Notes under the pieces: model-generated | The model's database searches: none | Told to the model about the DNA's origin: nothing | Seen by the model: the letters and a program-made list of their open reading frames with translations, nothing else | Part shown: piece by piece, positions 1-64,000 of the stretch | How the letters are laid out: each line of letters opens with the position of its first letter | Position numbering within the stretch: position 1 is the first letter of the stretch | Made by a program: the position numbers and the translations under genes | From: Bacteroidales bacterium | GTDB taxonomy: Bacteria; Bacteroidota; Bacteroidia; Bacteroidales; UBA932 | Length of the DNA: 64,000 nt | Reading direction: 5' to 3' | Assembly: GCA_016282145.1 (NCBI GenBank) | Contig: JAEEJZ010000021.1 | Span: 51,987-115,986 of the forward strand

Positions 1-1
1 C

Positions 2-454
2 ATCGCCGTCACCACGCTGAACGACGGGGACATCACCCACGCGATTCCGGACAATACGGGCTACATCACCGAAGGACAGCTCTTCCTTCGCGCCGACTCC
101 GATTCCGGCTGCGTCATCGTGGACCCGTTCCGTTCGCTGAGCCGACTGAAACAACTCGTACAAGGGAAAAAGACGCGCGAGGATCACTCGCAGGTTATGA
201 ACGCCGGCGTGCGGCTCTATGCCGATGCGCAGAACGCCAAGACCAAACTCGAGAACGGATTCGACCTGTCCGACTACGACCTCCGCTGCCTCGACTACGC
301 CAAGGAATACGCCAAGCGGCTGCTTTCCATCGACGTGAACATCCGCATCGACGAGATGCTGGATACCGCCTGGGAACTGTTCGGCAAGTATTTCAGCCCT
401 GCCGAGACGGGCATTAAGCAGGCTTTAGTAGACAAATACTGGAAGGGCAAATAA
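2..454 (+). CDS. atpB: V/A-type ATP synthase subunit B, C-terminal part (5' truncated by window edge)
   Basis: Frame open from position 2 (IAVTTLNDGDITHAIPDNTGYITEGQ...DPFRSLSRLKQLVQGKKTREDH), typical V-ATPase B C-terminus; followed by D, I, K subunits. Confidence 0.93.
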   Translation: MAVTTLNDGDITHAIPDNTGYITEGQLFLRADSDSGCVIVDPFRSLSRLKQLVQGKKTREDHSQVMNAGVRLYADAQNAKTKLENGFDLSDYDLRCLDYAKEYAKRLLSIDVNIRIDEMLDTAWELFGKYFSPAETGIKQALVDKYWKGK

Positions 455-1058
455 TGGCCATCAAGTTCCAATACAACAAGACCTCGCTGACGAACCTCGG
501 GAAACAACTCAAGGTCCGGCAGAAAGCCCTTCCTACGTTGAAGAACAAGGAATCGGCACTGCGGGCGAGCGTACTGGGCGCCAAGGCCGAAGCCGAGCGC
601 TATGAACGGCAACTCGAGCAGGCGATGCAGGGTTACGACTATCTCTCCGCCCTGTGGGATGAATTCGAGCCGGACCTGATCCGCATCAGCGATGTGGAGA
701 TGGGCACGGCGAAAGTGGCGGGCGTCAATACGCCGAAGATCGTCGAGATCCGCTACGAGATCCGTCCCTTCAACACCTTCGCCAAGCCCGCCTGGTTTGC
801 CGACGGGGTGCGCATCCTCAAGGAACTGACTCAACTTGGGCTGGAGAGCGAGGTGGCGGCCGAGAAGCGCCGCATCCTCGAATTTAACCGAAAAAAGACC
901 ACCCAGAAGGTCAACCTGTACGAGAAAGTGCAGATTCCTGGCTACCAGGAAGCCATGCGTAAGATCAAACGCTATATGGAGGACGAGGAGAACCTCAGCA
1001 AGGCCTCGTCCAAGATCGTCAAAACGCGGCACGCCGCTATGGAAGAGGAGGAAATGCG

Positions 1059-1062
<4 letters not shown>
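454..1062 (+). CDS. atpD: V/A-type ATP synthase subunit D
   Basis: 202 aa, MAIKFQYNKTSLTNLGKQLKVRQKALPTLKNKESALR; overlaps end of subunit B. Confidence 0.92.
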
Positions 1063-3217
<2,155 letters not shown>

Positions 3218-3234
3218 ATCAGGCGAGGAACGAA

Positions 3235-3271
3235 AAAAGAGCGGCGGGCCGGAATGGCTCGCCGCTCTTTT
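3235..3271. terminator. Bidirectional intrinsic terminator
   Basis: AAAAGAGCGGCGGGCCGGAATGGCTCGCCGCTCTTTT between convergent atpK and the phosphoesterase gene. Confidence 0.85.
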
Positions 3272-3283
3272 ATGATTCGCTGC

Positions 3284-5749
3284 TTACCAGCTGACAGGAC
3301 GGGTGTAGGTGTTACCGAAGCGGTCGGTCACGCTGACCGTGCCGCTGTTAGGCGTGGCACCGACCTCCGTCGTGGTGCGGAAGAGCGTAAGAATCCGATC
3401 GGTATCCACGGTCTTGTACCCGCTGTAGCCTTTCATCAACTTGGAGTAAGTCTTATAATGCGTGCGCATCTCGTAGTCCGCCAGGTCATAGCGGTCCTCT
3501 GCGGTCCAGCGCTCCATCTCTACCGGCTCACCTCCATCGGGGGTAAAGACCGGCAGGCCCCATTTCTCGTCCCAGAGGAAGATATTGGCATAGACGTAAT
3601 TGTCGCCGTATGCGCCGCGAGGATAGGCGTGCATCTGATAACTCTCGTCCAACTGGGCGCCGCCCACTTTCATATAGGCCTTGCCGCTGCTGATCGTCCA
3701 GTCTTTCGACGGATAGGAAGGACGGACGCTGGTATATCCCGTACTTGCGCCAATCCAGCTGGGGCGCTCGTATTTGGTGGGATGGAAATGCCAGGTCACT
3801 TCTTCTCCGTCCACTTCCACGACGGTAAAGCCGCGCGGGGTACCGCTCGCCAGGTATTCATTGGTCCAGAGTTCTCCGGTGGAACGCGCCAGGGTATGCA
3901 CCTGTACGCGTCTGTGCCGGTGATCCTCCGGATAAATGTAATTGAAACCGACGTGCGAATGCCCGGCCCAGGCGTGAACCTCGCTGTAGTTGTTGATGAG
4001 GTCGCCGTAGTCGGGACCGTGCTTTGCGGTATTCGTACGCTCGCTGCCGCTGAGCTGCTTGAACATCGGCGAATGAGCGCAAACCATCAGTTTGGTGGAA
4101 GTCGGAATGTAGGAAAGGTCCGCGCAAAGCCACTCCCAGACATCGTCCGTGAGGCCCTGGTCGTAGGCGGTGAGTTGGCCGCCGTCGCCGCTATCCTTCT
4201 TCATGATCAGATTGTCCAGCATCACGAAATGGAACTTGCCGATGTTGAACGAGTAGTTCCGGGGGCCAAAGTAGGATTCCCAGGGAGCCGCACCGCCATC
4301 GTCATCCGCTGCGCTAGGGTCGTTGTCGTGATTGCCGATGATATTGTAGGTCGGGAATCCGGTGGTGGACAAGCCGTTGACGTAATTGGCATAGAGTTTC
4401 ATGCTCTCGTGCACGATGTCTCCAAGGCAGATGCCATATACCTGACGGCCGGAAATACCGGCTGCCACATCCTTGAGTTCCTGGTAAAGGTCCTCGCAGA
4501 TTTCCAGCGATTTGAAAGCCGTCTTGTCCAGATTCCAAGTATTGGAACGGGGCTGCGGGTCCGCAGTAATCAGGAGCGTATAGCGGTCCGGATTCGCCAC
4601 GGCGTTCAGGGTAAAGGTTCCCATATCGTACACGCCGTCCGCAGGGCTCACCGACGAAAGCAGTTTGTAGAACTTCGGCAGACCAGCCTGCACGGGAGGC
4701 ATATAGCCGGACGGGGTGCTCACATAGATGAACTTTGTTTTGGCGGGATCGCTCTGAAGGTAGAAGGTCCCGTCGTGGAAGGTCCGCACGCAGTGCAGCC
4801 CGTCGCTCACGACAACGCCCTCCAGACCGTTTCCTTCACTGTCCGCCACCCGGCCCGTCACATTGTACGGGTCCAGGAGGAGTTTGTCCACATCCACCTC
4901 GGCAAGGCCGAATTCCACGGGGGTAATGGACGGAGCAAAGGTAAACTCGGGCATCCAGTAAAGTTTGCCCGCCTCCAGGGTAATGGCAGAGGTGCGGGTC
5001 ATCGTGAGTTTCGCGTCGCCGTCATCCAGCAGGTTGACGTGGAATCCCTGGGCATATTCTCTCGCAGGAACCGTGAAAATCAGTTCCACCGCTTCCGTAT
5101 CGGAAAGCGTCTCCTCGGGTTGCACCAGGATCCAGGTATTACCGTACGCAGGATCGGCCGGCGTCAGCGTGGCATTGGCGTAATCCACGTTGAATGTACC
5201 GCAAATCTGCTCGCCGTCGTTCCCGTAGAAGAACGCGACATCCAGCAGCGAAGGCGCGCCGGCAACGGCGGACTTCAGGACCTTGATGCCCACGAAGGCG
5301 CAGAGGTGCTGCATCGTGCCACCCTCGGAAACGGAGGTGAGCTGCGCCACCATCGGGGCCGTATCGGTGGAAATCCCACAAGGGGTAAATCCCTGCACGG
5401 AAGGCAGCCATATCGTGGATTCCGTACTGTAGCGAACGCTGGGGTACAGCAGGTTGTAAGGCGCCTCAAAGTCGCCGCTGAAGTAGAATTTGGCCGTCTT
5501 GCAATCCTCCGGGACATTGGAGAGTTCTTCGGAGCAAACGCCGTTCAGCGCAAGTTGGTCTCCGTTTTTCCAGTAGGTGGGGCGAACACCATCAACGGAG
5601 GGTCCGATGTAGGTTTTCGATATCCCCGGCATCCCCACTTCGATGACCAGTTCGCCTTCCTTCGGTTCCTCGACAGGATTCACCTGACAACCCGCTACAG
5701 CGAATAGCGCCAGGGCAATGATTGAAAAATATCTTTTCATTGTTTTCAT
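3284..5749 (-). CDS. Lipoprotein: N-terminal fimbrillin-like module + calcineurin-like phosphoesterase (MetallophosN / Metallophos / MetallophosC architecture)
   Basis: 821 aa; lipobox AVAGC; TLLITADPQPR, GDIVHE, GNHDND, CAHSPMF, WAGHSH motifs; C-term GTVSVTDRFGNTYTRPVSW. Confidence 0.88.
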   Translation of the reverse strand: MKTMKRYFSIIALALFAVAGCQVNPVEEPKEGELVIEVGMPGISKTYIGPSVDGVRPTYWKNGDQLALNGVCSEELSNVPEDCKTAKFYFSGDFEAPYNLLYPSVRYSTESTIWLPSVQGFTPCGISTDTAPMVAQLTSVSEGGTMQHLCAFVGIKVLKSAVAGAPSLLDVAFFYGNDGEQICGTFNVDYANATLTPADPAYGNTWILVQPEETLSDTEAVELIFTVPAREYAQGFHVNLLDDGDAKLTMTRTSAITLEAGKLYWMPEFTFAPSITPVEFGLAEVDVDKLLLDPYNVTGRVADSEGNGLEGVVVSDGLHCVRTFHDGTFYLQSDPAKTKFIYVSTPSGYMPPVQAGLPKFYKLLSSVSPADGVYDMGTFTLNAVANPDRYTLLITADPQPRSNTWNLDKTAFKSLEICEDLYQELKDVAAGISGRQVYGICLGDIVHESMKLYANYVNGLSTTGFPTYNIIGNHDNDPSAADDDGGAAPWESYFGPRNYSFNIGKFHFVMLDNLIMKKDSGDGGQLTAYDQGLTDDVWEWLCADLSYIPTSTKLMVCAHSPMFKQLSGSERTNTAKHGPDYGDLINNYSEVHAWAGHSHVGFNYIYPEDHRHRRVQVHTLARSTGELWTNEYLASGTPRGFTVVEVDGEEVTWHFHPTKYERPSWIGASTGYTSVRPSYPSKDWTISSGKAYMKVGGAQLDESYQMHAYPRGAYGDNYVYANIFLWDEKWGLPVFTPDGGEPVEMERWTAEDRYDLADYEMRTHYKTYSKLMKGYSGYKTVDTDRILTLFRTTTEVGATPNSGTVSVTDRFGNTYTRPVSW

Positions 5750-5777
5750 CTTTCGATTATTAAGTCAGCAATCTGCA

Positions 5778-8700
5778 TCAAAGATCTGCGACATTGCCGC
5801 CACCATCGGTAAAGGACCCCGTACCAGCGATATTGGCTGGCGCATCGTTGATGGTCGGTTTGTAATGGCAGTTCCGGATGATGTTGCCTGATTCGGAGAT
5901 ACCGACGACGGCGCCACCGGCTACATTTTCTCCCGTCATCTCGAAGGCCGTGGCATAACTGGCACAACCATCCACCACACTATTATCCATTTTAGCCACG
6001 ATTCCGCCAATTCCCGTACCCACGGCATTATTGGCATGTAGAGTTGCCCCCTCAAACGCACAGGAAAGAATGTTACAGTTCTGAGCCTGTCCAAGAATAC
6101 CGGCAGCATAATGACATGCGCTGACACTAATCGACTGCTTGACCGTACAAGAGGAAATATTCACATACTTTGCATAGGCAACGGCACCGGCCACCCATCC
6201 TCGCTGAGAGCGGATTGATGCAGCATCTACGATACAGCCATTATCCCCGCCAATGATAAGCGGGCTCATCTCTGTGCCTTCAGCAAATCCTGCGATTCCT
6301 CCGGCATAGGGCGTTTCTTTATACCCGTCACTATTGTTATTGTCGATATTGAATACATTGCCGGTATTCTTACAATTCAAGATAGAGGACGCGCCTGTCA
6401 CATACGCAACAATACCGCCCACATAACTCGCTGTATTATTATGCCTGATATCATTCCCACCATGAACATAACCGGCATTGGCACATCCATCAATAACGAC
6501 GTCAGCACCCTTGGCCATGATACCTCCGGCATAAGAATCCGTAAATTTCCCCTCGTCTTTCTCCGCGGTACCACCACTGTTTCCTTTGTCAAAGAACACC
6601 TCCCCGACATTGGTACAATCCAAAAGGGAAACTTTCTTCCCGGCAGCGTGACTTCCGATAACACCGCCAACGCCTCCGTCAATCGTGGCATCAGTAAGGA
6701 GATAATTGAGCTTATAATCTATATAACCGGCATTCGTACATTCAGAAAGGGTAACATCTGTTTCGGCATAGCCTAAAATACCACCGATAAAATTACCGGT
6801 GCCCGGGCCTACCCGGAAATACACTTGTCCTTCTGTTCCGGTGGTGTGCGCATTCTCGCAACCGGACAATGTCAAGGCCGATTTTCCGCTAACCGATCCG
6901 ACAATTCCGCCTAAATAAGCTTTACCGATGGCATTGTCAGCTGAATTCCAACGGAAATAGACCGTCCCCAGATTCTTGACATTATAGATGGAAGCTTCGG
7001 TGTCTCCCACGATTCCGCCCAATGCATAACCAAGAAATTGATTCGAGAAATTAGGAGAGAAATACACCTGCCCGTGATTTGTGATATTCTTGCTTTCACC
7101 ACCATCAATTTCAGCATAGTTCAGTCCAATGACTCCCCCTATCCGGACCTGACTGGATGTTCCATCCTCCATGGAAGAAATTTCTATATTCGCGGTATTA
7201 TGAACATCCGTCACCAAGGCGGTTGCCGTATTCTGCCCGATGATGCCACCCAGACTAACGACGCGACCCGCCTTGATCGCTTGCCCGCTGCTCATTTGAC
7301 TGACCGCCGCATTGTTTGTGCAGGAAGTGACAGTTCCGTCATTGTACCCGACTATACCGCCCATATCCTGGATCCTTGGATTGGAACGGTGTTCTACTGT
7401 TCCGTTGTTCTCACACCCTTCAATGCTGCCCTCTTTCGCACATTTTCCAACGATTCCGCCGGACTTAATATATCGGCCGGTTGCATCACCGCCCCTGAAA
7501 ATGGAAACGGCAATGGTAGCCGAGTTCTTACAATCATATACAACACCTTTATATAACTCTCCGACCAGACCGCCAATAGCGGAATGGTGAGCAATCGTCG
7601 ATTTGGAGACAATCGTACCACTGAGCCCGTCATATGCGCTGGGAACCGCCTCGTGGTCAGCTGTAGCGTTGGCTGCGAACAGGGTTGCTCCACCGTTGAC
7701 ATGTCCCGCTATACCGCCAATAATGGTGTAGGGGTTGCTCTTGTCGGAAGAAGTAATCCTGGCTGCATTGGAAATAGCTCCTCTGAAATAGGAGTCCTTG
7801 ATGATTCCTTCATTGGTAAAGCGGCCGACAATACCTCCGATGATGAGTTTACCTGTTCCCTTGAAGTCAGCCGGAGTGGAAATCAAACCGGAATACTCAC
7901 AGTTCTGGAGTGTACCGACTGTAACCCGTCCGGCCAAACCACCCACTGTGGTCATAGCGGTGACGTCTGAAACCGGAGCAAGCGTAACATCCGCAGCAGA
8001 ATTCACATTATCCAACAGACCTTTGTGGTATCCAACGACTGCGGCAGCATACAACTCAACTGATTTTCTATGAGTAAATGTAAAGGAACAAGTATTATCC
8101 AGCGTCAGATCCTGCACCTTACCGGAACTGCCGATGGCCTTAAAGAGCGATACAGTACTCGCCAGTCCGCTGATGGTCTTGCCATTCCCATTGAGAAGAC
8201 CGTCAAAATAATAATCTTCAGTATCGTTGTATTCCGCTTTCTTCATACCGATACCGCCGGTGGCGTTGAAGGCAGCTGACGACTCAGCATCGAACTCGAT
8301 ATCTGCAGTCAGCGTAGCGATTGTATTGGCGCTGACTGCCTTGCTGTTGTAATTCTGCGCAAAGGCTATCAGGTCCGCGGCCGAGGAGATCTGCACGCCA
8401 AGCTCGGTGCCCGTAGGGATAAATTCGAACTCAGGCATGACATAGAGGTGTCCGGCCTCGACGGTAAAGGACACATCCTTGGAGAGTTCCATATAATGGC
8501 CTGCCACATCCACCACCTTGATGGAGAATCCGGAGTCATAGGTCCCCGCAGGAATCACCAGCACAATGGGCAACGGCTCGGAGCCCGGCGTATGTTTGAC
8601 ATTGATGACAAGGCTCTTGTCCGCCTCGGCGTCGGAAGCGCCGGTGAGCGTTGCGTTAGCATAGTCGATGGTAAAATCACCGCAGACCTGCTCCCCGGCA

Positions 8701-9233
8701 TTACCGGTAAAGGTAATGGTGGCAACGCGGTCGGTATCTGGCGACGTACCTGCGGCACGCTTGATGGGAAGCTTGATCATCGCACAAAGCGGAGCAAGCG
8801 TAGCCCCGGAGGCATCCTCGGTATAGGCGGCCATCGGATAGGCACCACTGGCAAAGCCGTCCGCTTCGTATTCCTGCGTATCCGGCAGCGTAATGGTGCT
8901 TTCGTCCTTGTACATCACCGACGGATAGAGCACATTGCAGGGCTTTGTGTAATATTCGGTGAAATCGAAGACGGCAGTAACACCGCCGGCCGCTTCTTCA
9001 GTCAGGGGTTCGGATGCAAGGCCATTGATGGCAATGCAGTCCCCCGCCGCCCAGAAAATCTTGCGTTTGGCATTTTCTGCCGGGCCCAGCGTGGTCTTTA
9101 CATCGGAGAGACCGACACCGAACTGTGCAACGATCTTTCCGCCCTGTCCGGACTCAGAAGTTCCGGTCTCTTCCTTCGCGCAAGCCGCGAGCACTCCCGC
9201 TGCGGCGAGCAAAATGAAAAATCTGAACTTCAT
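5778..9233 (-). CDS. GLUG-repeat (beta-helix) surface lipoprotein with N-terminal fimbrillin-like module
   Basis: ORF track starts at a GTG (9245); ATG at 9233 gives MKFRFFILLAAAGVLAAC lipoprotein signal; many GGIVG...NC..G.V repeats. Confidence 0.85.
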   Translation of the reverse strand: MKFRFFILLAAAGVLAACAKEETGTSESGQGGKIVAQFGVGLSDVKTTLGPAENAKRKIFWAAGDCIAINGLASEPLTEEAAGGVTAVFDFTEYYTKPCNVLYPSVMYKDESTITLPDTQEYEADGFASGAYPMAAYTEDASGATLAPLCAMIKLPIKRAAGTSPDTDRVATITFTGNAGEQVCGDFTIDYANATLTGASDAEADKSLVINVKHTPGSEPLPIVLVIPAGTYDSGFSIKVVDVAGHYMELSKDVSFTVEAGHLYVMPEFEFIPTGTELGVQISSAADLIAFAQNYNSKAVSANTIATLTADIEFDAESSAAFNATGGIGMKKAEYNDTEDYYFDGLLNGNGKTISGLASTVSLFKAIGSSGKVQDLTLDNTCSFTFTHRKSVELYAAAVVGYHKGLLDNVNSAADVTLAPVSDVTAMTTVGGLAGRVTVGTLQNCEYSGLISTPADFKGTGKLIIGGIVGRFTNEGIIKDSYFRGAISNAARITSSDKSNPYTIIGGIAGHVNGGATLFAANATADHEAVPSAYDGLSGTIVSKSTIAHHSAIGGLVGELYKGVVYDCKNSATIAVSIFRGGDATGRYIKSGGIVGKCAKEGSIEGCENNGTVEHRSNPRIQDMGGIVGYNDGTVTSCTNNAAVSQMSSGQAIKAGRVVSLGGIIGQNTATALVTDVHNTANIEISSMEDGTSSQVRIGGVIGLNYAEIDGGESKNITNHGQVYFSPNFSNQFLGYALGGIVGDTEASIYNVKNLGTVYFRWNSADNAIGKAYLGGIVGSVSGKSALTLSGCENAHTTGTEGQVYFRVGPGTGNFIGGILGYAETDVTLSECTNAGYIDYKLNYLLTDATIDGGVGGVIGSHAAGKKVSLLDCTNVGEVFFDKGNSGGTAEKDEGKFTDSYAGGIMAKGADVVIDGCANAGYVHGGNDIRHNNTASYVGGIVAYVTGASSILNCKNTGNVFNIDNNNSDGYKETPYAGGIAGFAEGTEMSPLIIGGDNGCIVDAASIRSQRGWVAGAVAYAKYVNISSCTVKQSISVSACHYAAGILGQAQNCNILSCAFEGATLHANNAVGTGIGGIVAKMDNSVVDGCASYATAFEMTGENVAGGAVVGISESGNIIRNCHYKPTINDAPANIAGTGSFTDGGGNVADL

Positions 9234-9234
9234 A

Positions 9235-9357
9235 CTACCATTCACTTACATTTTCTTCATAAACATCAGGCGTGGTCACTCCACCGCTCTGATCCAGGAG
9301 TGCCTCCTGGGGGATAATGCAAAAAAGCATATCCGGGGATTGATAATCAGTTTTCAT
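9235..9357 (-). CDS. Small ORF, 40 aa: MKTDYQSPDMLFCIIPQEALLDQSGGVTTPDVYEENVSEW (not in supplied ORF track)
   Basis: ATG to TAG open frame filling the gap between two lipoprotein genes; stop TAG lies 1 nt before the ATG at 9233. Confidence 0.55.
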   Translation of the reverse strand: MKTDYQSPDMLFCIIPQEALLDQSGGVTTPDVYEENVSEW

Positions 9358-9376
9358 TATTGAGTGGTCTAAAAAA

Positions 9377-11887
9377 TTACCATTGTACAGTCCTGCTATA
9401 AGTATTTCCGAAGCGGTCGGTCACTGATACGGTTCCGCGATTGGGCGTAGCCGTTGCCGGTGCACGGAACATCGTGGCGATTTCACCCACTTCACTGGCC
9501 GGATAGCCGTCATCGCCGGTGAGGAAACCGACATTCGCCTTATAGTGGGACTTGATCTCAGTGTTCGCGAGATCGTATATCTTTTCTACATCTTCAACAT
9601 AGTCCCCCCCTACATCGTGAAGCAGGGTCATTTGCACGGGCGTACCGCCTTCCGGGGTCCAAACGGGCAATTCCCATTTGCTGTCCCAGAGGAACACATT
9701 GGCATAGACATAGCCGTCCCCATACGCACCGCGCGGGTAGACGTGCAGTTGATAATCCTCCGTCAAGGCACCGCTGCCATCCTTCATGACCGCCACGCCG
9801 CTGCTGTTATAGTCCCAGTCGCGCCGGTTATAAGCCGGAGGGCCGGCAAGACAGATTTTGGAAGTGACACCGACAAAATCACCGGTCTGGCGGGTAAGCG
9901 GATGGAAGCGCCAACTGATTTCGCCGTTATTCACTTCCACAATCGTAAAACCGCGAGGGGTTCCGGCCGCAAGGTACTCATTGGTCCAGAGTTCCCCGGT
10001 GGAACGCGCCAGGGTATGCACCTGCACCCTCTTGTGGCGATGATTGTCGGGATAATTATAATTGAAGCCTACGTGCGTATGGCCCGCCCAGGCGTGAACC
10101 TCCGCATAGTCGTTGAGAAGGTCTCCGTAATCCGGACCGTGCAGGGCCGTATTGGAGCGCTCGCTTCCGTTGATGTACTTGAACATCGGAGAATGAGCGC
10201 AGACCATCAGTTTGGTACTCGTCGGAATATAGGACAAATCCGCCTGCAACCAGGCCCAGATCTTATCCGTCAGGCCCTGGTCAAAACCCGTGAGCTTGTT
10301 ACTGTTATCCGGGTTCGGCTTCATGATCAGATTATCCAGCATCACATAGTGGATGCCGCCGATGTTGAAGGAATAGTTTCTGGGGCCATAGTACGACTCA
10401 AAGGGCTCGGCTCCGGCATCATCGTCCGCCGCAGAGGGATTATTGTCGTGGTTGCCGATGATATTATAGGTAGGATAGCCGAGCCGTGCCAAACCCGTGT
10501 TGTAATTGTCAAACAGGGACATCTTTTCGTGTACAATGTCACCCAGGCAAATCCCATAAACCTGCCGGCCGGAAATTCCGGCTGCCACATCAGCGAGTTC
10601 ATCGTACAGGTCTTCACAGACATCCAGCGACTTGAAAGCGATGCGGTCATTGTTCCAGTCATCATACTTCCGCGGCTGCGGATCCGCCGTAATCAGCAGG
10701 GTATAGCGGTTGGGATTCTCCACCGGCGTCAATACAAAGTCGCCAAAGTCATATACACCGCCCGAAGGAGTGATATCGGCCTTGGCCTTGTAGAACTTCG
10801 GGATGCCGTTTACCACCTGCGGCATGTAGCCGGAAGGGGTGCTCAAATAGACAAACTTCACATCCGCAACGACACTCTCCATGTAGAAACTGCCGTCGAA
10901 CATCGTCCGGACGCACTGCGTGCCGTCGGAAACCACGACCCCTTCCAGTCCGCTGCCGGCGTTATCCACCACGCGACCGGTAATGTTGAAGCCGTCCGGC
11001 TCCAGCACCTCCTCTTCAATGGCTTCAATCTCGAAACTCGTCGCGATGGACGAAGGAACGAAAGTGAAAGCGGTCATCTTCTTCAGGCTGCCAGCATCCA
11101 GCGTAGAGGCTGTACTTTTCACCTTGGTCATCGTCCGGTGCTGATTATCCTCGAGGACAACGCGGAAGCCGCTCGCATACTCCCCTGCAGGGACGACGAG
11201 ATAGAGTTCCAGCGGAGTCCCGCTGACCAGCGGCTGCGCCACGTTCAGCACCAACTCCCTTCCCTCTCCGGACTCAGCGGCCGGAGAGAGGGAGGGAACG
11301 GTATAGTCGATGCTGAAATCGCCGCAGACCTGTTCGTCCGCATTCCCATAGAACTTCACGGTGGAAAGCGACGATGCGCTCACGCCGGCATCCTTGCTGA
11401 CCGAGAGTTGCAGCACGGCGCAAAGGTGCCCGAGCGAAATCTTTCCGGAGACAGATTCCACATAAGCGGCAAGGGGCTCCGAATTACTTGCGAAAGAACC
11501 TGCGGCGTACGCCTGCTCTGCCGGAAGGGTGATGGTCGATGCATTCTTCCAGAAAGAGGCCGGATACAAAAGGTTGAAAGGAGGGTTGTGCACGCCAGGG
11601 AAGATGAAGGACGCAGAAGAGGCCTCCTCCCCGACGCCGGATAGCGGATAGGATGCGGTACCGTCCAGGGACAGGCAGTCCCCGTCGCACCAATAAATCT
11701 TCCGCTTTCCGTCTACAGACGGTCCCATAACCGTCTTTCCGCCCGCATCCTGAAGACTTACATCCAGGGTGGTCACACCCTCGGAAAGTCCGTCAATCAT
11801 ACCCGACTCCGGCTCTTCCACCGAACAGGCAAAAGCCAGGGTGGAGAGCAGGAGTACAGGAATACGCCACAAATTTCGCATACACAT
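9377..11887 (-). CDS. Lipoprotein: N-terminal fimbrillin-like module + calcineurin-like phosphoesterase
   Basis: 836 aa; LAFAC lipobox; ADPQPR, GDIVHE, GNHDNN, CAHSPMF, WAGHTH; ends GTVSVTDRFGNTYSRTVQW; clear paralogue of 3284..5749. Start may be the internal Met at 11881. Confidence 0.87.
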   Translation of the reverse strand: MCMRNLWRIPVLLLSTLAFACSVEEPESGMIDGLSEGVTTLDVSLQDAGGKTVMGPSVDGKRKIYWCDGDCLSLDGTASYPLSGVGEEASSASFIFPGVHNPPFNLLYPASFWKNASTITLPAEQAYAAGSFASNSEPLAAYVESVSGKISLGHLCAVLQLSVSKDAGVSASSLSTVKFYGNADEQVCGDFSIDYTVPSLSPAAESGEGRELVLNVAQPLVSGTPLELYLVVPAGEYASGFRVVLEDNQHRTMTKVKSTASTLDAGSLKKMTAFTFVPSSIATSFEIEAIEEEVLEPDGFNITGRVVDNAGSGLEGVVVSDGTQCVRTMFDGSFYMESVVADVKFVYLSTPSGYMPQVVNGIPKFYKAKADITPSGGVYDFGDFVLTPVENPNRYTLLITADPQPRKYDDWNNDRIAFKSLDVCEDLYDELADVAAGISGRQVYGICLGDIVHEKMSLFDNYNTGLARLGYPTYNIIGNHDNNPSAADDDAGAEPFESYYGPRNYSFNIGGIHYVMLDNLIMKPNPDNSNKLTGFDQGLTDKIWAWLQADLSYIPTSTKLMVCAHSPMFKYINGSERSNTALHGPDYGDLLNDYAEVHAWAGHTHVGFNYNYPDNHRHKRVQVHTLARSTGELWTNEYLAAGTPRGFTIVEVNNGEISWRFHPLTRQTGDFVGVTSKICLAGPPAYNRRDWDYNSSGVAVMKDGSGALTEDYQLHVYPRGAYGDGYVYANVFLWDSKWELPVWTPEGGTPVQMTLLHDVGGDYVEDVEKIYDLANTEIKSHYKANVGFLTGDDGYPASEVGEIATMFRAPATATPNRGTVSVTDRFGNTYSRTVQW

Positions 11888-11895
11888 ATCAAAGA

Positions 11896-14800
11896 TTAAA
11901 GGTTAGCCACGTTGCCGCCACCGTCGGTATAGGAACCGGAGCCGACAATAGTAGCCGTCGCAGCCGTTCCTGCTTTCGGCCCTTCAACTGCAGATTTATA
12001 ATGGCAATTCTGAATCGTATTGTTCGAATTAGACTTACCAACAACACCGCCGAAAGGCTGTGAATTACTATTGTAGAACTTTGTGGCATAGCAGGAACAG
12101 CCGTCAATCAAGCTATTATCCATATTCCCAACAATTCCACCGAGACCGGTACTGGCCTGTATCTGGTTTGCCTTGACTTTGTCACCATTGAAACTACTGC
12201 TACTGATTGTGCAGTATTCCGCTTTGCCCACGATGCCTCCGGCGCCGCGCGCTGCAGCATCAATATCATTCTCGACTGTACAATTGCTAATTTGAGCATA
12301 TTTCGCATAGGCTGCAACACCTGCAATCCAGCCACGGGTAGCGTTAAGTACAGACGATGTATTGACCGTGCAACCGGTAGTTCCGCCAATCTCAATAAGG
12401 ACCTCACTTGTACCTTCAACGAACCCCACAAGACCGCCAGTAAGAGTAGTACTGCCGATAGTGTCATTATTACCAGACTGAGTACTGGCAGTACTGCCGG
12501 TATTTGAGCAGTTCAGTATTTTGCAAGCTCCCTTCATATAAGCCGCAATACCACCAATGTAGAACGAATTGCCAGCGGCAGAGCTGCTGTTTCCACCTGA
12601 TATTGCACCAGTATTGGAGCATCCCGTAATGGTGATATCCTGCTCAGTTTTACCGAGGATACCGCCAACATAAAGATCATTCATAGCAACAGCTGCTGCG
12701 GTTATGGCCATATTGATGGCACCGCCATTGTTCTTGCAGTTCGAGATTGTTCCAGGAGCGTCCATGCGCCCAACGACACCAGAAACAATCAAATCATTTA
12801 TGAGACCTTTGTTGTTGGAAACATCCACGTTGCCGCTATTGTCGCAACCTGTAACGGTGACATCAGACTCGTTGATGACATACCCCACGATGCCACCGAG
12901 GTAGTTGCCACTATGGCTGTCGGTGCTTTCGGTGCATGCGATGAGATTAATACGAACGCGACCGCTGTTGTCAGCGTTATCGACTTCTCCGAATCCGGTC
13001 ATCTTACCGATGATACCGCCCATCATAATGCCCGTAACCGGCACCGTACTGGCGCCAGCCGCAGTACGGACCTCACCACCGTTTGTGCAGTTCTTGACGG
13101 GGTTGGTGGCTTCGGTAAGTCCCACGATGCCGCCTACATAGTTCGTATTGTGACCAGCATTGCCAGGCAAGTACAGGTAAACCTGAGCTGAGTTAGTAAC
13201 GCCTGAATCCACAATATTATCGCAGTTCTCAATAGTACTCTCGGCTCCTGCAGCCTTTCCGACGATTCCTCCGAGGTGGACATTACTAGCCCCGATGGTA
13301 GTTCCTTGCCAGCGGAAATAAGTACGTCCGACATTCTTGGCGTTTTTAACGGATGCTTTAGTATATCCTACAATACCTCCGAGGTAATAGCCTGCAAACT
13401 GAATAGGGAAGTTGGGGGAATGATAGACCTGGCCGGAGTTTGTGATGTCCTTGGACGCTCCGCCTACGACGATACCTTCGTTATAACCGATCACACCGCC
13501 CATCCTTTCTTCGGCAGATCCGGTTTCTTCCATGGAGGAGATTTCAATATTTTCCGTGTTGTGAACGTCAGAAACCTTGTTGTCGGCATAGTTCTCGCCA
13601 ATGACGCCACCGAGATTAACTGAACGCGCGCCGGGAATGGACTGGCCTGAAGATGAATGATTCACGGCCGCATTATTTGTACACGCCGTAACGGAACCGG
13701 CATTGTAGCCAACTATTCCACCAAGTGTCTGGATTCTCGGATTGGACCTGTGGTTAATGCTACCATTGTTCGTGCACCCGGTTATGACACCGTCCGCCCT
13801 GTTCGTGCCGACAATACCGCCGGATTTTATATAACGTCCGCTAGCGTCCCCTCCTCTAAAGATAGAGTTGCCAATAGTTGCAGCGTTGGTGCAGTTTGAG
13901 ACTGTGCCGTTAATGACTTCTCCAACTATACCACCAACTGCGGAATGATAGGCTACTGTAGTTTTGTTCACGATAACAGCGCTCAAGCTCGCGTGTGCGC
14001 TTTCAACAGGTGCATGGTCAGCGGTAGCGTTACTGGACGAAACAGTTGAACCGCCATCCATATGACCGACTACACCTCCGATGATAAGGAAAGGATTGGC
14101 TTTATCTGTAGATGAAACATGTGCGGAATTACTGATAGCGCCCTTGAAATAGGAACCCGTAATACTGCCGGAGTTGGAGAACCTTCCGACAAGACCGCCG
14201 ATAATAAGTTTCCCTGTTGTGGTGAAACCGGCCGGAGTGGAAATAAGTCCGGAGTACTCACAACTATTCTGGAGCTTACCGACTGTTGTACGGCCCGTCA
14301 AACCGCCTACGGTAGTCATCTTTGTAATGCCGGAGACTTCCTCAAGTTCAATATCCGCCGCAACCTTCACATTGTCAAGAACGCCTTTATGATAGCCGAC
14401 AATGGACGCAAACATAGCCTCAGCCTCATCAGTATGCGTAAAAGCGAAGGAACAGGAATTATCCAAAGTCAAATCCTTTACCAGACCCTTATCCATTCCC
14501 GCAAAGAGAGGAACGGTAGCCTTAAGTCCGCTGATTGTATGACTATTTCCATTAAAAACGCCATTGAAATAATTGTCTCCTCCGTAAGGAGTACCTATAC
14601 CGCCAGTCGCATTGAAAGCGGCAGAGGTAGTCTCGTCAAAGGTTATGTCGGCAGTAACGGTTGCAACGAGGTCGTCGCCATACTCCTTATTGTTATATGC
14701 CGTGGCAAAGTCGATAAGATCCTGGGCGCTGGAGATTCCTACGCCAAGTTCCGTTCCGGTAGGAAGGAACTCGAATTCGGGCATATTGTAGAGATGACCG

Positions 14801-15582
14801 GCTTTCAGTTCATTGTTGGGGTCCTTGAAGGAGGTCTTGCTCTTGGTCATAATATGACCGTTCACATCCTGCACGATGACATCAAAGCCGTTGGAATAAG
14901 AACGGGCAGGGACGACCAGGTAGTAATCAATGGCCGTAGTGGTGGAAGTAGCCTGGTTCTTCACCACGCGGACTTCCAGGTCAGCGCCGGAGCCGGTAGC
15001 CGCCGCAAGGGCAGGCGTCTCATAATCAATGGTAAAATCACCACTCACCTGCTCATTATTGCGGCCCTTGAAGCGCACGGCGATGATATTGTCCTCGTCG
15101 GCGTCAGTGGCAGCCCTCTTGATGGAAATCTTCAATACCGCGCAGAGGTGTCCGAGAGAGATGTTGCTTCCGTCAGCCGAATAGCCCGCCATGGGGTTCA
15201 TGCCCTCGGCAAAGCCGCCGGACTTGTAGGTCTGAACCGCAGGAAGGGTAACGTGCGTGGCATCCTCGTAAATGGAGGCGGGATAGAGCACATTGTAGGG
15301 AGTGCTGAGCACGCCGTCGAAAGTAAAAGTAGTACTGGTGGTTCCTTCCGGAAGATCGGCAAGTTCTTCGGAGGCGGTGCCGTTCACGGCAATCTGGTCG
15401 CCATTGGACCAGTAGATGTGACGGGTAGTACCCTCACGGTCTCCCATGTGGGTCCTGGAATCGGAGAGACCGACCGTAAGGACGGTCTTGGCTTCATTGA
15501 TAACGTCAATGTCCTGAACTTCCTTGGCGCAGCCGGCCACCAGGGCGAGGGCTGCCATCAGATAAAAATAACGTGTTTTCAT
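11896..15582 (-). CDS. GLUG-repeat (beta-helix) surface lipoprotein with N-terminal fimbrillin-like module
   Basis: 1228 aa; MKTRYFYLMAALALVAGC; paralogue of 5778..9233 along its length; ends GSGSYTDGGGNVANL. Confidence 0.86.
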   Translation of the reverse strand: MKTRYFYLMAALALVAGCAKEVQDIDVINEAKTVLTVGLSDSRTHMGDREGTTRHIYWSNGDQIAVNGTASEELADLPEGTTSTTFTFDGVLSTPYNVLYPASIYEDATHVTLPAVQTYKSGGFAEGMNPMAGYSADGSNISLGHLCAVLKISIKRAATDADEDNIIAVRFKGRNNEQVSGDFTIDYETPALAAATGSGADLEVRVVKNQATSTTTAIDYYLVVPARSYSNGFDVIVQDVNGHIMTKSKTSFKDPNNELKAGHLYNMPEFEFLPTGTELGVGISSAQDLIDFATAYNNKEYGDDLVATVTADITFDETTSAAFNATGGIGTPYGGDNYFNGVFNGNSHTISGLKATVPLFAGMDKGLVKDLTLDNSCSFAFTHTDEAEAMFASIVGYHKGVLDNVKVAADIELEEVSGITKMTTVGGLTGRTTVGKLQNSCEYSGLISTPAGFTTTGKLIIGGLVGRFSNSGSITGSYFKGAISNSAHVSSTDKANPFLIIGGVVGHMDGGSTVSSSNATADHAPVESAHASLSAVIVNKTTVAYHSAVGGIVGEVINGTVSNCTNAATIGNSIFRGGDASGRYIKSGGIVGTNRADGVITGCTNNGSINHRSNPRIQTLGGIVGYNAGSVTACTNNAAVNHSSSGQSIPGARSVNLGGVIGENYADNKVSDVHNTENIEISSMEETGSAEERMGGVIGYNEGIVVGGASKDITNSGQVYHSPNFPIQFAGYYLGGIVGYTKASVKNAKNVGRTYFRWQGTTIGASNVHLGGIVGKAAGAESTIENCDNIVDSGVTNSAQVYLYLPGNAGHNTNYVGGIVGLTEATNPVKNCTNGGEVRTAAGASTVPVTGIMMGGIIGKMTGFGEVDNADNSGRVRINLIACTESTDSHSGNYLGGIVGYVINESDVTVTGCDNSGNVDVSNNKGLINDLIVSGVVGRMDAPGTISNCKNNGGAINMAITAAAVAMNDLYVGGILGKTEQDITITGCSNTGAISGGNSSSAAGNSFYIGGIAAYMKGACKILNCSNTGSTASTQSGNNDTIGSTTLTGGLVGFVEGTSEVLIEIGGTTGCTVNTSSVLNATRGWIAGVAAYAKYAQISNCTVENDIDAAARGAGGIVGKAEYCTISSSSFNGDKVKANQIQASTGLGGIVGNMDNSLIDGCSCYATKFYNSNSQPFGGVVGKSNSNNTIQNCHYKSAVEGPKAGTAATATIVGSGSYTDGGGNVANL

Positions 15583-15725
15583 TACTCCCAGTCCTCCTCT
15601 TCTTCAATGATTTGTGGAATTTCATAAGATGTCAACAGCGGTACCTGTACTTGCAGGAACTGTTCTTTGCACGCAGGCGGGGCATAAGCACCGGACTGCA
15701 GATTGGAATAAGGAATTTTTAACAT
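15582..15725 (-). CDS. Small ORF, 47 aa: MLKIPYSNLQSGAYAPPACKEQFLQVQVPLLTSYEIPQIIEEEEDWE (not in supplied ORF track)
   Basis: ATG to TAA open frame; stop overlaps the next gene's start (TAATG), indicating translational coupling. Confidence 0.58.
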   Translation of the reverse strand: MLKIPYSNLQSGAYAPPACKEQFLQVQVPLLTSYEIPQIIEEEEDWE

Positions 15726-15750
15726 AATTAATTGATTGATTTATAGATTA

Positions 15751-18609
15751 TTACCAATTTATGCTTTGTGTATAGGTATTTCCGAACATATCCGTAACGC
15801 GGACCTCTCCACCCTTGCTGCCTTCTCCGGGCGTTACGCTGAAGAGGATCGCCTTGGTGGACGGGGTGCAGTACTTGCGGTTCTTGGCGTTGTCGTAGGT
15901 CTGGAAGAGCGCATAGTAGGCCGGATCCACCCCGGGGGTGAATTCCATATCGGCCACCTTGACGCCGTTTTCGTACCACTCGGGAGTGCTCCAGCCCTCG
16001 GACCAGTTCCAGATATTGACTTTTACGCTGCCGTCGCCCTCCTCATCCGGGGCATAGACGCGCATCTGGTAGTCCTTGTCGTGGCCGACTCCCTTGTAAT
16101 ACCAGTCTACTTCATCGCCGCGCACGTTCATCACCATATAGCCCTGGGGCTCGCCCATCGCACCGATGGGACGGTTGAAACGCAATGCGCCCGTAGCCCT
16201 GGCCACGCTGATGCACTGGATGTTCGGCGCACCGTGCTTGGTGTCCTTACCGTAGTGGTTCGCGTAGTTGTAGTAGAAATTCTCGTGGTTGTGCCCGTTC
16301 CAGGCATAGACCGCCTTGAATTGGGAGAGCAGCGCCAGATAATCCGCATAGTGCCGGGCGTAGAAGTTATGGGAACCGTGCGGAGAACTGTTCGGGGTCT
16401 TGAACAGGTTCTGATGCGAACAGGTCATGATGACCTTGTCCTTCGGCACATAGGAGAGGTCGGCCTGCAGCCAGGCGAGAGTGCGGTCGTCCAGGCCATA
16501 ACCATACTTGTCCTTCGTGGTCTTGCGGTCATACATGATGGTATTGACGACGATGTAATGGATGTCTCCGAGGTCGAAGGAATAGTGCTCGGGGCCCACA
16601 TAGGTCTCGAAGAAGACATTCCCCTGCTCCGTTTCGAAGAGGGTCATCTGGTCGTAGTCGTGATTGCCGATGACGTTGAAGGTCGGGCAATTGATCTTGG
16701 CGGCGACATCCAGATAGTCGTCCCAGGCATACATCTCGTTATAGACCAGGTCGCCCAGGTTGATGGAATAGACATTCCCCTTGCAGGAGGCACGGAAGGC
16801 CTCGGCGTCGGGAGCGACAGTGTCGTTCCAGCGTTCCATAGATTCGTCCCAGCCATAGGGGCGCACCTGCGGGTCGGCAATCATCATTACGGTGTAGTCC
16901 TTAGAGACCGGCTTTTGGGCAATGGTGAAATTGGCCTGTACGGCCTTAGCATAACGCGGAATCCGCTTGAAGAACTGCGGAACGCCGGCGCGCAGGGGAA
17001 ATTCCGCCGTTGCGGGGAGGCTCAGGTAAATAAAGCGCGCCTCGCTGAGGTCGCTTGTCATCGAATAACTGCCGTCCGCCGCCGTCAGGACGCACTGGCG
17101 GCCGTCAGTGACGACGATTCCCGCAAGCGGCTTACCGTCGACGGTCTTGACCGATCCGGTAACATTAGGAGCAGTCAGGTAGACGTCCGAAGGCTGCAGC
17201 ACGGTGGCGTAATCATCGGCGGCAGCGCCACCGGTAGTGACGAAGACCGACGTGGCGACGATGTTGCCCTTCCGGCCGGATTTGCAAAGGATCTGGCCGT
17301 CGTTGGAGCAGTCTTTCACAAAAGCCCGCATACCCTCGCGGCATTCGGTATAGCCGACGACGCCCGCCGCGTGGATCGCGTTGCGGTTGTTCGCTTCGTA
17401 CTTGTTTCCGCCAGCATCGGCATAAATGCTGCCGTGATTGACGCATTCGCGCACGTAAGCGCCTTCCGTCTGGCTCTTGGGGCAATAGATGTTGCCGACG
17501 ATGCCGGCTGCGGTGCTGCGCGCACGCGAACTGATGCCCTCGAAGCGGACTTCGCCGAAATTGACACAGCCGCGCACGTGCACGGGACGGCCGATGTTGC
17601 CGACAATGCCTCCGGTATGCGAAGGCTGCTCGCCCTCGGAAACGATTTTCCCGTAATTGCGGCAGTCGGCGATGACCAGCGATTCGTGCGGCATCGCGAC
17701 GATGCCGGCGGTATAACTGCCGCAGGCACCCTTCGAGCGCACTTCGCCGAAATTATCGCAGCGCAGGATGTGCGCCTTGGTCTGTCCGGCGATGCCGGCC
17801 GCGCGGCCGATGGAGTTAACCGCCCCCTCTTCCGTCGCACGCACTTCGGAGGAGATGTTCCCCTTGTTGATGCAGTATTTGACGGTGGAACGGTTGGCGT
17901 TGCCGGTGATGCCGCCCAGATACTGTGCGGCGAGCGAACCCACTCCGGAGAGGTTGCCGTAGTTTTCGCAATGGGCAATGACGCTGGAAGTATTGGGTTT
18001 CGCCCCACAGAGTCCGGCGATGCCGCCCATGCTCAGGTAGACTTCCTCTTTGGTGACTCCGGCCACATCGGCGTTCAGGTTACCGAAGTTGGCGCACTGC
18101 TTGATGACAAAGCGGTTGAAGCCCGCAATGGCGCCGACGGACACTTCCGCCAGCGCATATTCGCACTTGAGGGAAACGCTGCCGTAATTGACGCAGTCGC
18201 TGATGATGCCGAAGTTGGAATCGGCGATGAAGCCCGCGTGGAAGGCATTGCCCTTGGCTACCGCATTGAGCGAGCAAGTCTGGTCGATGACGATTCCGCT
18301 CACCTCCGCCGTACGCGTCAGTTCCGCGAAAAGGCCATAGGGGGTCTTCCAGCCCTTGAGGGCATGACCGCAACCATCGAAGCGACCGCTGAAGGACTTG
18401 ACCTGCGGGAACTTCTTGGCCTTGGACATATCAATATCGGCCGTGAGGACCACCACCGAATCCGCGTTGCACCAGGGCAGCAGGGATTCTCCCTTGTTGG
18501 CAGCCTCGATGAAGGCTTTGAGTTCCGCCATATTGCCGATGCCCTGCGCACAGAGCGCAAGACTCAGGGAAAGCAAGAGGAGGAAGGTGACTAATTTTCT
18601 CATTACCAA
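15751..18609 (-). CDS. Fusion protein: N-terminal GLUG-type repeats + C-terminal calcineurin-like phosphoesterase
   Basis: 952 aa; N-half GGIAGLCGAKP.., GGIVGNIGRPVHVRGCVNFGEV repeats; C-half IADPQVRP, GDLVYNE, GNHDYD, CSHQNLF, WNGHNHEN; ends GEVRVTDMFGNTYTQSINW. Confidence 0.88.
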   Translation of the reverse strand: MVMRKLVTFLLLLSLSLALCAQGIGNMAELKAFIEAANKGESLLPWCNADSVVVLTADIDMSKAKKFPQVKSFSGRFDGCGHALKGWKTPYGLFAELTRTAEVSGIVIDQTCSLNAVAKGNAFHAGFIADSNFGIISDCVNYGSVSLKCEYALAEVSVGAIAGFNRFVIKQCANFGNLNADVAGVTKEEVYLSMGGIAGLCGAKPNTSSVIAHCENYGNLSGVGSLAAQYLGGITGNANRSTVKYCINKGNISSEVRATEEGAVNSIGRAAGIAGQTKAHILRCDNFGEVRSKGACGSYTAGIVAMPHESLVIADCRNYGKIVSEGEQPSHTGGIVGNIGRPVHVRGCVNFGEVRFEGISSRARSTAAGIVGNIYCPKSQTEGAYVRECVNHGSIYADAGGNKYEANNRNAIHAAGVVGYTECREGMRAFVKDCSNDGQILCKSGRKGNIVATSVFVTTGGAAADDYATVLQPSDVYLTAPNVTGSVKTVDGKPLAGIVVTDGRQCVLTAADGSYSMTSDLSEARFIYLSLPATAEFPLRAGVPQFFKRIPRYAKAVQANFTIAQKPVSKDYTVMMIADPQVRPYGWDESMERWNDTVAPDAEAFRASCKGNVYSINLGDLVYNEMYAWDDYLDVAAKINCPTFNVIGNHDYDQMTLFETEQGNVFFETYVGPEHYSFDLGDIHYIVVNTIMYDRKTTKDKYGYGLDDRTLAWLQADLSYVPKDKVIMTCSHQNLFKTPNSSPHGSHNFYARHYADYLALLSQFKAVYAWNGHNHENFYYNYANHYGKDTKHGAPNIQCISVARATGALRFNRPIGAMGEPQGYMVMNVRGDEVDWYYKGVGHDKDYQMRVYAPDEEGDGSVKVNIWNWSEGWSTPEWYENGVKVADMEFTPGVDPAYYALFQTYDNAKNRKYCTPSTKAILFSVTPGEGSKGGEVRVTDMFGNTYTQSINW

Positions 18610-20279
18610 CTGATTGTAGATGAATATTCATTACCGAAGCGATCCGTTACCTTGACGGTGCCGGTCTTGGGTCCCTTCGGGTCCACAAAGACGCGGAACA
18701 TCGTTTCGCAGTTATCGGTAGTCTCGGCGAAGGAACTGTCCGTAGACAATTTGCTGTTGTTGAGCCTGTAGTATTGGCGCATCTCCTTGTCAGCGTAGGA
18801 AAAGCGGAATTTCTTGTCGGTCACCCGCGTCATCGGAGTGGGAACGCCGTCGGCATAGAAAGTCGGCTTTTTCCAGAGCTCGTCCCAGAGGAAGATATTG
18901 GCGTAGAGATAGTCGTCGCCATAGGTGCCGGGGGCGAAAAGCTGCATCTGGTAGTTCGCGTCCAGAGGGGTGGAACCGGAGCCGCGCAGAATCGCCTGAC
19001 CGTTCAGGTAGTCCCAGTCGCGGTACGTATAGGAAGGAGCCGCATATTTGCTGGGGTAGGTGGCTGAATAGGCGCCGGTCTGGTAAAAGATGGGCTTGAA
19101 ACGCCAGTTGACATCGCCGTGATCGTAGTCAAAGACGACATAACCGCGCGGCGTACCGTTGCTGCCCATATATTCGTTGGTCCAGAGCGGACCGGTCACC
19201 CGCGTGAGCGTATGGGTCTCGATGACGGGATTGTCCAGGTTCACATAGTTGCAGGTGGTGTGCGTATGGCCAGCCCAGGCATAGACTTTCTTATACTTGG
19301 AAAGCAGGACCCGGTAGTCTGAATAATGCATGGCACTGCTGCGTTCGCCGCCGCCCAGCAGATGGAACATCGGCGAATGGGCGCAAATCATCAGCGTCGT
19401 GCTGAGGGGCACGTAGGAGAGGTCGTTCTGCAGCCACTGCCAGATTTCGTCAGTCAGGCCGGTCGCACATTCGTCGCGGTTCTTTCCGGTACTCTCGTCC
19501 GGAGAAATCATATCGTCCAGCACGATGAAGTGCAGGCCGCCCAGATTGAAGGAAAAGTTGGTGGGGCCAAGGTACGATTCGAAGGTCTTGCAGGCTGTCT
19601 TGTCGTCGGGTTTTTCCACATCGTGGTCGTGATTCCCGATGACGCTGTAGGTCAGCACACCGGCGTCCGCCATCCCCCGCATATACTGGGGCAGGAGCTT
19701 AAGTTCCCTGTGCACGATGTCCCCCAGGCCGATGCCGTAGACCGGACGGTCCGTCATCGTGGCGCGCAGTTCCTTCATATCCTTGTACATATCGTTGCAG
19801 CAGTCCAGCGCGTGATAGCCCATCTTGTCATAGTTGGCACCGCGGCCGCGAGGCTGCGGGTCAGCGAAGATGAAGACCGTGTAACGCTCGGGGTTGGCAA
19901 TCTTGTTCAAGGTAAAGTTCACCCCGGAATATTTGCCGTCGCTGCCTTTGGTGAGGTCTTTGTAAAACTTCCAGAAAACGGGAAGGCCGTCCACCAGGGG
20001 CGCACTGGCGCCGGAAGGGGTGGAGACATAGACATAATCCCGCTCCGAGAGGTCGGAATCCAGCCAGTATTTACCCTGCGCATCCGTCAGAGTGCAGGCA
20101 TAGCCGTCAGAGACCATCACCCCGGCGAGGGCGGTGCCGTCATCCAGAAGGACGGCACCGCTCACCGTATAGTGATCCGGCGTAACAGGCCCGACGGGGC
20201 CCGGCTCCGGTCCCTTTTCGCCGCAGGCGGAAAGGGCCAGAAGCAACAACGCCAGAAGAGGAAATCTTTTCAGCTTCAT
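18603..20279 (-). CDS. Calcineurin-like phosphoesterase lipoprotein
   Basis: 558 aa; LLLLALSAC lipobox; FADPQPRG, GDIVHR, GNHDHD, CAHSPMFH, WAGHTHTT; ends GTVKVTDRFGNEYSSTISW. Confidence 0.88.
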   Translation of the reverse strand: MKLKRFPLLALLLLALSACGEKGPEPGPVGPVTPDHYTVSGAVLLDDGTALAGVMVSDGYACTLTDAQGKYWLDSDLSERDYVYVSTPSGASAPLVDGLPVFWKFYKDLTKGSDGKYSGVNFTLNKIANPERYTVFIFADPQPRGRGANYDKMGYHALDCCNDMYKDMKELRATMTDRPVYGIGLGDIVHRELKLLPQYMRGMADAGVLTYSVIGNHDHDVEKPDDKTACKTFESYLGPTNFSFNLGGLHFIVLDDMISPDESTGKNRDECATGLTDEIWQWLQNDLSYVPLSTTLMICAHSPMFHLLGGGERSSAMHYSDYRVLLSKYKKVYAWAGHTHTTCNYVNLDNPVIETHTLTRVTGPLWTNEYMGSNGTPRGYVVFDYDHGDVNWRFKPIFYQTGAYSATYPSKYAAPSYTYRDWDYLNGQAILRGSGSTPLDANYQMQLFAPGTYGDDYLYANIFLWDELWKKPTFYADGVPTPMTRVTDKKFRFSYADKEMRQYYRLNNSKLSTDSSFAETTDNCETMFRVFVDPKGPKTGTVKVTDRFGNEYSSTISW

Positions 20280-20284
20280 AAGAA

Positions 20285-23179
20285 TTACAGATTACCACCC
20301 CAATATCCGATATCGCTGCAAGTGCCAAGGCCGTTGCCGACAGCATAGTCTGCGACATTGTTCTCGCTGATATCCACACCGTTGACCTTGCCGCCGAACT
20401 TGCAGTTCTCCACGACGGTCTGGGCATCGGCCGTACCGACGATGCCGCCGCAGCTGGACGGACTGGTCCCGGAATTCACGCTCAGGACACCGAAGTAGCG
20501 GCAGCCGCTGACCTTCACTCCCCCGCCCATCGAAACCGAAAGGATTCCGGCGGGCATCTGCACGGCACTGGCCGGATTGGAGCAGAAGATATTGTTCTTG
20601 GCATCGCAGTTCGTAATGGTGGAACTGGCCAGCGCGCAGGCGATACCGCCCTTGTTAGGCGCGTTGCTACCGGTGATGCTCAGGTCGCCAAGGTGCTGGC
20701 AGCCCGTGATGGTCGCATTCCTCGCGTAGCAGACGATACCGGCGGAGCAGCCGCGGTAAGATTCGATCGTAGCGTAGTTGGTGCAGCCGTCGATGGACAG
20801 GGTTCCGCCCTCGGAGGTCGGTTTGTTGTCAAAGGCGCCCAGGATACCGGAAGCGCAGCAGGCCGTATACCAGCCATTGCTGGTGTTGCCATAGATAATG
20901 TTGCTGTAGTGGCGGTTCGTAATCTTACCGTTGTTATAGCACTTGGTAAAGACCGCATCGCCACCCAGTACGACACCCGCGATACCGCCGTACACCAGCA
21001 TATAGTGCTTGCTGTTGGCGCAGTTGAGGGCGGAAGAAGTCACCTTTCCCATTTCTCCCGCATTGCTGCAGTTGATGAAGGTGGACTTTCCGTTGATGAA
21101 ACCGGCCACGCCGCCGAAGAAGGCGTGCAGCGGCTGGGAAGTCGTGGAGGTGTTCAGATAGGCGGTGGTGATTTCGCCCATATTGGAAATGTTCTCAAAC
21201 TGGATGGATTCCACCTTGGCGTCAGGATCGCAGCCGCCCAGGATACCGCCCATCAGGATATAAGAAGATGTACGGGAGGCCGTCTGGTCAAAAGAAAGGT
21301 TGGTCTGGGGGCTGTAGCCCTTGAAATTGAGAGTTATCCCGCCTTCCGCCTTTCCGACAAAGCCGCCCATAAAGATCTTCGTATCCGTGCCGCTCATATA
21401 GGATTCGAGGTCGATCGACCCGAGGGTGACCGACGCATCGGAAGCCGCGTCGAAATTATGGTCGCAGTCGACACTGCCGTAAAGGCCGCCTACACAGAGA
21501 GAAGAAGCATTTCCGCTCACGGTGAGGGTTCCCATATAGGAATTGCTCTCGCAGACGGCGCCATCGACCAGTTTTGCCTGAATACCGCCCAGCAGCGCAG
21601 TCTTCAGCGCGGAGGAGAAGGACATTTTACCGGTATTCTCGCAGGAGGAAAGGGTGCCGAGGCACTGACCAGCAATACCTCCCGTGTAGCAAGGCATATC
21701 CGCAGAGGGACAGGTGACCGCCACATTACCGCTCATCTTGCAATTTTCGATACGGGTCTGCTCATCGGCAAAGCCGCAGATACCGCCGACATAGGCAATA
21801 TCGTCATCCGCGGTGGTGCCTGCATACTGCACGAGTCCGGCCATATTGCATTTACTGAAGGTCGTAGCATAGGCCTCGCTGGCGATACCGCCCAGGAACG
21901 CTTCGCCTTCGACATTCTTGGCATCCCAGTAAATCTTGGCATCCTTGCCCAGCACGACGTTGCTGATGATAGCACCGTTGCAAACGTTGAACAGGCCGGC
22001 GGTCCCTTTCTTGATATTGTCAATCGAATGGCCCATACCGTTGAATCTACCGGAGAAAGGATGTGCCTTGGTCCCGATGCCGGCCCAGCCGGACACCTCG
22101 CTCATATCGATATCACCCTTCACGCAGACGACACCGTCGGTTTCCCAGTCGGTGGTGGGCTCCCCTGCCGCTACGGCAGCGGCGAAGGCCTGCATTCCCT
22201 TATGGGTTACCAGACCGTTCGCAGGAATGTAATCCTGTACGATCACCGGAAGACTGACCAGGGAAGCGGAAGCGTTGGAAAGCCGCATAGAGACGGCGAC
22301 ATTGCGCTTCTCCGAGCAATCGCTCAGGTTTTCCGCCAGTTTGACGGTCAGGGTCACGAAACCGTTGTCCGGATCGCTCATCTGATACTCCGCCATCTTT
22401 TCGGGAGCAATCACCTCGGAAACGAAGAATTCCGGAACCACGATGGAAACGGCGGCCGCCGTACCAGGCAAGAGGATATGCCCTTCGGCATCGAAGGTAT
22501 ATTCGGAGCCGAACTGATAGAGATAGATGTATTCCTCTTCCTCGCCGCAGCGGAGCGTAACCTTGCCCAGACGGGAAGGATCCGTGTTGTTCTGCGACTT
22601 GACCTTGAGTACGGAGGTTTCAAATTCCCCGTTGGGAACGGGATTGGCGGGAACGACCGTCAGGAACGGATCGGCCGTATAATCCCACTGGGCGCCGGCC
22701 AGGGTCGTCACTTTCACCTCGAACTCCTCGGCCTGCGGGCCGGAAAGGAAGTAGGGCTGAGACAGGCTGAAGGCCGATGCGCTCTGGCCGACGGTCAGGG
22801 AGAAGCCGCGGAAATCCCCCGCTACGAAAGACAGGGTCGCATTGTCGCGAGGCTCGAAACCGTCATTGGCATTCACTTTAATGATGACCTTCCCGGGACC
22901 CTTCCCTGCAGGGGAAAGGACCTGACACCAGTCACGGTTGGAAACGAGATTCCAGACCAGGTTGTTGTCGTTGAGCGCGACATCGATGGTCTTGGTCCCG
23001 GCAAAGTGGGTGAAGTTCAGTTGACTCACCGCCGCACCGCCCAGGGTATAGGACACCTCAAGGTCGGTGACCGTACGGGAGTCCAGGATTTCCTGGTCCG
23101 TGGGCTTGTCCTTCACACAGGAAGACAGCAAGCCCAGAGAGAGGACCGCTAATATAGTATAAAGGTATGTGTGTTTCAT
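20285..23179 (-). CDS. GLUG-repeat lipoprotein with N-terminal BACON-like domain
   Basis: 964 aa; LGLLSSC lipobox; NRDWCQVLSPAGKGPGKVIIKVNANDGFEPRDNATLSFVAG resembles BACON; then GGI.G repeats. Confidence 0.8.
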   Translation of the reverse strand: MKHTYLYTILAVLSLGLLSSCVKDKPTDQEILDSRTVTDLEVSYTLGGAAVSQLNFTHFAGTKTIDVALNDNNLVWNLVSNRDWCQVLSPAGKGPGKVIIKVNANDGFEPRDNATLSFVAGDFRGFSLTVGQSASAFSLSQPYFLSGPQAEEFEVKVTTLAGAQWDYTADPFLTVVPANPVPNGEFETSVLKVKSQNNTDPSRLGKVTLRCGEEEEYIYLYQFGSEYTFDAEGHILLPGTAAAVSIVVPEFFVSEVIAPEKMAEYQMSDPDNGFVTLTVKLAENLSDCSEKRNVAVSMRLSNASASLVSLPVIVQDYIPANGLVTHKGMQAFAAAVAAGEPTTDWETDGVVCVKGDIDMSEVSGWAGIGTKAHPFSGRFNGMGHSIDNIKKGTAGLFNVCNGAIISNVVLGKDAKIYWDAKNVEGEAFLGGIASEAYATTFSKCNMAGLVQYAGTTADDDIAYVGGICGFADEQTRIENCKMSGNVAVTCPSADMPCYTGGIAGQCLGTLSSCENTGKMSFSSALKTALLGGIQAKLVDGAVCESNSYMGTLTVSGNASSLCVGGLYGSVDCDHNFDAASDASVTLGSIDLESYMSGTDTKIFMGGFVGKAEGGITLNFKGYSPQTNLSFDQTASRTSSYILMGGILGGCDPDAKVESIQFENISNMGEITTAYLNTSTTSQPLHAFFGGVAGFINGKSTFINCSNAGEMGKVTSSALNCANSKHYMLVYGGIAGVVLGGDAVFTKCYNNGKITNRHYSNIIYGNTSNGWYTACCASGILGAFDNKPTSEGGTLSIDGCTNYATIESYRGCSAGIVCYARNATITGCQHLGDLSITGSNAPNKGGIACALASSTITNCDAKNNIFCSNPASAVQMPAGILSVSMGGGVKVSGCRYFGVLSVNSGTSPSSCGGIVGTADAQTVVENCKFGGKVNGVDISENNVADYAVGNGLGTCSDIGYWGGNL

Positions 23180-23191
23180 ATGCTTGTGGTT

Positions 23192-24931
23192 CTATTGTCT
23201 GCCAAGAAGCCTGGTATCACGACTCTCCTGCGTAGCGGCCCACCAGACATCGGTCTGGATGTTGTTCGTGCCGCCGAGCCAGCCGTCTACCGCTTCCTGA
23301 TAGTAAACGGTGTTGCGGTAAGGCTCGTCCGAAGGATAGCGCATACGCGTAGGAAGGATGTGGTCGTTGCCGGCGGCGGGGCCGTCGGTACGCAGCAGCG
23401 GGTAGCCCGTGCGGCGGTAATCGCACCAGGATTCGATGCCGATGAAGAAGTTCGCGAGCCATTTCTGGGTCAGGATACCTTCAAGGGCATTGTCCGAATT
23501 GAAAGTGCTGCCGCTGTAGAGTTCACCGTTGACGACCCAGTTGACATACTCGACCACTTCGTCGGATTCAGCGTTCACATAGGGATTCCATTCAAGGATA
23601 CTCTCGGTAACGGCCTGCCTCAGCAGGGCCAGATAAGCACCGAAACTCGAAGCGGAACCGACCCAGCCACGGACGCCGGCCTCGGCGAAGATGAAGAGCA
23701 GTTCGGAATACTGCATCAGCGGATAGTAGGGCGCATTCTGCAGGTCATAGACTTTTCCGGTGATGCCTGAACCGGCATTCCTGCCATAGACCATACGGCC
23801 GATGACGGAGTTGCCGGCATTGGACAGATGGGTCGCCAGGAACTTGGTCACATCGGAACCGACCATCTGGTTGGGCATTCCGTGCACTTTGCGCCACCAG
23901 CAGTCATAGCGGGGATCTTCCCGGTGTCCGCCCTGCGACGAGAGCACGGATTCGTAATAGGTAATGCCGTTCTCGTCCACTTTCTTCGTGGTGGAAAGCA
24001 TCCGGCGCGTCAGCACGTCGCAGACGGCCACCGTGTTCCAGTTTCCGGAAGTGGTGGAGTAGAAGGGAGTATGCTCGGTCTCGTTCTGGTCGCTGAACGG
24101 AATCATCGGCCGCTCGTCGCGCGAACGCAGCATAGGATAGTCGCCACCGCCGCTGAGGAAGCAGCTGTACATTTCGGAGAGCTTGTTGGAGATGTTCACC
24201 GAACCCCACTTATCGTCACCGAGTTCCAGGGTGCCGCCGTCCTCTTCCATAACCTTCATACCGACGCGCATCAGCACGCGGGCGTAGAGGGAGTTGCCGA
24301 AGCGGCGCCACAGTTCGTAATTGCCGCTGTAGGTCTTGTCGCAGATGGCGTTGAAGGAAGGAACGTCATCCACGTCCTGCGCAAGGAGTTCGTTGGCGGT
24401 TTCCAGCATACAGATGACGGATTTGTAGATTTCCTTCTGGCTGTCGTAGCGGGTGGTGTATTTGCCATCGCCCTCGCGCAGGGAGAGCAGGCCCGCCTCC
24501 TTGAAGGGAATATCGCCATAGGTATCCGAGAGCTGGGTGATCAGGAAGGAACGCAGGATCAGGGCGACTGCCTTGATTTTGTCGTTCTTCTCCTTGACCG
24601 CCTGCTCGTACATCGCCATGGCGTTGCCGTACTGGAGGTAGAGTCCGGTCCAGATATCGTCGGAAGTACCTTCAGGGATGTTGTAGTTGCCGATGACGCG
24701 GGAACTGACTTCGGAATTGGTCATTACCGCGTACTGGGAGAGGTAGACCGTCGTACCCCGGAACACGCTGATCAAGTTGTACTGGGTCTTGAACATGATG
24801 GGATGCACGTAGGACTCCGCCGGCGCCGTTTCCAGCGCGTAGGGGTTCTTGCTCATTTCATCGAACTTGGAACAAGAAAGAGAAAGGAGCGCCAGTGCAA
24901 GTATCGCATTGTATTTCATTATCTTTTTCAT
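23192..24931 (-). CDS. SusD/RagB-like nutrient-binding outer membrane lipoprotein
   Basis: 579 aa; LLSLSCSKFDEMSKNPYALE; directly downstream of the SusC gene. Confidence 0.85.
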   Translation of the reverse strand: MKKIMKYNAILALALLSLSCSKFDEMSKNPYALETAPAESYVHPIMFKTQYNLISVFRGTTVYLSQYAVMTNSEVSSRVIGNYNIPEGTSDDIWTGLYLQYGNAMAMYEQAVKEKNDKIKAVALILRSFLITQLSDTYGDIPFKEAGLLSLREGDGKYTTRYDSQKEIYKSVICMLETANELLAQDVDDVPSFNAICDKTYSGNYELWRRFGNSLYARVLMRVGMKVMEEDGGTLELGDDKWGSVNISNKLSEMYSCFLSGGGDYPMLRSRDERPMIPFSDQNETEHTPFYSTTSGNWNTVAVCDVLTRRMLSTTKKVDENGITYYESVLSSQGGHREDPRYDCWWRKVHGMPNQMVGSDVTKFLATHLSNAGNSVIGRMVYGRNAGSGITGKVYDLQNAPYYPLMQYSELLFIFAEAGVRGWVGSASSFGAYLALLRQAVTESILEWNPYVNAESDEVVEYVNWVVNGELYSGSTFNSDNALEGILTQKWLANFFIGIESWCDYRRTGYPLLRTDGPAAGNDHILPTRMRYPSDEPYRNTVYYQEAVDGWLGGTNNIQTDVWWAATQESRDTRLLGRQ

Positions 24932-24946
24932 CGCAGGTCCCTCCGA

Positions 24947-27900
24947 TTAGAATGTGAGACTGATGGAACCGCCGAACTGTGCCGTCGACGGCATCTGCAG
25001 GATTTCGAAGCCCGGGATGACGGCGCTGCCGCGCATCGTCACGCCCTCGGGATCGAAGCCGGGGAATTCAGACCAGCACCAGATGTTGTTGCCGTAGACC
25101 GAGAAACTGGCGCCGCTGAGCACCTTGGTCTTGGCGAGCAGCTTCTTGGGCAGGGAATATTCGAGCCGCACTTCGCGCAGTTTCAGGAACTGCGTGCTGA
25201 CGAAGTTGGCCTCGCCGTTGGTCTGTTCGTACTTGTTGTGGTAGTAGGTGGCGATATTCGCGGGATCGATAGCCGTCGTGTTCACCACGTAGTTGCCGTC
25301 CGGCAGCAGCCGGACACCTACGGGAACGAGGCCGCCTTCGCGACCGGCGAGCGTCGCCGTACCCTTACCGCGGTAGTTGAGCACCCAGTTGGTGTAGGAA
25401 TAGACGTGGCCGCCCACCTGGCCGTCGAAGCCGATGTAGAAGCTCAGGTCTTTCCACTTGAGGGTGGTATTGAAGCCGCCCTTCCAGTCGGGAGCGCAGT
25501 CGCCCAGGTACTGGAGGTCCGTACCGGTCTGGTAGAGGTTCTGGTTGTCCAGGACGGGCAGACCGGAGACATCGACCATCTTGCCGTCCGCCGTGATGGC
25601 GGTAGAGCCTTCCGGTGCCCGGACATAGCCCTTGCCGTACATCGAGGTCAGGCTGCCGCCCTCATAGGCAATCATATAGGCGTGCGTGGAGTAGGAGGCG
25701 ATGATCCAGGAATCGATACCCTCGCCCAGGGAGACGACGGTATTGCGGTTCATCGTATAGTTCAGGCCGACCTTCCACTGCAGGTCGCGGGTCTTGACGA
25801 GGGTTCCGGTCGCGGAGAGTTCCACTCCCCTGTTGCGGATGGAACCGGCGTTCACATACATATAGTTGACACCGTTGGCGTAAGAGACCGGCATCTGGGA
25901 GATCAGGTCCTTGGTGACGGCGTCATAGTAGGCGGCGTCCAGGGTGAAACGGTTCTTGAACATCCGCAGTTCCAGACCGACTTCCCAGGAACTCACGATT
26001 TCCGGACGGAGGTTGCTGTTGACGCGCGTGGCGGGAAGCGACACGGTTCCGGGGAATCCGGTGCCCTGCAGATAGTTGGCGATGCGGTAGGGAGCCGTAT
26101 CGTTACCTACCTGCGCCCAGGAGGCGCGGATCTTCATCAGGTTCACCAGACCGTTCGTGCGTCCGAACTCGAAGAGGTCGTTCAGGGAAACGCTTCCGGA
26201 AACGGAAGGATAGAAGAAGGAGCGGTGACCGGCCGGCAGGGTGCTGGACCAGTCGTTACGACCGGTGACATCGAGGAAAATGGCGTTCTTCCAGGAGAGG
26301 GAGAGCATTCCGTAGAGGGAATTGGTCTGCCGCACATAGGAAGAATTCGAGGTCTTGGGCTCGTAGGAAGTGTTCACCAGGGAATAGACACCCGGGATGT
26401 TCAGGGCGCCGGCGGTCTGCGCGTGGTTGGAATAACTGCGCCAGATGATGCTGCCGCCGATGTTCCCGGTGAATTCGAAGTCGCCGGCGAAGCGGGTGTT
26501 GTACTTCAGCAGGAAATCGCCGGAGTACTGCTTGGAGCCGATGGTCTGCTCCTTGTACCAGCCCTGCGGTTTGGCCTGGGTAGAGGTCGGCTGCCGCTGG
26601 GTACGGAAGTCGGTGATGATGTCCAGACCGCCGCGGGCCATCAGCGTGAGGCCTTTCGCCAGATCGGCATTGAAGACGACGTTGCCGTAGACGCGGTCGC
26701 GCTTCTGGTTGTTGATCGCCTGGTAAGCCAGGAAGTAGGCGTTGTTCTTGCCCCCGGAGAGGCTGGCGTCCTGCTGGAAGGCAGCTTCGTCCTTCCAGTA
26801 GAAGGAAGGCCACTTCATATCAATGTTCGGCGCATAGCACCAGAGGCTGTACATAATGGCCGTGGAGCCGTAGCCGGAAGATACGGGAATGTTGTCCTTG
26901 CGGGTGTTACGGTAGTTCACCGAGGTCTCCAGCTTGAGCCACTTGGCCAGGCGGCTCGTGGTGCGGACCGCCAGGAAGTTAGTCATACTCGGGGAATTGG
27001 GAACGATGCCGTTTACGCTGTTGTTGGTATAACTGACGCGGACGCTGTTGTCCTTGCCGATCTTACCGGACATCACGATGGAGTTCGAGAAGGTAAGTCC
27101 CGTCTGGAAGTAGTTCTGGAACCAGTCCCCGTAACTGACGAACGGGGTTTCGTCACGGACGAAATCACCGATTTCGTTGAAGTGTCCGCCGATGCCCTGC
27201 GCTATATTATAATATTGGTAATAGGGCGTCCCGTCCATCTTCGGACCCCAGGACTCCATCCCCGCGGTATTGACATAGTCTGAACGCGGATTGATGCCTG
27301 CGACATCCTCACCCTCGCCGGAGACCAGATAATAATAGTAGTTCAGGCCCGCGGTACCCTGTCCGTAGGTATACTGCAGGTCTGGCGAAGAGAGCACCTT
27401 GTCCGCTGCGAAGCTGGACTTGATGCTGACGCGGAAGACCGCATCCTGGCTCTCGGCGTTCTTCGTGGTGATGATGATGGCGCCGTTGGCCGCCTGCGAA
27501 CCGTAGAGGGCCGTAGCGGCGGCACCCTTCAGCACGGTGACGCTTTCGATGTTGTTCGGGTCGATATCGGCAAGACCGTTGCCATAGTCGATGGCGTAGA
27601 TGCTGCCTTCGCCCGAATCGGACTGGGTGGCGGAGTTGTACATCGGCACACCGTCCACGACGAAGAGGGCCGTGTTGTTCTCCAGGTCTGCCGAGGATTC
27701 ACCGCGGACCGTGACACGCATCGTACCGTCGGGGCTGCTGGAACGGTCGATGTTCAGACCGGCCACCTGACCGGCCATACCGTTGATCCAGTTGCCCGTG
27801 GTGGCGCTGTTGACAAACATGTCCCCTTCCACCTTCTGGGCGGAATAACCGATGGATTTTTCATCCCTCTTGATACCGAGGGCCGTGACCACCGCGGTCT

Positions 27901-28462
27901 GCAGCACCTCCGCCTCGTCCTTCAGGACAACGCGTTTCAATTGGGAAGAAGAAGCCTTGATGGACCGGGATTCGTAACCCAGGCAGGAGAACTGGATGTC
28001 ATCCTCCGGAGAGGCCTTGATGTTAAAGAGACCCTGGTCGTTGGTAATGGAGCCTGAAGAAATGGCTCCGGCCACGAAAACGGCGACGCCGGGGAGCGGA
28101 TTGCCTTCAGAATCGACAACCGTACCCACCCATTGTTTTTGCGCATATGGGGGGGTGACTTTGGAGCCGGAGAGCGCAACGGTCATTCCGGACACCTTCC
28201 ATTCGATACCGCTGCCGGCGAGCACTTCGGAAAGAAGGCGCTCCAACGGCGCGTTTGAGAGAGAAACGTGCACCTTGGGCAGAACGACATCCCCGAGGGA
28301 GCGCTCAAACGAGAAGGTGACGCCGGTCTGGGCCGTGAACGAGTCGAGCACGTCGCTCAAACGGGCGTCCGTGCTGTCGATGTTCAGGCTGAACGTATTC
28401 TGGGCGTTAAGCGCTATGCTCAATCCCAGAACGACTGACAATAGGGTTAAAAGTTTTTTCAT
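24947..28462 (-). CDS. SusC/RagA-family TonB-dependent receptor with N-terminal STN domain and carboxypeptidase-like domain
   Basis: 1171 aa; STN-like N-term (DARLSDVLDSFTAQTGVTFSFE), VVDSEGNPLPGVAVFV, plug ESVTVLKGAAATALYGSQAANGAIIITTK. Confidence 0.94.
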   Translation of the reverse strand: MKKLLTLLSVVLGLSIALNAQNTFSLNIDSTDARLSDVLDSFTAQTGVTFSFERSLGDVVLPKVHVSLSNAPLERLLSEVLAGSGIEWKVSGMTVALSGSKVTPPYAQKQWVGTVVDSEGNPLPGVAVFVAGAISSGSITNDQGLFNIKASPEDDIQFSCLGYESRSIKASSSQLKRVVLKDEAEVLQTAVVTALGIKRDEKSIGYSAQKVEGDMFVNSATTGNWINGMAGQVAGLNIDRSSSPDGTMRVTVRGESSADLENNTALFVVDGVPMYNSATQSDSGEGSIYAIDYGNGLADIDPNNIESVTVLKGAAATALYGSQAANGAIIITTKNAESQDAVFRVSIKSSFAADKVLSSPDLQYTYGQGTAGLNYYYYLVSGEGEDVAGINPRSDYVNTAGMESWGPKMDGTPYYQYYNIAQGIGGHFNEIGDFVRDETPFVSYGDWFQNYFQTGLTFSNSIVMSGKIGKDNSVRVSYTNNSVNGIVPNSPSMTNFLAVRTTSRLAKWLKLETSVNYRNTRKDNIPVSSGYGSTAIMYSLWCYAPNIDMKWPSFYWKDEAAFQQDASLSGGKNNAYFLAYQAINNQKRDRVYGNVVFNADLAKGLTLMARGGLDIITDFRTQRQPTSTQAKPQGWYKEQTIGSKQYSGDFLLKYNTRFAGDFEFTGNIGGSIIWRSYSNHAQTAGALNIPGVYSLVNTSYEPKTSNSSYVRQTNSLYGMLSLSWKNAIFLDVTGRNDWSSTLPAGHRSFFYPSVSGSVSLNDLFEFGRTNGLVNLMKIRASWAQVGNDTAPYRIANYLQGTGFPGTVSLPATRVNSNLRPEIVSSWEVGLELRMFKNRFTLDAAYYDAVTKDLISQMPVSYANGVNYMYVNAGSIRNRGVELSATGTLVKTRDLQWKVGLNYTMNRNTVVSLGEGIDSWIIASYSTHAYMIAYEGGSLTSMYGKGYVRAPEGSTAITADGKMVDVSGLPVLDNQNLYQTGTDLQYLGDCAPDWKGGFNTTLKWKDLSFYIGFDGQVGGHVYSYTNWVLNYRGKGTATLAGREGGLVPVGVRLLPDGNYVVNTTAIDPANIATYYHNKYEQTNGEANFVSTQFLKLREVRLEYSLPKKLLAKTKVLSGASFSVYGNNIWCWSEFPGFDPEGVTMRGSAVIPGFEILQMPSTAQFGGSISLTF

Positions 28463-28477
28463 ATATGGTTGAATACA

Positions 28478-29482
28478 CTATTCTTCGATCGTGAATGTGG
28501 CGCCTTCGCAAATGAAACCAAGTTGCTCGGCAAGGGACTGGGGAGAAGCGCCGCTCTGGAAATTGAAATTGTAGCGCTTTCCCTCATCGGAAGGCGTTCC
28601 CTGCTGCCTGACGGTGACACCGTAGCGGTTTTCGATTTCCTCAATGATCTGAGAGACGGTGACATCGCTCATCGAGATGACGCCGTATTTGACGAGCAGG
28701 ATATCCCCGATCATCGTTTCCGACACATCGAAAACCTGCTCCGCAGGCTCCCAGGTCGCTTTCTGGCCCGGTTTGATCCGGAATAGATTGTTTCCGGCCG
28801 CATCCTGCAGCGAGACGGAGCCCCTGGCCAGGACGACCTCAGATGCTCCGGACGACGAGAGTTTGACGTCGAATTCAGTACCGAGGACCCGTACCCGGAA
28901 ATCCGGCATTATTACGTAGAAGGGAACGGCCGGATTCTTTTCAACATCGAAATAGGCCTCCCCCGTCAGGCGGACTTTGCGCTCCTCGACATTGAAGGAA
29001 TCGTCATACTCCAGACGCGAGCCGGGACGCAGCCAGACATCGGTTCCGTCGGGCAGTTCCACGTGCATCGACGGATTATCGATATTGGCAATCGTCTGCA
29101 CCCTCGGCTCTACAACCGGCTTTTTCAGGAAAAGCGGCATGCACAGCAGGAGGGCGATAAGGGCTGCCACCGAAATACGGACAGCCATCATAGGGGTCTT
29201 CCTCTTACGGCGCACCCGATTCCAGGCCCTGTCCAGATCCGGAGAGTCCGCGGGAGCGGAAGAGGTCAGTACACAACTCATGGCTGCATACTGGGCGTAG
29301 ATCCTCCAATGCTCCGGAGATTCATCCAGCCAGGCCTGCAGGATGTCGTTGTCTTCAGGGGTGATGCTGCGGTCCAGACGGGCGATAATCAGCCGTCCTA
29401 CAGCATCTTCCCTGGTCTTGTTCTTGCTTATTGTGTTTTTCATCATATGCGTGCGTATATACTTAAAGCACACAAGTGACAA
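28478..29482 (-). CDS. FecR-family anti-sigma factor
   Basis: 334 aa; single TM (ISVAALIALLLCMPLFL) and ELPDGTDVWLRPGSRLEYDDSF...RKVRLTGEAYFDVEKNPAVPF. Confidence 0.92.
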   Translation of the reverse strand: MSLVCFKYIRTHMMKNTISKNKTREDAVGRLIIARLDRSITPEDNDILQAWLDESPEHWRIYAQYAAMSCVLTSSAPADSPDLDRAWNRVRRKRKTPMMAVRISVAALIALLLCMPLFLKKPVVEPRVQTIANIDNPSMHVELPDGTDVWLRPGSRLEYDDSFNVEERKVRLTGEAYFDVEKNPAVPFYVIMPDFRVRVLGTEFDVKLSSSGASEVVLARGSVSLQDAAGNNLFRIKPGQKATWEPAEQVFDVSETMIGDILLVKYGVISMSDVTVSQIIEEIENRYGVTVRQQGTPSDEGKRYNFNFQSGASPQSLAEQLGFICEGATFTIEE

Positions 29483-29501
29483 AAAACACCTAAGAAAAAT
29501 T

Positions 29502-30032
29502 CTATTTTTTTTGAACCCGCTCCCGAAGATGCTTCATGGCGTTGTAAATGTGGTTCTCCACGGTGGAAAGGGAGAGCCCCAGGATCTGCGCGACCCGCCG
29601 GTTGGGAATGCCTTCGAGCCTCGACAGGACAAAGACCTCGCGGCAGCGGTCCGGAAGTTCGGAGAGCAGGGAAGAAACCTGCTCCTGGATATCTTCTGTG
29701 TAGAGTTTCCGGATTACGGGATCGTTGTCCGGATCGTACGCGGAATACTGCTGTTCTATCCGGTCCTTGAACCAAATCCGGTGGGCACTGTCATTCTTAC
29801 GGCGACGGAGTTTGTTCAGGCAGCCGTGCCAGACACTGTTCAGCAGATACAGACGCAGTTCCCTTTCGTCGTTCAGATACGGCAGCCGGAAGCGGTGGTC
29901 CCACACCCAGGCAAACACATCCTGCACGACATCCTCAGCTTCCTCTGCCGGGAGCATCAGCTTCGCATACGACACGAGCGAAGAGTAATGCTCGCGGAAG
30001 ACACGTTCGATGTTGTCCCGCGATACTGTCAC
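29502..30032 (-). CDS. ECF RNA polymerase sigma-70 factor
   Basis: 176 aa; AEDVVQDVFAWVWDHR and LPDRCREVFVLSRLEGIPNRRVAQILGLSLSTVENHIYNAMKHLR. Confidence 0.93.
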   Translation of the reverse strand: MTVSRDNIERVFREHYSSLVSYAKLMLPAEEAEDVVQDVFAWVWDHRFRLPYLNDERELRLYLLNSVWHGCLNKLRRRKNDSAHRIWFKDRIEQQYSAYDPDNDPVIRKLYTEDIQEQVSSLLSELPDRCREVFVLSRLEGIPNRRVAQILGLSLSTVENHIYNAMKHLRERVQKK

Positions 30033-30055
30033 AACGCAAATATCGAAAAAAAATG

Positions 30056-30063
30056 TAACTTTG
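30056..30063 (+). promoter_or_regulatory. Bacteroidota -7 box TAnnTTTG (TAACTTTG), 6 nt before ATG
   Basis: TAACTTTG CAAAGT ATGGAG. Confidence 0.6.
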
Positions 30064-30069
30064 CAAAGT

Positions 30070-31218
30070 ATGGAGATTCAAAACAGGCAGGTGCCGGTCC
30101 TGCTGCTCACCGGCTATCTGGGAAGCGGAAAGACGACGCTGCTGAACCGGATACTCGCCAATCGCAAAGGCATTCGTTTCGCCGTAATAGTCAACGATAT
30201 AGGTTCTGTCAACATCGATGCTTCGCTCATTGAGAAAGGCGGCATCGCCAGCCGTACCGACGATTCCCTCATCGCCCTGCAGAACGGCTGCATCTGCTGT
30301 ACGCTGAAAACGGACCTGATCGCGCAACTCGCCGAATTGACGCAGATGCGCAAATTCGACTATATCGTCATCGAAGCCAGCGGCATCTGCGAACCTGCGC
30401 CGATTGCCCAGACCATCAGCACCCTGCCCTCCTACGCCGACCAGTATGTTATGGGCGATATGCCCTATCTGGACTGCATCGTGACGGTGGTGGACGCCCT
30501 GCGGATGCGGGATGAATTCGACGGCGGGAAGGCGCTGGAGCGGCAGAACCTGGACGAGGACGACCTGGAGAAACTGATTATCGAGCAGGTGGAATTCTGC
30601 AACATCGTGCTGCTGAACAAGGCGGCGGAAGTCTCCGCCGAGGACCTGCGGCATCTGCGCGCGATTGTCAAGGGGATCAATCCCGGGGCGAAGGTGCTGG
30701 AATGCAATTACGGCGACATCGACCTCGACGAAATCATCTATACCGGGATGTTCGATTTTGATGCGGTGGCTACTTCCGCCGCGTGGATTGCCGCCATCGA
30801 GGGCGAGGAAGAGGAGGAAGAACCGGAGGGAGAAGCGCTCGAATACGGCATCCAGACCTACGTCTATACCCGCCGGAAACCCTTTGACTTCGGGCTTTTC
30901 GACGATGCGGTCTTCCGTAAATGGCCCGGCGGTATCATCCGCGCCAAGGGGCTCTGCTGGTTTGCCGACGAGCCCGGCAAGTGCTGGCTTTTCGAGCAGG
31001 CCGGACGCCAGAAACACGTCCGCGAAGCGGGACTCTGGTACGCGATGATGCCCGCACTGGAACTGGAGGAACAGCTGGAGCGGGATGCGCAACTGCGCCG
31101 CGACTGGGATCCGGTCTATGGAGACAGGATGCAGAAAATCGTCTTCATCGGCCAGCATCTCGACACCGCTGCCATCGACGCCTTCCTGGATCGCTGCCTG
31201 GTAGATTATTCCGGCTAG
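30070..31218 (+). CDS. CobW/P47K-family GTP-binding metallochaperone
   Basis: MEIQNRQVPVLLLTGYLGSGKTTLLNRIL, Walker A; CICC motif (NGCICCTLKTDL); ORF-track start at 30010 is probably too early. Confidence 0.9.
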   Translation: MEIQNRQVPVLLLTGYLGSGKTTLLNRILANRKGIRFAVIVNDIGSVNIDASLIEKGGIASRTDDSLIALQNGCICCTLKTDLIAQLAELTQMRKFDYIVIEASGICEPAPIAQTISTLPSYADQYVMGDMPYLDCIVTVVDALRMRDEFDGGKALERQNLDEDDLEKLIIEQVEFCNIVLLNKAAEVSAEDLRHLRAIVKGINPGAKVLECNYGDIDLDEIIYTGMFDFDAVATSAAWIAAIEGEEEEEEPEGEALEYGIQTYVYTRRKPFDFGLFDDAVFRKWPGGIIRAKGLCWFADEPGKCWLFEQAGRQKHVREAGLWYAMMPALELEEQLERDAQLRRDWDPVYGDRMQKIVFIGQHLDTAAIDAFLDRCLVDYSG

Positions 31219-31247
31219 CCTCCCCCCCGGATTGTATCTTTTACAAA

Positions 31248-31339
31248 GTGATGATACCCTCGATTTTTTTGACGAGGGTATCATCATTTTTGGCTATTTT
31301 TGACGGTACCCTACTCATTTTTCAAGAGGGTACGGTCAC
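31248..31339. repeat. Double-hairpin intergenic element, copy 1
   Basis: GATGATACCCTCG(N10)CGAGGGTATCATC, then TTTTGGCTATTTTTGACGG and a second TACCCT..AGGGTA stem; same layout as 59695..59782 in reverse orientation. Confidence 0.75.
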
Positions 31340-31353
31340 TCAGGAATCTGAAA

Positions 31354-31926
31354 TTACAGTGAGGAAACCAGGGTGTCGATGCGCCCGAAAACGTCATCCA
31401 CGGAACCCTCGCCGCTCACTTCGTGATAGAGTCCCCTCTCCCGGTAAAAGCGGATGAGCGGCTCGGTCTTTTCGTGGTAGGTGCGGATGCGGTTGGCGAT
31501 GATGGAATCGTCGGCATCATCGGCCCGGTTCTCCAACATCGCCCTATGCTTGATGCGCTCGTAAATGAGCTGGTCGGGGATATGGAGGGAGAGCACCGCG
31601 GTGACACTTTCACCCGAGGCTTTCAGGCGGTTTTCCAGCACTTCCGCCTGGGCGATGGTGCGCGGGAACCCGTCGAGCAGGAAGCCCTCCACGCCCTTGG
31701 CGGCATCGAAAGCGGAAAAGAGCATGTCTTCCACCATCTGGTCGGGGACGAAATTTCCCTTGTCGATGAGCTCTTCCGCCTTCTTTCCCAGCGGTGTACC
31801 GGCAGCGATTTCGTTACGCAGCAGATCCCCGGTAGAGATATGCAGCAGGTGATATTTTTCCGACATGGGAATGGCCTGGGTGCCCTTCCCCGCACCCGGA
31901 GGCCCGAAAATGATATAGTATTTCAT
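31354..31926 (-). CDS. adk: Adenylate kinase
   Basis: 190 aa; MKYYIIFGPPGAGKGTQAIPMSEKYHLLHISTGDLLRNEI, DGFPRT. Confidence 0.97.
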   Translation of the reverse strand: MKYYIIFGPPGAGKGTQAIPMSEKYHLLHISTGDLLRNEIAAGTPLGKKAEELIDKGNFVPDQMVEDMLFSAFDAAKGVEGFLLDGFPRTIAQAEVLENRLKASGESVTAVLSLHIPDQLIYERIKHRAMLENRADDADDSIIANRIRTYHEKTEPLIRFYRERGLYHEVSGEGSVDDVFGRIDTLVSSL

Positions 31927-32483
31927 TCTTCGTCCAAAACGTAGATGTCCTTGTAATTGCGGCCGATGCCGTCGTAATCGAGGCCAAAGCCGACAATGAA
32001 GCGGTTGGGAATCTCCATCCCCACATAATCGAGTTTCACGTCCTTCTTGTACACCTCAGGCTTGAGGAGCATCGTGCAGACCTTGTAGTCCGCCGCCTTC
32101 GTCTCCTTCATATAGTCGCTCAGCGCGACGATGGTGTTGCCCGTGTCCACGATGTCTTCCACGACGATGACGCGACGGCCGGAGAGGTCCGAAGTCGGTC
32201 CCAGCAGGTTCCGCACCACCCCCGTGGAAATGGTTCCGGAATAGGAGGAAAGTTTCATGGAAACCAGTTCGCAGTCAAATTCCAGACGCTTCATCAATTC
32301 AGCCGTAAAAAGCACTGAACCGTTGAGAATGCACAGGATTACCGGAATGTCGGTACAGCCCTTGAAATCCGCATTGATCTTTTCCGCCACCCCGTCTATC
32401 GCCTCACTGATGCGTTCATAGGGGATATACAAGCGGAACGACTTGTCGTAAAGCTTGATTTTATCCATTTCCAACCAACTCAT
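31923..32483 (-). CDS. hpt: Hypoxanthine phosphoribosyltransferase
   Basis: VIVVEDIVDTGNTIVAL PRPP-binding motif; start chosen at the Met downstream of a TAAATTTG box. Confidence 0.93.
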   Translation of the reverse strand: MSWLEMDKIKLYDKSFRLYIPYERISEAIDGVAEKINADFKGCTDIPVILCILNGSVLFTAELMKRLEFDCELVSMKLSSYSGTISTGVVRNLLGPTSDLSGRRVIVVEDIVDTGNTIVALSDYMKETKAADYKVCTMLLKPEVYKKDVKLDYVGMEIPNRFIVGFGLDYDGIGRNYKDIYVLDEE

Positions 32484-32565
32484 TTTGGAGGCCAAATTTA
32501 TAAAAAAATATCCATAAAAGATAAAAACGCTCGGAATTTACAAAATCAGCGCTCAACTTGCCGGA

Positions 32566-34254
32566 ATGAACTGCCTGATTACCCTAATGGAAGCCATCCT
32601 GCTGCTATGCGGAGCAGGAAGCGAAGAAGAGTTGGACGAAAGCCTTTTTGAGCGTTTCGAACGCTATTCCAGTCACCCGCTTCACCTCAATACGGCAGGC
32701 CGGAGAGCCCTGATGGAAAGCGGCCTGCTGAGCGAATACCAGATTGCCGTCCTGCTCGAACAGCGGCAACGGGCGGGCACGCTGCGTTCCTACACGGAGC
32801 TCGCGCTGCTTGACGGATTCGGGGAGCGGACTGCTGAGGCGCTGCAATTCTTCACGACCCTGGAAGGAGAAGCGCAGCGCAGCAAGGAACTGCGGGGCGA
32901 AACGCTGTTACGGGGCAGCCTGCGCATACGCGACGGAACTATCCAGGGCGCGGGCGGGACGAAAATGCAGATCGAAATCCCGGAACGGGCCGCCCTTTTC
33001 TGGGGCAGCCGCTTTTCTTATGCCGATACAAAATTCTCTCCAGGCACTTTCAATGCGGAGTATCGCGGAAAGAACGGCCGATGGAACTTGCTTGCCGGCG
33101 ATTTTCACGCCCGCTTCGGCCAGGGGCTCTGCGCCTGGAGCGGCTTTTCCCTGAGCGGATTCTCCTCCACGGGAGCCTTTCAGCGGAAAGCGCAGGGGCT
33201 TACTGCCTCCCATTCGTTTTCCGAGGCCCTGCGCGGGCTTGCCGCCAGCGGCGATGTGGGGCCGGTAACGCTGAGCGGAGGCCTCCACGTAACGGGACTC
33301 AGGGAAAGGATGGAGGGAAAGACAGACGCCAGAATCGGGCTTGGATACTGCCTGAATGCCACATATCGCTGGCGATGGGGCCATGCGGGCCTGAGTGCCG
33401 CAGGAAGGGGTTCGGCACCCACCCTTGCCGCAGACTGGCGGATGGGCGCAAAGGGCTGGGCCTGGCTCGGGGAGCTCGCCTGGGACTTCCCGGGAAAGGA
33501 TATCGCCGCGCTGACTACCCTGCTCTGGAGACCGCTTTACGGGATAGAGGCCGCGATGAACCTTCGTTACTACGGCCCGGAATTCCGAAATCCGGACGCC
33601 GGGGCTCCACGGGCCATCGGCTCCGCAAACCGGGATGAGGCCGGCGGCGCCATCGCACTCAGTTCGCCCTGGGGAACAGTCAGTTATTCGATTTTTACAA
33701 AACCCTCTTCCGGCGGGATCGGGCACAAGGCGATACTCCAGGCAGGGCACAGCTGGCACAGCGGTCCGCTGGAATGGTCGCCCTCATTGCGGAGCCTTCT
33801 CTCCTGGCGCAGCTGGAGCGGAACGCCCCTCCGGGCGGAAATCCGGGGAGACCTGGGAGTCCACTATGAAAAAGCGGCGCTGAACCTTCGATACCATACG
33901 GTCTTTTGCCGGGAACGCTCCTGGCTCTGGTACGCGGAAGCCGGCTACAGCGGCGCCTGGCTGCGCTTTACGCTGTTCAAGGTCGATCAATGGGACGATA
34001 GGATCTATGTCTATGAACGGGACCTCAGCGGCGCATTCAGCGTGCCCGCCAGTTACGGCCGCGGCTGGAGCCTCTCCCTGAGCACGAATCAGACAATCCG
34101 GGGCCGACATCTGCGGCAGCGGATCGGCTTCAAGGCCTCTTACATCCACTATTTTCCGTCGGAGGTAAAACGCAGCAGCGCCTTCGAGGGAAAAGTGCAA
34201 TATATTATAGACTGGGGATGGCGTTTTCCATCTTCGTCCCGCGGGAACCTTTGA
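32566..34254 (+). CDS. Helix-hairpin-helix-containing protein with C-terminal beta-rich (possible outer membrane barrel) region
   Basis: 562 aa; N-term HLNTAGRRALMESGLLSEYQIAVLLEQRQRAG...LLDGFGERTAEAL (HhH); C-term alternating amphipathic strands. Confidence 0.7.
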   Translation: MNCLITLMEAILLLCGAGSEEELDESLFERFERYSSHPLHLNTAGRRALMESGLLSEYQIAVLLEQRQRAGTLRSYTELALLDGFGERTAEALQFFTTLEGEAQRSKELRGETLLRGSLRIRDGTIQGAGGTKMQIEIPERAALFWGSRFSYADTKFSPGTFNAEYRGKNGRWNLLAGDFHARFGQGLCAWSGFSLSGFSSTGAFQRKAQGLTASHSFSEALRGLAASGDVGPVTLSGGLHVTGLRERMEGKTDARIGLGYCLNATYRWRWGHAGLSAAGRGSAPTLAADWRMGAKGWAWLGELAWDFPGKDIAALTTLLWRPLYGIEAAMNLRYYGPEFRNPDAGAPRAIGSANRDEAGGAIALSSPWGTVSYSIFTKPSSGGIGHKAILQAGHSWHSGPLEWSPSLRSLLSWRSWSGTPLRAEIRGDLGVHYEKAALNLRYHTVFCRERSWLWYAEAGYSGAWLRFTLFKVDQWDDRIYVYERDLSGAFSVPASYGRGWSLSLSTNQTIRGRHLRQRIGFKASYIHYFPSEVKRSSAFEGKVQYIIDWGWRFPSSSRGNL

Positions 34255-35506
34255 CCAGGATCAGGGTATCCGAAGGCGGATTCGCAGCCAGTGCGGCGGC
34301 AAGGGCCGGTGAATCGGGGTACCAGGCGGCGCGCCCGAGTCCGGCAGCGTCGAGAGCGCGCCCGAACTCCTCCCCCACGAACAGAGCCGGCGTCCCCGCA
34401 TCCGCGAGGCGCTTAACCAGTTTGAGATGCTCCTTTGCCGATGCATCGCCGAGTTCCCGCATCTCTCCGAGCAGCGCGAGTTTGCGCGGCGCACGCATCG
34501 CGAAGAAATTATCGAGCGCTACCGCCATCGACGAGGGATTGGCATTATAGGCATCGACGATGAGGGTATTGCGCTGCGTCTGCAGCATCTGCGAACGCTG
34601 ATTCGAGGGCTTGTACGCCGATATCGCCGCGAAGGCATCCGCCATCGGCACGCCGAAATAGCGGCCTACGGCGAGGGCGGCCAGTACGTTCGTTGCGTTG
34701 TAGGCGCCGACCAGGGATGTTTCGACCGTCGTTCCTTCGATGACGAGCCGCAGGAACGGATGCGCCGCGTCGGTCGGCAGGATCTGGACCCCTTCGTACT
34801 GAATTCCGTAGGACCAGACGTGGCAGGCGCATTCGCGCGCCATCTGCGTGAGGTCGGCATCATCGGCATTCAGGAAAATGACCGAACCGTCGCGCGCGGC
34901 AAGCCACTTGTAGAGTTCGCCCTTGGCGGCTTTCACCCCCTCGAAGGAGCCGAAGCCCAGCAGGTGCGCCTTGCCGACATTGGTGATCAGGCCGTAATCC
35001 GGCCGCGAGACGCGCACCAGTTTGGCGATGTCGTCCGGATGGTTCGCCCCCATCTCTATCACGGCGATCTGCGTCTGCGGCGTAATCGAGAGCAGGCTCA
35101 GGGGAACCCCGATATCATTATTGAAATTGCCCTTCGTGGCGGTGACGTTGAATTTCTTCGAGAGGACGGCGGCGATGAGTTCTTTCGTCGTCGTCTTGCC
35201 GTTCGTGCCCGTCAGGCCGATGACCGGCAGCGAACCGTCGGGCTTCACGTGCTCACGGTGATAGATGGCCAGTTCCTGGAGGGCCGTAAAAGTATCAGCT
35301 ACCTTGATGAGCCGGGGATCGTCCGGAAGGTCTGCCGCTTCATTGACGACGGCACAGGCCGCCCCTGCTTCCAGGGCTTTCATCGCATAGGCGTTCCCGT
35401 CAAAGTTCTCACCTTTCAGGGCAAAGAACATCTCGCCGCCCTGGAGCGTACGGCTGTCGGTGGCGACTACGCCCCCGCAAGCCAGATATCGTTCATAAAG
35501 TCCCAT
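34205..35506 (-). CDS. murF: UDP-N-acetylmuramoyl-tripeptide--D-alanyl-D-alanine ligase
   Basis: 433 aa; VIGLTGTNGKTTTKELIAAVLSKKFNVTATKGNFNNDIGVPLSLL. Confidence 0.96.
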   Translation of the reverse strand: MGLYERYLACGGVVATDSRTLQGGEMFFALKGENFDGNAYAMKALEAGAACAVVNEAADLPDDPRLIKVADTFTALQELAIYHREHVKPDGSLPVIGLTGTNGKTTTKELIAAVLSKKFNVTATKGNFNNDIGVPLSLLSITPQTQIAVIEMGANHPDDIAKLVRVSRPDYGLITNVGKAHLLGFGSFEGVKAAKGELYKWLAARDGSVIFLNADDADLTQMARECACHVWSYGIQYEGVQILPTDAAHPFLRLVIEGTTVETSLVGAYNATNVLAALAVGRYFGVPMADAFAAISAYKPSNQRSQMLQTQRNTLIVDAYNANPSSMAVALDNFFAMRAPRKLALLGEMRELGDASAKEHLKLVKRLADAGTPALFVGEEFGRALDAAGLGRAAWYPDSPALAAALAANPPSDTLILVKGSRGTKMENAIPSL

Positions 35507-35509
35507 ACC

Positions 35510-35944
35510 CTACTGCCGGCCCGTGCTTCCGAACCCGCCCTCACCGCGGTCAGAGGCGGAAAGTTCCTCCACGCACTCCCATTCTATGCATTCGTGCCGG
35601 GCCAGGACCAACTGGGCGATACGTTCGCCGTTCTCGATGGTAAAAGGCTCATCGGAGAGGTTGACCAGGATCACCTTCACTTCTCCGCGGTAATCCGCAT
35701 CGATGGTGCCGGGGGCATTGAGTACCGTGATGCCCTTCTTCGCCGCCAGTCCGCTGCGGGGACGGACCTGTACCTCATAACCCGCCGGAATCTCCAGAAA
35801 GAGTCCCGTGGGGACCATCGCCCGCTCCAGCGGCTTCAATACGACCGGGGCGTCCAGACAGGCCCGCACATCCATCCCGGCCGACAGCGCTGTCGCATAC
35901 GCAGGCAGTGCTCCGCCGCTCTTATTGATTACTTTAACTTTCAT
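35510..35944 (-). CDS. dut: dUTP diphosphatase
   Basis: 144 aa; [39 protein letters not shown]-term [10 protein letters not shown]. Confidence 0.97.
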
Positions 35945-36078
35945 CGCTACTGATTTTTCACAAATTTAACATCTGTTTACCGGTTTTCAAAATCAAAATG
36001 AGGGCCGCTTGGAATTTTCCGGATTTGCTGTAACTTTGTATGGATTCAGGAATCCGGCGAATGATTAACACATCAGAT

Positions 36079-36678
36079 ATGAAAAGAATCTTATTCCTCA
36101 TTTCGGCTATTTTGCTTTCCTGGGCGGCAAATGCTCAGAATCAGTCCGTGGAGCGGGCACTGCCGAGCCCCTATTCACCTTCGGTCTATGCAGAGATTTC
36201 CAGAGGAGAATTTTTATTGAACGGACACGAACTCAACGAATGGGAGACGCGCCAGGTCATCGGTAACGAAATTTACAGCAAAACCTTTGCTCCCGCCCGC
36301 AGGCAGCGTAAAGCCGGTCTGGTTCTGACCATCGTCGGCGGCGTGACGACCGGACTCGGCGGAATCATCGCCATCGGCGGAGCGGCCGGAATGGCAGCAA
36401 CCCCCGTGAATACCTGGCAGCAGGACAGCAACGGCAGAACCCAGGACCGGCCCTATTCCTATCAACGGGATTACAGTTCGGCGCAAGCCGCCCTCCTTAC
36501 CGGCACCGGTATCTTTTTGGCCGGCAGCACGATGTTGAGCGTCGGTATCCCCCTGCTGGTCATCGGCCAGAAGCGGCTGAACTGGGTGGCAGAAGACTAT
36601 CAGGAGAAAATGGCCCGGAAGGCCAGCCTGAACCTGAGTTCCGGCAGCAACGGAGTCGGCCTTAGCCTCGCCTTCTAA
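36079..36678 (+). CDS. Hypothetical membrane/secreted protein
   Basis: Signal-like MKRILFLISAILLSWAANAQ; two Gly-rich TM segments; ORF-track start 36040 is only 1 nt from a TAACTTTG box. Confidence 0.7.
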   Translation: MKRILFLISAILLSWAANAQNQSVERALPSPYSPSVYAEISRGEFLLNGHELNEWETRQVIGNEIYSKTFAPARRQRKAGLVLTIVGGVTTGLGGIIAIGGAAGMAATPVNTWQQDSNGRTQDRPYSYQRDYSSAQAALLTGTGIFLAGSTMLSVGIPLLVIGQKRLNWVAEDYQEKMARKASLNLSSGSNGVGLSLAF

Positions 36679-36698
36679 GCTTGCCGCTACATCTCAAC

Positions 36699-37877
36699 AT
36701 GTACTTAAGCACAGGAGTGGGGATTCTTGCCCTGCTCCTGGGCTTTTTGCTTAACCGAGGAATACCCTTTCTCAAACGGCACTGCGTCCCCGTTCCGGTA
36801 ACGGGCGGACTGGTCATTTCCCTGCTCACGCTTCTGCTGTACAGCGTCTGGGATATCGAATGCGTCTTCGACGAAACCATCAAGGACTTCTGCATGACGG
36901 CCTTCTTCACCTTTGCAGGATTCCTGTGCAATATCAAAGTGGTCCGCAGTGGTGGCCGGCCCCTCTTCATTATGTTACTCTTGGTGGCCATCCTGATCCT
37001 CGCCCAGAACGCCCTGTCCATTGGACTTTCGCTCGCGATGGGACACGATACGCTGTTCGGCATGGCGACCGGCTCCATCCCTATGTGCGGAGGGCACGGC
37101 ACTTCCGCGGGCTTCTCTCCCCTGCTGGAACAGCAAGGACTTACCGGAGCCGCTTCGCTGACGATGGCGGGCGCCACCTTCGGGCTGATTGCCGGCTCGC
37201 TGCTGGGCGGACCGCTCGCCGATGCGCTGATCCGGCATCGTAAACCCGCAGACCTGGACGCGGAAAGCGAAGATGTCAGCCTCGACAGCAAGACGGACGA
37301 CAGCCCGCGCACAGGTAAGACGGGACTGATCGTCACACTGATCCTCCTGGTGGCGGCCCTGCCGCTGGGCTATCTTTTGAATGCGATTTTCGCCCGCATC
37401 GGCTTTACCGTTCCCAGCTACTTCGGCGCCCTCGTCGCCGCCGTGTTGATGCGCAATTCCGTCGGCTCCATCCCCATCGTCTCCAAGCAGATTGACGATT
37501 ACAGTGTCCGGCGCATCGCCACCGTGTTCCTTGCCCTTTTCCTGGGAATGGCGATGGCCTTCCTTCGGCTGTGGGAACTGAAGTCGATGGCCCTGCCGCT
37601 GGCCGTCATCCTGCTGTCGCAAGTGGTGCTTATGGCTCTCTATGCGATATTCGTAGCTTATCCGATGTTGGGAAAGGATTATGAAAGCGTCGTCCTGGTC
37701 AGCGGACTTTGCGGTTTCGGACTCGGCGCCACGCCCAATGCCCTGGCCAATATGGAAGCGGTCTGTGCGAAATACCGCACAGTGGTGCGTCCTTTCCTGA
37801 TCGTCCCCATCATCGGGGCGATGTTCCTGGACATCATCAATATCTCCGTCATCACCCTTCTGCTGAATATATTCTAG
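36699..37877 (+). CDS. gltS: Sodium/glutamate symporter
   Basis: Multi-TM; MCGGHGTSAGFSPLLEQQGL and GFGLGATPNALANMEAV, GltS hallmarks; start 36681 or 36699. Confidence 0.88.
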   Translation: MYLSTGVGILALLLGFLLNRGIPFLKRHCVPVPVTGGLVISLLTLLLYSVWDIECVFDETIKDFCMTAFFTFAGFLCNIKVVRSGGRPLFIMLLLVAILILAQNALSIGLSLAMGHDTLFGMATGSIPMCGGHGTSAGFSPLLEQQGLTGAASLTMAGATFGLIAGSLLGGPLADALIRHRKPADLDAESEDVSLDSKTDDSPRTGKTGLIVTLILLVAALPLGYLLNAIFARIGFTVPSYFGALVAAVLMRNSVGSIPIVSKQIDDYSVRRIATVFLALFLGMAMAFLRLWELKSMALPLAVILLSQVVLMALYAIFVAYPMLGKDYESVVLVSGLCGFGLGATPNALANMEAVCAKYRTVVRPFLIVPIIGAMFLDIINISVITLLLNIF

Positions 37878-37937
37878 AAGGAGAAGGGCCCTCCGAGTTA
37901 ATAATATCGCGGTTTTTGTGAAACGTGAGGGACCCAG

Positions 37938-37986
37938 GGGCCCTGACATTTCATTTTTTGGGCCAAAAACACAACTCTCAGGGCCC
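37938..37986. repeat. Imperfectly nested palindrome (9-bp perfect stem GGGCCCTGA/TCAGGGCCC with TTTTTTGGGCCAAAAA inside)
   Basis: Direct reading of the intergenic sequence between gltS and tRNA-Pro. Confidence 0.6.
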
Positions 37987-37988
37987 GA

Positions 37989-38017
37989 AAAAGCCGGCGG
38001 AATATCCACCGGCTTTT
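37989..38017. terminator. Intrinsic terminator (likely for the minus-strand tRNA)
   Basis: AAAAGCCGGCGGAATATCCACCGGCTTTT. Confidence 0.75.
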
Positions 38018-38025
38018 GATGTTTG

Positions 38026-38099
38026 TCGGGATGATCCGACTCGAACGGACGACCCCCACGTCCCTAACGTGATGCGCTAGCCAACTGCGCCACATCCCG
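38026..38099 (-). tRNA. tRNA-Pro (anticodon AGG, at 38063..38065)
   Basis: CGGGATG TG GCGC AGTTGGCTA GCGC A TCACG TTAGGGA CGTGG GGGTC GTCCG TTCGAGT CGGAT CATCCCG A: full cloverleaf with C1-G72 and A73 as in bacterial tRNA-Pro. Confidence 0.88.
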
Positions 38100-38144
38100 A
38101 ACAAAGTGGCTGCAAAGATAACGCTTTTTTGGTGAAAACAAAAA

Positions 38145-40250
38145 TTATTTACACCACTTGTCCAGCCAGTCGAAATAGGTCCTGTGCCAGAAACGGGCGT
38201 TCTGCGGTTGCAGGATCCAGTGATTTTCTTCCGGGAAGACCACGAGTTTGGAAGGGACGCCCATCATCTGCGCCGCATTGAAGGCCGCCATCCCCTGATC
38301 GTAAGGGATACGGAAGTCCTTGCCGCCGTGGATGCAGAGGATCGGCGTATGCCACTGCGTCACGCGGCTTTCCGGAGAATTGGCATAGTGCCGCATCGCC
38401 CGCGGAAGCGCACTGTAAGGCGCTCCGCCCTGCGCGATGCCGCCGAAGACCTGGGAAGCATCGCCGAGCCCGCCGTTATCGAAATTCGGGAACCACATTT
38501 CCTCGGTGGTGTACCACATATAGCGCTCGTCGAAGATACCAGCGTGGGCGATAAAGCAGTCGAACACATCTTCGTGCAGCCCTTCCAGCATATAGACCGA
38601 ATAGCCGCCGTAACTGGCACCGCAGGCCGCCATCTTGCCGATGAAAGGCTTGGCCTTGAAGTAGCGCGCCGCGCTCAGGTAATCCTGCATGTTCAGGCCG
38701 GGATAGTCGCCGGAAATCTGTTCTTTCCAGGCCTGTCCCTGCGCCGTGGTACCGCGCCGGTTCGGCATTACCACCACATAGCCCTGCGCGGCCATCAGGC
38801 GGTAATTCCAGCGGTAGGACCAGTCCTGTCCCAGCATACCCTGCGGACCGCCGAGGGTGATGAGGATCGAAGGCCAGACTTTCGACGCATCGAACTCGGG
38901 CGGATAGGCCACCCAGACCTGCAGGGACTGGCCGTCGACCGTAGGAATCCACACTTCCTCCACCTTGCCTTCCGGCAGCGGATCGAGGATGGCGTCATTG
39001 GTATGGGTAAGTGCCTTCAGCCCCTGCGCGGAGACGAAGCCGATCTCCGTCGGACGATTGAGCGAATCGAAGCCGCAAAGCAGGCCGTCCGCATACAGGG
39101 CGAAAGGAGAAAGGCAGCATTCCAGCCCCTCCCCTGCCACTTTTTCAGGTGCTCCCCCGTCGAGGGAGACACGGAATACGGGGCGCCGGCCGAGGTCTTC
39201 CGCCGCAAAATACAAGGCGCTGCCGTCCTCGCTCCAGAGAGGCGACTGGGCATCGCGGTCAAATCCTTCCGTCAGGTCGCGGATGCCGGAGACGAGCGGG
39301 AAATCCACCTCACAGACCATCAGGCGGCTCTTGTCCGCCTCGTAGCCGTCGCGCTCCATGCTCAGCCAGGCCAGATGCTTCCCATCCGGAGACCAGACCG
39401 GCTCCGTGTCATAGCCTCCGCCCATCGGAACGCGGGCGGTCTTTCCGCTGGCTACTTCATAGAGATAAATCTCTGCATCGGTGGAGAACGCATAATCGCG
39501 TCCCTGCTTTTTGCGGCAGGAATAGGCGACATAGCGGCTGTCCGGGCTCCAGCAGAGCTGTTCCGTTCCGCCGAAGGGCTCGGTGGGCAGTTCATAGAAA
39601 TTGCCTTCCTCCAGCAGGTCCTGCGCATGGCCGGGCGTCACCAGTTCCAGGCCGATGGAAGCCACGAAAGTCCGGGGAACGGAGGTCACCCAGTGGTCCC
39701 AGTGGCGGTACATCAGGTCCTCCGCCACATAGGCCTGAGCCTTGGAAAGGGCCGGATCGGCATCCGCAGGCGATTTGACCGGGCCGGGAATCGAGCTGAC
39801 ATAGAGGATTTTACTATTGTCCGGAGAGAGCAGGAAGCCGTCGATCCCCGCCGGGACCTCACTGCGCAGGTCGGGCTTGCCCGACTTTCCGTCCGAGAAG
39901 GGAGCGCGCCAGAGCTGGCCGCCCATCAGGAACCAGATATCCTTTCCGTCTGCAGACCAGCGCGCATTGGAGGCGCTTCCCTTGATATGCCCCAAGCGCA
40001 CAGGGGCCTTGCTGCCGTCGGCAGGAACCACCCAAAGGCTGCGGAAGGAGTTGTTTTTCTCCACGTTCTGATAGTTGACACCATAGAGAATCCATTTGCC
40101 GTCCGGCGACAACTGAGGGTCGGACACCCTGCCCAGGGAGAGCAGGCATTCAGGGGTAAAACTTTCAAAGACAGGAACTTCCTGTACGGGATTGGAGTGA
40201 CATGCCATCATGATACAAAGGCCCGCGAGGGCGACGAATGACTTCCTCAT
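38145..40250 (-). CDS. S9-family (prolyl oligopeptidase-type) peptidase, lipoprotein
   Basis: MRKSFVALAGLCIMMAC lipobox; beta-propeller TolB-like repeats; catalytic CGASYGGYSV, PEENHWI. Confidence 0.88.
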   Translation of the reverse strand: MRKSFVALAGLCIMMACHSNPVQEVPVFESFTPECLLSLGRVSDPQLSPDGKWILYGVNYQNVEKNNSFRSLWVVPADGSKAPVRLGHIKGSASNARWSADGKDIWFLMGGQLWRAPFSDGKSGKPDLRSEVPAGIDGFLLSPDNSKILYVSSIPGPVKSPADADPALSKAQAYVAEDLMYRHWDHWVTSVPRTFVASIGLELVTPGHAQDLLEEGNFYELPTEPFGGTEQLCWSPDSRYVAYSCRKKQGRDYAFSTDAEIYLYEVASGKTARVPMGGGYDTEPVWSPDGKHLAWLSMERDGYEADKSRLMVCEVDFPLVSGIRDLTEGFDRDAQSPLWSEDGSALYFAAEDLGRRPVFRVSLDGGAPEKVAGEGLECCLSPFALYADGLLCGFDSLNRPTEIGFVSAQGLKALTHTNDAILDPLPEGKVEEVWIPTVDGQSLQVWVAYPPEFDASKVWPSILITLGGPQGMLGQDWSYRWNYRLMAAQGYVVVMPNRRGTTAQGQAWKEQISGDYPGLNMQDYLSAARYFKAKPFIGKMAACGASYGGYSVYMLEGLHEDVFDCFIAHAGIFDERYMWYTTEEMWFPNFDNGGLGDASQVFGGIAQGGAPYSALPRAMRHYANSPESRVTQWHTPILCIHGGKDFRIPYDQGMAAFNAAQMMGVPSKLVVFPEENHWILQPQNARFWHRTYFDWLDKWCK

Positions 40251-40254
40251 ATAA

Positions 40255-42351
40255 TTAACTGATTTTACTGTAATCCTTGATATCGTATTTGCCTTTCCGC
40301 AACTCGGCGACAAGTGCTGCGTTGCAGGCCTGTTCGAGCGAAGGGTCGGCCTCCAGCACCTTCATCGCATAGGCACGGGCCTGCTGGAGAAGCAGACCGT
40401 CCCGCGCCAGCGAGGCGATGTTCAGACTGATGGGCAGACCGCTCTGCTGCGTGCCCTCCAGGTCGCCGGGGCCGCGCATCTTCATATCCTCTTCGGCGAT
40501 GACGAAGCCATCCTCGGTCGAGCACATCAGTTCCAGGCGCTGCCGGGCCTCCCTGGAAGTCTTGTAATCCGCAACGAAGATGCAGTAGGACTTTTCCGCG
40601 CCGCGGCCCACACGGCCGCGCAACTGGTGCAACTGGCTCAGGCCGAAGCGCTGGGCGGATTCGATCACCATCACCGAGGCATTGGGCACGTCCACGCCCA
40701 CTTCGATGACCGTGGTGGACACCAGGATATTGGCCCGCCCGGCTACGAAGGCCTCCATATTGAAATGCTTCTCCTCGGCACTCTGCTGCCCGTGCACGAT
40801 GGCTACCTTGTAATCCGGCAGCGGGAAGTTGCGCACGATGTCCTCAAAGCCGTTCTGGAGGTTCTGAAGGTCCAGTTTCTCGCTTTCGAAAATCAGCGGA
40901 TAGACAACGAAGACCTGCCGCCCGGCGGCAATCTCCTTACGCATAAAACCATAAAGGGCGCTGCGCTTGGCGGGAGAAATAAGCATAGACTGCACGGGCT
41001 TCCGGCCCGGCGGCATCTCGTCGATGATGGAGACGTCCAGGTCGCCGTACAGGGTCATGGCCAGGGTGCGGGGAATGGGCGTCGCGGTCATGACGAGCAC
41101 GTGCGGCGGCAGGCCGCCCGCACCTTTGGACCAGAGCTTCGCCCTCTGGTCCACACCGAAGCGGTGCTGCTCGTCAATGACCGCGAGCGCGAGGGCCTTG
41201 AAGCGCACGTTGTCCTCGAGCAGTGCGTGCGTCCCCACGAGGATGCCGAGGCTGCCGTCTTCGAGCGCCGCATGGATTTCCCTGCGGGCCTTCTGCGTCG
41301 TATTGCCGGTCAGCAGCGCAACGCGGACGCCGGTCGGTGCAAGGTACTTCGAAATATTGTTGAAATGCTGATTGGCCAGCACTTCCGTCGGCGCCATGAT
41401 ACAGGCCTGGTAGCCGTTGCCTACGGCCATCAGGCAGCTCAGCACCGCAACCATCGTCTTTCCTGAGCCCACGTCCCCCTGCAGCAGGCGGTTCATCTGC
41501 GTGCCGCTTTTCAGGTCGTCCCGGATTTCGCGGATCACGCGCTTCTGCGCGCCGGTCAGTTCGTAAGGCAGGGCCTGGTAGCAGGCATTGAAAGGCTCCC
41601 CCACCCGGGGCAGCGGAATGCCCGTTCCGGCGCGGCTCGTGATGAATTTCTGCTTGAGCAGCGAGAGTTGCAGCAGGAACAGTTCCTCGAACTTCAAGCG
41701 CATCGAGGCCTTCTGCAGGGCATACTGGTCCTTGGGGAAATGGATGTTGTAAAGGGCATAGCGCAAGGGCACCAGGCCGTTGTCGTGCATCACATATTCG
41801 GGCAGGGATTCCTCGATTTCCGGGAGACAGAGGGACAGGGCGGCGGACATCAGGCGGCACATCACCTTGCCGGTCACTCCCCCGTTCTTGAGTTTCTCGG
41901 TCGAGGGATAGACGCCCGTCAGCGAACCCTGGAGCGCTTCGCCCTCCGCCGGGGCCGCATCCACTTCGGGATGGACGATGTTGAGGCGGCCATTGAATTC
42001 TGCGGGCTTGCCGTAGAAGAGGAAGCGGCGGCCTTTCTGCAGGCGCTCCGCATTCCATTTGATGCCGCTGAAAAAGACGAGTTCCACCTCGCCGCTGTCA
42101 TCGCCCACCCAGACGCTCAGGCGCTTGGGATTGGGCAGTTCCGCCCGGAGCACCGTCCCCAGAATCTGGACGGCAGTCATATCGGAACGCAGTTCCGCGA
42201 TCGGATAGACACGGCTGCGGTCGATGTAGCGGAAGGGGTAGATGCGGATCAGGTCACCGACGGTCTGCACCCCGAGTTCGCGGGTGAGCAGCGCGGCCCG
42301 TTTGGGTCCCACGCCCGGCAGATACTGGATATTGGTCGACATTTCCCCCAT
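40255..42351 (-). CDS. recG: ATP-dependent DNA helicase RecG
   Basis: 698 aa; LQGDVGSGKTMVA, DEQHRFGV, MTATPIPRTLAMTLYGDLDVSIIDEMPPGRKPV. Confidence 0.96.
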   Translation of the reverse strand: MGEMSTNIQYLPGVGPKRAALLTRELGVQTVGDLIRIYPFRYIDRSRVYPIAELRSDMTAVQILGTVLRAELPNPKRLSVWVGDDSGEVELVFFSGIKWNAERLQKGRRFLFYGKPAEFNGRLNIVHPEVDAAPAEGEALQGSLTGVYPSTEKLKNGGVTGKVMCRLMSAALSLCLPEIEESLPEYVMHDNGLVPLRYALYNIHFPKDQYALQKASMRLKFEELFLLQLSLLKQKFITSRAGTGIPLPRVGEPFNACYQALPYELTGAQKRVIREIRDDLKSGTQMNRLLQGDVGSGKTMVAVLSCLMAVGNGYQACIMAPTEVLANQHFNNISKYLAPTGVRVALLTGNTTQKARREIHAALEDGSLGILVGTHALLEDNVRFKALALAVIDEQHRFGVDQRAKLWSKGAGGLPPHVLVMTATPIPRTLAMTLYGDLDVSIIDEMPPGRKPVQSMLISPAKRSALYGFMRKEIAAGRQVFVVYPLIFESEKLDLQNLQNGFEDIVRNFPLPDYKVAIVHGQQSAEEKHFNMEAFVAGRANILVSTTVIEVGVDVPNASVMVIESAQRFGLSQLHQLRGRVGRGAEKSYCIFVADYKTSREARQRLELMCSTEDGFVIAEEDMKMRGPGDLEGTQQSGLPISLNIASLARDGLLLQQARAYAMKVLEADPSLEQACNAALVAELRKGKYDIKDYSKIS

Positions 42352-42417
42352 GATTAGGACAAAAATACGAATTTTTCAGTAAAAAGATGTATCTTTGAAG
42401 GATTGAGAACGAGACGA

Positions 42418-43737
42418 ATGGAAATTTTCAGATTAGCTCCACGCTGCAGCAGCGCTGACATCCGCAGGATTGCGGCGGAATCGGCCGGGGATTACACCCT
42501 GCTCTATACCGGACCCGCCGAACTGAAATGGGTTCACTGGGGATGCGAGCGGATGATCCAGATTGCGGACGAAACCCAAGCCGCAATGGTCTATTCCGAC
42601 CGCTTTTTCGAGGGGACGCCCGCGCCGGTCATCGACTGCCAGAGCGGCGGCGTCCTTCGCGACGATTTCGATTTCGGCGGCCTGCAGCTTTACCGCACGG
42701 ACCTGCTCCGCCAGGCCGTGGCGCAGATGGACGCCGACTACGCCTATGCCGGGCTCTATGACCTGCGGCTGCGGCTTTCGCGGCTGGGCGCTTTCGTGCA
42801 TATTCCCGAATTCCTGTACTACGAGCGGGAGACGGACAAGCGCGCTTCCGGCGAAAAGCAGTTCGATTATGTGGATCCGCGCAACCGCAAGGTACAGATA
42901 GAGATGGAGCAGGCCTGCACGGCACACCTGAAGGCCACAGGCGCATACCTGGAACCCAAATTCACCGAACCCGCACTCTGGGAAGGCGATTTCCCGGTCG
43001 AAGCGTCAGTCGTCATCCCCTGCAAGAACCGCGTGCGCACCATCGCAGACGCGGTGGAATCGGCGCTTGCGCAAAAGACCGATTTCCCCTACAACGTCAT
43101 CGTGGTGGACGACAATTCCACGGACGGCACGCGCGAAGTGCTGGAACGCTACAAGGACAACCCCGCATTCCTGCTTATCGAACAGGATCCCTCCTGGCAC
43201 GCCATCGGCGGCAACTGGAACGCGGCCATCCATCATCCGCAGTGCGGCCGCTTTGCCCTGCAGCTCGATTCGGACGACCTCTATTCCGGTCCGGACACCG
43301 TGCAGAAATTCGTCGACTGCTTCCGGCGCGAGCATTGCGCCATGGTCGTGGGCACTTACCGCATCACCGATTTCCAACTGAACGAACTGCCTCCGGGCAT
43401 CATCGACCACCGCGAATGGACGGAGGAGAACGGACGCAACAACGCGCTCCGCATAAACGGGCTCGGCGCTCCGCGGGGATTCTGGACGCCGCTGCTGCGG
43501 AGCCTCAATTTCCCCACGGTCAAATACGGCGAGGACTATGCCGTAGCCCTGCGCATCAGCCGGGAATACCGCATCGGGCGCATCTGGGACGTGCTCTACA
43601 ACTGCCGCCGCTGGGACGACAATTCCGACGCGGCGCTCGATATCGACAAAGTCAACATCAACAATACTTATAAGGACCGCATCCGCAGTTGGGAACTTGC
43701 GGCGCGCATCCGTTTCAACGCAGATAAAAACCAATAG
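42418..43737 (+). CDS. Family 2 glycosyltransferase with an extra degenerate N-terminal GT-like half
   Basis: C-half ASVVIPCKNRVRTIADAVESALAQKTDFPYNVIVVDDNSTDGTREVL; N-half YTLLYTGPAELKWVHWGCERM..YSDRFF. Confidence 0.82.
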   Translation: MEIFRLAPRCSSADIRRIAAESAGDYTLLYTGPAELKWVHWGCERMIQIADETQAAMVYSDRFFEGTPAPVIDCQSGGVLRDDFDFGGLQLYRTDLLRQAVAQMDADYAYAGLYDLRLRLSRLGAFVHIPEFLYYERETDKRASGEKQFDYVDPRNRKVQIEMEQACTAHLKATGAYLEPKFTEPALWEGDFPVEASVVIPCKNRVRTIADAVESALAQKTDFPYNVIVVDDNSTDGTREVLERYKDNPAFLLIEQDPSWHAIGGNWNAAIHHPQCGRFALQLDSDDLYSGPDTVQKFVDCFRREHCAMVVGTYRITDFQLNELPPGIIDHREWTEENGRNNALRINGLGAPRGFWTPLLRSLNFPTVKYGEDYAVALRISREYRIGRIWDVLYNCRRWDDNSDAALDIDKVNINNTYKDRIRSWELAARIRFNADKNQ

Positions 43738-43740
43738 AAT

Positions 43741-46700
43741 ATGAAAAAGTGTCTGATTGCCGGACTATTGCTTGCCGGCCTGTTCGCGTCCACGGGCGCC
43801 CCGGCGCAGGAAAACAGCGCACGCTGGATTCGTAAGAGTTGTATTTCCCCCGACGGGAGCAGCATCGCCTTTTCCTGGCAGGGAGAGATTTTCACCGTTC
43901 CCGTGACGGGCGGCGATGCCTTCCAGCTGACCTCGAACAGCGCGTACGATTCCGAACCGAAGTTCAGCGCCGACGGCAGCGCCATCGTCTTCGCCTCCTG
44001 GCGCGAAGGCAGCAAGGATATCTGGGTGATACCTGCGAAGGGCGGTCAGCCCAGGCGCCTGACCACCTGGACGGGGGCGGAAACCCCGCTCACCGTGCTC
44101 AAGGACGGTCGCGTGCTCTTCAGCAGCGCCATCCAGGAAGATCCCGTCTGGGGCGGCTTCCCGGGCGACAAGCAGGTCTGGAGCGTATCGCTGGAAGGCG
44201 GACGTGTCCTGCCCGTCACGCCGGTGACGATGAGCAAGGCGGACGCGAATGCCCAGGGCGTCATCCTCTACGAAGACTACAAGGGTTATGAGGATGAAAT
44301 GCGCAAGCATCACCAGTCCTCGGTAACCCGCGACATCTGGGAATACATTCCCGAAAAAGGCAGTTACCGCCAGCTCAGTTCCTTCAAGGGAGAGGACCGC
44401 GAACCGGTCTTCGCCCCCGACGGCCGCCATTTCTACTTCCTCAGCGAAAAGGGCGGCAACTTCAATGTATGGAAGAGTTCGCTGGACAGCCCTGAACAGA
44501 GCGAACAGCTCACTTCCCTGCCCCTCAATCCGGTCCGCGGCCTGAGTTGCGCCTCCGACGGCACCCTGCTCTTCTCCTGGAACGGCGACCTCTACACCTT
44601 CCGCGAGGGCGGCGAGCCGAACAAACTGGACATCCGCATCCGCAAGGACAAGCAGACCCGCGTCAAGACGCACCTGACGCTCTCCACCGGCGCGAACAAC
44701 ATCGCCATATCGCCCAACGGGAAGGAGATCGCCTTCATCGACCGCGGCGAGGTCTTCGTGACCGCCGTGGACTTCTCGGAGACGAAGCGCATCACCTCCA
44801 CCCCCGGACAGGAGCGCACGGTCAGTTTCTCCGACGACGGACGCACCCTCTATTACGCCGCCGAACGCGACGGGGGCTGGGGTATCTGGAAGACGGAACT
44901 GACGAACAAGGACGAAAAATACTTCACCTTCGCCTGCTCGATGGAAGAAAGCCGCTTTACGAAGGAAGGCGAGACCTGCTTCCAGCCCGATGTATCCCCC
45001 GACGGCAAATGGGTGGCCTTCCTGCGCGACCGCACCGAACTGGTCATCAAGAGCACGAAGGGCGGACAGGAGAAATCCCTGCTCAAGGGAGCGAATTACT
45101 CCTATACGGACGGCGACCTGGGCTTCGAATGGAGTCCGGACAGCCGTTACCTGCTCAGCGATTATGCGGCGGACGGCGGCTGGAACAACGTGGATGTCGC
45201 CCTCATCAGCATTGAGGACGGAAGCGTCACCGACCTTACCCGCAGCGGCTACAACGACGTGGCGTTCCGCTGGTCGCTCGGCGGCAAGGCCATGACCTGG
45301 CAGACTGACAAGCAGGGCTTCCGCAGCCACGGCAGCTGGGGCGCCGAACGCGACGTCTACGCGATGTTCTTCGACGCCAAGGCCTATTCGGACTTCTTAA
45401 AAGACAAGGACGAGGCCGCCATCGAAAAACTGCTCGCCGGCAAGGAGAAGAAGGAAAAGAAGGATACGGCGAAAAAGGAGGAAAAGAAGCTCAAACTCGA
45501 CCTGGAGGGCCGTGACAACCGCATCGTGCGCCTGACGCGCTACTCCGGCCGTCTCGGCGACCACTACCTCAACGACGAAGGCACGAAGCTCTACTACACC
45601 GTACGGCTCGAGAAAGGCTCCGACCTCTGCTGCATGGACCTCAAGGAAGGCTCCGTCAAGGTAATCCAGAAAGGCGTCAGCGGCGGATTCATTCCTGCGA
45701 AGGACGGGAAATCGCTCTTCATCCTGAGCGGAAAGGGCATTTCGAAACTGGACCTCGCCACCAACAAGAGCACCCAGATGAAGTTCAGCGCGGAAATGGA
45801 CATCGTCCCCGCCGAGGAACGCGACTACATCTTCGAGCACATCTGGAAACAGGTGGACGAGAAATTCTATGACCCGCAGATTCACGGTATCGACTGGGCG
45901 GGCTTCCGCGAGAACTACAAGCAGTTCCTGCCCTATATCGACAACAATTTCGACTTCCAGGACCTGTTGTCCGAAATGCTCGGCGAACTGAACGGTTCGC
46001 ACACCGGCGCTCGCTACTACTACCGTTCCGGGCTGCTCGCGGGTCAGGTGCCGGGCCGCATCGGCGTCCTCTTTGACCTCCGCTACAACGGCAAGGGCCT
46101 GAAAATCGCCGAAGTGCTGCCGGAAGGTGCACTGAACACCGCGGACAGCGAAATCGAAGCCGGCGACCTGATTCTCGCCGTGAACGGCAAGCCCATCGAG
46201 GAAGGGGCTTCCTGGTACGAAGCCTTCGCGGGAACCGCCAAGAAGCGCACGCAACTGCGCGTCAAGAAGGGCGGCAAGACCGTCGATATCGTCCTGACGC
46301 CCGAAAGCGCAGCGAACGAGGCCGACCTGCTCTACAAGCGCTGGGTCCGTCAGCGGGAAGCGATGGTGGAACGCCTCTCCGGCGGCCGCATCGGCTATGT
46401 ACACGTAGAAGGCATGAACTCCGCCAGTTTCCGCGAAGTCTATTCGAAACTGCTGGGACGCTACCGGAACTGCGATGCCGTGGTGGTGGACATCCGCCAC
46501 AATGGCGGCGGCTGGCTGCACGACGACCTCGCTACCCTGCTGAACGGGAAGGAGTATATAAAATTCCAGCCAAGAGGCCAATATATCGGCAGCGAGCCCT
46601 TCAACAAGTGGACGAAGCCGTCCTGCGTGCTGATGTGCGAAGACTGCTATTCCGATGCCAGCGGCTTCCCTTACGCTTACCGCTCCCTGGGTATAGGCAA

Positions 46701-46944
46701 ACTGATCGGTATGCCCGTTCCCGGCACTATGACCGCCGTATGGTGGGAGCGCCAGATTGACGCGACCCTCGTCTTCGGTATCCCTCAGGTGGGGTCCTGG
46801 GGTATCAAGGAGGGCCGCTATCTGGAGAATTTGCAGTTGGAACCGGATGTATTGGTCAACAACGACCCGGCTTCCCTGGTGCGCGGAGAAGATCCGCAGT
46901 TGGAAGCGGCCGTCCGTGAAATGCTTAACGCCACCGCAAAATGA
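43741..46944 (+). CDS. Tricorn-like protease (beta-propeller + PDZ + S41 peptidase)
   Basis: 1067 aa; WD40-like PD40 repeats, PDZ (IEAGDLILAVNGKPIEEG), S41 core (GYVHVEGMNSASFREVY.. VVVDIRHNGGGWLHDDL .. YSDASGFPYAYRSLG). Confidence 0.92.
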   Translation: MKKCLIAGLLLAGLFASTGAPAQENSARWIRKSCISPDGSSIAFSWQGEIFTVPVTGGDAFQLTSNSAYDSEPKFSADGSAIVFASWREGSKDIWVIPAKGGQPRRLTTWTGAETPLTVLKDGRVLFSSAIQEDPVWGGFPGDKQVWSVSLEGGRVLPVTPVTMSKADANAQGVILYEDYKGYEDEMRKHHQSSVTRDIWEYIPEKGSYRQLSSFKGEDREPVFAPDGRHFYFLSEKGGNFNVWKSSLDSPEQSEQLTSLPLNPVRGLSCASDGTLLFSWNGDLYTFREGGEPNKLDIRIRKDKQTRVKTHLTLSTGANNIAISPNGKEIAFIDRGEVFVTAVDFSETKRITSTPGQERTVSFSDDGRTLYYAAERDGGWGIWKTELTNKDEKYFTFACSMEESRFTKEGETCFQPDVSPDGKWVAFLRDRTELVIKSTKGGQEKSLLKGANYSYTDGDLGFEWSPDSRYLLSDYAADGGWNNVDVALISIEDGSVTDLTRSGYNDVAFRWSLGGKAMTWQTDKQGFRSHGSWGAERDVYAMFFDAKAYSDFLKDKDEAAIEKLLAGKEKKEKKDTAKKEEKKLKLDLEGRDNRIVRLTRYSGRLGDHYLNDEGTKLYYTVRLEKGSDLCCMDLKEGSVKVIQKGVSGGFIPAKDGKSLFILSGKGISKLDLATNKSTQMKFSAEMDIVPAEERDYIFEHIWKQVDEKFYDPQIHGIDWAGFRENYKQFLPYIDNNFDFQDLLSEMLGELNGSHTGARYYYRSGLLAGQVPGRIGVLFDLRYNGKGLKIAEVLPEGALNTADSEIEAGDLILAVNGKPIEEGASWYEAFAGTAKKRTQLRVKKGGKTVDIVLTPESAANEADLLYKRWVRQREAMVERLSGGRIGYVHVEGMNSASFREVYSKLLGRYRNCDAVVVDIRHNGGGWLHDDLATLLNGKEYIKFQPRGQYIGSEPFNKWTKPSCVLMCEDCYSDASGFPYAYRSLGIGKLIGMPVPGTMTAVWWERQIDATLVFGIPQVGSWGIKEGRYLENLQLEPDVLVNNDPASLVRGEDPQLEAAVREMLNATAK

Positions 46945-47651
46945 GAAAACTGGTTATCATACCTACATATAATGAAATAGAAAACATCGGGAAGATTATT
47001 CCCGCCGTGCTTGATCTTCCGGAGGCTTTTGATATCCTGATTATCGACGACGGTTCGCCCGACGGGACCGCCGCCGCAGTAAAGCAACTCCAGGGAAAAT
47101 TCGAAGGGCGCCTGCACCTGATTGAGCGCAGCGGGAAACTGGGGCTCGGCACCGCCTACATTACCGGCTTCAAATGGGGTCTGGAGCAGGGCTACGACTA
47201 TATCTTCGAGATGGATGCGGATTTCTCTCACGCTCCCACCGACCTCCCCCGTCTGCTGAATGCCTGCACCGAGGGCGGAGCGGATATGGCCATCGGCTCG
47301 CGCTACTGCAACGGCGTCAGCGTCGTGAACTGGCCCATCGGCCGCATCCTGATCTCCTACTTTGCCTCGGTGTATGTACGCAAGGTACTGGGATTCAAGA
47401 TTTACGACAGTACTGCCGGCTTTCTTTGCTACAGCCGCAAAGTGCTGGAGACCATCGACCTGGATAAAATCCGGATGAAGGGTTATGGCTTCCAGATAGA
47501 GATGAAATACACCGCCAGCCGGCTCGGATTCGAGATTGCGGAAGTGCCGGTGATTTTCATCAACCGTAAAGAAGGCAGTTCGAAGATGTCCGGCGGCATC
47601 TTTGGAGAAGCATTCTGGGGCGTACTCCGCCTGCGTTTCAAGAAATTCTAG
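46941..47651 (+). CDS. Polyprenol monophosphomannose synthase-like GT2
   Basis: 236 aa; LVIIPTYNEIENIGKIIPAVL, IIDDGSPDGTA, FEMDADFSHAPTDLPRLL. Confidence 0.92.
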   Translation: MRKLVIIPTYNEIENIGKIIPAVLDLPEAFDILIIDDGSPDGTAAAVKQLQGKFEGRLHLIERSGKLGLGTAYITGFKWGLEQGYDYIFEMDADFSHAPTDLPRLLNACTEGGADMAIGSRYCNGVSVVNWPIGRILISYFASVYVRKVLGFKIYDSTAGFLCYSRKVLETIDLDKIRMKGYGFQIEMKYTASRLGFEIAEVPVIFINRKEGSSKMSGGIFGEAFWGVLRLRFKKF

Positions 47652-48460
47652 ACCAGATACCGGTCCCGTAACTGCTGCTGTTCTTCCTCGGAGAACAGCA
47701 GTTGGTTTGTAATATAGTCGTGCAGGGAGCCGAATTCCTGGTCGATACGGTCGAGCGTGTGTGCGAAATTACCGGTATGCACGCCGATAAAGGCCTGGAT
47801 GACCGCCTCCTCCTCTTCTCCCCAGCCCATCGCCCGGACCTGCTCACACATACGGGCTACCGTTTCGCGATAAAAGTCGTTGGAGCGGTCGAAATCTTCA
47901 AGGATGGTTTCGCGCGAGGCGCCGAGGCAACTGAGCAGGAAGGCTGCCCCGAGCCCCGTCCGGTCCTTTCCCTGTGAGCAGTGCCAGAGCACCGCGCCGT
48001 CCTTGGTGGCCAGCACTCCGCTAAGGAATGCCGCATACTGGAGTTGCGTATATTCACTGAAGACGAAATCGGGATACATATTGCGGGCGAGGCGCTGGAC
48101 CAGCGGCTGGTTGGCCGCACGCATCAGGAAGGCCTCCAAGTTCAGGAAAACTTCCTTCGGCATCGCTTCGCCGCTCTTTTTCTCTATTTCCGGGTCGATG
48201 GTCGGGAGCAAGGTATTGCTGCTCCCGGCGATGACGCAGTCCGGCTCGCGGTAAACCTCGCCGTAGGTGCGGAAATCGAAAATCCGCTTCAAATGGAATT
48301 CCTCGCGCAGTCTCCGTTTGTCTTCTTCCGTAGCGCGCATCAGGTTGCCGCTGCGCAGCAAAAGCCCTTCGCGGATGCGCCGTCCGTCCGGCATAACGTA
48401 GCCGCCCAGGTCGCGGGCGTTGGCCACGCCTTCCAATCCAATATAATTTCCTCCGTTCAT
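47648..48460 (-). CDS. Tyrosine-protein phosphatase (Y_phosphatase3-like)
   Basis: 270 aa; NARDLGGYVMPDGRRIREGLLLRSGNL; active site HCSQGKDRTG. Confidence 0.9.
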   Translation of the reverse strand: MNGGNYIGLEGVANARDLGGYVMPDGRRIREGLLLRSGNLMRATEEDKRRLREEFHLKRIFDFRTYGEVYREPDCVIAGSSNTLLPTIDPEIEKKSGEAMPKEVFLNLEAFLMRAANQPLVQRLARNMYPDFVFSEYTQLQYAAFLSGVLATKDGAVLWHCSQGKDRTGLGAAFLLSCLGASRETILEDFDRSNDFYRETVARMCEQVRAMGWGEEEEAVIQAFIGVHTGNFAHTLDRIDQEFGSLHDYITNQLLFSEEEQQQLRDRYLV

Positions 48461-49743
48461 GCAATCACTCCACTTCCCAGCAGTTCCGGTGCTTCCTGCC
48501 CGTCATCGGCGTACCAGACGGCAAACTGCCCCGGGGTTACGCTGCGCTGGGGTTCATCAAAAAGAATATACAATCCGTTTTCGCGCCGGAGCAGCACCGC
48601 AGCCTGCAGCGGCTGACGGTAGCGGATACGGACCCGCACCCGCAGGCGCTCCCCTGTCTTCATCGCCAGGGAGGGACGCATCCAGTGGATGTCCTCCGGA
48701 GCGATGCGCGCGCATTTTTCAAACAGGCCCTTATGGTCTTCGCCCTCGCCTACATAGATGCGGTTCGCAGCGATGTCCGTCGCAATCACGAAAACCGGCC
48801 GCTTGTGCCCGCCGATGGCCAGTCCCTTGCGCTGTCCCAGGGTATAGAACTGCGCGCCGTCGTGTTTACCGGCGATACAGCCCCAGGGATTGGGCTTGAT
48901 GCGCGTTTTGCGCTGATGGGCGGAGCGGCTGCGATAAGTCTCGGTCTCGAAGACGATATTGCCGTAATCGAGCGGGGTGGAAAGTTCCAGCAGTTGGGCT
49001 TCGCTGAGTTCCTCCCCGCACTGCGCGAGTTCCATTTTCCGCCGGTAGGCGGGAGAATCGGCATACCAGGCATCGAATACCTCGATGACCTCCCCTTCCA
49101 CGCTCTTGAGTTTTTGCTGCAGGAAAACCGGCAGGTCCACCTTCCCGACGAAGCAGATGCCCTGGGAATCCTTGCGCTCCGCGGACGGGAGGTCCGCCTC
49201 GGCAGCCAGGGCGCGCACCTCGCTCTTGAGCATCCCGCCGATGGGAAAGAGCGCCGCTGCAAGTTGCTCCTGGCTCAGGCGGCAGAGAAAGTAACTCTGG
49301 TCTTTGCCGGGGTCGATGCCCTCGAGCAGTTTCTGCTCTCCGCTGACCGGATCCGTTTCCCGGCGGCAGTAGTGGCCCGTCGCCACGGCATCGGCCCCCA
49401 GGCGGCGGGCAGCCTCCAGGAAGGCGTCGAACTTGATTTCGCTGTTGCAGAGCACGTCCGGATTGGGCGTGCGGCCGCGTTCGTATTCGGCGAACATATA
49501 GTCCACCACGCGCTGGCGGTAGGGGCCGCTCAGGTCGACGAAATAGAAGGGAATGCCGATCTTGCGGGCGACCATCTCCGCGACGAAGCGGTCTTCTTCC
49601 CACTGGCAATCCCCGTGCAGGGTACCCTCCGTGTCGTGCCAGTTCTGCATGAACATGGCGAAGACGTCATACCCCTGCCGCTTGAGCAGCAGGGCCGCCA
49701 CGCTGGAGTCCACGCCTCCCGACAGTCCGACACAGATTTTCAT
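48457..49743 (-). CDS. mnmA: tRNA-specific 2-thiouridylase
   Basis: 428 aa; VGLSGGVDSSVAALLLKRQGYDVFAMFMQNW, CNSEIKFDAFL, GICFVGK. Confidence 0.95.
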   Translation of the reverse strand: MKICVGLSGGVDSSVAALLLKRQGYDVFAMFMQNWHDTEGTLHGDCQWEEDRFVAEMVARKIGIPFYFVDLSGPYRQRVVDYMFAEYERGRTPNPDVLCNSEIKFDAFLEAARRLGADAVATGHYCRRETDPVSGEQKLLEGIDPGKDQSYFLCRLSQEQLAAALFPIGGMLKSEVRALAAEADLPSAERKDSQGICFVGKVDLPVFLQQKLKSVEGEVIEVFDAWYADSPAYRRKMELAQCGEELSEAQLLELSTPLDYGNIVFETETYRSRSAHQRKTRIKPNPWGCIAGKHDGAQFYTLGQRKGLAIGGHKRPVFVIATDIAANRIYVGEGEDHKGLFEKCARIAPEDIHWMRPSLAMKTGERLRVRVRIRYRQPLQAAVLLRRENGLYILFDEPQRSVTPGQFAVWYADDGQEAPELLGSGVIA

Positions 49744-49750
49744 CGTATTG

Positions 49751-49758
49751 CAAAGTTA
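49751..49758 (-). promoter_or_regulatory. TAnnTTTG box (TAACTTTG) 7 nt from mnmA ATG
   Basis: Minus strand TAACTTTG CAATACG ATG. Confidence 0.6.
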
Positions 49759-49771
49759 CGCTTAATTTTTG

Positions 49772-49779
49772 TATCTTTG
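49772..49779 (+). promoter_or_regulatory. TAnnTTTG box (TATCTTTG) 6 nt from cdd ATG
   Basis: TATCTTTG CAAAGT ATGACTG. Confidence 0.6.
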
Positions 49780-49785
49780 CAAAGT

Positions 49786-50259
49786 ATGACTGAAAAAGAA
49801 ATCAGGAGCAGTTTTGAGGAGTACAGCTCCCTGGATGAGTTGAATCCTGAAGACCGCGAACTGGCGACGAAGGCGATCCGGTCGATGAGCCACGCCTATG
49901 CGCCCTATTCCCACTTTCACGTAGGGGCGGCCGTGCGGATGTCCAACGGACAGATCGTACGCGGTGCCAATCAGGAGAATGCCGCCTATCCTTCCGGCAT
50001 CTGCGCCGAGCGTACGGCGATGTTTGCCGCCGGAGCCCATTATCCGGACAAGGACATCTGTTCCATCGCGCTGGCGGGCGGCGTCCACGGCCGGCTGACC
50101 GATCATCCCATCGCACCCTGCGGTGCCTGCCGGCAGGTCATGGCCCAGTACCAGACCCGGGCCGGGAAGCCGATCAGCGTGCTGATGATCGGTGCCAAGG
50201 CTATCTGGAAATTCGAGAAAGTCGATGACATCCTTCCTTTCATTTTCGACAGCATTTAG
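49786..50259 (+). CDS. cdd: Cytidine deaminase
   Basis: 157 aa from MTEKEIRSSF; AENAAYPSGICAERTAMF-type HAE/PCxxC zinc motifs (CAERTA, PCGACRQ). Confidence 0.95.
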   Translation: MTEKEIRSSFEEYSSLDELNPEDRELATKAIRSMSHAYAPYSHFHVGAAVRMSNGQIVRGANQENAAYPSGICAERTAMFAAGAHYPDKDICSIALAGGVHGRLTDHPIAPCGACRQVMAQYQTRAGKPISVLMIGAKAIWKFEKVDDILPFIFDSI

Positions 50260-51124
50260 GCGCTGGGCATTGTTGCTCGTGGCGTTGGGGGCGGTCGCCT
50301 GCACCTCGCCGCGGTATCTACCGAATGCCGTACTCCCCTCTCCGCCGGCATCGCCGGTGCACCGCGGGCATCTGCAGTCCATCGGATACCGTTCCAGCGT
50401 CAGGGGCCCCGAACACCGGAGGATGTTCGTGTATCTGCCCGAAGGCTATTATCGCGACGATACCCGCTATCCCGTGCTATATCTGCTGCACGGCGCGCGC
50501 GGCAACGAACTGAGTTGGATGGAGAAAGGCCAGCTGCTGGACCGCATCGACAGCCTGAAAGCTATCGGCGCGATGGAGGAATGCATCGTCGTGCTGCCAA
50601 ACGTCAATCAGTATGACAATGAAAGCGATTATGGCAACGGCCGCTGCAAGGCCGCTTTCGAGTCGCTGTTCAAGGTGGACGGTTCTACGGAAAGCGCCTT
50701 TGTGCGCGATGTGGTAGCGGTAGTGGACAGCCTCTATCGCACGAAACGGGAGAAGAATGCCCGCGCCATCGCGGGTCTTTCCATCGGCGGAATGCAGTCC
50801 ATCTATATTTCGGCAGGTTTTCCCGATACTTTCGGCTATGTCGGCGCCTTCTCGCCGATGATCCATAATTACGTCATGCCGAGTCCCTATTCCAAATTCT
50901 ATAACTTCCTGGGACGCAAGCTGAAAACGCAATTCGCAGACCCGCCGCGGCTCTATGCCGTCATGACGGGAGAGAAGGACTATTTCATCCTGCCGGTGAG
51001 GTGCTATGACAAGCGGCTGACGCGCAAAGGCTATGCGCACGAACTGGTCATCAACCCCGGTGCGCACGAATGGTACAACTGGACCGACTTCTGTGAACGC
51101 TTCCTCCAGAAACTCTGGAAATAG
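50225..51124 (+). CDS. Alpha/beta-hydrolase esterase family lipoprotein
   Basis: MTSFLSFSTAFRRWALLLVALGAVAC; YPVLYLLHGARGNE; GLSIGGMQS nucleophile. Confidence 0.87.
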   Translation: MTSFLSFSTAFRRWALLLVALGAVACTSPRYLPNAVLPSPPASPVHRGHLQSIGYRSSVRGPEHRRMFVYLPEGYYRDDTRYPVLYLLHGARGNELSWMEKGQLLDRIDSLKAIGAMEECIVVLPNVNQYDNESDYGNGRCKAAFESLFKVDGSTESAFVRDVVAVVDSLYRTKREKNARAIAGLSIGGMQSIYISAGFPDTFGYVGAFSPMIHNYVMPSPYSKFYNFLGRKLKTQFADPPRLYAVMTGEKDYFILPVRCYDKRLTRKGYAHELVINPGAHEWYNWTDFCERFLQKLWK

Positions 51125-51135
51125 AAAACAAAAAA

Positions 51136-51232
51136 GGGAAAGCTTAGTACATCGCACCGCTACGACCTCCTACCCTTGCTGCCTTCCGGCCCTGGGGGAG
51201 TTCAGAGGGAGCTGGTCGTGTACGACTTTCCC
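51136..51232 (-). ncRNA. ffs: Signal recognition particle RNA (small bacterial type)
   Basis: Minus strand contains CCAGGGCCGGAAGGCAGCAAGGGTA core with closing GGGAAAG/CTTTCCC termini. Confidence 0.9.
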
Positions 51233-51256
51233 GTCGGCAAAGGTAGCAATAATTTT

Positions 51257-52279
51257 TTAAAAATCCGCGAGGCGGGAAACGGGAGCGGCGTCCAGAGAAC
51301 TGCGTTCGCCGGCCAGATAATGGTAATATCCGGCAATGGCGATCATCGCGGCGTTGTCCGTAGTGAACTTGCGCTCAGGCAGATAGACTTTCCAGCCACG
51401 CTTCTCACCCTCCTGCAGCAGACGCTCGCGCAGGCCGCTATTGGCGGAGACGCCGCCGCCGGCGCTGACCTCCTTGATACCGGTCTGCCGCACCGCCTTG
51501 ATGAGTTTGTCCATCAGGATATCGATGAGCGTTTTCTGGAAGGAGGCGCAGATATCTTCCTTGTTCTTCTCCAGGAACTGCGGATCGCGCGCCAACTCGT
51601 CCCTGACGAAGTAAAGCAGCGAGGTCTTGACGCCGCTGAAACTGTAATCCAGTCCCGGAACCTGCGGTTTGGCGAACTTGAAGCGGAGCGGATCCCCCTG
51701 CCTGGCCAGGGCGTCGATGACCGGCCCGCCGGGATAGCCCAGTCCCATCATCTTGGAACACTTGTCGAAGGCCTCCCCCACCGCATCGTCAATGGTCTGG
51801 CCGAGGATTTCGTAGTGCAGCGGATCGTCCACCCGGACGATCTGGGAATTGCCGCCGGAGACCAGCAGGCACAGATAGGGAAAAGCCGGCTCGTGGGGCT
51901 CCACCCCCGGCTGACGGATGAATTCCGCGAGGATATGGCCCTGGAGGTGATTGACATCGATAATGGGAATGTCGAGCGCAAGGCCCATCGCTTTCGCGAA
52001 AGAGGTGCCGACCAGCAGCGAACCCAGCAGTCCGGGCCCCCGGGTGAAGGCGATGGCACTCAGGTCCGAAGGCTGCACGCCGGCACGCTTGAGCGCCTCG
52101 CTCACCACCGGAACGATATTCAACTCGTGCGCCCGGGATGCCAGCTCCGGCACCACACCGCCATACGCCTTGTGCACATCCTGGCTCGCAATCACATTCG
52201 ACAGGAGGACCCCGTCCGCAATGACCGCCGCCGAAGTATCGTCACAGGACGATTCTATTCCCAAAATAATCTCTGCCAT
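51257..52279 (-). CDS. tsaD: tRNA N6-adenosine threonylcarbamoyltransferase
   Basis: 340 aa; LGIESSCDDTSAAVI, NHLQGHILAEF, SAGGGVSANSGLR. Confidence 0.96.
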   Translation of the reverse strand: MAEIILGIESSCDDTSAAVIADGVLLSNVIASQDVHKAYGGVVPELASRAHELNIVPVVSEALKRAGVQPSDLSAIAFTRGPGLLGSLLVGTSFAKAMGLALDIPIIDVNHLQGHILAEFIRQPGVEPHEPAFPYLCLLVSGGNSQIVRVDDPLHYEILGQTIDDAVGEAFDKCSKMMGLGYPGGPVIDALARQGDPLRFKFAKPQVPGLDYSFSGVKTSLLYFVRDELARDPQFLEKNKEDICASFQKTLIDILMDKLIKAVRQTGIKEVSAGGGVSANSGLRERLLQEGEKRGWKVYLPERKFTTDNAAMIAIAGYYHYLAGERSSLDAAPVSRLADF

Positions 52280-52287
52280 TTTTCCTT

Positions 52288-52369
52288 CGCCTGGCCGGTA
52301 AGCACCGGGTGCTTGTTGCTTCGCAACCCTATCCGGGTAAATGCACCCTTATGCTTACCGGCCAAGGCG
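52288..52369. repeat. Nested palindromic intergenic structure between divergent tsaD and tamB-like genes
   Basis: CGCCTGGCCGGTAAGCA ... TGCTTACCGGCCAAGGCG outer arms; GGGTGC/GCACCC; central GTTGC TTC GCAAC. Confidence 0.7.
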
Positions 52370-52392
52370 TGCAAATTTAGCAAAATTATCAT

Positions 52393-52400
52393 TATATTTG
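52393..52400 (+). promoter_or_regulatory. TAnnTTTG box (TATATTTG) for the tamB-like gene
   Basis: Direct match upstream of the ORF. Confidence 0.5.
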
Positions 52401-52424
52401 TTGATTGGATAAAATCGAAGCACT

Positions 52425-55400
52425 ATTACACGCCGCACCCGCATACTCTTCATCATCCTGGGCAGCCTGTTCCTTCTGGGAGTGGCCGCCCTGCTGTCGT
52501 TGCAGTTGCCTGCGGTACAGACCGGCATCGCGTCTTATGTAACGCAGAAGCTGGAAGGGAAATTCGACGGGGAGATCCATTTCTCCGGCATCAAGATCCT
52601 GCCCATCAGCGCCGTGGTGCTCAACGATGTCGTCGTCACCGACAATGCCCCCTACCAGGGCCCGGAAGGGAGTTTCCCGCCGGTCGATACCCTCTTCTAC
52701 GCCCGCAAGGTCAGCGCGAACATCTATCTGGGCAGCCTGCTGCGCAAGAGAGTCCTGCGCTTCGGCCGCGTCACGGTGGAGAACGGCTTCCTGCATCTGG
52801 CCATCGAGCCGGACAAGACCTACGGGGTGAACCTGACCCGGATCTTCCGCATTCCGCTGAAGCCCGAAGCCCAGCCGGATACCAGCGACATCTTCCATAT
52901 CCGGCGTGTCCGCGTGGACGACTTCCGCTACAGGATGACAATCTTCGGGGAGGAGGGGACGCGCGCGAAGCGCAAGCCCTTCGAGATTGCCTGGGAAGAC
53001 CTGGACGTCAATGTGGATGCGCGGGTGCACTCCCTGAAGTTCAAGGGAGGAAGGATGGGCGGTGTGGCCGACCATCTCCGGCTGACGGAGAAAAGCGGTT
53101 TCCACTGCGCCCACCTGGCCGGAACGGCGCTCGTCGGCCGGGGAGAAGCCCGCATCACGAAGCTAAAGATCCTCGAGGACGATTCCAACGTCGACATTCC
53201 CCTGCTGCTGTTCAGTTATAAAAACAGCGCGGCCTGGAGCAATTTCCTGGACGATGTGCGGATTACCGGCAAGATTGCGCCGAGCCTGTTCGCCCTGCGC
53301 ACGCTCCGCTTTTACACCCCGGTCTTTGAAAAGAACGGCGCGGTGCTCCAGATCAAGAAGGCCGACGTAGACGGCCCCGTACGTCATCTGTCGGTCAGCA
53401 ATTTCGAATTCCGGGACACCGTAAGCCGCGTGACGGGCTATATCGACGCCCGCGGAGACGGACTGCCGGAGCTGGACGACATTCGCATGAACGTCCGCCT
53501 GCGCGACTGGCGTTTCAACCGCAGCGGGATCAACCGTTTCATCAACCACTTCACGCCGGACCATCCCCTGAACCTGAAAGGCACGCTGCCGGAAACCTGG
53601 TACGTCCTGAACAGCCATACGCACGGGCACATCGACCATTTCAACGAAGAACTGACGCTGCGCTCCGGCATCGGCGGGCTGGAGATTGCCTCTGCACTGA
53701 CCAACATCACGAACGGGAAAGCCCGTGAAATCGAAGCGCAAATCCGCACGGAAGCACTGGACCTCGGCGCCATCCTGCGCACGGAAGCGCTCGGTCCCCT
53801 CTCCGCCGACACGAAAGGCTTCCTCCGCATGAACGGCGAGACGCTGCAGGCTGCGGTGGACAGTTGCGCCATCGCATCACTCCGCCTGCTCGGGCATAAC
53901 TTCCACAATATCAGGGCTTCCGGCGATATAGACGGAAAGAACTTCAACGCTTCGCTGCGCGTAGGCGACAGAGCCTGCCGCCTGAGTGCCGACGGAGGCT
54001 GCAGTTATGACGAAGAGCGCAAGGAGCGCCGATACAGCATCGCCGGCGTCGCCGGCGACATCGACCTGCACGCCTTCGGCATCGAAATCCACAAGGGACT
54101 CGCGCGCGCCGCGTTCGGCATCGACGGAGAAATGACGATGGCGGAAAGCGGAAGCAAGCGCGCCAATCTGAAACTCGGCAACCTGCAACTGACCGACAGC
54201 ACGGGCGTACACATCCTGGGCGATGTGAACGCGGATTACTTTGCCTCCGGCAGCGACAACCGCATCCAGCTCGCCTCCTCCTTCCTGGAAGGCAGTCTCC
54301 GCTCCGAACGGAGAATCACCGAAATGCCCGCAGCGCTGACAGCACAGACGATCCGCGCCTATCTGCCCCTGCTCATCGAGCCGGCAGAAAATGCGCCGGA
54401 GACCCCGGAACCCTTCCGCAGCGAACTCAGCCTCAAGACCGGAAGCACGCGGGAGCTGCTGGATTTCCTCTATCCCAGCATGTATATCGAGCGCGGAACC
54501 GCCTTGCAGGCATCGACGGACGCGAACGGTAAAATCCGTGCCGAATTGCGCTCCGGCCGCATCATTGCCGACGGCATCCGCGTCCGCGACATCGCCCTGA
54601 ACGCCGACAACAGCGACGGAAAACTCAATACCGCCATCGGCGCCGAGGAACTGGAACTCGGACCGCTGCTCCTTTACGGCAGCCGCATCCAGGCATCCGC
54701 CAAGGACAATAAACTCGATCTGAAACTCGCCTATACCGACGTCGGCGGCTATGAGGACGAACTGGAGCATAGCGGGAACCTATCCGCCGAAGGCGAACTG
54801 CTCCGCGACAGCCGCGGGAAACTCGCTTTCCGCGTGCATCCGCAGTATTCGCGCTTCATGCTCGGGAAGGACCTCTGGACGCTCGGTGAATCCGAACTGC
54901 GCATCGGGGACGGACGGCTGGCGCTCGACCATTTCAGCCTGGACTGCAACCAGCAGCACATCCGCATCAACGGCGGCCTAGCGCCGGACCAGCAGGACAC
55001 GATGAAACTCTTCGTCCAGAACTTCGACCTGGAGACCATCGACCGGATGACCCACGGGGTGTACGGACTGGGCGGCAGCCTTTCTGCCGACGCCGCTTTC
55101 ATCTCTCCCCTGTCGGACGAGCGGGTGCGGCTCTCGCTGGGGCTCTTCTGCGAGGAACTGAGCCTGAACCGGGTCGATGCCGGCAGCATCCTGGTGGACG
55201 GCCGCTGGAACGAGCGGATGGACCGTCTGGACTTCAATCTCCAGAACAGCGTGGGCAACTACCAGTGCATGGACGGACACGGCTGGTTCAGCCCCACGAA
55301 GGAATCCCTGAGTGCCGACCTGGAACTGGACAAACTCAATATCGCCGTTCTCGGTCCCTTCCTGCGAGATCTGTTCAGCGAGACCGGGGGCAGCATCAGC

Positions 55401-56963
55401 GGCCGCATTCTGGCGGAAGGGAAAATCGGGGACATCAGCCTCTCCAGCCGGGACACCCGCCTCAACGATGCCCTGCTGCGCATCGCCTATACCGGCGTGG
55501 GCTATCGCTTCGACGGCCCCATCCGCATCAGCGACCGGGGCGTGGTCTGCGACAATCTCCGCGTCAGCGACGCGGAAGGCGGCAAGGCCACCCTGAACGG
55601 CGGCCTGAGCTGGGACCACTTCAAAGATATGCGCCTGGATGCCCGCCTGCAGTTCACGGACATGGAACTACTGGACTCGCAGCACGCCACCGGGAAAGGC
55701 CTGTACGGCAAACTCTTCGCCAGCGGGAACGCCCGGGTACAGGGACCGACCGACAATCTGGACATCGAGGCGGAGGCGCGTTCCTCCCGGCCCGGCGTCG
55801 TCACGCTGGGCTCCGACGACCCTACGCTCAAGAACAACAACGGGCTGCTCACCTTTGTCGCACCCAAGGTCCTGGACGATGAACTGCTCGCTTTCGAAAA
55901 GCGGGCTGAAGAGACGAAGCGCAGCGGGAAAATGAACCTCAAGGCACATCTGGTAGTCAATCCGCAGGTGACCATCAATATGCCCATCGACACCGAATCC
56001 GGCAGCGGAATCTCCGCCAACGGCCAGGGCGACATCACGGTCAGACTCCCCGGCAATACCGACGATCTCTCCCTGTACGGTGCCTATCAAATCAACTCCG
56101 GAAAATTCAATTACATCATTCCGGGACTGGTCAGCAAGGAATTCGTGCTCCAGGACGGCAGTTCCATCAATTTCGGTGGCAATCTCATGAACACGGAGCT
56201 GAACGTCAATGCCTTGTATAAGGTTTCGACCAGCCTCTCCTCGCTCATCGCGGACTCCACCTCCACCAATATCCGGCGGCACGTCAACTGCGGCATCCAG
56301 ATCAGCGACAAGTTAAGCGGGCCCAAAGCCTCCTTCAGCATCGATGTCCCCGACCTCGATCCGGCCACCAAATCGGAGGTGCAGGCAGCCCTCAACACCG
56401 AAGACAAGGTGCAGAAGCAGTTCGTCGCCCTCCTGATTTTCGGCACCTTCATCCCCAGCGAGAACTCCGGGGTCGTGAACGGCTCCAACATCCTCTACTC
56501 CAATCTCTCGGAGATTATGATGAACCAGGTGAACAACGTGCTCTCGAAACTGAATATCCCTGTTGACCTGGGCTTCGGCTACCAGCAGGGCACGGCCGGG
56601 AACGATGTCTTCGACGTGGCGGTCAGCACCCAGCTCTTCAACAACCGCGTGGTGGTGAACGGCTCGATGGGCAACCGCAAGTACAAGACCAGCACCAGTC
56701 CGGGCGGCGATTTTGTCGGCGACCTGGACATCGAAGTGAAAATCGACAAACCGGGCCGCTACCGCGTCAACCTGTTCTCCCACTCCGCAGACGAATACGC
56801 TTCCTATCTGGACCAGTCGCAACGCAACGGACTGGGTTTCACTTACCAGCAGGAATTCAACAATATGGGCACGTTCTTCCGGAACATCTTTACTTCCAAG
56901 AAGAAACGCAAGGCGGAAGAAGCGGCCGCCAAACGGGAACCCGTCGTCATCAAAGTGGAATGA
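52425..56963 (+). CDS. tamB: TamB/translocation-assembly-module-like protein (start codon uncertain)
   Basis: N-term (I)TRRTRILFIILGSLFLLGVAALLSLQLPAVQTGIASYVTQKLEGKF; C-term TamB_CbgA-like (DPATKSEVQAALNTEDKVQKQFVALLIFGTF). ORF track starts at internal GTG 52482; no ATG/GTG/TTG upstream in frame. Confidence 0.8.
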   Translation: MTRRTRILFIILGSLFLLGVAALLSLQLPAVQTGIASYVTQKLEGKFDGEIHFSGIKILPISAVVLNDVVVTDNAPYQGPEGSFPPVDTLFYARKVSANIYLGSLLRKRVLRFGRVTVENGFLHLAIEPDKTYGVNLTRIFRIPLKPEAQPDTSDIFHIRRVRVDDFRYRMTIFGEEGTRAKRKPFEIAWEDLDVNVDARVHSLKFKGGRMGGVADHLRLTEKSGFHCAHLAGTALVGRGEARITKLKILEDDSNVDIPLLLFSYKNSAAWSNFLDDVRITGKIAPSLFALRTLRFYTPVFEKNGAVLQIKKADVDGPVRHLSVSNFEFRDTVSRVTGYIDARGDGLPELDDIRMNVRLRDWRFNRSGINRFINHFTPDHPLNLKGTLPETWYVLNSHTHGHIDHFNEELTLRSGIGGLEIASALTNITNGKAREIEAQIRTEALDLGAILRTEALGPLSADTKGFLRMNGETLQAAVDSCAIASLRLLGHNFHNIRASGDIDGKNFNASLRVGDRACRLSADGGCSYDEERKERRYSIAGVAGDIDLHAFGIEIHKGLARAAFGIDGEMTMAESGSKRANLKLGNLQLTDSTGVHILGDVNADYFASGSDNRIQLASSFLEGSLRSERRITEMPAALTAQTIRAYLPLLIEPAENAPETPEPFRSELSLKTGSTRELLDFLYPSMYIERGTALQASTDANGKIRAELRSGRIIADGIRVRDIALNADNSDGKLNTAIGAEELELGPLLLYGSRIQASAKDNKLDLKLAYTDVGGYEDELEHSGNLSAEGELLRDSRGKLAFRVHPQYSRFMLGKDLWTLGESELRIGDGRLALDHFSLDCNQQHIRINGGLAPDQQDTMKLFVQNFDLETIDRMTHGVYGLGGSLSADAAFISPLSDERVRLSLGLFCEELSLNRVDAGSILVDGRWNERMDRLDFNLQNSVGNYQCMDGHGWFSPTKESLSADLELDKLNIAVLGPFLRDLFSETGGSISGRILAEGKIGDISLSSRDTRLNDALLRIAYTGVGYRFDGPIRISDRGVVCDNLRVSDAEGGKATLNGGLSWDHFKDMRLDARLQFTDMELLDSQHATGKGLYGKLFASGNARVQGPTDNLDIEAEARSSRPGVVTLGSDDPTLKNNNGLLTFVAPKVLDDELLAFEKRAEETKRSGKMNLKAHLVVNPQVTINMPIDTESGSGISANGQGDITVRLPGNTDDLSLYGAYQINSGKFNYIIPGLVSKEFVLQDGSSINFGGNLMNTELNVNALYKVSTSLSSLIADSTSTNIRRHVNCGIQISDKLSGPKASFSIDVPDLDPATKSEVQAALNTEDKVQKQFVALLIFGTFIPSENSGVVNGSNILYSNLSEIMMNQVNNVLSKLNIPVDLGFGYQQGTAGNDVFDVAVSTQLFNNRVVVNGSMGNRKYKTSTSPGGDFVGDLDIEVKIDKPGRYRVNLFSHSADEYASYLDQSQRNGLGFTYQQEFNNMGTFFRNIFTSKKKRKAEEAAAKREPVVIKVE

Positions 56964-57670
56964 CAAAAGGAAAGTTATATCTGATTCCCGCCCCGCTCGG
57001 AGAGGGCGACCCTGCGGAAGTAATTCCGGCAGCGGTTTTGTCCACGGCCTGCCGCCTGGACTGCTTTGTGGTCGAGGAACTGCGCACCGCCCGCCGCTAC
57101 CTGTCGCGTGCCGGTCTGAAAGGCAGCATCGACCAGTTGGAATTCCATACGCTGAACGAGCATACGACCCCCGCCGAAGTGCGTGCGCTGCTGCCGCTTT
57201 TCGAGGACGGCCGCGATGTCGGCTATCTGAGCGAAGCGGGCCTTCCCGCGGTCGCGGATCCCGGTGCCGCGCTGGTGGAACTCTGCCACGAAGCGGACAT
57301 CACCGTCGTTCCCCTGAGCGGGCCTTCCTCGCTGTTGCTGGCGCTGATGGGATCGGGCCTCAACGGCCAGTCCTTCGCTTTCCGCGGCTACCTGCCCATC
57401 AAGGAGGCGGAGCGCGCCAAAGCCATCCGCGAGCTGGAAAAACAATCCGCTGCGCTCTCCCAGACGCAGATTTTCATCGAAACCCCCTATCGCAACGACG
57501 CACTTTTCACCCAGTTGCTGAAGGGGCTCTCCCCCACGACGCGGCTCTGCATCGCCGCGGACCTGACCCTGCCCACGCAGACGCTGCTTACGCGAACGGT
57601 GAGCGACTGGCGCCGGAAGCCCCTCAGCATCGGCAAACGTCCCTGCGTCTTTTTGATCCTTGCGCGATGA
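56960..57670 (+). CDS. SAM-dependent methyltransferase, RsmI-like (TP methylase)
   Basis: 236 aa; LYLIPAPLGEGDPAEVIPAAVLSTACRLDCFVVEELRTARRYL, LSEAGLPAVADPGAALVELCHE. Confidence 0.88.
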   Translation: MTKGKLYLIPAPLGEGDPAEVIPAAVLSTACRLDCFVVEELRTARRYLSRAGLKGSIDQLEFHTLNEHTTPAEVRALLPLFEDGRDVGYLSEAGLPAVADPGAALVELCHEADITVVPLSGPSSLLLALMGSGLNGQSFAFRGYLPIKEAERAKAIRELEKQSAALSQTQIFIETPYRNDALFTQLLKGLSPTTRLCIAADLTLPTQTLLTRTVSDWRRKPLSIGKRPCVFLILAR

Positions 57671-58893
57671 AGGCGGCACTGCTTACCCTCGGCTGCAAAC
57701 TCAATTACGCCGAAACCGACACTTACGCCCGGGAATTGCGGCTGGCGGGAGTGGAACTTGTCCGCTGGAGCGAAGGTGCGGACCTGTACCTGGTCAACAG
57801 TTGTTCGGTGACCGCGGTGGCCGATGCCAAGACGCGCAACCTGATCCGCAAGGTCCATCGCATCAATCCGGAGGCGCGCATTGCCGTCACCGGCTGCTCG
57901 GCGGCCCTGCGCCGCGAAGAACTCGAAGGCATCGAAGGCGTCTGGCGCGTATTCGGAGCCGAAGAAAAGGCGTCGGTGGTGCCGGAAATCCTGGGGCTTC
58001 GCGTTCCGGAGCACGGCGGCATCTTCCCGGCCTGGTCGAGCGGCGAACGCACGCGCTCCTTCCTGAAAGTGCAGGACGGCTGCGACAATTACTGCGCCTA
58101 CTGCACCGTTCCCTATGCCCGCGGGCACAGCCGCAACGTAGCCGTCGCCACGCTCGTGGAGCAGGCGGAACAGATTGCGGCGCTGGGGGTAAAGGAAATC
58201 GTGCTGACGGGGGTAAATACCGGCGATTTCGGCCGCAGCAGCGGCGAGAGTTTCCTGGCGCTGCTCCAGGCGCTAGACGCGGTGGAAGGGATTGAACGCT
58301 ACCGCATTTCGTCGATTGAGCCGAATCTGTTGACTGACGAAATTATCGACTGGACGGCCCCCGGCACCAAGTTCCAGCCGCATTTCCATATTCCGCTGCA
58401 AGCGGGCAGCGATGCATTGCTGCAGGCGATGGGACGCCGCTACGACACGGCGGCTTTTGCCGGAAGGATCGAGGCCGTACGGCGGGCTTTCGAGGGACCG
58501 GGACGGCCGGAGGTATTCTTCGGCATCGACGTGATGGCGGGACTCCCGGGAGAGACGGATGCGCTGTTTGAAGAAGGCCTGTCCTTTATCCGCAGCGTGC
58601 GGCCTGCTTTCATCCACGTATTCCCCTACTCCCGCCGTCCCGGTACGCCCGCGGCCTCGATGCCCGGACAGGTTCCGGAAACGGTCAAGGCGGAAAGGGT
58701 GAAGGCGCTGGAAGCGCTCTGCGAAGAACTGCACGACGCCTTTGTGCGCCGGCACCGGGGACAAAAGGCACAGGTCCTTTTTGAATCCAAGGAGAAGAAC
58801 GGGATGATGGGAGGCTATACGGGGAATTATATCCGGGTCAGCCGGCCTTTCGAGGCCTCGCTGGTCGGGAAAGTATCGGAGGTGACGCTATGA
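57667..58893 (+). CDS. mtaB: tRNA t6A37 methylthiotransferase (MiaB/RimO-type radical SAM)
   Basis: 408 aa; LTLGCKLNYAETD, VQDGCDNYCAYCTVPYARGHSRN. Confidence 0.94.
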   Translation: MKAALLTLGCKLNYAETDTYARELRLAGVELVRWSEGADLYLVNSCSVTAVADAKTRNLIRKVHRINPEARIAVTGCSAALRREELEGIEGVWRVFGAEEKASVVPEILGLRVPEHGGIFPAWSSGERTRSFLKVQDGCDNYCAYCTVPYARGHSRNVAVATLVEQAEQIAALGVKEIVLTGVNTGDFGRSSGESFLALLQALDAVEGIERYRISSIEPNLLTDEIIDWTAPGTKFQPHFHIPLQAGSDALLQAMGRRYDTAAFAGRIEAVRRAFEGPGRPEVFFGIDVMAGLPGETDALFEEGLSFIRSVRPAFIHVFPYSRRPGTPAASMPGQVPETVKAERVKALEALCEELHDAFVRRHRGQKAQVLFESKEKNGMMGGYTGNYIRVSRPFEASLVGKVSEVTL

Positions 58894-59660
58894 AAGACAG
58901 TATGGAGATATTGGGCAGCGGGACCTCGCAGGGCGTGCCGGTGATCGGCTGCGACTGCCCGGTCTGCCGCTCCGCGGATCCGCGCGACAAACGGCATCGC
59001 GCATCGGCGCTGGTGCATTATGCAGGACTGGATCTGCTGGTGGACTGCGGCCCGGATTTCCGGACGCAGGCCCTACGCGCAGGCTTGAAACGGCTGGACG
59101 GCATTTTGCTCACGCACGCGCACATGGACCACATCGGCGGGTTGGACGATACCCGCGCCCTGCAGTGGACGCTGGGCTGGGAGCCGCATATCTGGTGCGA
59201 ACAGCGGGTACTGGACGCGCTGAAAAAGCATTTTCACTATATGTTCGCGCAGGAGCTGTACCCCGGCGTACCCACCTGGCACATCCATCTGATCGACGAG
59301 CGGCCCTTCAGGATCGGCGGAGCGGAGATTGTTCCCATCCGCTGCATGCACGGGAAACTGCCCATCCTGGGCTTCCGCTTCGGCAAACTGGCCTACCTGA
59401 CCGATGTCAGCGGCATCGACGCGGCGGAAATGGAAAAACTGCGCGACCTGGACGCGATGACCATCAATTGCGTGATGCACACGCCGCATCATTCGCATTT
59501 CTCGCTGCCGCAGGCCGTGGAGTTCCTGCAAAGGACCGGGGTCAAGGAAGGCTACCTCACCCATCTCTCGCACTATCTGGGCACGCACGCGGAACTGGAA
59601 GCGCAACTGCCCCCGCACATCCGTCCCGCCTACGACGGCCTGGTCATCTCCGCCAAATAA
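58890..59660 (+). CDS. MBL-fold metallohydrolase (PhnP-like)
   Basis: 256 aa; ILGSGTSQGVPVIGCDCPVC, LLTHAHMDHIGGLDDTR. Confidence 0.92.
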   Translation: MKDSMEILGSGTSQGVPVIGCDCPVCRSADPRDKRHRASALVHYAGLDLLVDCGPDFRTQALRAGLKRLDGILLTHAHMDHIGGLDDTRALQWTLGWEPHIWCEQRVLDALKKHFHYMFAQELYPGVPTWHIHLIDERPFRIGGAEIVPIRCMHGKLPILGFRFGKLAYLTDVSGIDAAEMEKLRDLDAMTINCVMHTPHHSHFSLPQAVEFLQRTGVKEGYLTHLSHYLGTHAELEAQLPPHIRPAYDGLVISAK

Positions 59661-59694
59661 ACACGACGGCTCCACACATAATGCTTTCATAAGT

Positions 59695-59782
59695 GTTGCT
59701 ACCCTCCACAAAAAGCTGGAGGGTACCGACAAAAATGGCCAAAAATGATGCTACCCTCCCGAAAAACGATGAGGGTAGCAAC
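59695..59782. repeat. Double-hairpin intergenic element, copy 2 (inverted relative to copy 1), with perfect 12-bp terminal inverted repeats
   Basis: GTTGCTACCCTC...GAGGGTAGCAAC; internal TACCCTCCA/TGGAGGGTA and GCTACCCTC/GAGGGTAGC stems; linker CAAAAATGGCCAAAAATGAT. Confidence 0.8.
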
Positions 59783-59793
59783 AGCAGGGCACA

Positions 59794-59825
59794 AAAAAGA
59801 GCCTCGCGGATGCGAAGCTCTTTTT
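59794..59825. terminator. Intrinsic terminator next to tRNA-Arg
   Basis: AAAAAGAGCCTCGCGGATGCGAAGCTCTTTTT. Confidence 0.8.
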
Positions 59826-59826
59826 G

Positions 59827-59898
59827 TACCCCCGAGGCGAATCGAACGCCTATCGTCGGAACCGGAATCCGAAATTCTATCCATTAAACTACAGGGGC
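59827..59898 (-). tRNA. tRNA-Arg (anticodon CCG)
   Basis: Minus strand GCCCCTG TA GTTT AATGGATA GAAT T TCGGA TTCCGGT TCCGA ... GGCG TTCGATT CGCC.. CGGGGGT A. Confidence 0.92.
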
Positions 59899-59944
59899 AA
59901 TCCGGGCTGCAAAGATAAGTAAATTTTTAGAAACCCTTTCTTAT

Positions 59945-62128
59945 CTACAGTGAAAATTCCGCTTCCTGACGGATATCCGCGGCAGAGGCGGCGATCAGCG
60001 CCTTGAAAGTACCGGGCTCAGCCACCCATTCGTGCTTTTCGGCATCGAAGAAGCTCAGCGCGTCGCGGCCGATGGTGAAACTGACATAGCCCGTCTGGCC
60101 GGGCTCCAGATAGATCTTGTCGAAGCCCTTGAGTTCCTTGACGGGACGGTCGACGGAGGCCTCCACGTCGCTGATATAGAGCTGGACGACTTCCGCACCG
60201 GCGACTTTTCCGGTATTGGTGACCGGCACCTTGATGGTCAGGCTCTTCCCCATCCGCCTGGTGGAGAGAACGGGTTTCCCGTATTCGAAAGTGGTATAGC
60301 TGAGGCCGTAGCCGAAGGGGAACAGGGGCTTCACCTCCTTGCTGTCATACCAGCGGTAACCCACGTAGATGCCTTCGTCGTAATAGACGTGCCACTTCCC
60401 GTTTTCATCCTGGATACCGGGATACTGCCGTTCGGTCTTGATCGGGCCGTCCTCCAGGGCGACGGGGAAGGTGAAGGGCAGTTTGCCGGAAGGATTGACC
60501 GCTCCGGTGAGCACATCGGCAAGGGCGTTGCCGGTCTCGCTGCCCAGGTACCAGGCCTGGACGACGGCACCTACCTTGTCCACGAAGGGCATGGCGACCG
60601 GGCTGCCGGAAATATTCACGTAAATCATATCCGGACGTGCGGCACTGAGCGTTTCAATCAGTTCGTTCTGTCCGTAAGGGAGTTCATAGGAACGGCGGTC
60701 ACGCCCCTCGCAGTCCTGGTACTTGTTCTTGTTCAGACCGCCGACGAAGATGACATAATCCGCTCCTTCCATCGCAGCCAGCGCATCGGAAAGGAGTTTG
60801 TCGGCAGGGCGTTCCTCGGTCAGGTCATAGAGGCTGTAATTGTAGTTTCCGGGCGTGGGTTCACCGGAATAATAGGCACGCTCATAAACGACCTGGGCAT
60901 TCGGGAACGACGCCCGGATACCGTCCAGCGGAGAAGTCTCGTGCTGGGTCTTGAGGGACGAGGAACTGCCGCCCACCACCATGGGACGGATGGCGTTCTC
61001 GCCCAGCACCACCACCTTGCTGACATCGGCCTTCAGGGGAAGGATGCCGCTGTTCTTGAGGAGGACGATGCCCTGCGCACCGATGCTCCGGGAATCGGCG
61101 AAATGCTCGGGAGAGCACATACTGCCGAAGTTTCCGTCGGCCAGCGTGCGGAAGTTCAGACGGAGTGCGCGGCGCACCTTGTCGTTCAGCTCTTCCTCAG
61201 GAAGTTCTCCGGCAAGGATCTTCTCCTTATAGGGCTGCGCCAAATAGTAGTTGTCGTAGGCTGCAGGGGCGGTCCTGAGTTCGCCGTCCGTGTAGGAGCC
61301 GAATTCCAGGTCCAGTCCGCCGGTAGCCGCCTCTTCGGTATCGTGCACGGCACCCCAGTCACTGATGACGGCGCCGTCCCAAGCCCACTCGTCCTTGAGA
61401 ATCTCCTTGAGCAGGCGGGCATTGTGCGAAGCGAAGGTTCCCTCATACTTGTTATAGGCAGACATCAGCGACCACGCACCGCCTTCCAGCACGGCGGCCT
61501 TGAAGGCCGGGAGGTAAATCTCATAGAGGGCACGGTCGTCCACGTGGGTGTCGATGACCAGGCGCTTGAATTCCTGGTTATTGACCGCATAGTGCTTGAC
61601 ACAGGCAGCCACGTTGTTGCTCTGGACGCCCTGGATGTAGGGAACGGCCATCTGTCCGGCCAGATAGGGGTCTTCACCCATATATTCGAAATTCCTACCG
61701 CAGAGCGGGGTCCGGCAGATGTTCACTCCGGGGCCCAGGAGGACATTCTTGTTCCGGTAGCGGGCTTCCTCTCCGACACTGCGTCCATAGCGCTTCGCGA
61801 GCTCGCGGTCCCAGGTAGCCGCAAGGCAGGTCAGCGAAGGGTAGGCCGTGCAACTGTCGTTGGTCTGTCCGGCCGCCTCCCAGGCATCCCACATCGTCTC
61901 CGGGCGCACCCCGTGAGGGCCGTCGTCGCACCAGAGTTCAGGAATCCCAAGCCGGCGTACGCCAGGGGAAGAAAATTTGCTCTGGGCGTGCACTACGGCA
62001 ATTTTTTCGTCAAGGCTCATTTGGGAAAGGGCCGACTCGACGCGGGACTCGATGTCCTGCTTTTTTCCTCCGGAGCAGGAGGTCAGCGCAGCAATGGCGC
62101 AAAGTGCAAAGAATTTCAAGTGTTTCAT
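59945..62128 (-). CDS. Glycoside hydrolase family 3 beta-glucosidase-like lipoprotein
   Basis: 727 aa; AALTSC lipobox; GPGVNICRTPLCGRNFEYMGEDPYLAG, VISDWGAVHDTEEAATGGLDLEF, fibronectin-III-like C-term. Confidence 0.95.
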   Translation of the reverse strand: MKHLKFFALCAIAALTSCSGGKKQDIESRVESALSQMSLDEKIAVVHAQSKFSSPGVRRLGIPELWCDDGPHGVRPETMWDAWEAAGQTNDSCTAYPSLTCLAATWDRELAKRYGRSVGEEARYRNKNVLLGPGVNICRTPLCGRNFEYMGEDPYLAGQMAVPYIQGVQSNNVAACVKHYAVNNQEFKRLVIDTHVDDRALYEIYLPAFKAAVLEGGAWSLMSAYNKYEGTFASHNARLLKEILKDEWAWDGAVISDWGAVHDTEEAATGGLDLEFGSYTDGELRTAPAAYDNYYLAQPYKEKILAGELPEEELNDKVRRALRLNFRTLADGNFGSMCSPEHFADSRSIGAQGIVLLKNSGILPLKADVSKVVVLGENAIRPMVVGGSSSSLKTQHETSPLDGIRASFPNAQVVYERAYYSGEPTPGNYNYSLYDLTEERPADKLLSDALAAMEGADYVIFVGGLNKNKYQDCEGRDRRSYELPYGQNELIETLSAARPDMIYVNISGSPVAMPFVDKVGAVVQAWYLGSETGNALADVLTGAVNPSGKLPFTFPVALEDGPIKTERQYPGIQDENGKWHVYYDEGIYVGYRWYDSKEVKPLFPFGYGLSYTTFEYGKPVLSTRRMGKSLTIKVPVTNTGKVAGAEVVQLYISDVEASVDRPVKELKGFDKIYLEPGQTGYVSFTIGRDALSFFDAEKHEWVAEPGTFKALIAASAADIRQEAEFSL

Positions 62129-62132
62129 ACCA

Positions 62133-62140
62133 CAAAACTA
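62133..62140 (-). promoter_or_regulatory. TAnnTTTG box (TAGTTTTG) 4 nt from the GH3 ATG
   Basis: Minus strand TAGTTTTG TGGT ATGAAACAC. Confidence 0.5.
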
Positions 62141-62152
62141 AGAAAATTTTTT

Positions 62153-62160
62153 TATATTTG
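62153..62160 (+). promoter_or_regulatory. TAnnTTTG box (TATATTTG) 5 nt from fabD ATG
   Basis: TATATTTG TGGAA ATGTGCG. Confidence 0.55.
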
Positions 62161-62165
62161 TGGAA

Positions 62166-63053
62166 ATGTGCGATTCCTTCGTTTTCCCCGGTCAGGGGTC
62201 CCAATTTTCCGGTATGGGCAGAGCGCTGTACGAGTGCTCCGCGGAGGCTGCGCGGCTGATGGATTCCGCCGCCGGCGTGCTGGGATTCGACATCCTGCCC
62301 ATCATGTTTGAAGGGACGGAGGAAGAACTGCGCAATACCCGCATCGCCCAGCCCGCCATCTACCTGCATTCGGTCGTACTCGCCCTTTGCAGCGGTCTCG
62401 GACAGCCCGCTATGGCCGGCGGACACTCCCTGGGTGAATTCTCGGCGCTGGCGGCGGCCGGTGCCCTGAGTTTCGAGGACGGACTGCGGCTCGTGCAGAT
62501 CCGCGCGGAAGAGATGCAGAAATGCTGCGAAAAGACGCCCGGCATCATGGCGGCCGTCATCGGCCTCGCGGAGGAGACGGTGGAAAAGATTTGCGCGGAG
62601 ACGCCGGGGCTCGTCGTTCCGGCCAATTTCAACTCTCCGGCCCAGATCGTCATCTCCGGCGAGGAAGAAGCCGTCATGCAGGCCTGCGCCAGCCTGAAGG
62701 CAGCCGGGGCCCGGCGCGCCCTCCCCATCAAGGTCGGCGGCGCATTCCACTCCCCTCTGATGGAGCCGGCGCGGGCAGCCCTTGCCCGGGCCATCGAAGA
62801 TACCCCGTTCCGGGCCCCTGCCTTCCCGGTCTGGCAGAATGTCAGCGCAAAGGCGGAAACCGATCCCGGCGTCATCAAGGAGAACCTGCTGCTGCAGTTG
62901 ACCTCCCCCGTCCGCTGGACGGCCTCGGTGGAAGGGATGCTGGCCGCAGGCGCTACGCACTTTACCGAAATCGGACCGGGCACGGTCCTGCAGGGACTCA
63001 TCCGGAAAATCGCCGCAGGGCGCGAGGGTATCGAAATCAACGGAATTCAATAA
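62166..63053 (+). CDS. fabD: Malonyl-CoA:ACP transacylase
   Basis: SFVFPGQGSQFSGMG; GGHSLGEFSAL active site; ATG 62166 preferred over GTG 62160, which overlaps the promoter box. Confidence 0.96.
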   Translation: MCDSFVFPGQGSQFSGMGRALYECSAEAARLMDSAAGVLGFDILPIMFEGTEEELRNTRIAQPAIYLHSVVLALCSGLGQPAMAGGHSLGEFSALAAAGALSFEDGLRLVQIRAEEMQKCCEKTPGIMAAVIGLAEETVEKICAETPGLVVPANFNSPAQIVISGEEEAVMQACASLKAAGARRALPIKVGGAFHSPLMEPARAALARAIEDTPFRAPAFPVWQNVSAKAETDPGVIKENLLLQLTSPVRWTASVEGMLAAGATHFTEIGPGTVLQGLIRKIAAGREGIEINGIQ

Positions 63054-63066
63054 ATAACAATCATAA

Positions 63067-64000
<934 letters not shown>

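Follow-up and report, generated by a model that had tools for sequence, protein, structure and literature searches.

We identified, within a Sus-like operon, a gene encoding a single 952-aa protein that joins a GLUG-type beta-helix to a calcineurin-like phosphoesterase, and we hold with about even confidence that this fusion is a conserved two-domain enzyme of single origin that serves a nutrient-uptake operon with surface-to-periplasm processing. Phylogenetic and identity comparisons across the window (the whole 64,000-nucleotide stretch of Bacteroidales DNA analysed here) and related genomes indicate that it is an old fused paralogue standing next to separate partners.

Domain architecture and predicted structure of the fusion

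The original prediction described one protein with GLUG-type repeats in its N-half and a full phosphoesterase region in its C-half, an architecture confirmed by domain searches, catalytic motifs, a structural model and fold searches. The features of the gene are as follows.

15751..18609, minus strand: fusion gene, 952 aa, TTG start
18547..18609, minus strand: type I signal peptide (aa 1-21), cleaved behind A21, a residue shared by all 35 orthologues, whereas Cys varies
17185..18546, minus strand: GLUG-type beta-helix half (aa 22-475), from a window-derived GLUG profile (n=9), an AlphaFold2 solenoid and a Foldseek match to 3n6z
15754..17181, minus strand: calcineurin-like phosphoesterase half (MetallophosN, core, MetallophosC; aa 477-952), from Pfam PF16371/PF16370 and a Foldseek match to GpdQ (TMt 0.65)
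16924..17157, minus strand: MetallophosN, PF16371 (aa 485-562), Pfam 2e-17, 63.6 bits, above the curated cut-off
15772..16167, minus strand: MetallophosC, PF16370 (aa 815-946), Pfam 6e-27, 95.2 bits, above the curated cut-off
16867..16875, minus strand: metal motif I, D579-P-Q581, found in 34/35 aligned sequences

Only part of the domain assignment was returned by Pfam itself, as PF16371 and PF16370 were called but the other two domains named originally, Glug (PF07581) and Metallophos (PF00149), gave no match to the fusion even at E≤10. Both of these regions are nevertheless present in substance, given the window-derived profile (nine repeats at aa 129-440, with a few of the training repeats coming from the fusion itself), a 958-aa orthologue (G200:C15) with a Pfam Glug match above the curated cut-off, the AlphaFold2 model, and the fold search, which supports the catalytic fold despite the missing PF00149. 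PF00149 does match the neighboring phosphoesterase at 18603-20279. NCBIfam held no family matching the fusion, and a sequence search of solved structures returned none with the single fusion sequence and three weak matches with an alignment (best E 0.3). All five metal-ligand motifs are complete in the fusion (DPQ 579-581, GD 619-620, GNHD 648-651, H732, and GHNH 772-775), with Q in motif I where the calcineurin-like superfamily usually has H, and because they are complete in every operon copy of the fusion examined, the fused phosphoesterase half should be active.

AlphaFold2 modeled the fusion confidently (pLDDT 90.7, pTM 0.90) as a long beta-solenoid N-half followed by an alpha/beta C-half. 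The BACON + GLUG lipoprotein encoded at 20285..23179, modeled the same way, reached an equal pLDDT (90.1) with a pTM of 0.72, a comparison that suggests fixed, rigid packing of the predicted fusion halves, although pTM by itself does not map the error between domains. Foldseek searches with the fusion model revealed matches to GpdQ, SMPDL3 and purple acid phosphatases, as well as to 3n6z and 6xja, with the 3n6z match presumably attributable to the N-half; 3n6z is a solenoid described as GLUG-like (PMC4021314). In the same search, the matches of the BACON + GLUG neighbor were mostly to tandem Ig-like domains, fell on its BACON/Ig part and were uninformative for GLUG.

Placed against known proteins, the fusion has both flanking domains of the PF16371/PF16370 phosphoesterases and, like the family members sampled, reads DPQ at motif I, but differs from them in that PF00149 does not call its core and a GLUG half is attached; our literature search did not find a function for this family. 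The GpdQ glycerophosphodiesterase and SMPDL3A/B rank near the top of the fold matches to the catalytic half, yet the fusion is only ~15% identical to them and carries D-P-Q where their motif I is D-x-H. With the GLUG solenoids (3n6z BACOVA_03286 and the IgA1 proteases) it shares a beta-helix of GLUG-type repeats and fold matches (3n6z, 6xja), but it lacks a protease domain and is joined to a phosphoesterase instead. On the opposite strand, a 952-aa open frame (window 15736-18594, plus) mirrors the fusion and other long plus-strand frames face operon genes; these antisense frames show no sign of being genes.

The fusion sits in a Sus-like operon

The operon runs, in order, through an ECF sigma factor, FecR, SusC, SusD, a BACON-GLUG lipoprotein, a phosphoesterase lipoprotein, the fusion, and two GLUG/phosphoesterase lipoprotein pairs.

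29502..30032, minus strand: ECF sigma factor (Pfam)
28478..29482, minus strand: FecR anti-sigma factor (Pfam)
24947..28462, minus strand: SusC/RagA TonB-dependent transporter (TIGR04056)
23192..24931, minus strand: SusD-like lipoprotein (SusD-like_2, Pfam 1.4e-52)
20285..23179, minus strand: separate BACON + GLUG lipoprotein, 964 aa (Pfam)
18603..20279, minus strand: separate phosphoesterase lipoprotein, 558 aa (Pfam), overlapping the fusion start by 7 bp
11896..15582, minus strand: GLUG lipoprotein, 1228 aa, with a ~270-aa N-terminal domain in common with its phosphoesterase partner
9377..11887, minus strand: phosphoesterase lipoprotein, 836 aa, with the same ~270-aa N-terminal domain as its GLUG partner
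5778..9245, minus strand: GLUG lipoprotein, 1155 aa, second copy of the pair
3284..5749, minus strand: phosphoesterase lipoprotein, 821 aa, second copy of the pair

Three separate pairs thus surround the fusion on the same strand, each with GLUG preceding phosphoesterase, which is the order of the fused halves, as the original prediction had stated. The phosphoesterases of the two downstream pairs (window 3284-15582) are sisters (SH-aLRT 99), and by this measure the pairs look like recent tandem duplicates. Their ~270-aa N-terminal domain resembles no Pfam family, and we therefore do not claim an Mfa-like identity for it.

Comparison across loci revealed that this context is conserved, with the SusC-SusD-GLUG-phosphoesterase-fusion order recurring in the loci of relatives and, in 31 of the 35 loci that had upstream sequence, the gene just ahead of the fusion being a phosphoesterase gene in the same orientation that overlaps it or lies within 43 bp. 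The remaining four, all Rikenellaceae/Alistipes copies, lie outside the operon. Two of these stand-alone fusions (L092:8001-10829 and L096:7947-10781) have lost metal ligands, with GD changed to GN and GHxH to GHTR or GHNL, and are likely inactive enzymes to judge from these motifs.

Adjacent SusC and SusD genes (TIGR04056, SusD-like_2) mark the locus as Sus-like, and it shares with the Sus-like or polysaccharide utilization loci of Bacteroidota the combination of SusC, SusD, surface lipoproteins, ECF sigma/FecR and degradative enzymes in one operon. It differs from them in having no glycoside hydrolase, as Pfam scans of the operon proteins found no glycoside hydrolase or lyase family, and its enzymes are instead four phosphoesterases accompanied by GLUG beta-helices as accessory proteins. 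A GH3 enzyme lies near one relative and also near the L108 phosphoesterase, where it was identified by reading the L108 sequence rather than by domain search, and a carbohydrate esterase lies beside another relative; both hint that the substrate may be a carbohydrate-bound phosphate ester.

Age and origin of the fusion

Near-full-length orthologues of the fusion were present in its own genome and 17 others among 200 same-genus genomes (45-67% identity; plus one copy cut by a contig end), and an independent collection contributed 41 loci, comprising 39 near-full-length fusions, one copy truncated at a contig end and one locus, from Arenibacter, with a phosphoesterase alone. The sources were mainly Bacteroidales of the rumen and gut, Alistipes and further members of the Rikenellaceae among them, with most Rikenellaceae/Alistipes copies being 39-41% identical to the fusion. 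Because near-full-length copies recur in many independent genomes, in the 200-genome set and the independent collection alike, the fusion is not an assembly artefact, a concern attached to the original prediction, and chance or a frameshift is likewise ruled out as its source.

The claim that neighboring partners had fused was not borne out. A tree built from 45 phosphoesterase domains gathered every fused domain into one clade (SH-aLRT 99) and the separate phosphoesterases of the operon into another (SH-aLRT 100), the two being sisters except for one long solitary branch (L108) that joins the fused side with support of 88. A recent Rosetta-stone event, in which stop loss joined adjacent genes and left a fusion resembling the complex that today's neighbors form, would fit the shared order, shared strand and 5-28 bp gaps of the three neighboring pairs, but we regard it as very improbable: uniting the fused domains with those of the upstream gene costs 87 log units and is rejected (p-AU 9.9e-7), the fused GLUG half is just 22-34% identical to the best separate GLUGs, and the fusion is common to two families. 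Sister clades, the AU rejection and low GLUG identity together argue that today's neighbors were not what was joined, and the sequence data instead indicate either a single old fusion event or separate genes derived from an old split, and the ancestors of this GLUG/phosphoesterase pair may have been joined long ago. By Rosetta-stone criteria, both halves do have separate homologues that are functionally linked, namely the GLUG and phosphoesterase genes of the same operon; the tree, AU test and GLUG identities did not, however, place each half closest to its adjacent separate gene.

GLUG-phosphoesterase partnership and cellular location

A second, independent GLUG::phosphoesterase fusion occurs in the same genome (contig C32, L039:10370-14191, 1273 aa). 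Its Pfam Glug match of 16.5 bits lies below the cut-off of 20.5, which two homologues (G023:C2 and G200:C42) pass, and it is conserved nearly end to end in about a dozen genomes, with relatives of both halves also existing as separate proteins. Its phosphoesterase sits on a remote branch for which union with the first fusion clade is rejected (p-AU 6e-7), and its closest sampled relative has BACON/fn3 where GLUG would be. Adjoining it is a 1690-aa protein with phosphoesterase, fn3-like and GDSL-lipase regions (L039:5296-10368), and phosphoesterase proteins of comparable length (about 1660-1730 aa) occur in several genomes; on another contig of the same genome (C56), a phosphoesterase with a heparinase II/III-like C-terminal domain (L040:12003-15401) lies beside two other ~1100-aa phosphoesterase proteins. 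Several same-genus genomes carry a further locus type (L149-L152, L161) in which separate GLUG lipoproteins, relatives of the second fusion's GLUG half, are divergent from SusC-SusD-phosphoesterase genes. Across ten genomes, 7 of 28 Pfam-detected GLUG open reading frames had a non-fused phosphoesterase gene no more than 10 kb away, compared with an expectation of 1.5 (simulated P 4.5e-4, with imperfect independence as some GLUG genes share a locus). Our literature search did not find GLUG linked with calcineurin-like phosphoesterases, nor bacterial PF16370/PF16371 proteins described by those names.

Could GLUG simply be a generic extracellular spacer or solenoid, shuffled onto many enzymes, so that the fusion says nothing specific about a phosphoesterase partner? 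This is a somewhat doubtful but serious explanation, as MetallophosN/C phosphoesterases occur attached to BACON/fn3, GDSL lipase and heparinase-like domains as well, GLUG also occurs without phosphoesterase, including in DUF1735+GLUG proteins of polysaccharide utilization loci (PMC11216935), and most GLUG genes (21/28) and most of the genus's phosphoesterase genes are not near each other. Against it stand two independent fusions, the alternation of GLUG/phosphoesterase pairs in the operon, the neighborhood enrichment (P about 5e-4) and the confident predicted packing of the fused halves. The functional side of the originally proposed partnership is therefore strengthened by the second fusion and the enrichment and is supported, but it is not exclusive, since most family members lie elsewhere and the phosphoesterases have other fusion partners; as GLUG and phosphoesterase modules each occur in further combinations, a single fusion argues only weakly for a physical complex. 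Separate GLUG and phosphoesterase partners mostly carry lipoboxes, whereas the fusion was described as having a plain signal peptide, and this description held, the alanine just before the type I cleavage point (A21) being constant across the 35 orthologues and Cys variable. Given this invariant signal-peptidase-I Ala, the fused enzyme is probably soluble in the periplasm, next to surface lipoproteins, although several orthologues have an LLAC/LLSC-like stretch with a possible lipobox Cys within the signal peptide, which leaves the assignment uncertain. Those stretches would suit a fusion that is surface-located or secreted like its neighbors, its differing signal peptide being incidental, but this seems unlikely to us given the A21 site and a C-terminus in which the domain scan found MetallophosC up to the last residues and no additional sorting domain.

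Proposed function

Building on the preferred reading, an old two-domain enzyme probably acting in the periplasm, GLUG beta-helices would be the scaffolds on which the system holds its substrate, and MetallophosN/C proteins would act as dimetal phosphodiesterases or phosphatases. At the cell surface, SusD and the separate GLUG and phosphoesterase lipoproteins would together bind and trim a substrate bearing phosphate esters, which SusC would import. In the periplasm, the soluble fusion would then hold this substrate on its own GLUG helix, rigidly packed on the catalytic domain, and cut the remaining phosphate ester bonds, so that the system may be split between surface and periplasm. Fold matches of the catalytic half include phosphodiesterases (GpdQ, SMPDL3). 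Our guess is that the substrate is a phosphodiester-bearing glycan or a glycerophosphodiester. More speculatively, and in our view improbable though worth stating, gut Bacteroidales may possess a dedicated phospho-polymer utilization system in which dimetal phosphodiesterases, each with a GLUG module, replace glycoside hydrolases, with surface pairs followed by a fused periplasmic processor and a substrate such as a teichoic-acid-like polymer or phosphoglycan; a literature search on teichoic acid with SusD returned nothing relevant.

The fusion gives a testable function to two uncharacterised modules, the GLUG helices and the MetallophosN/C enzymes, and offers as a single-chain construct for structure determination and substrate screening a pair that would otherwise need reconstitution. 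It further suggests that, among the Sus-like operons of rumen Bacteroidales, some are built on phosphate-ester rather than glycosidic cleavage.
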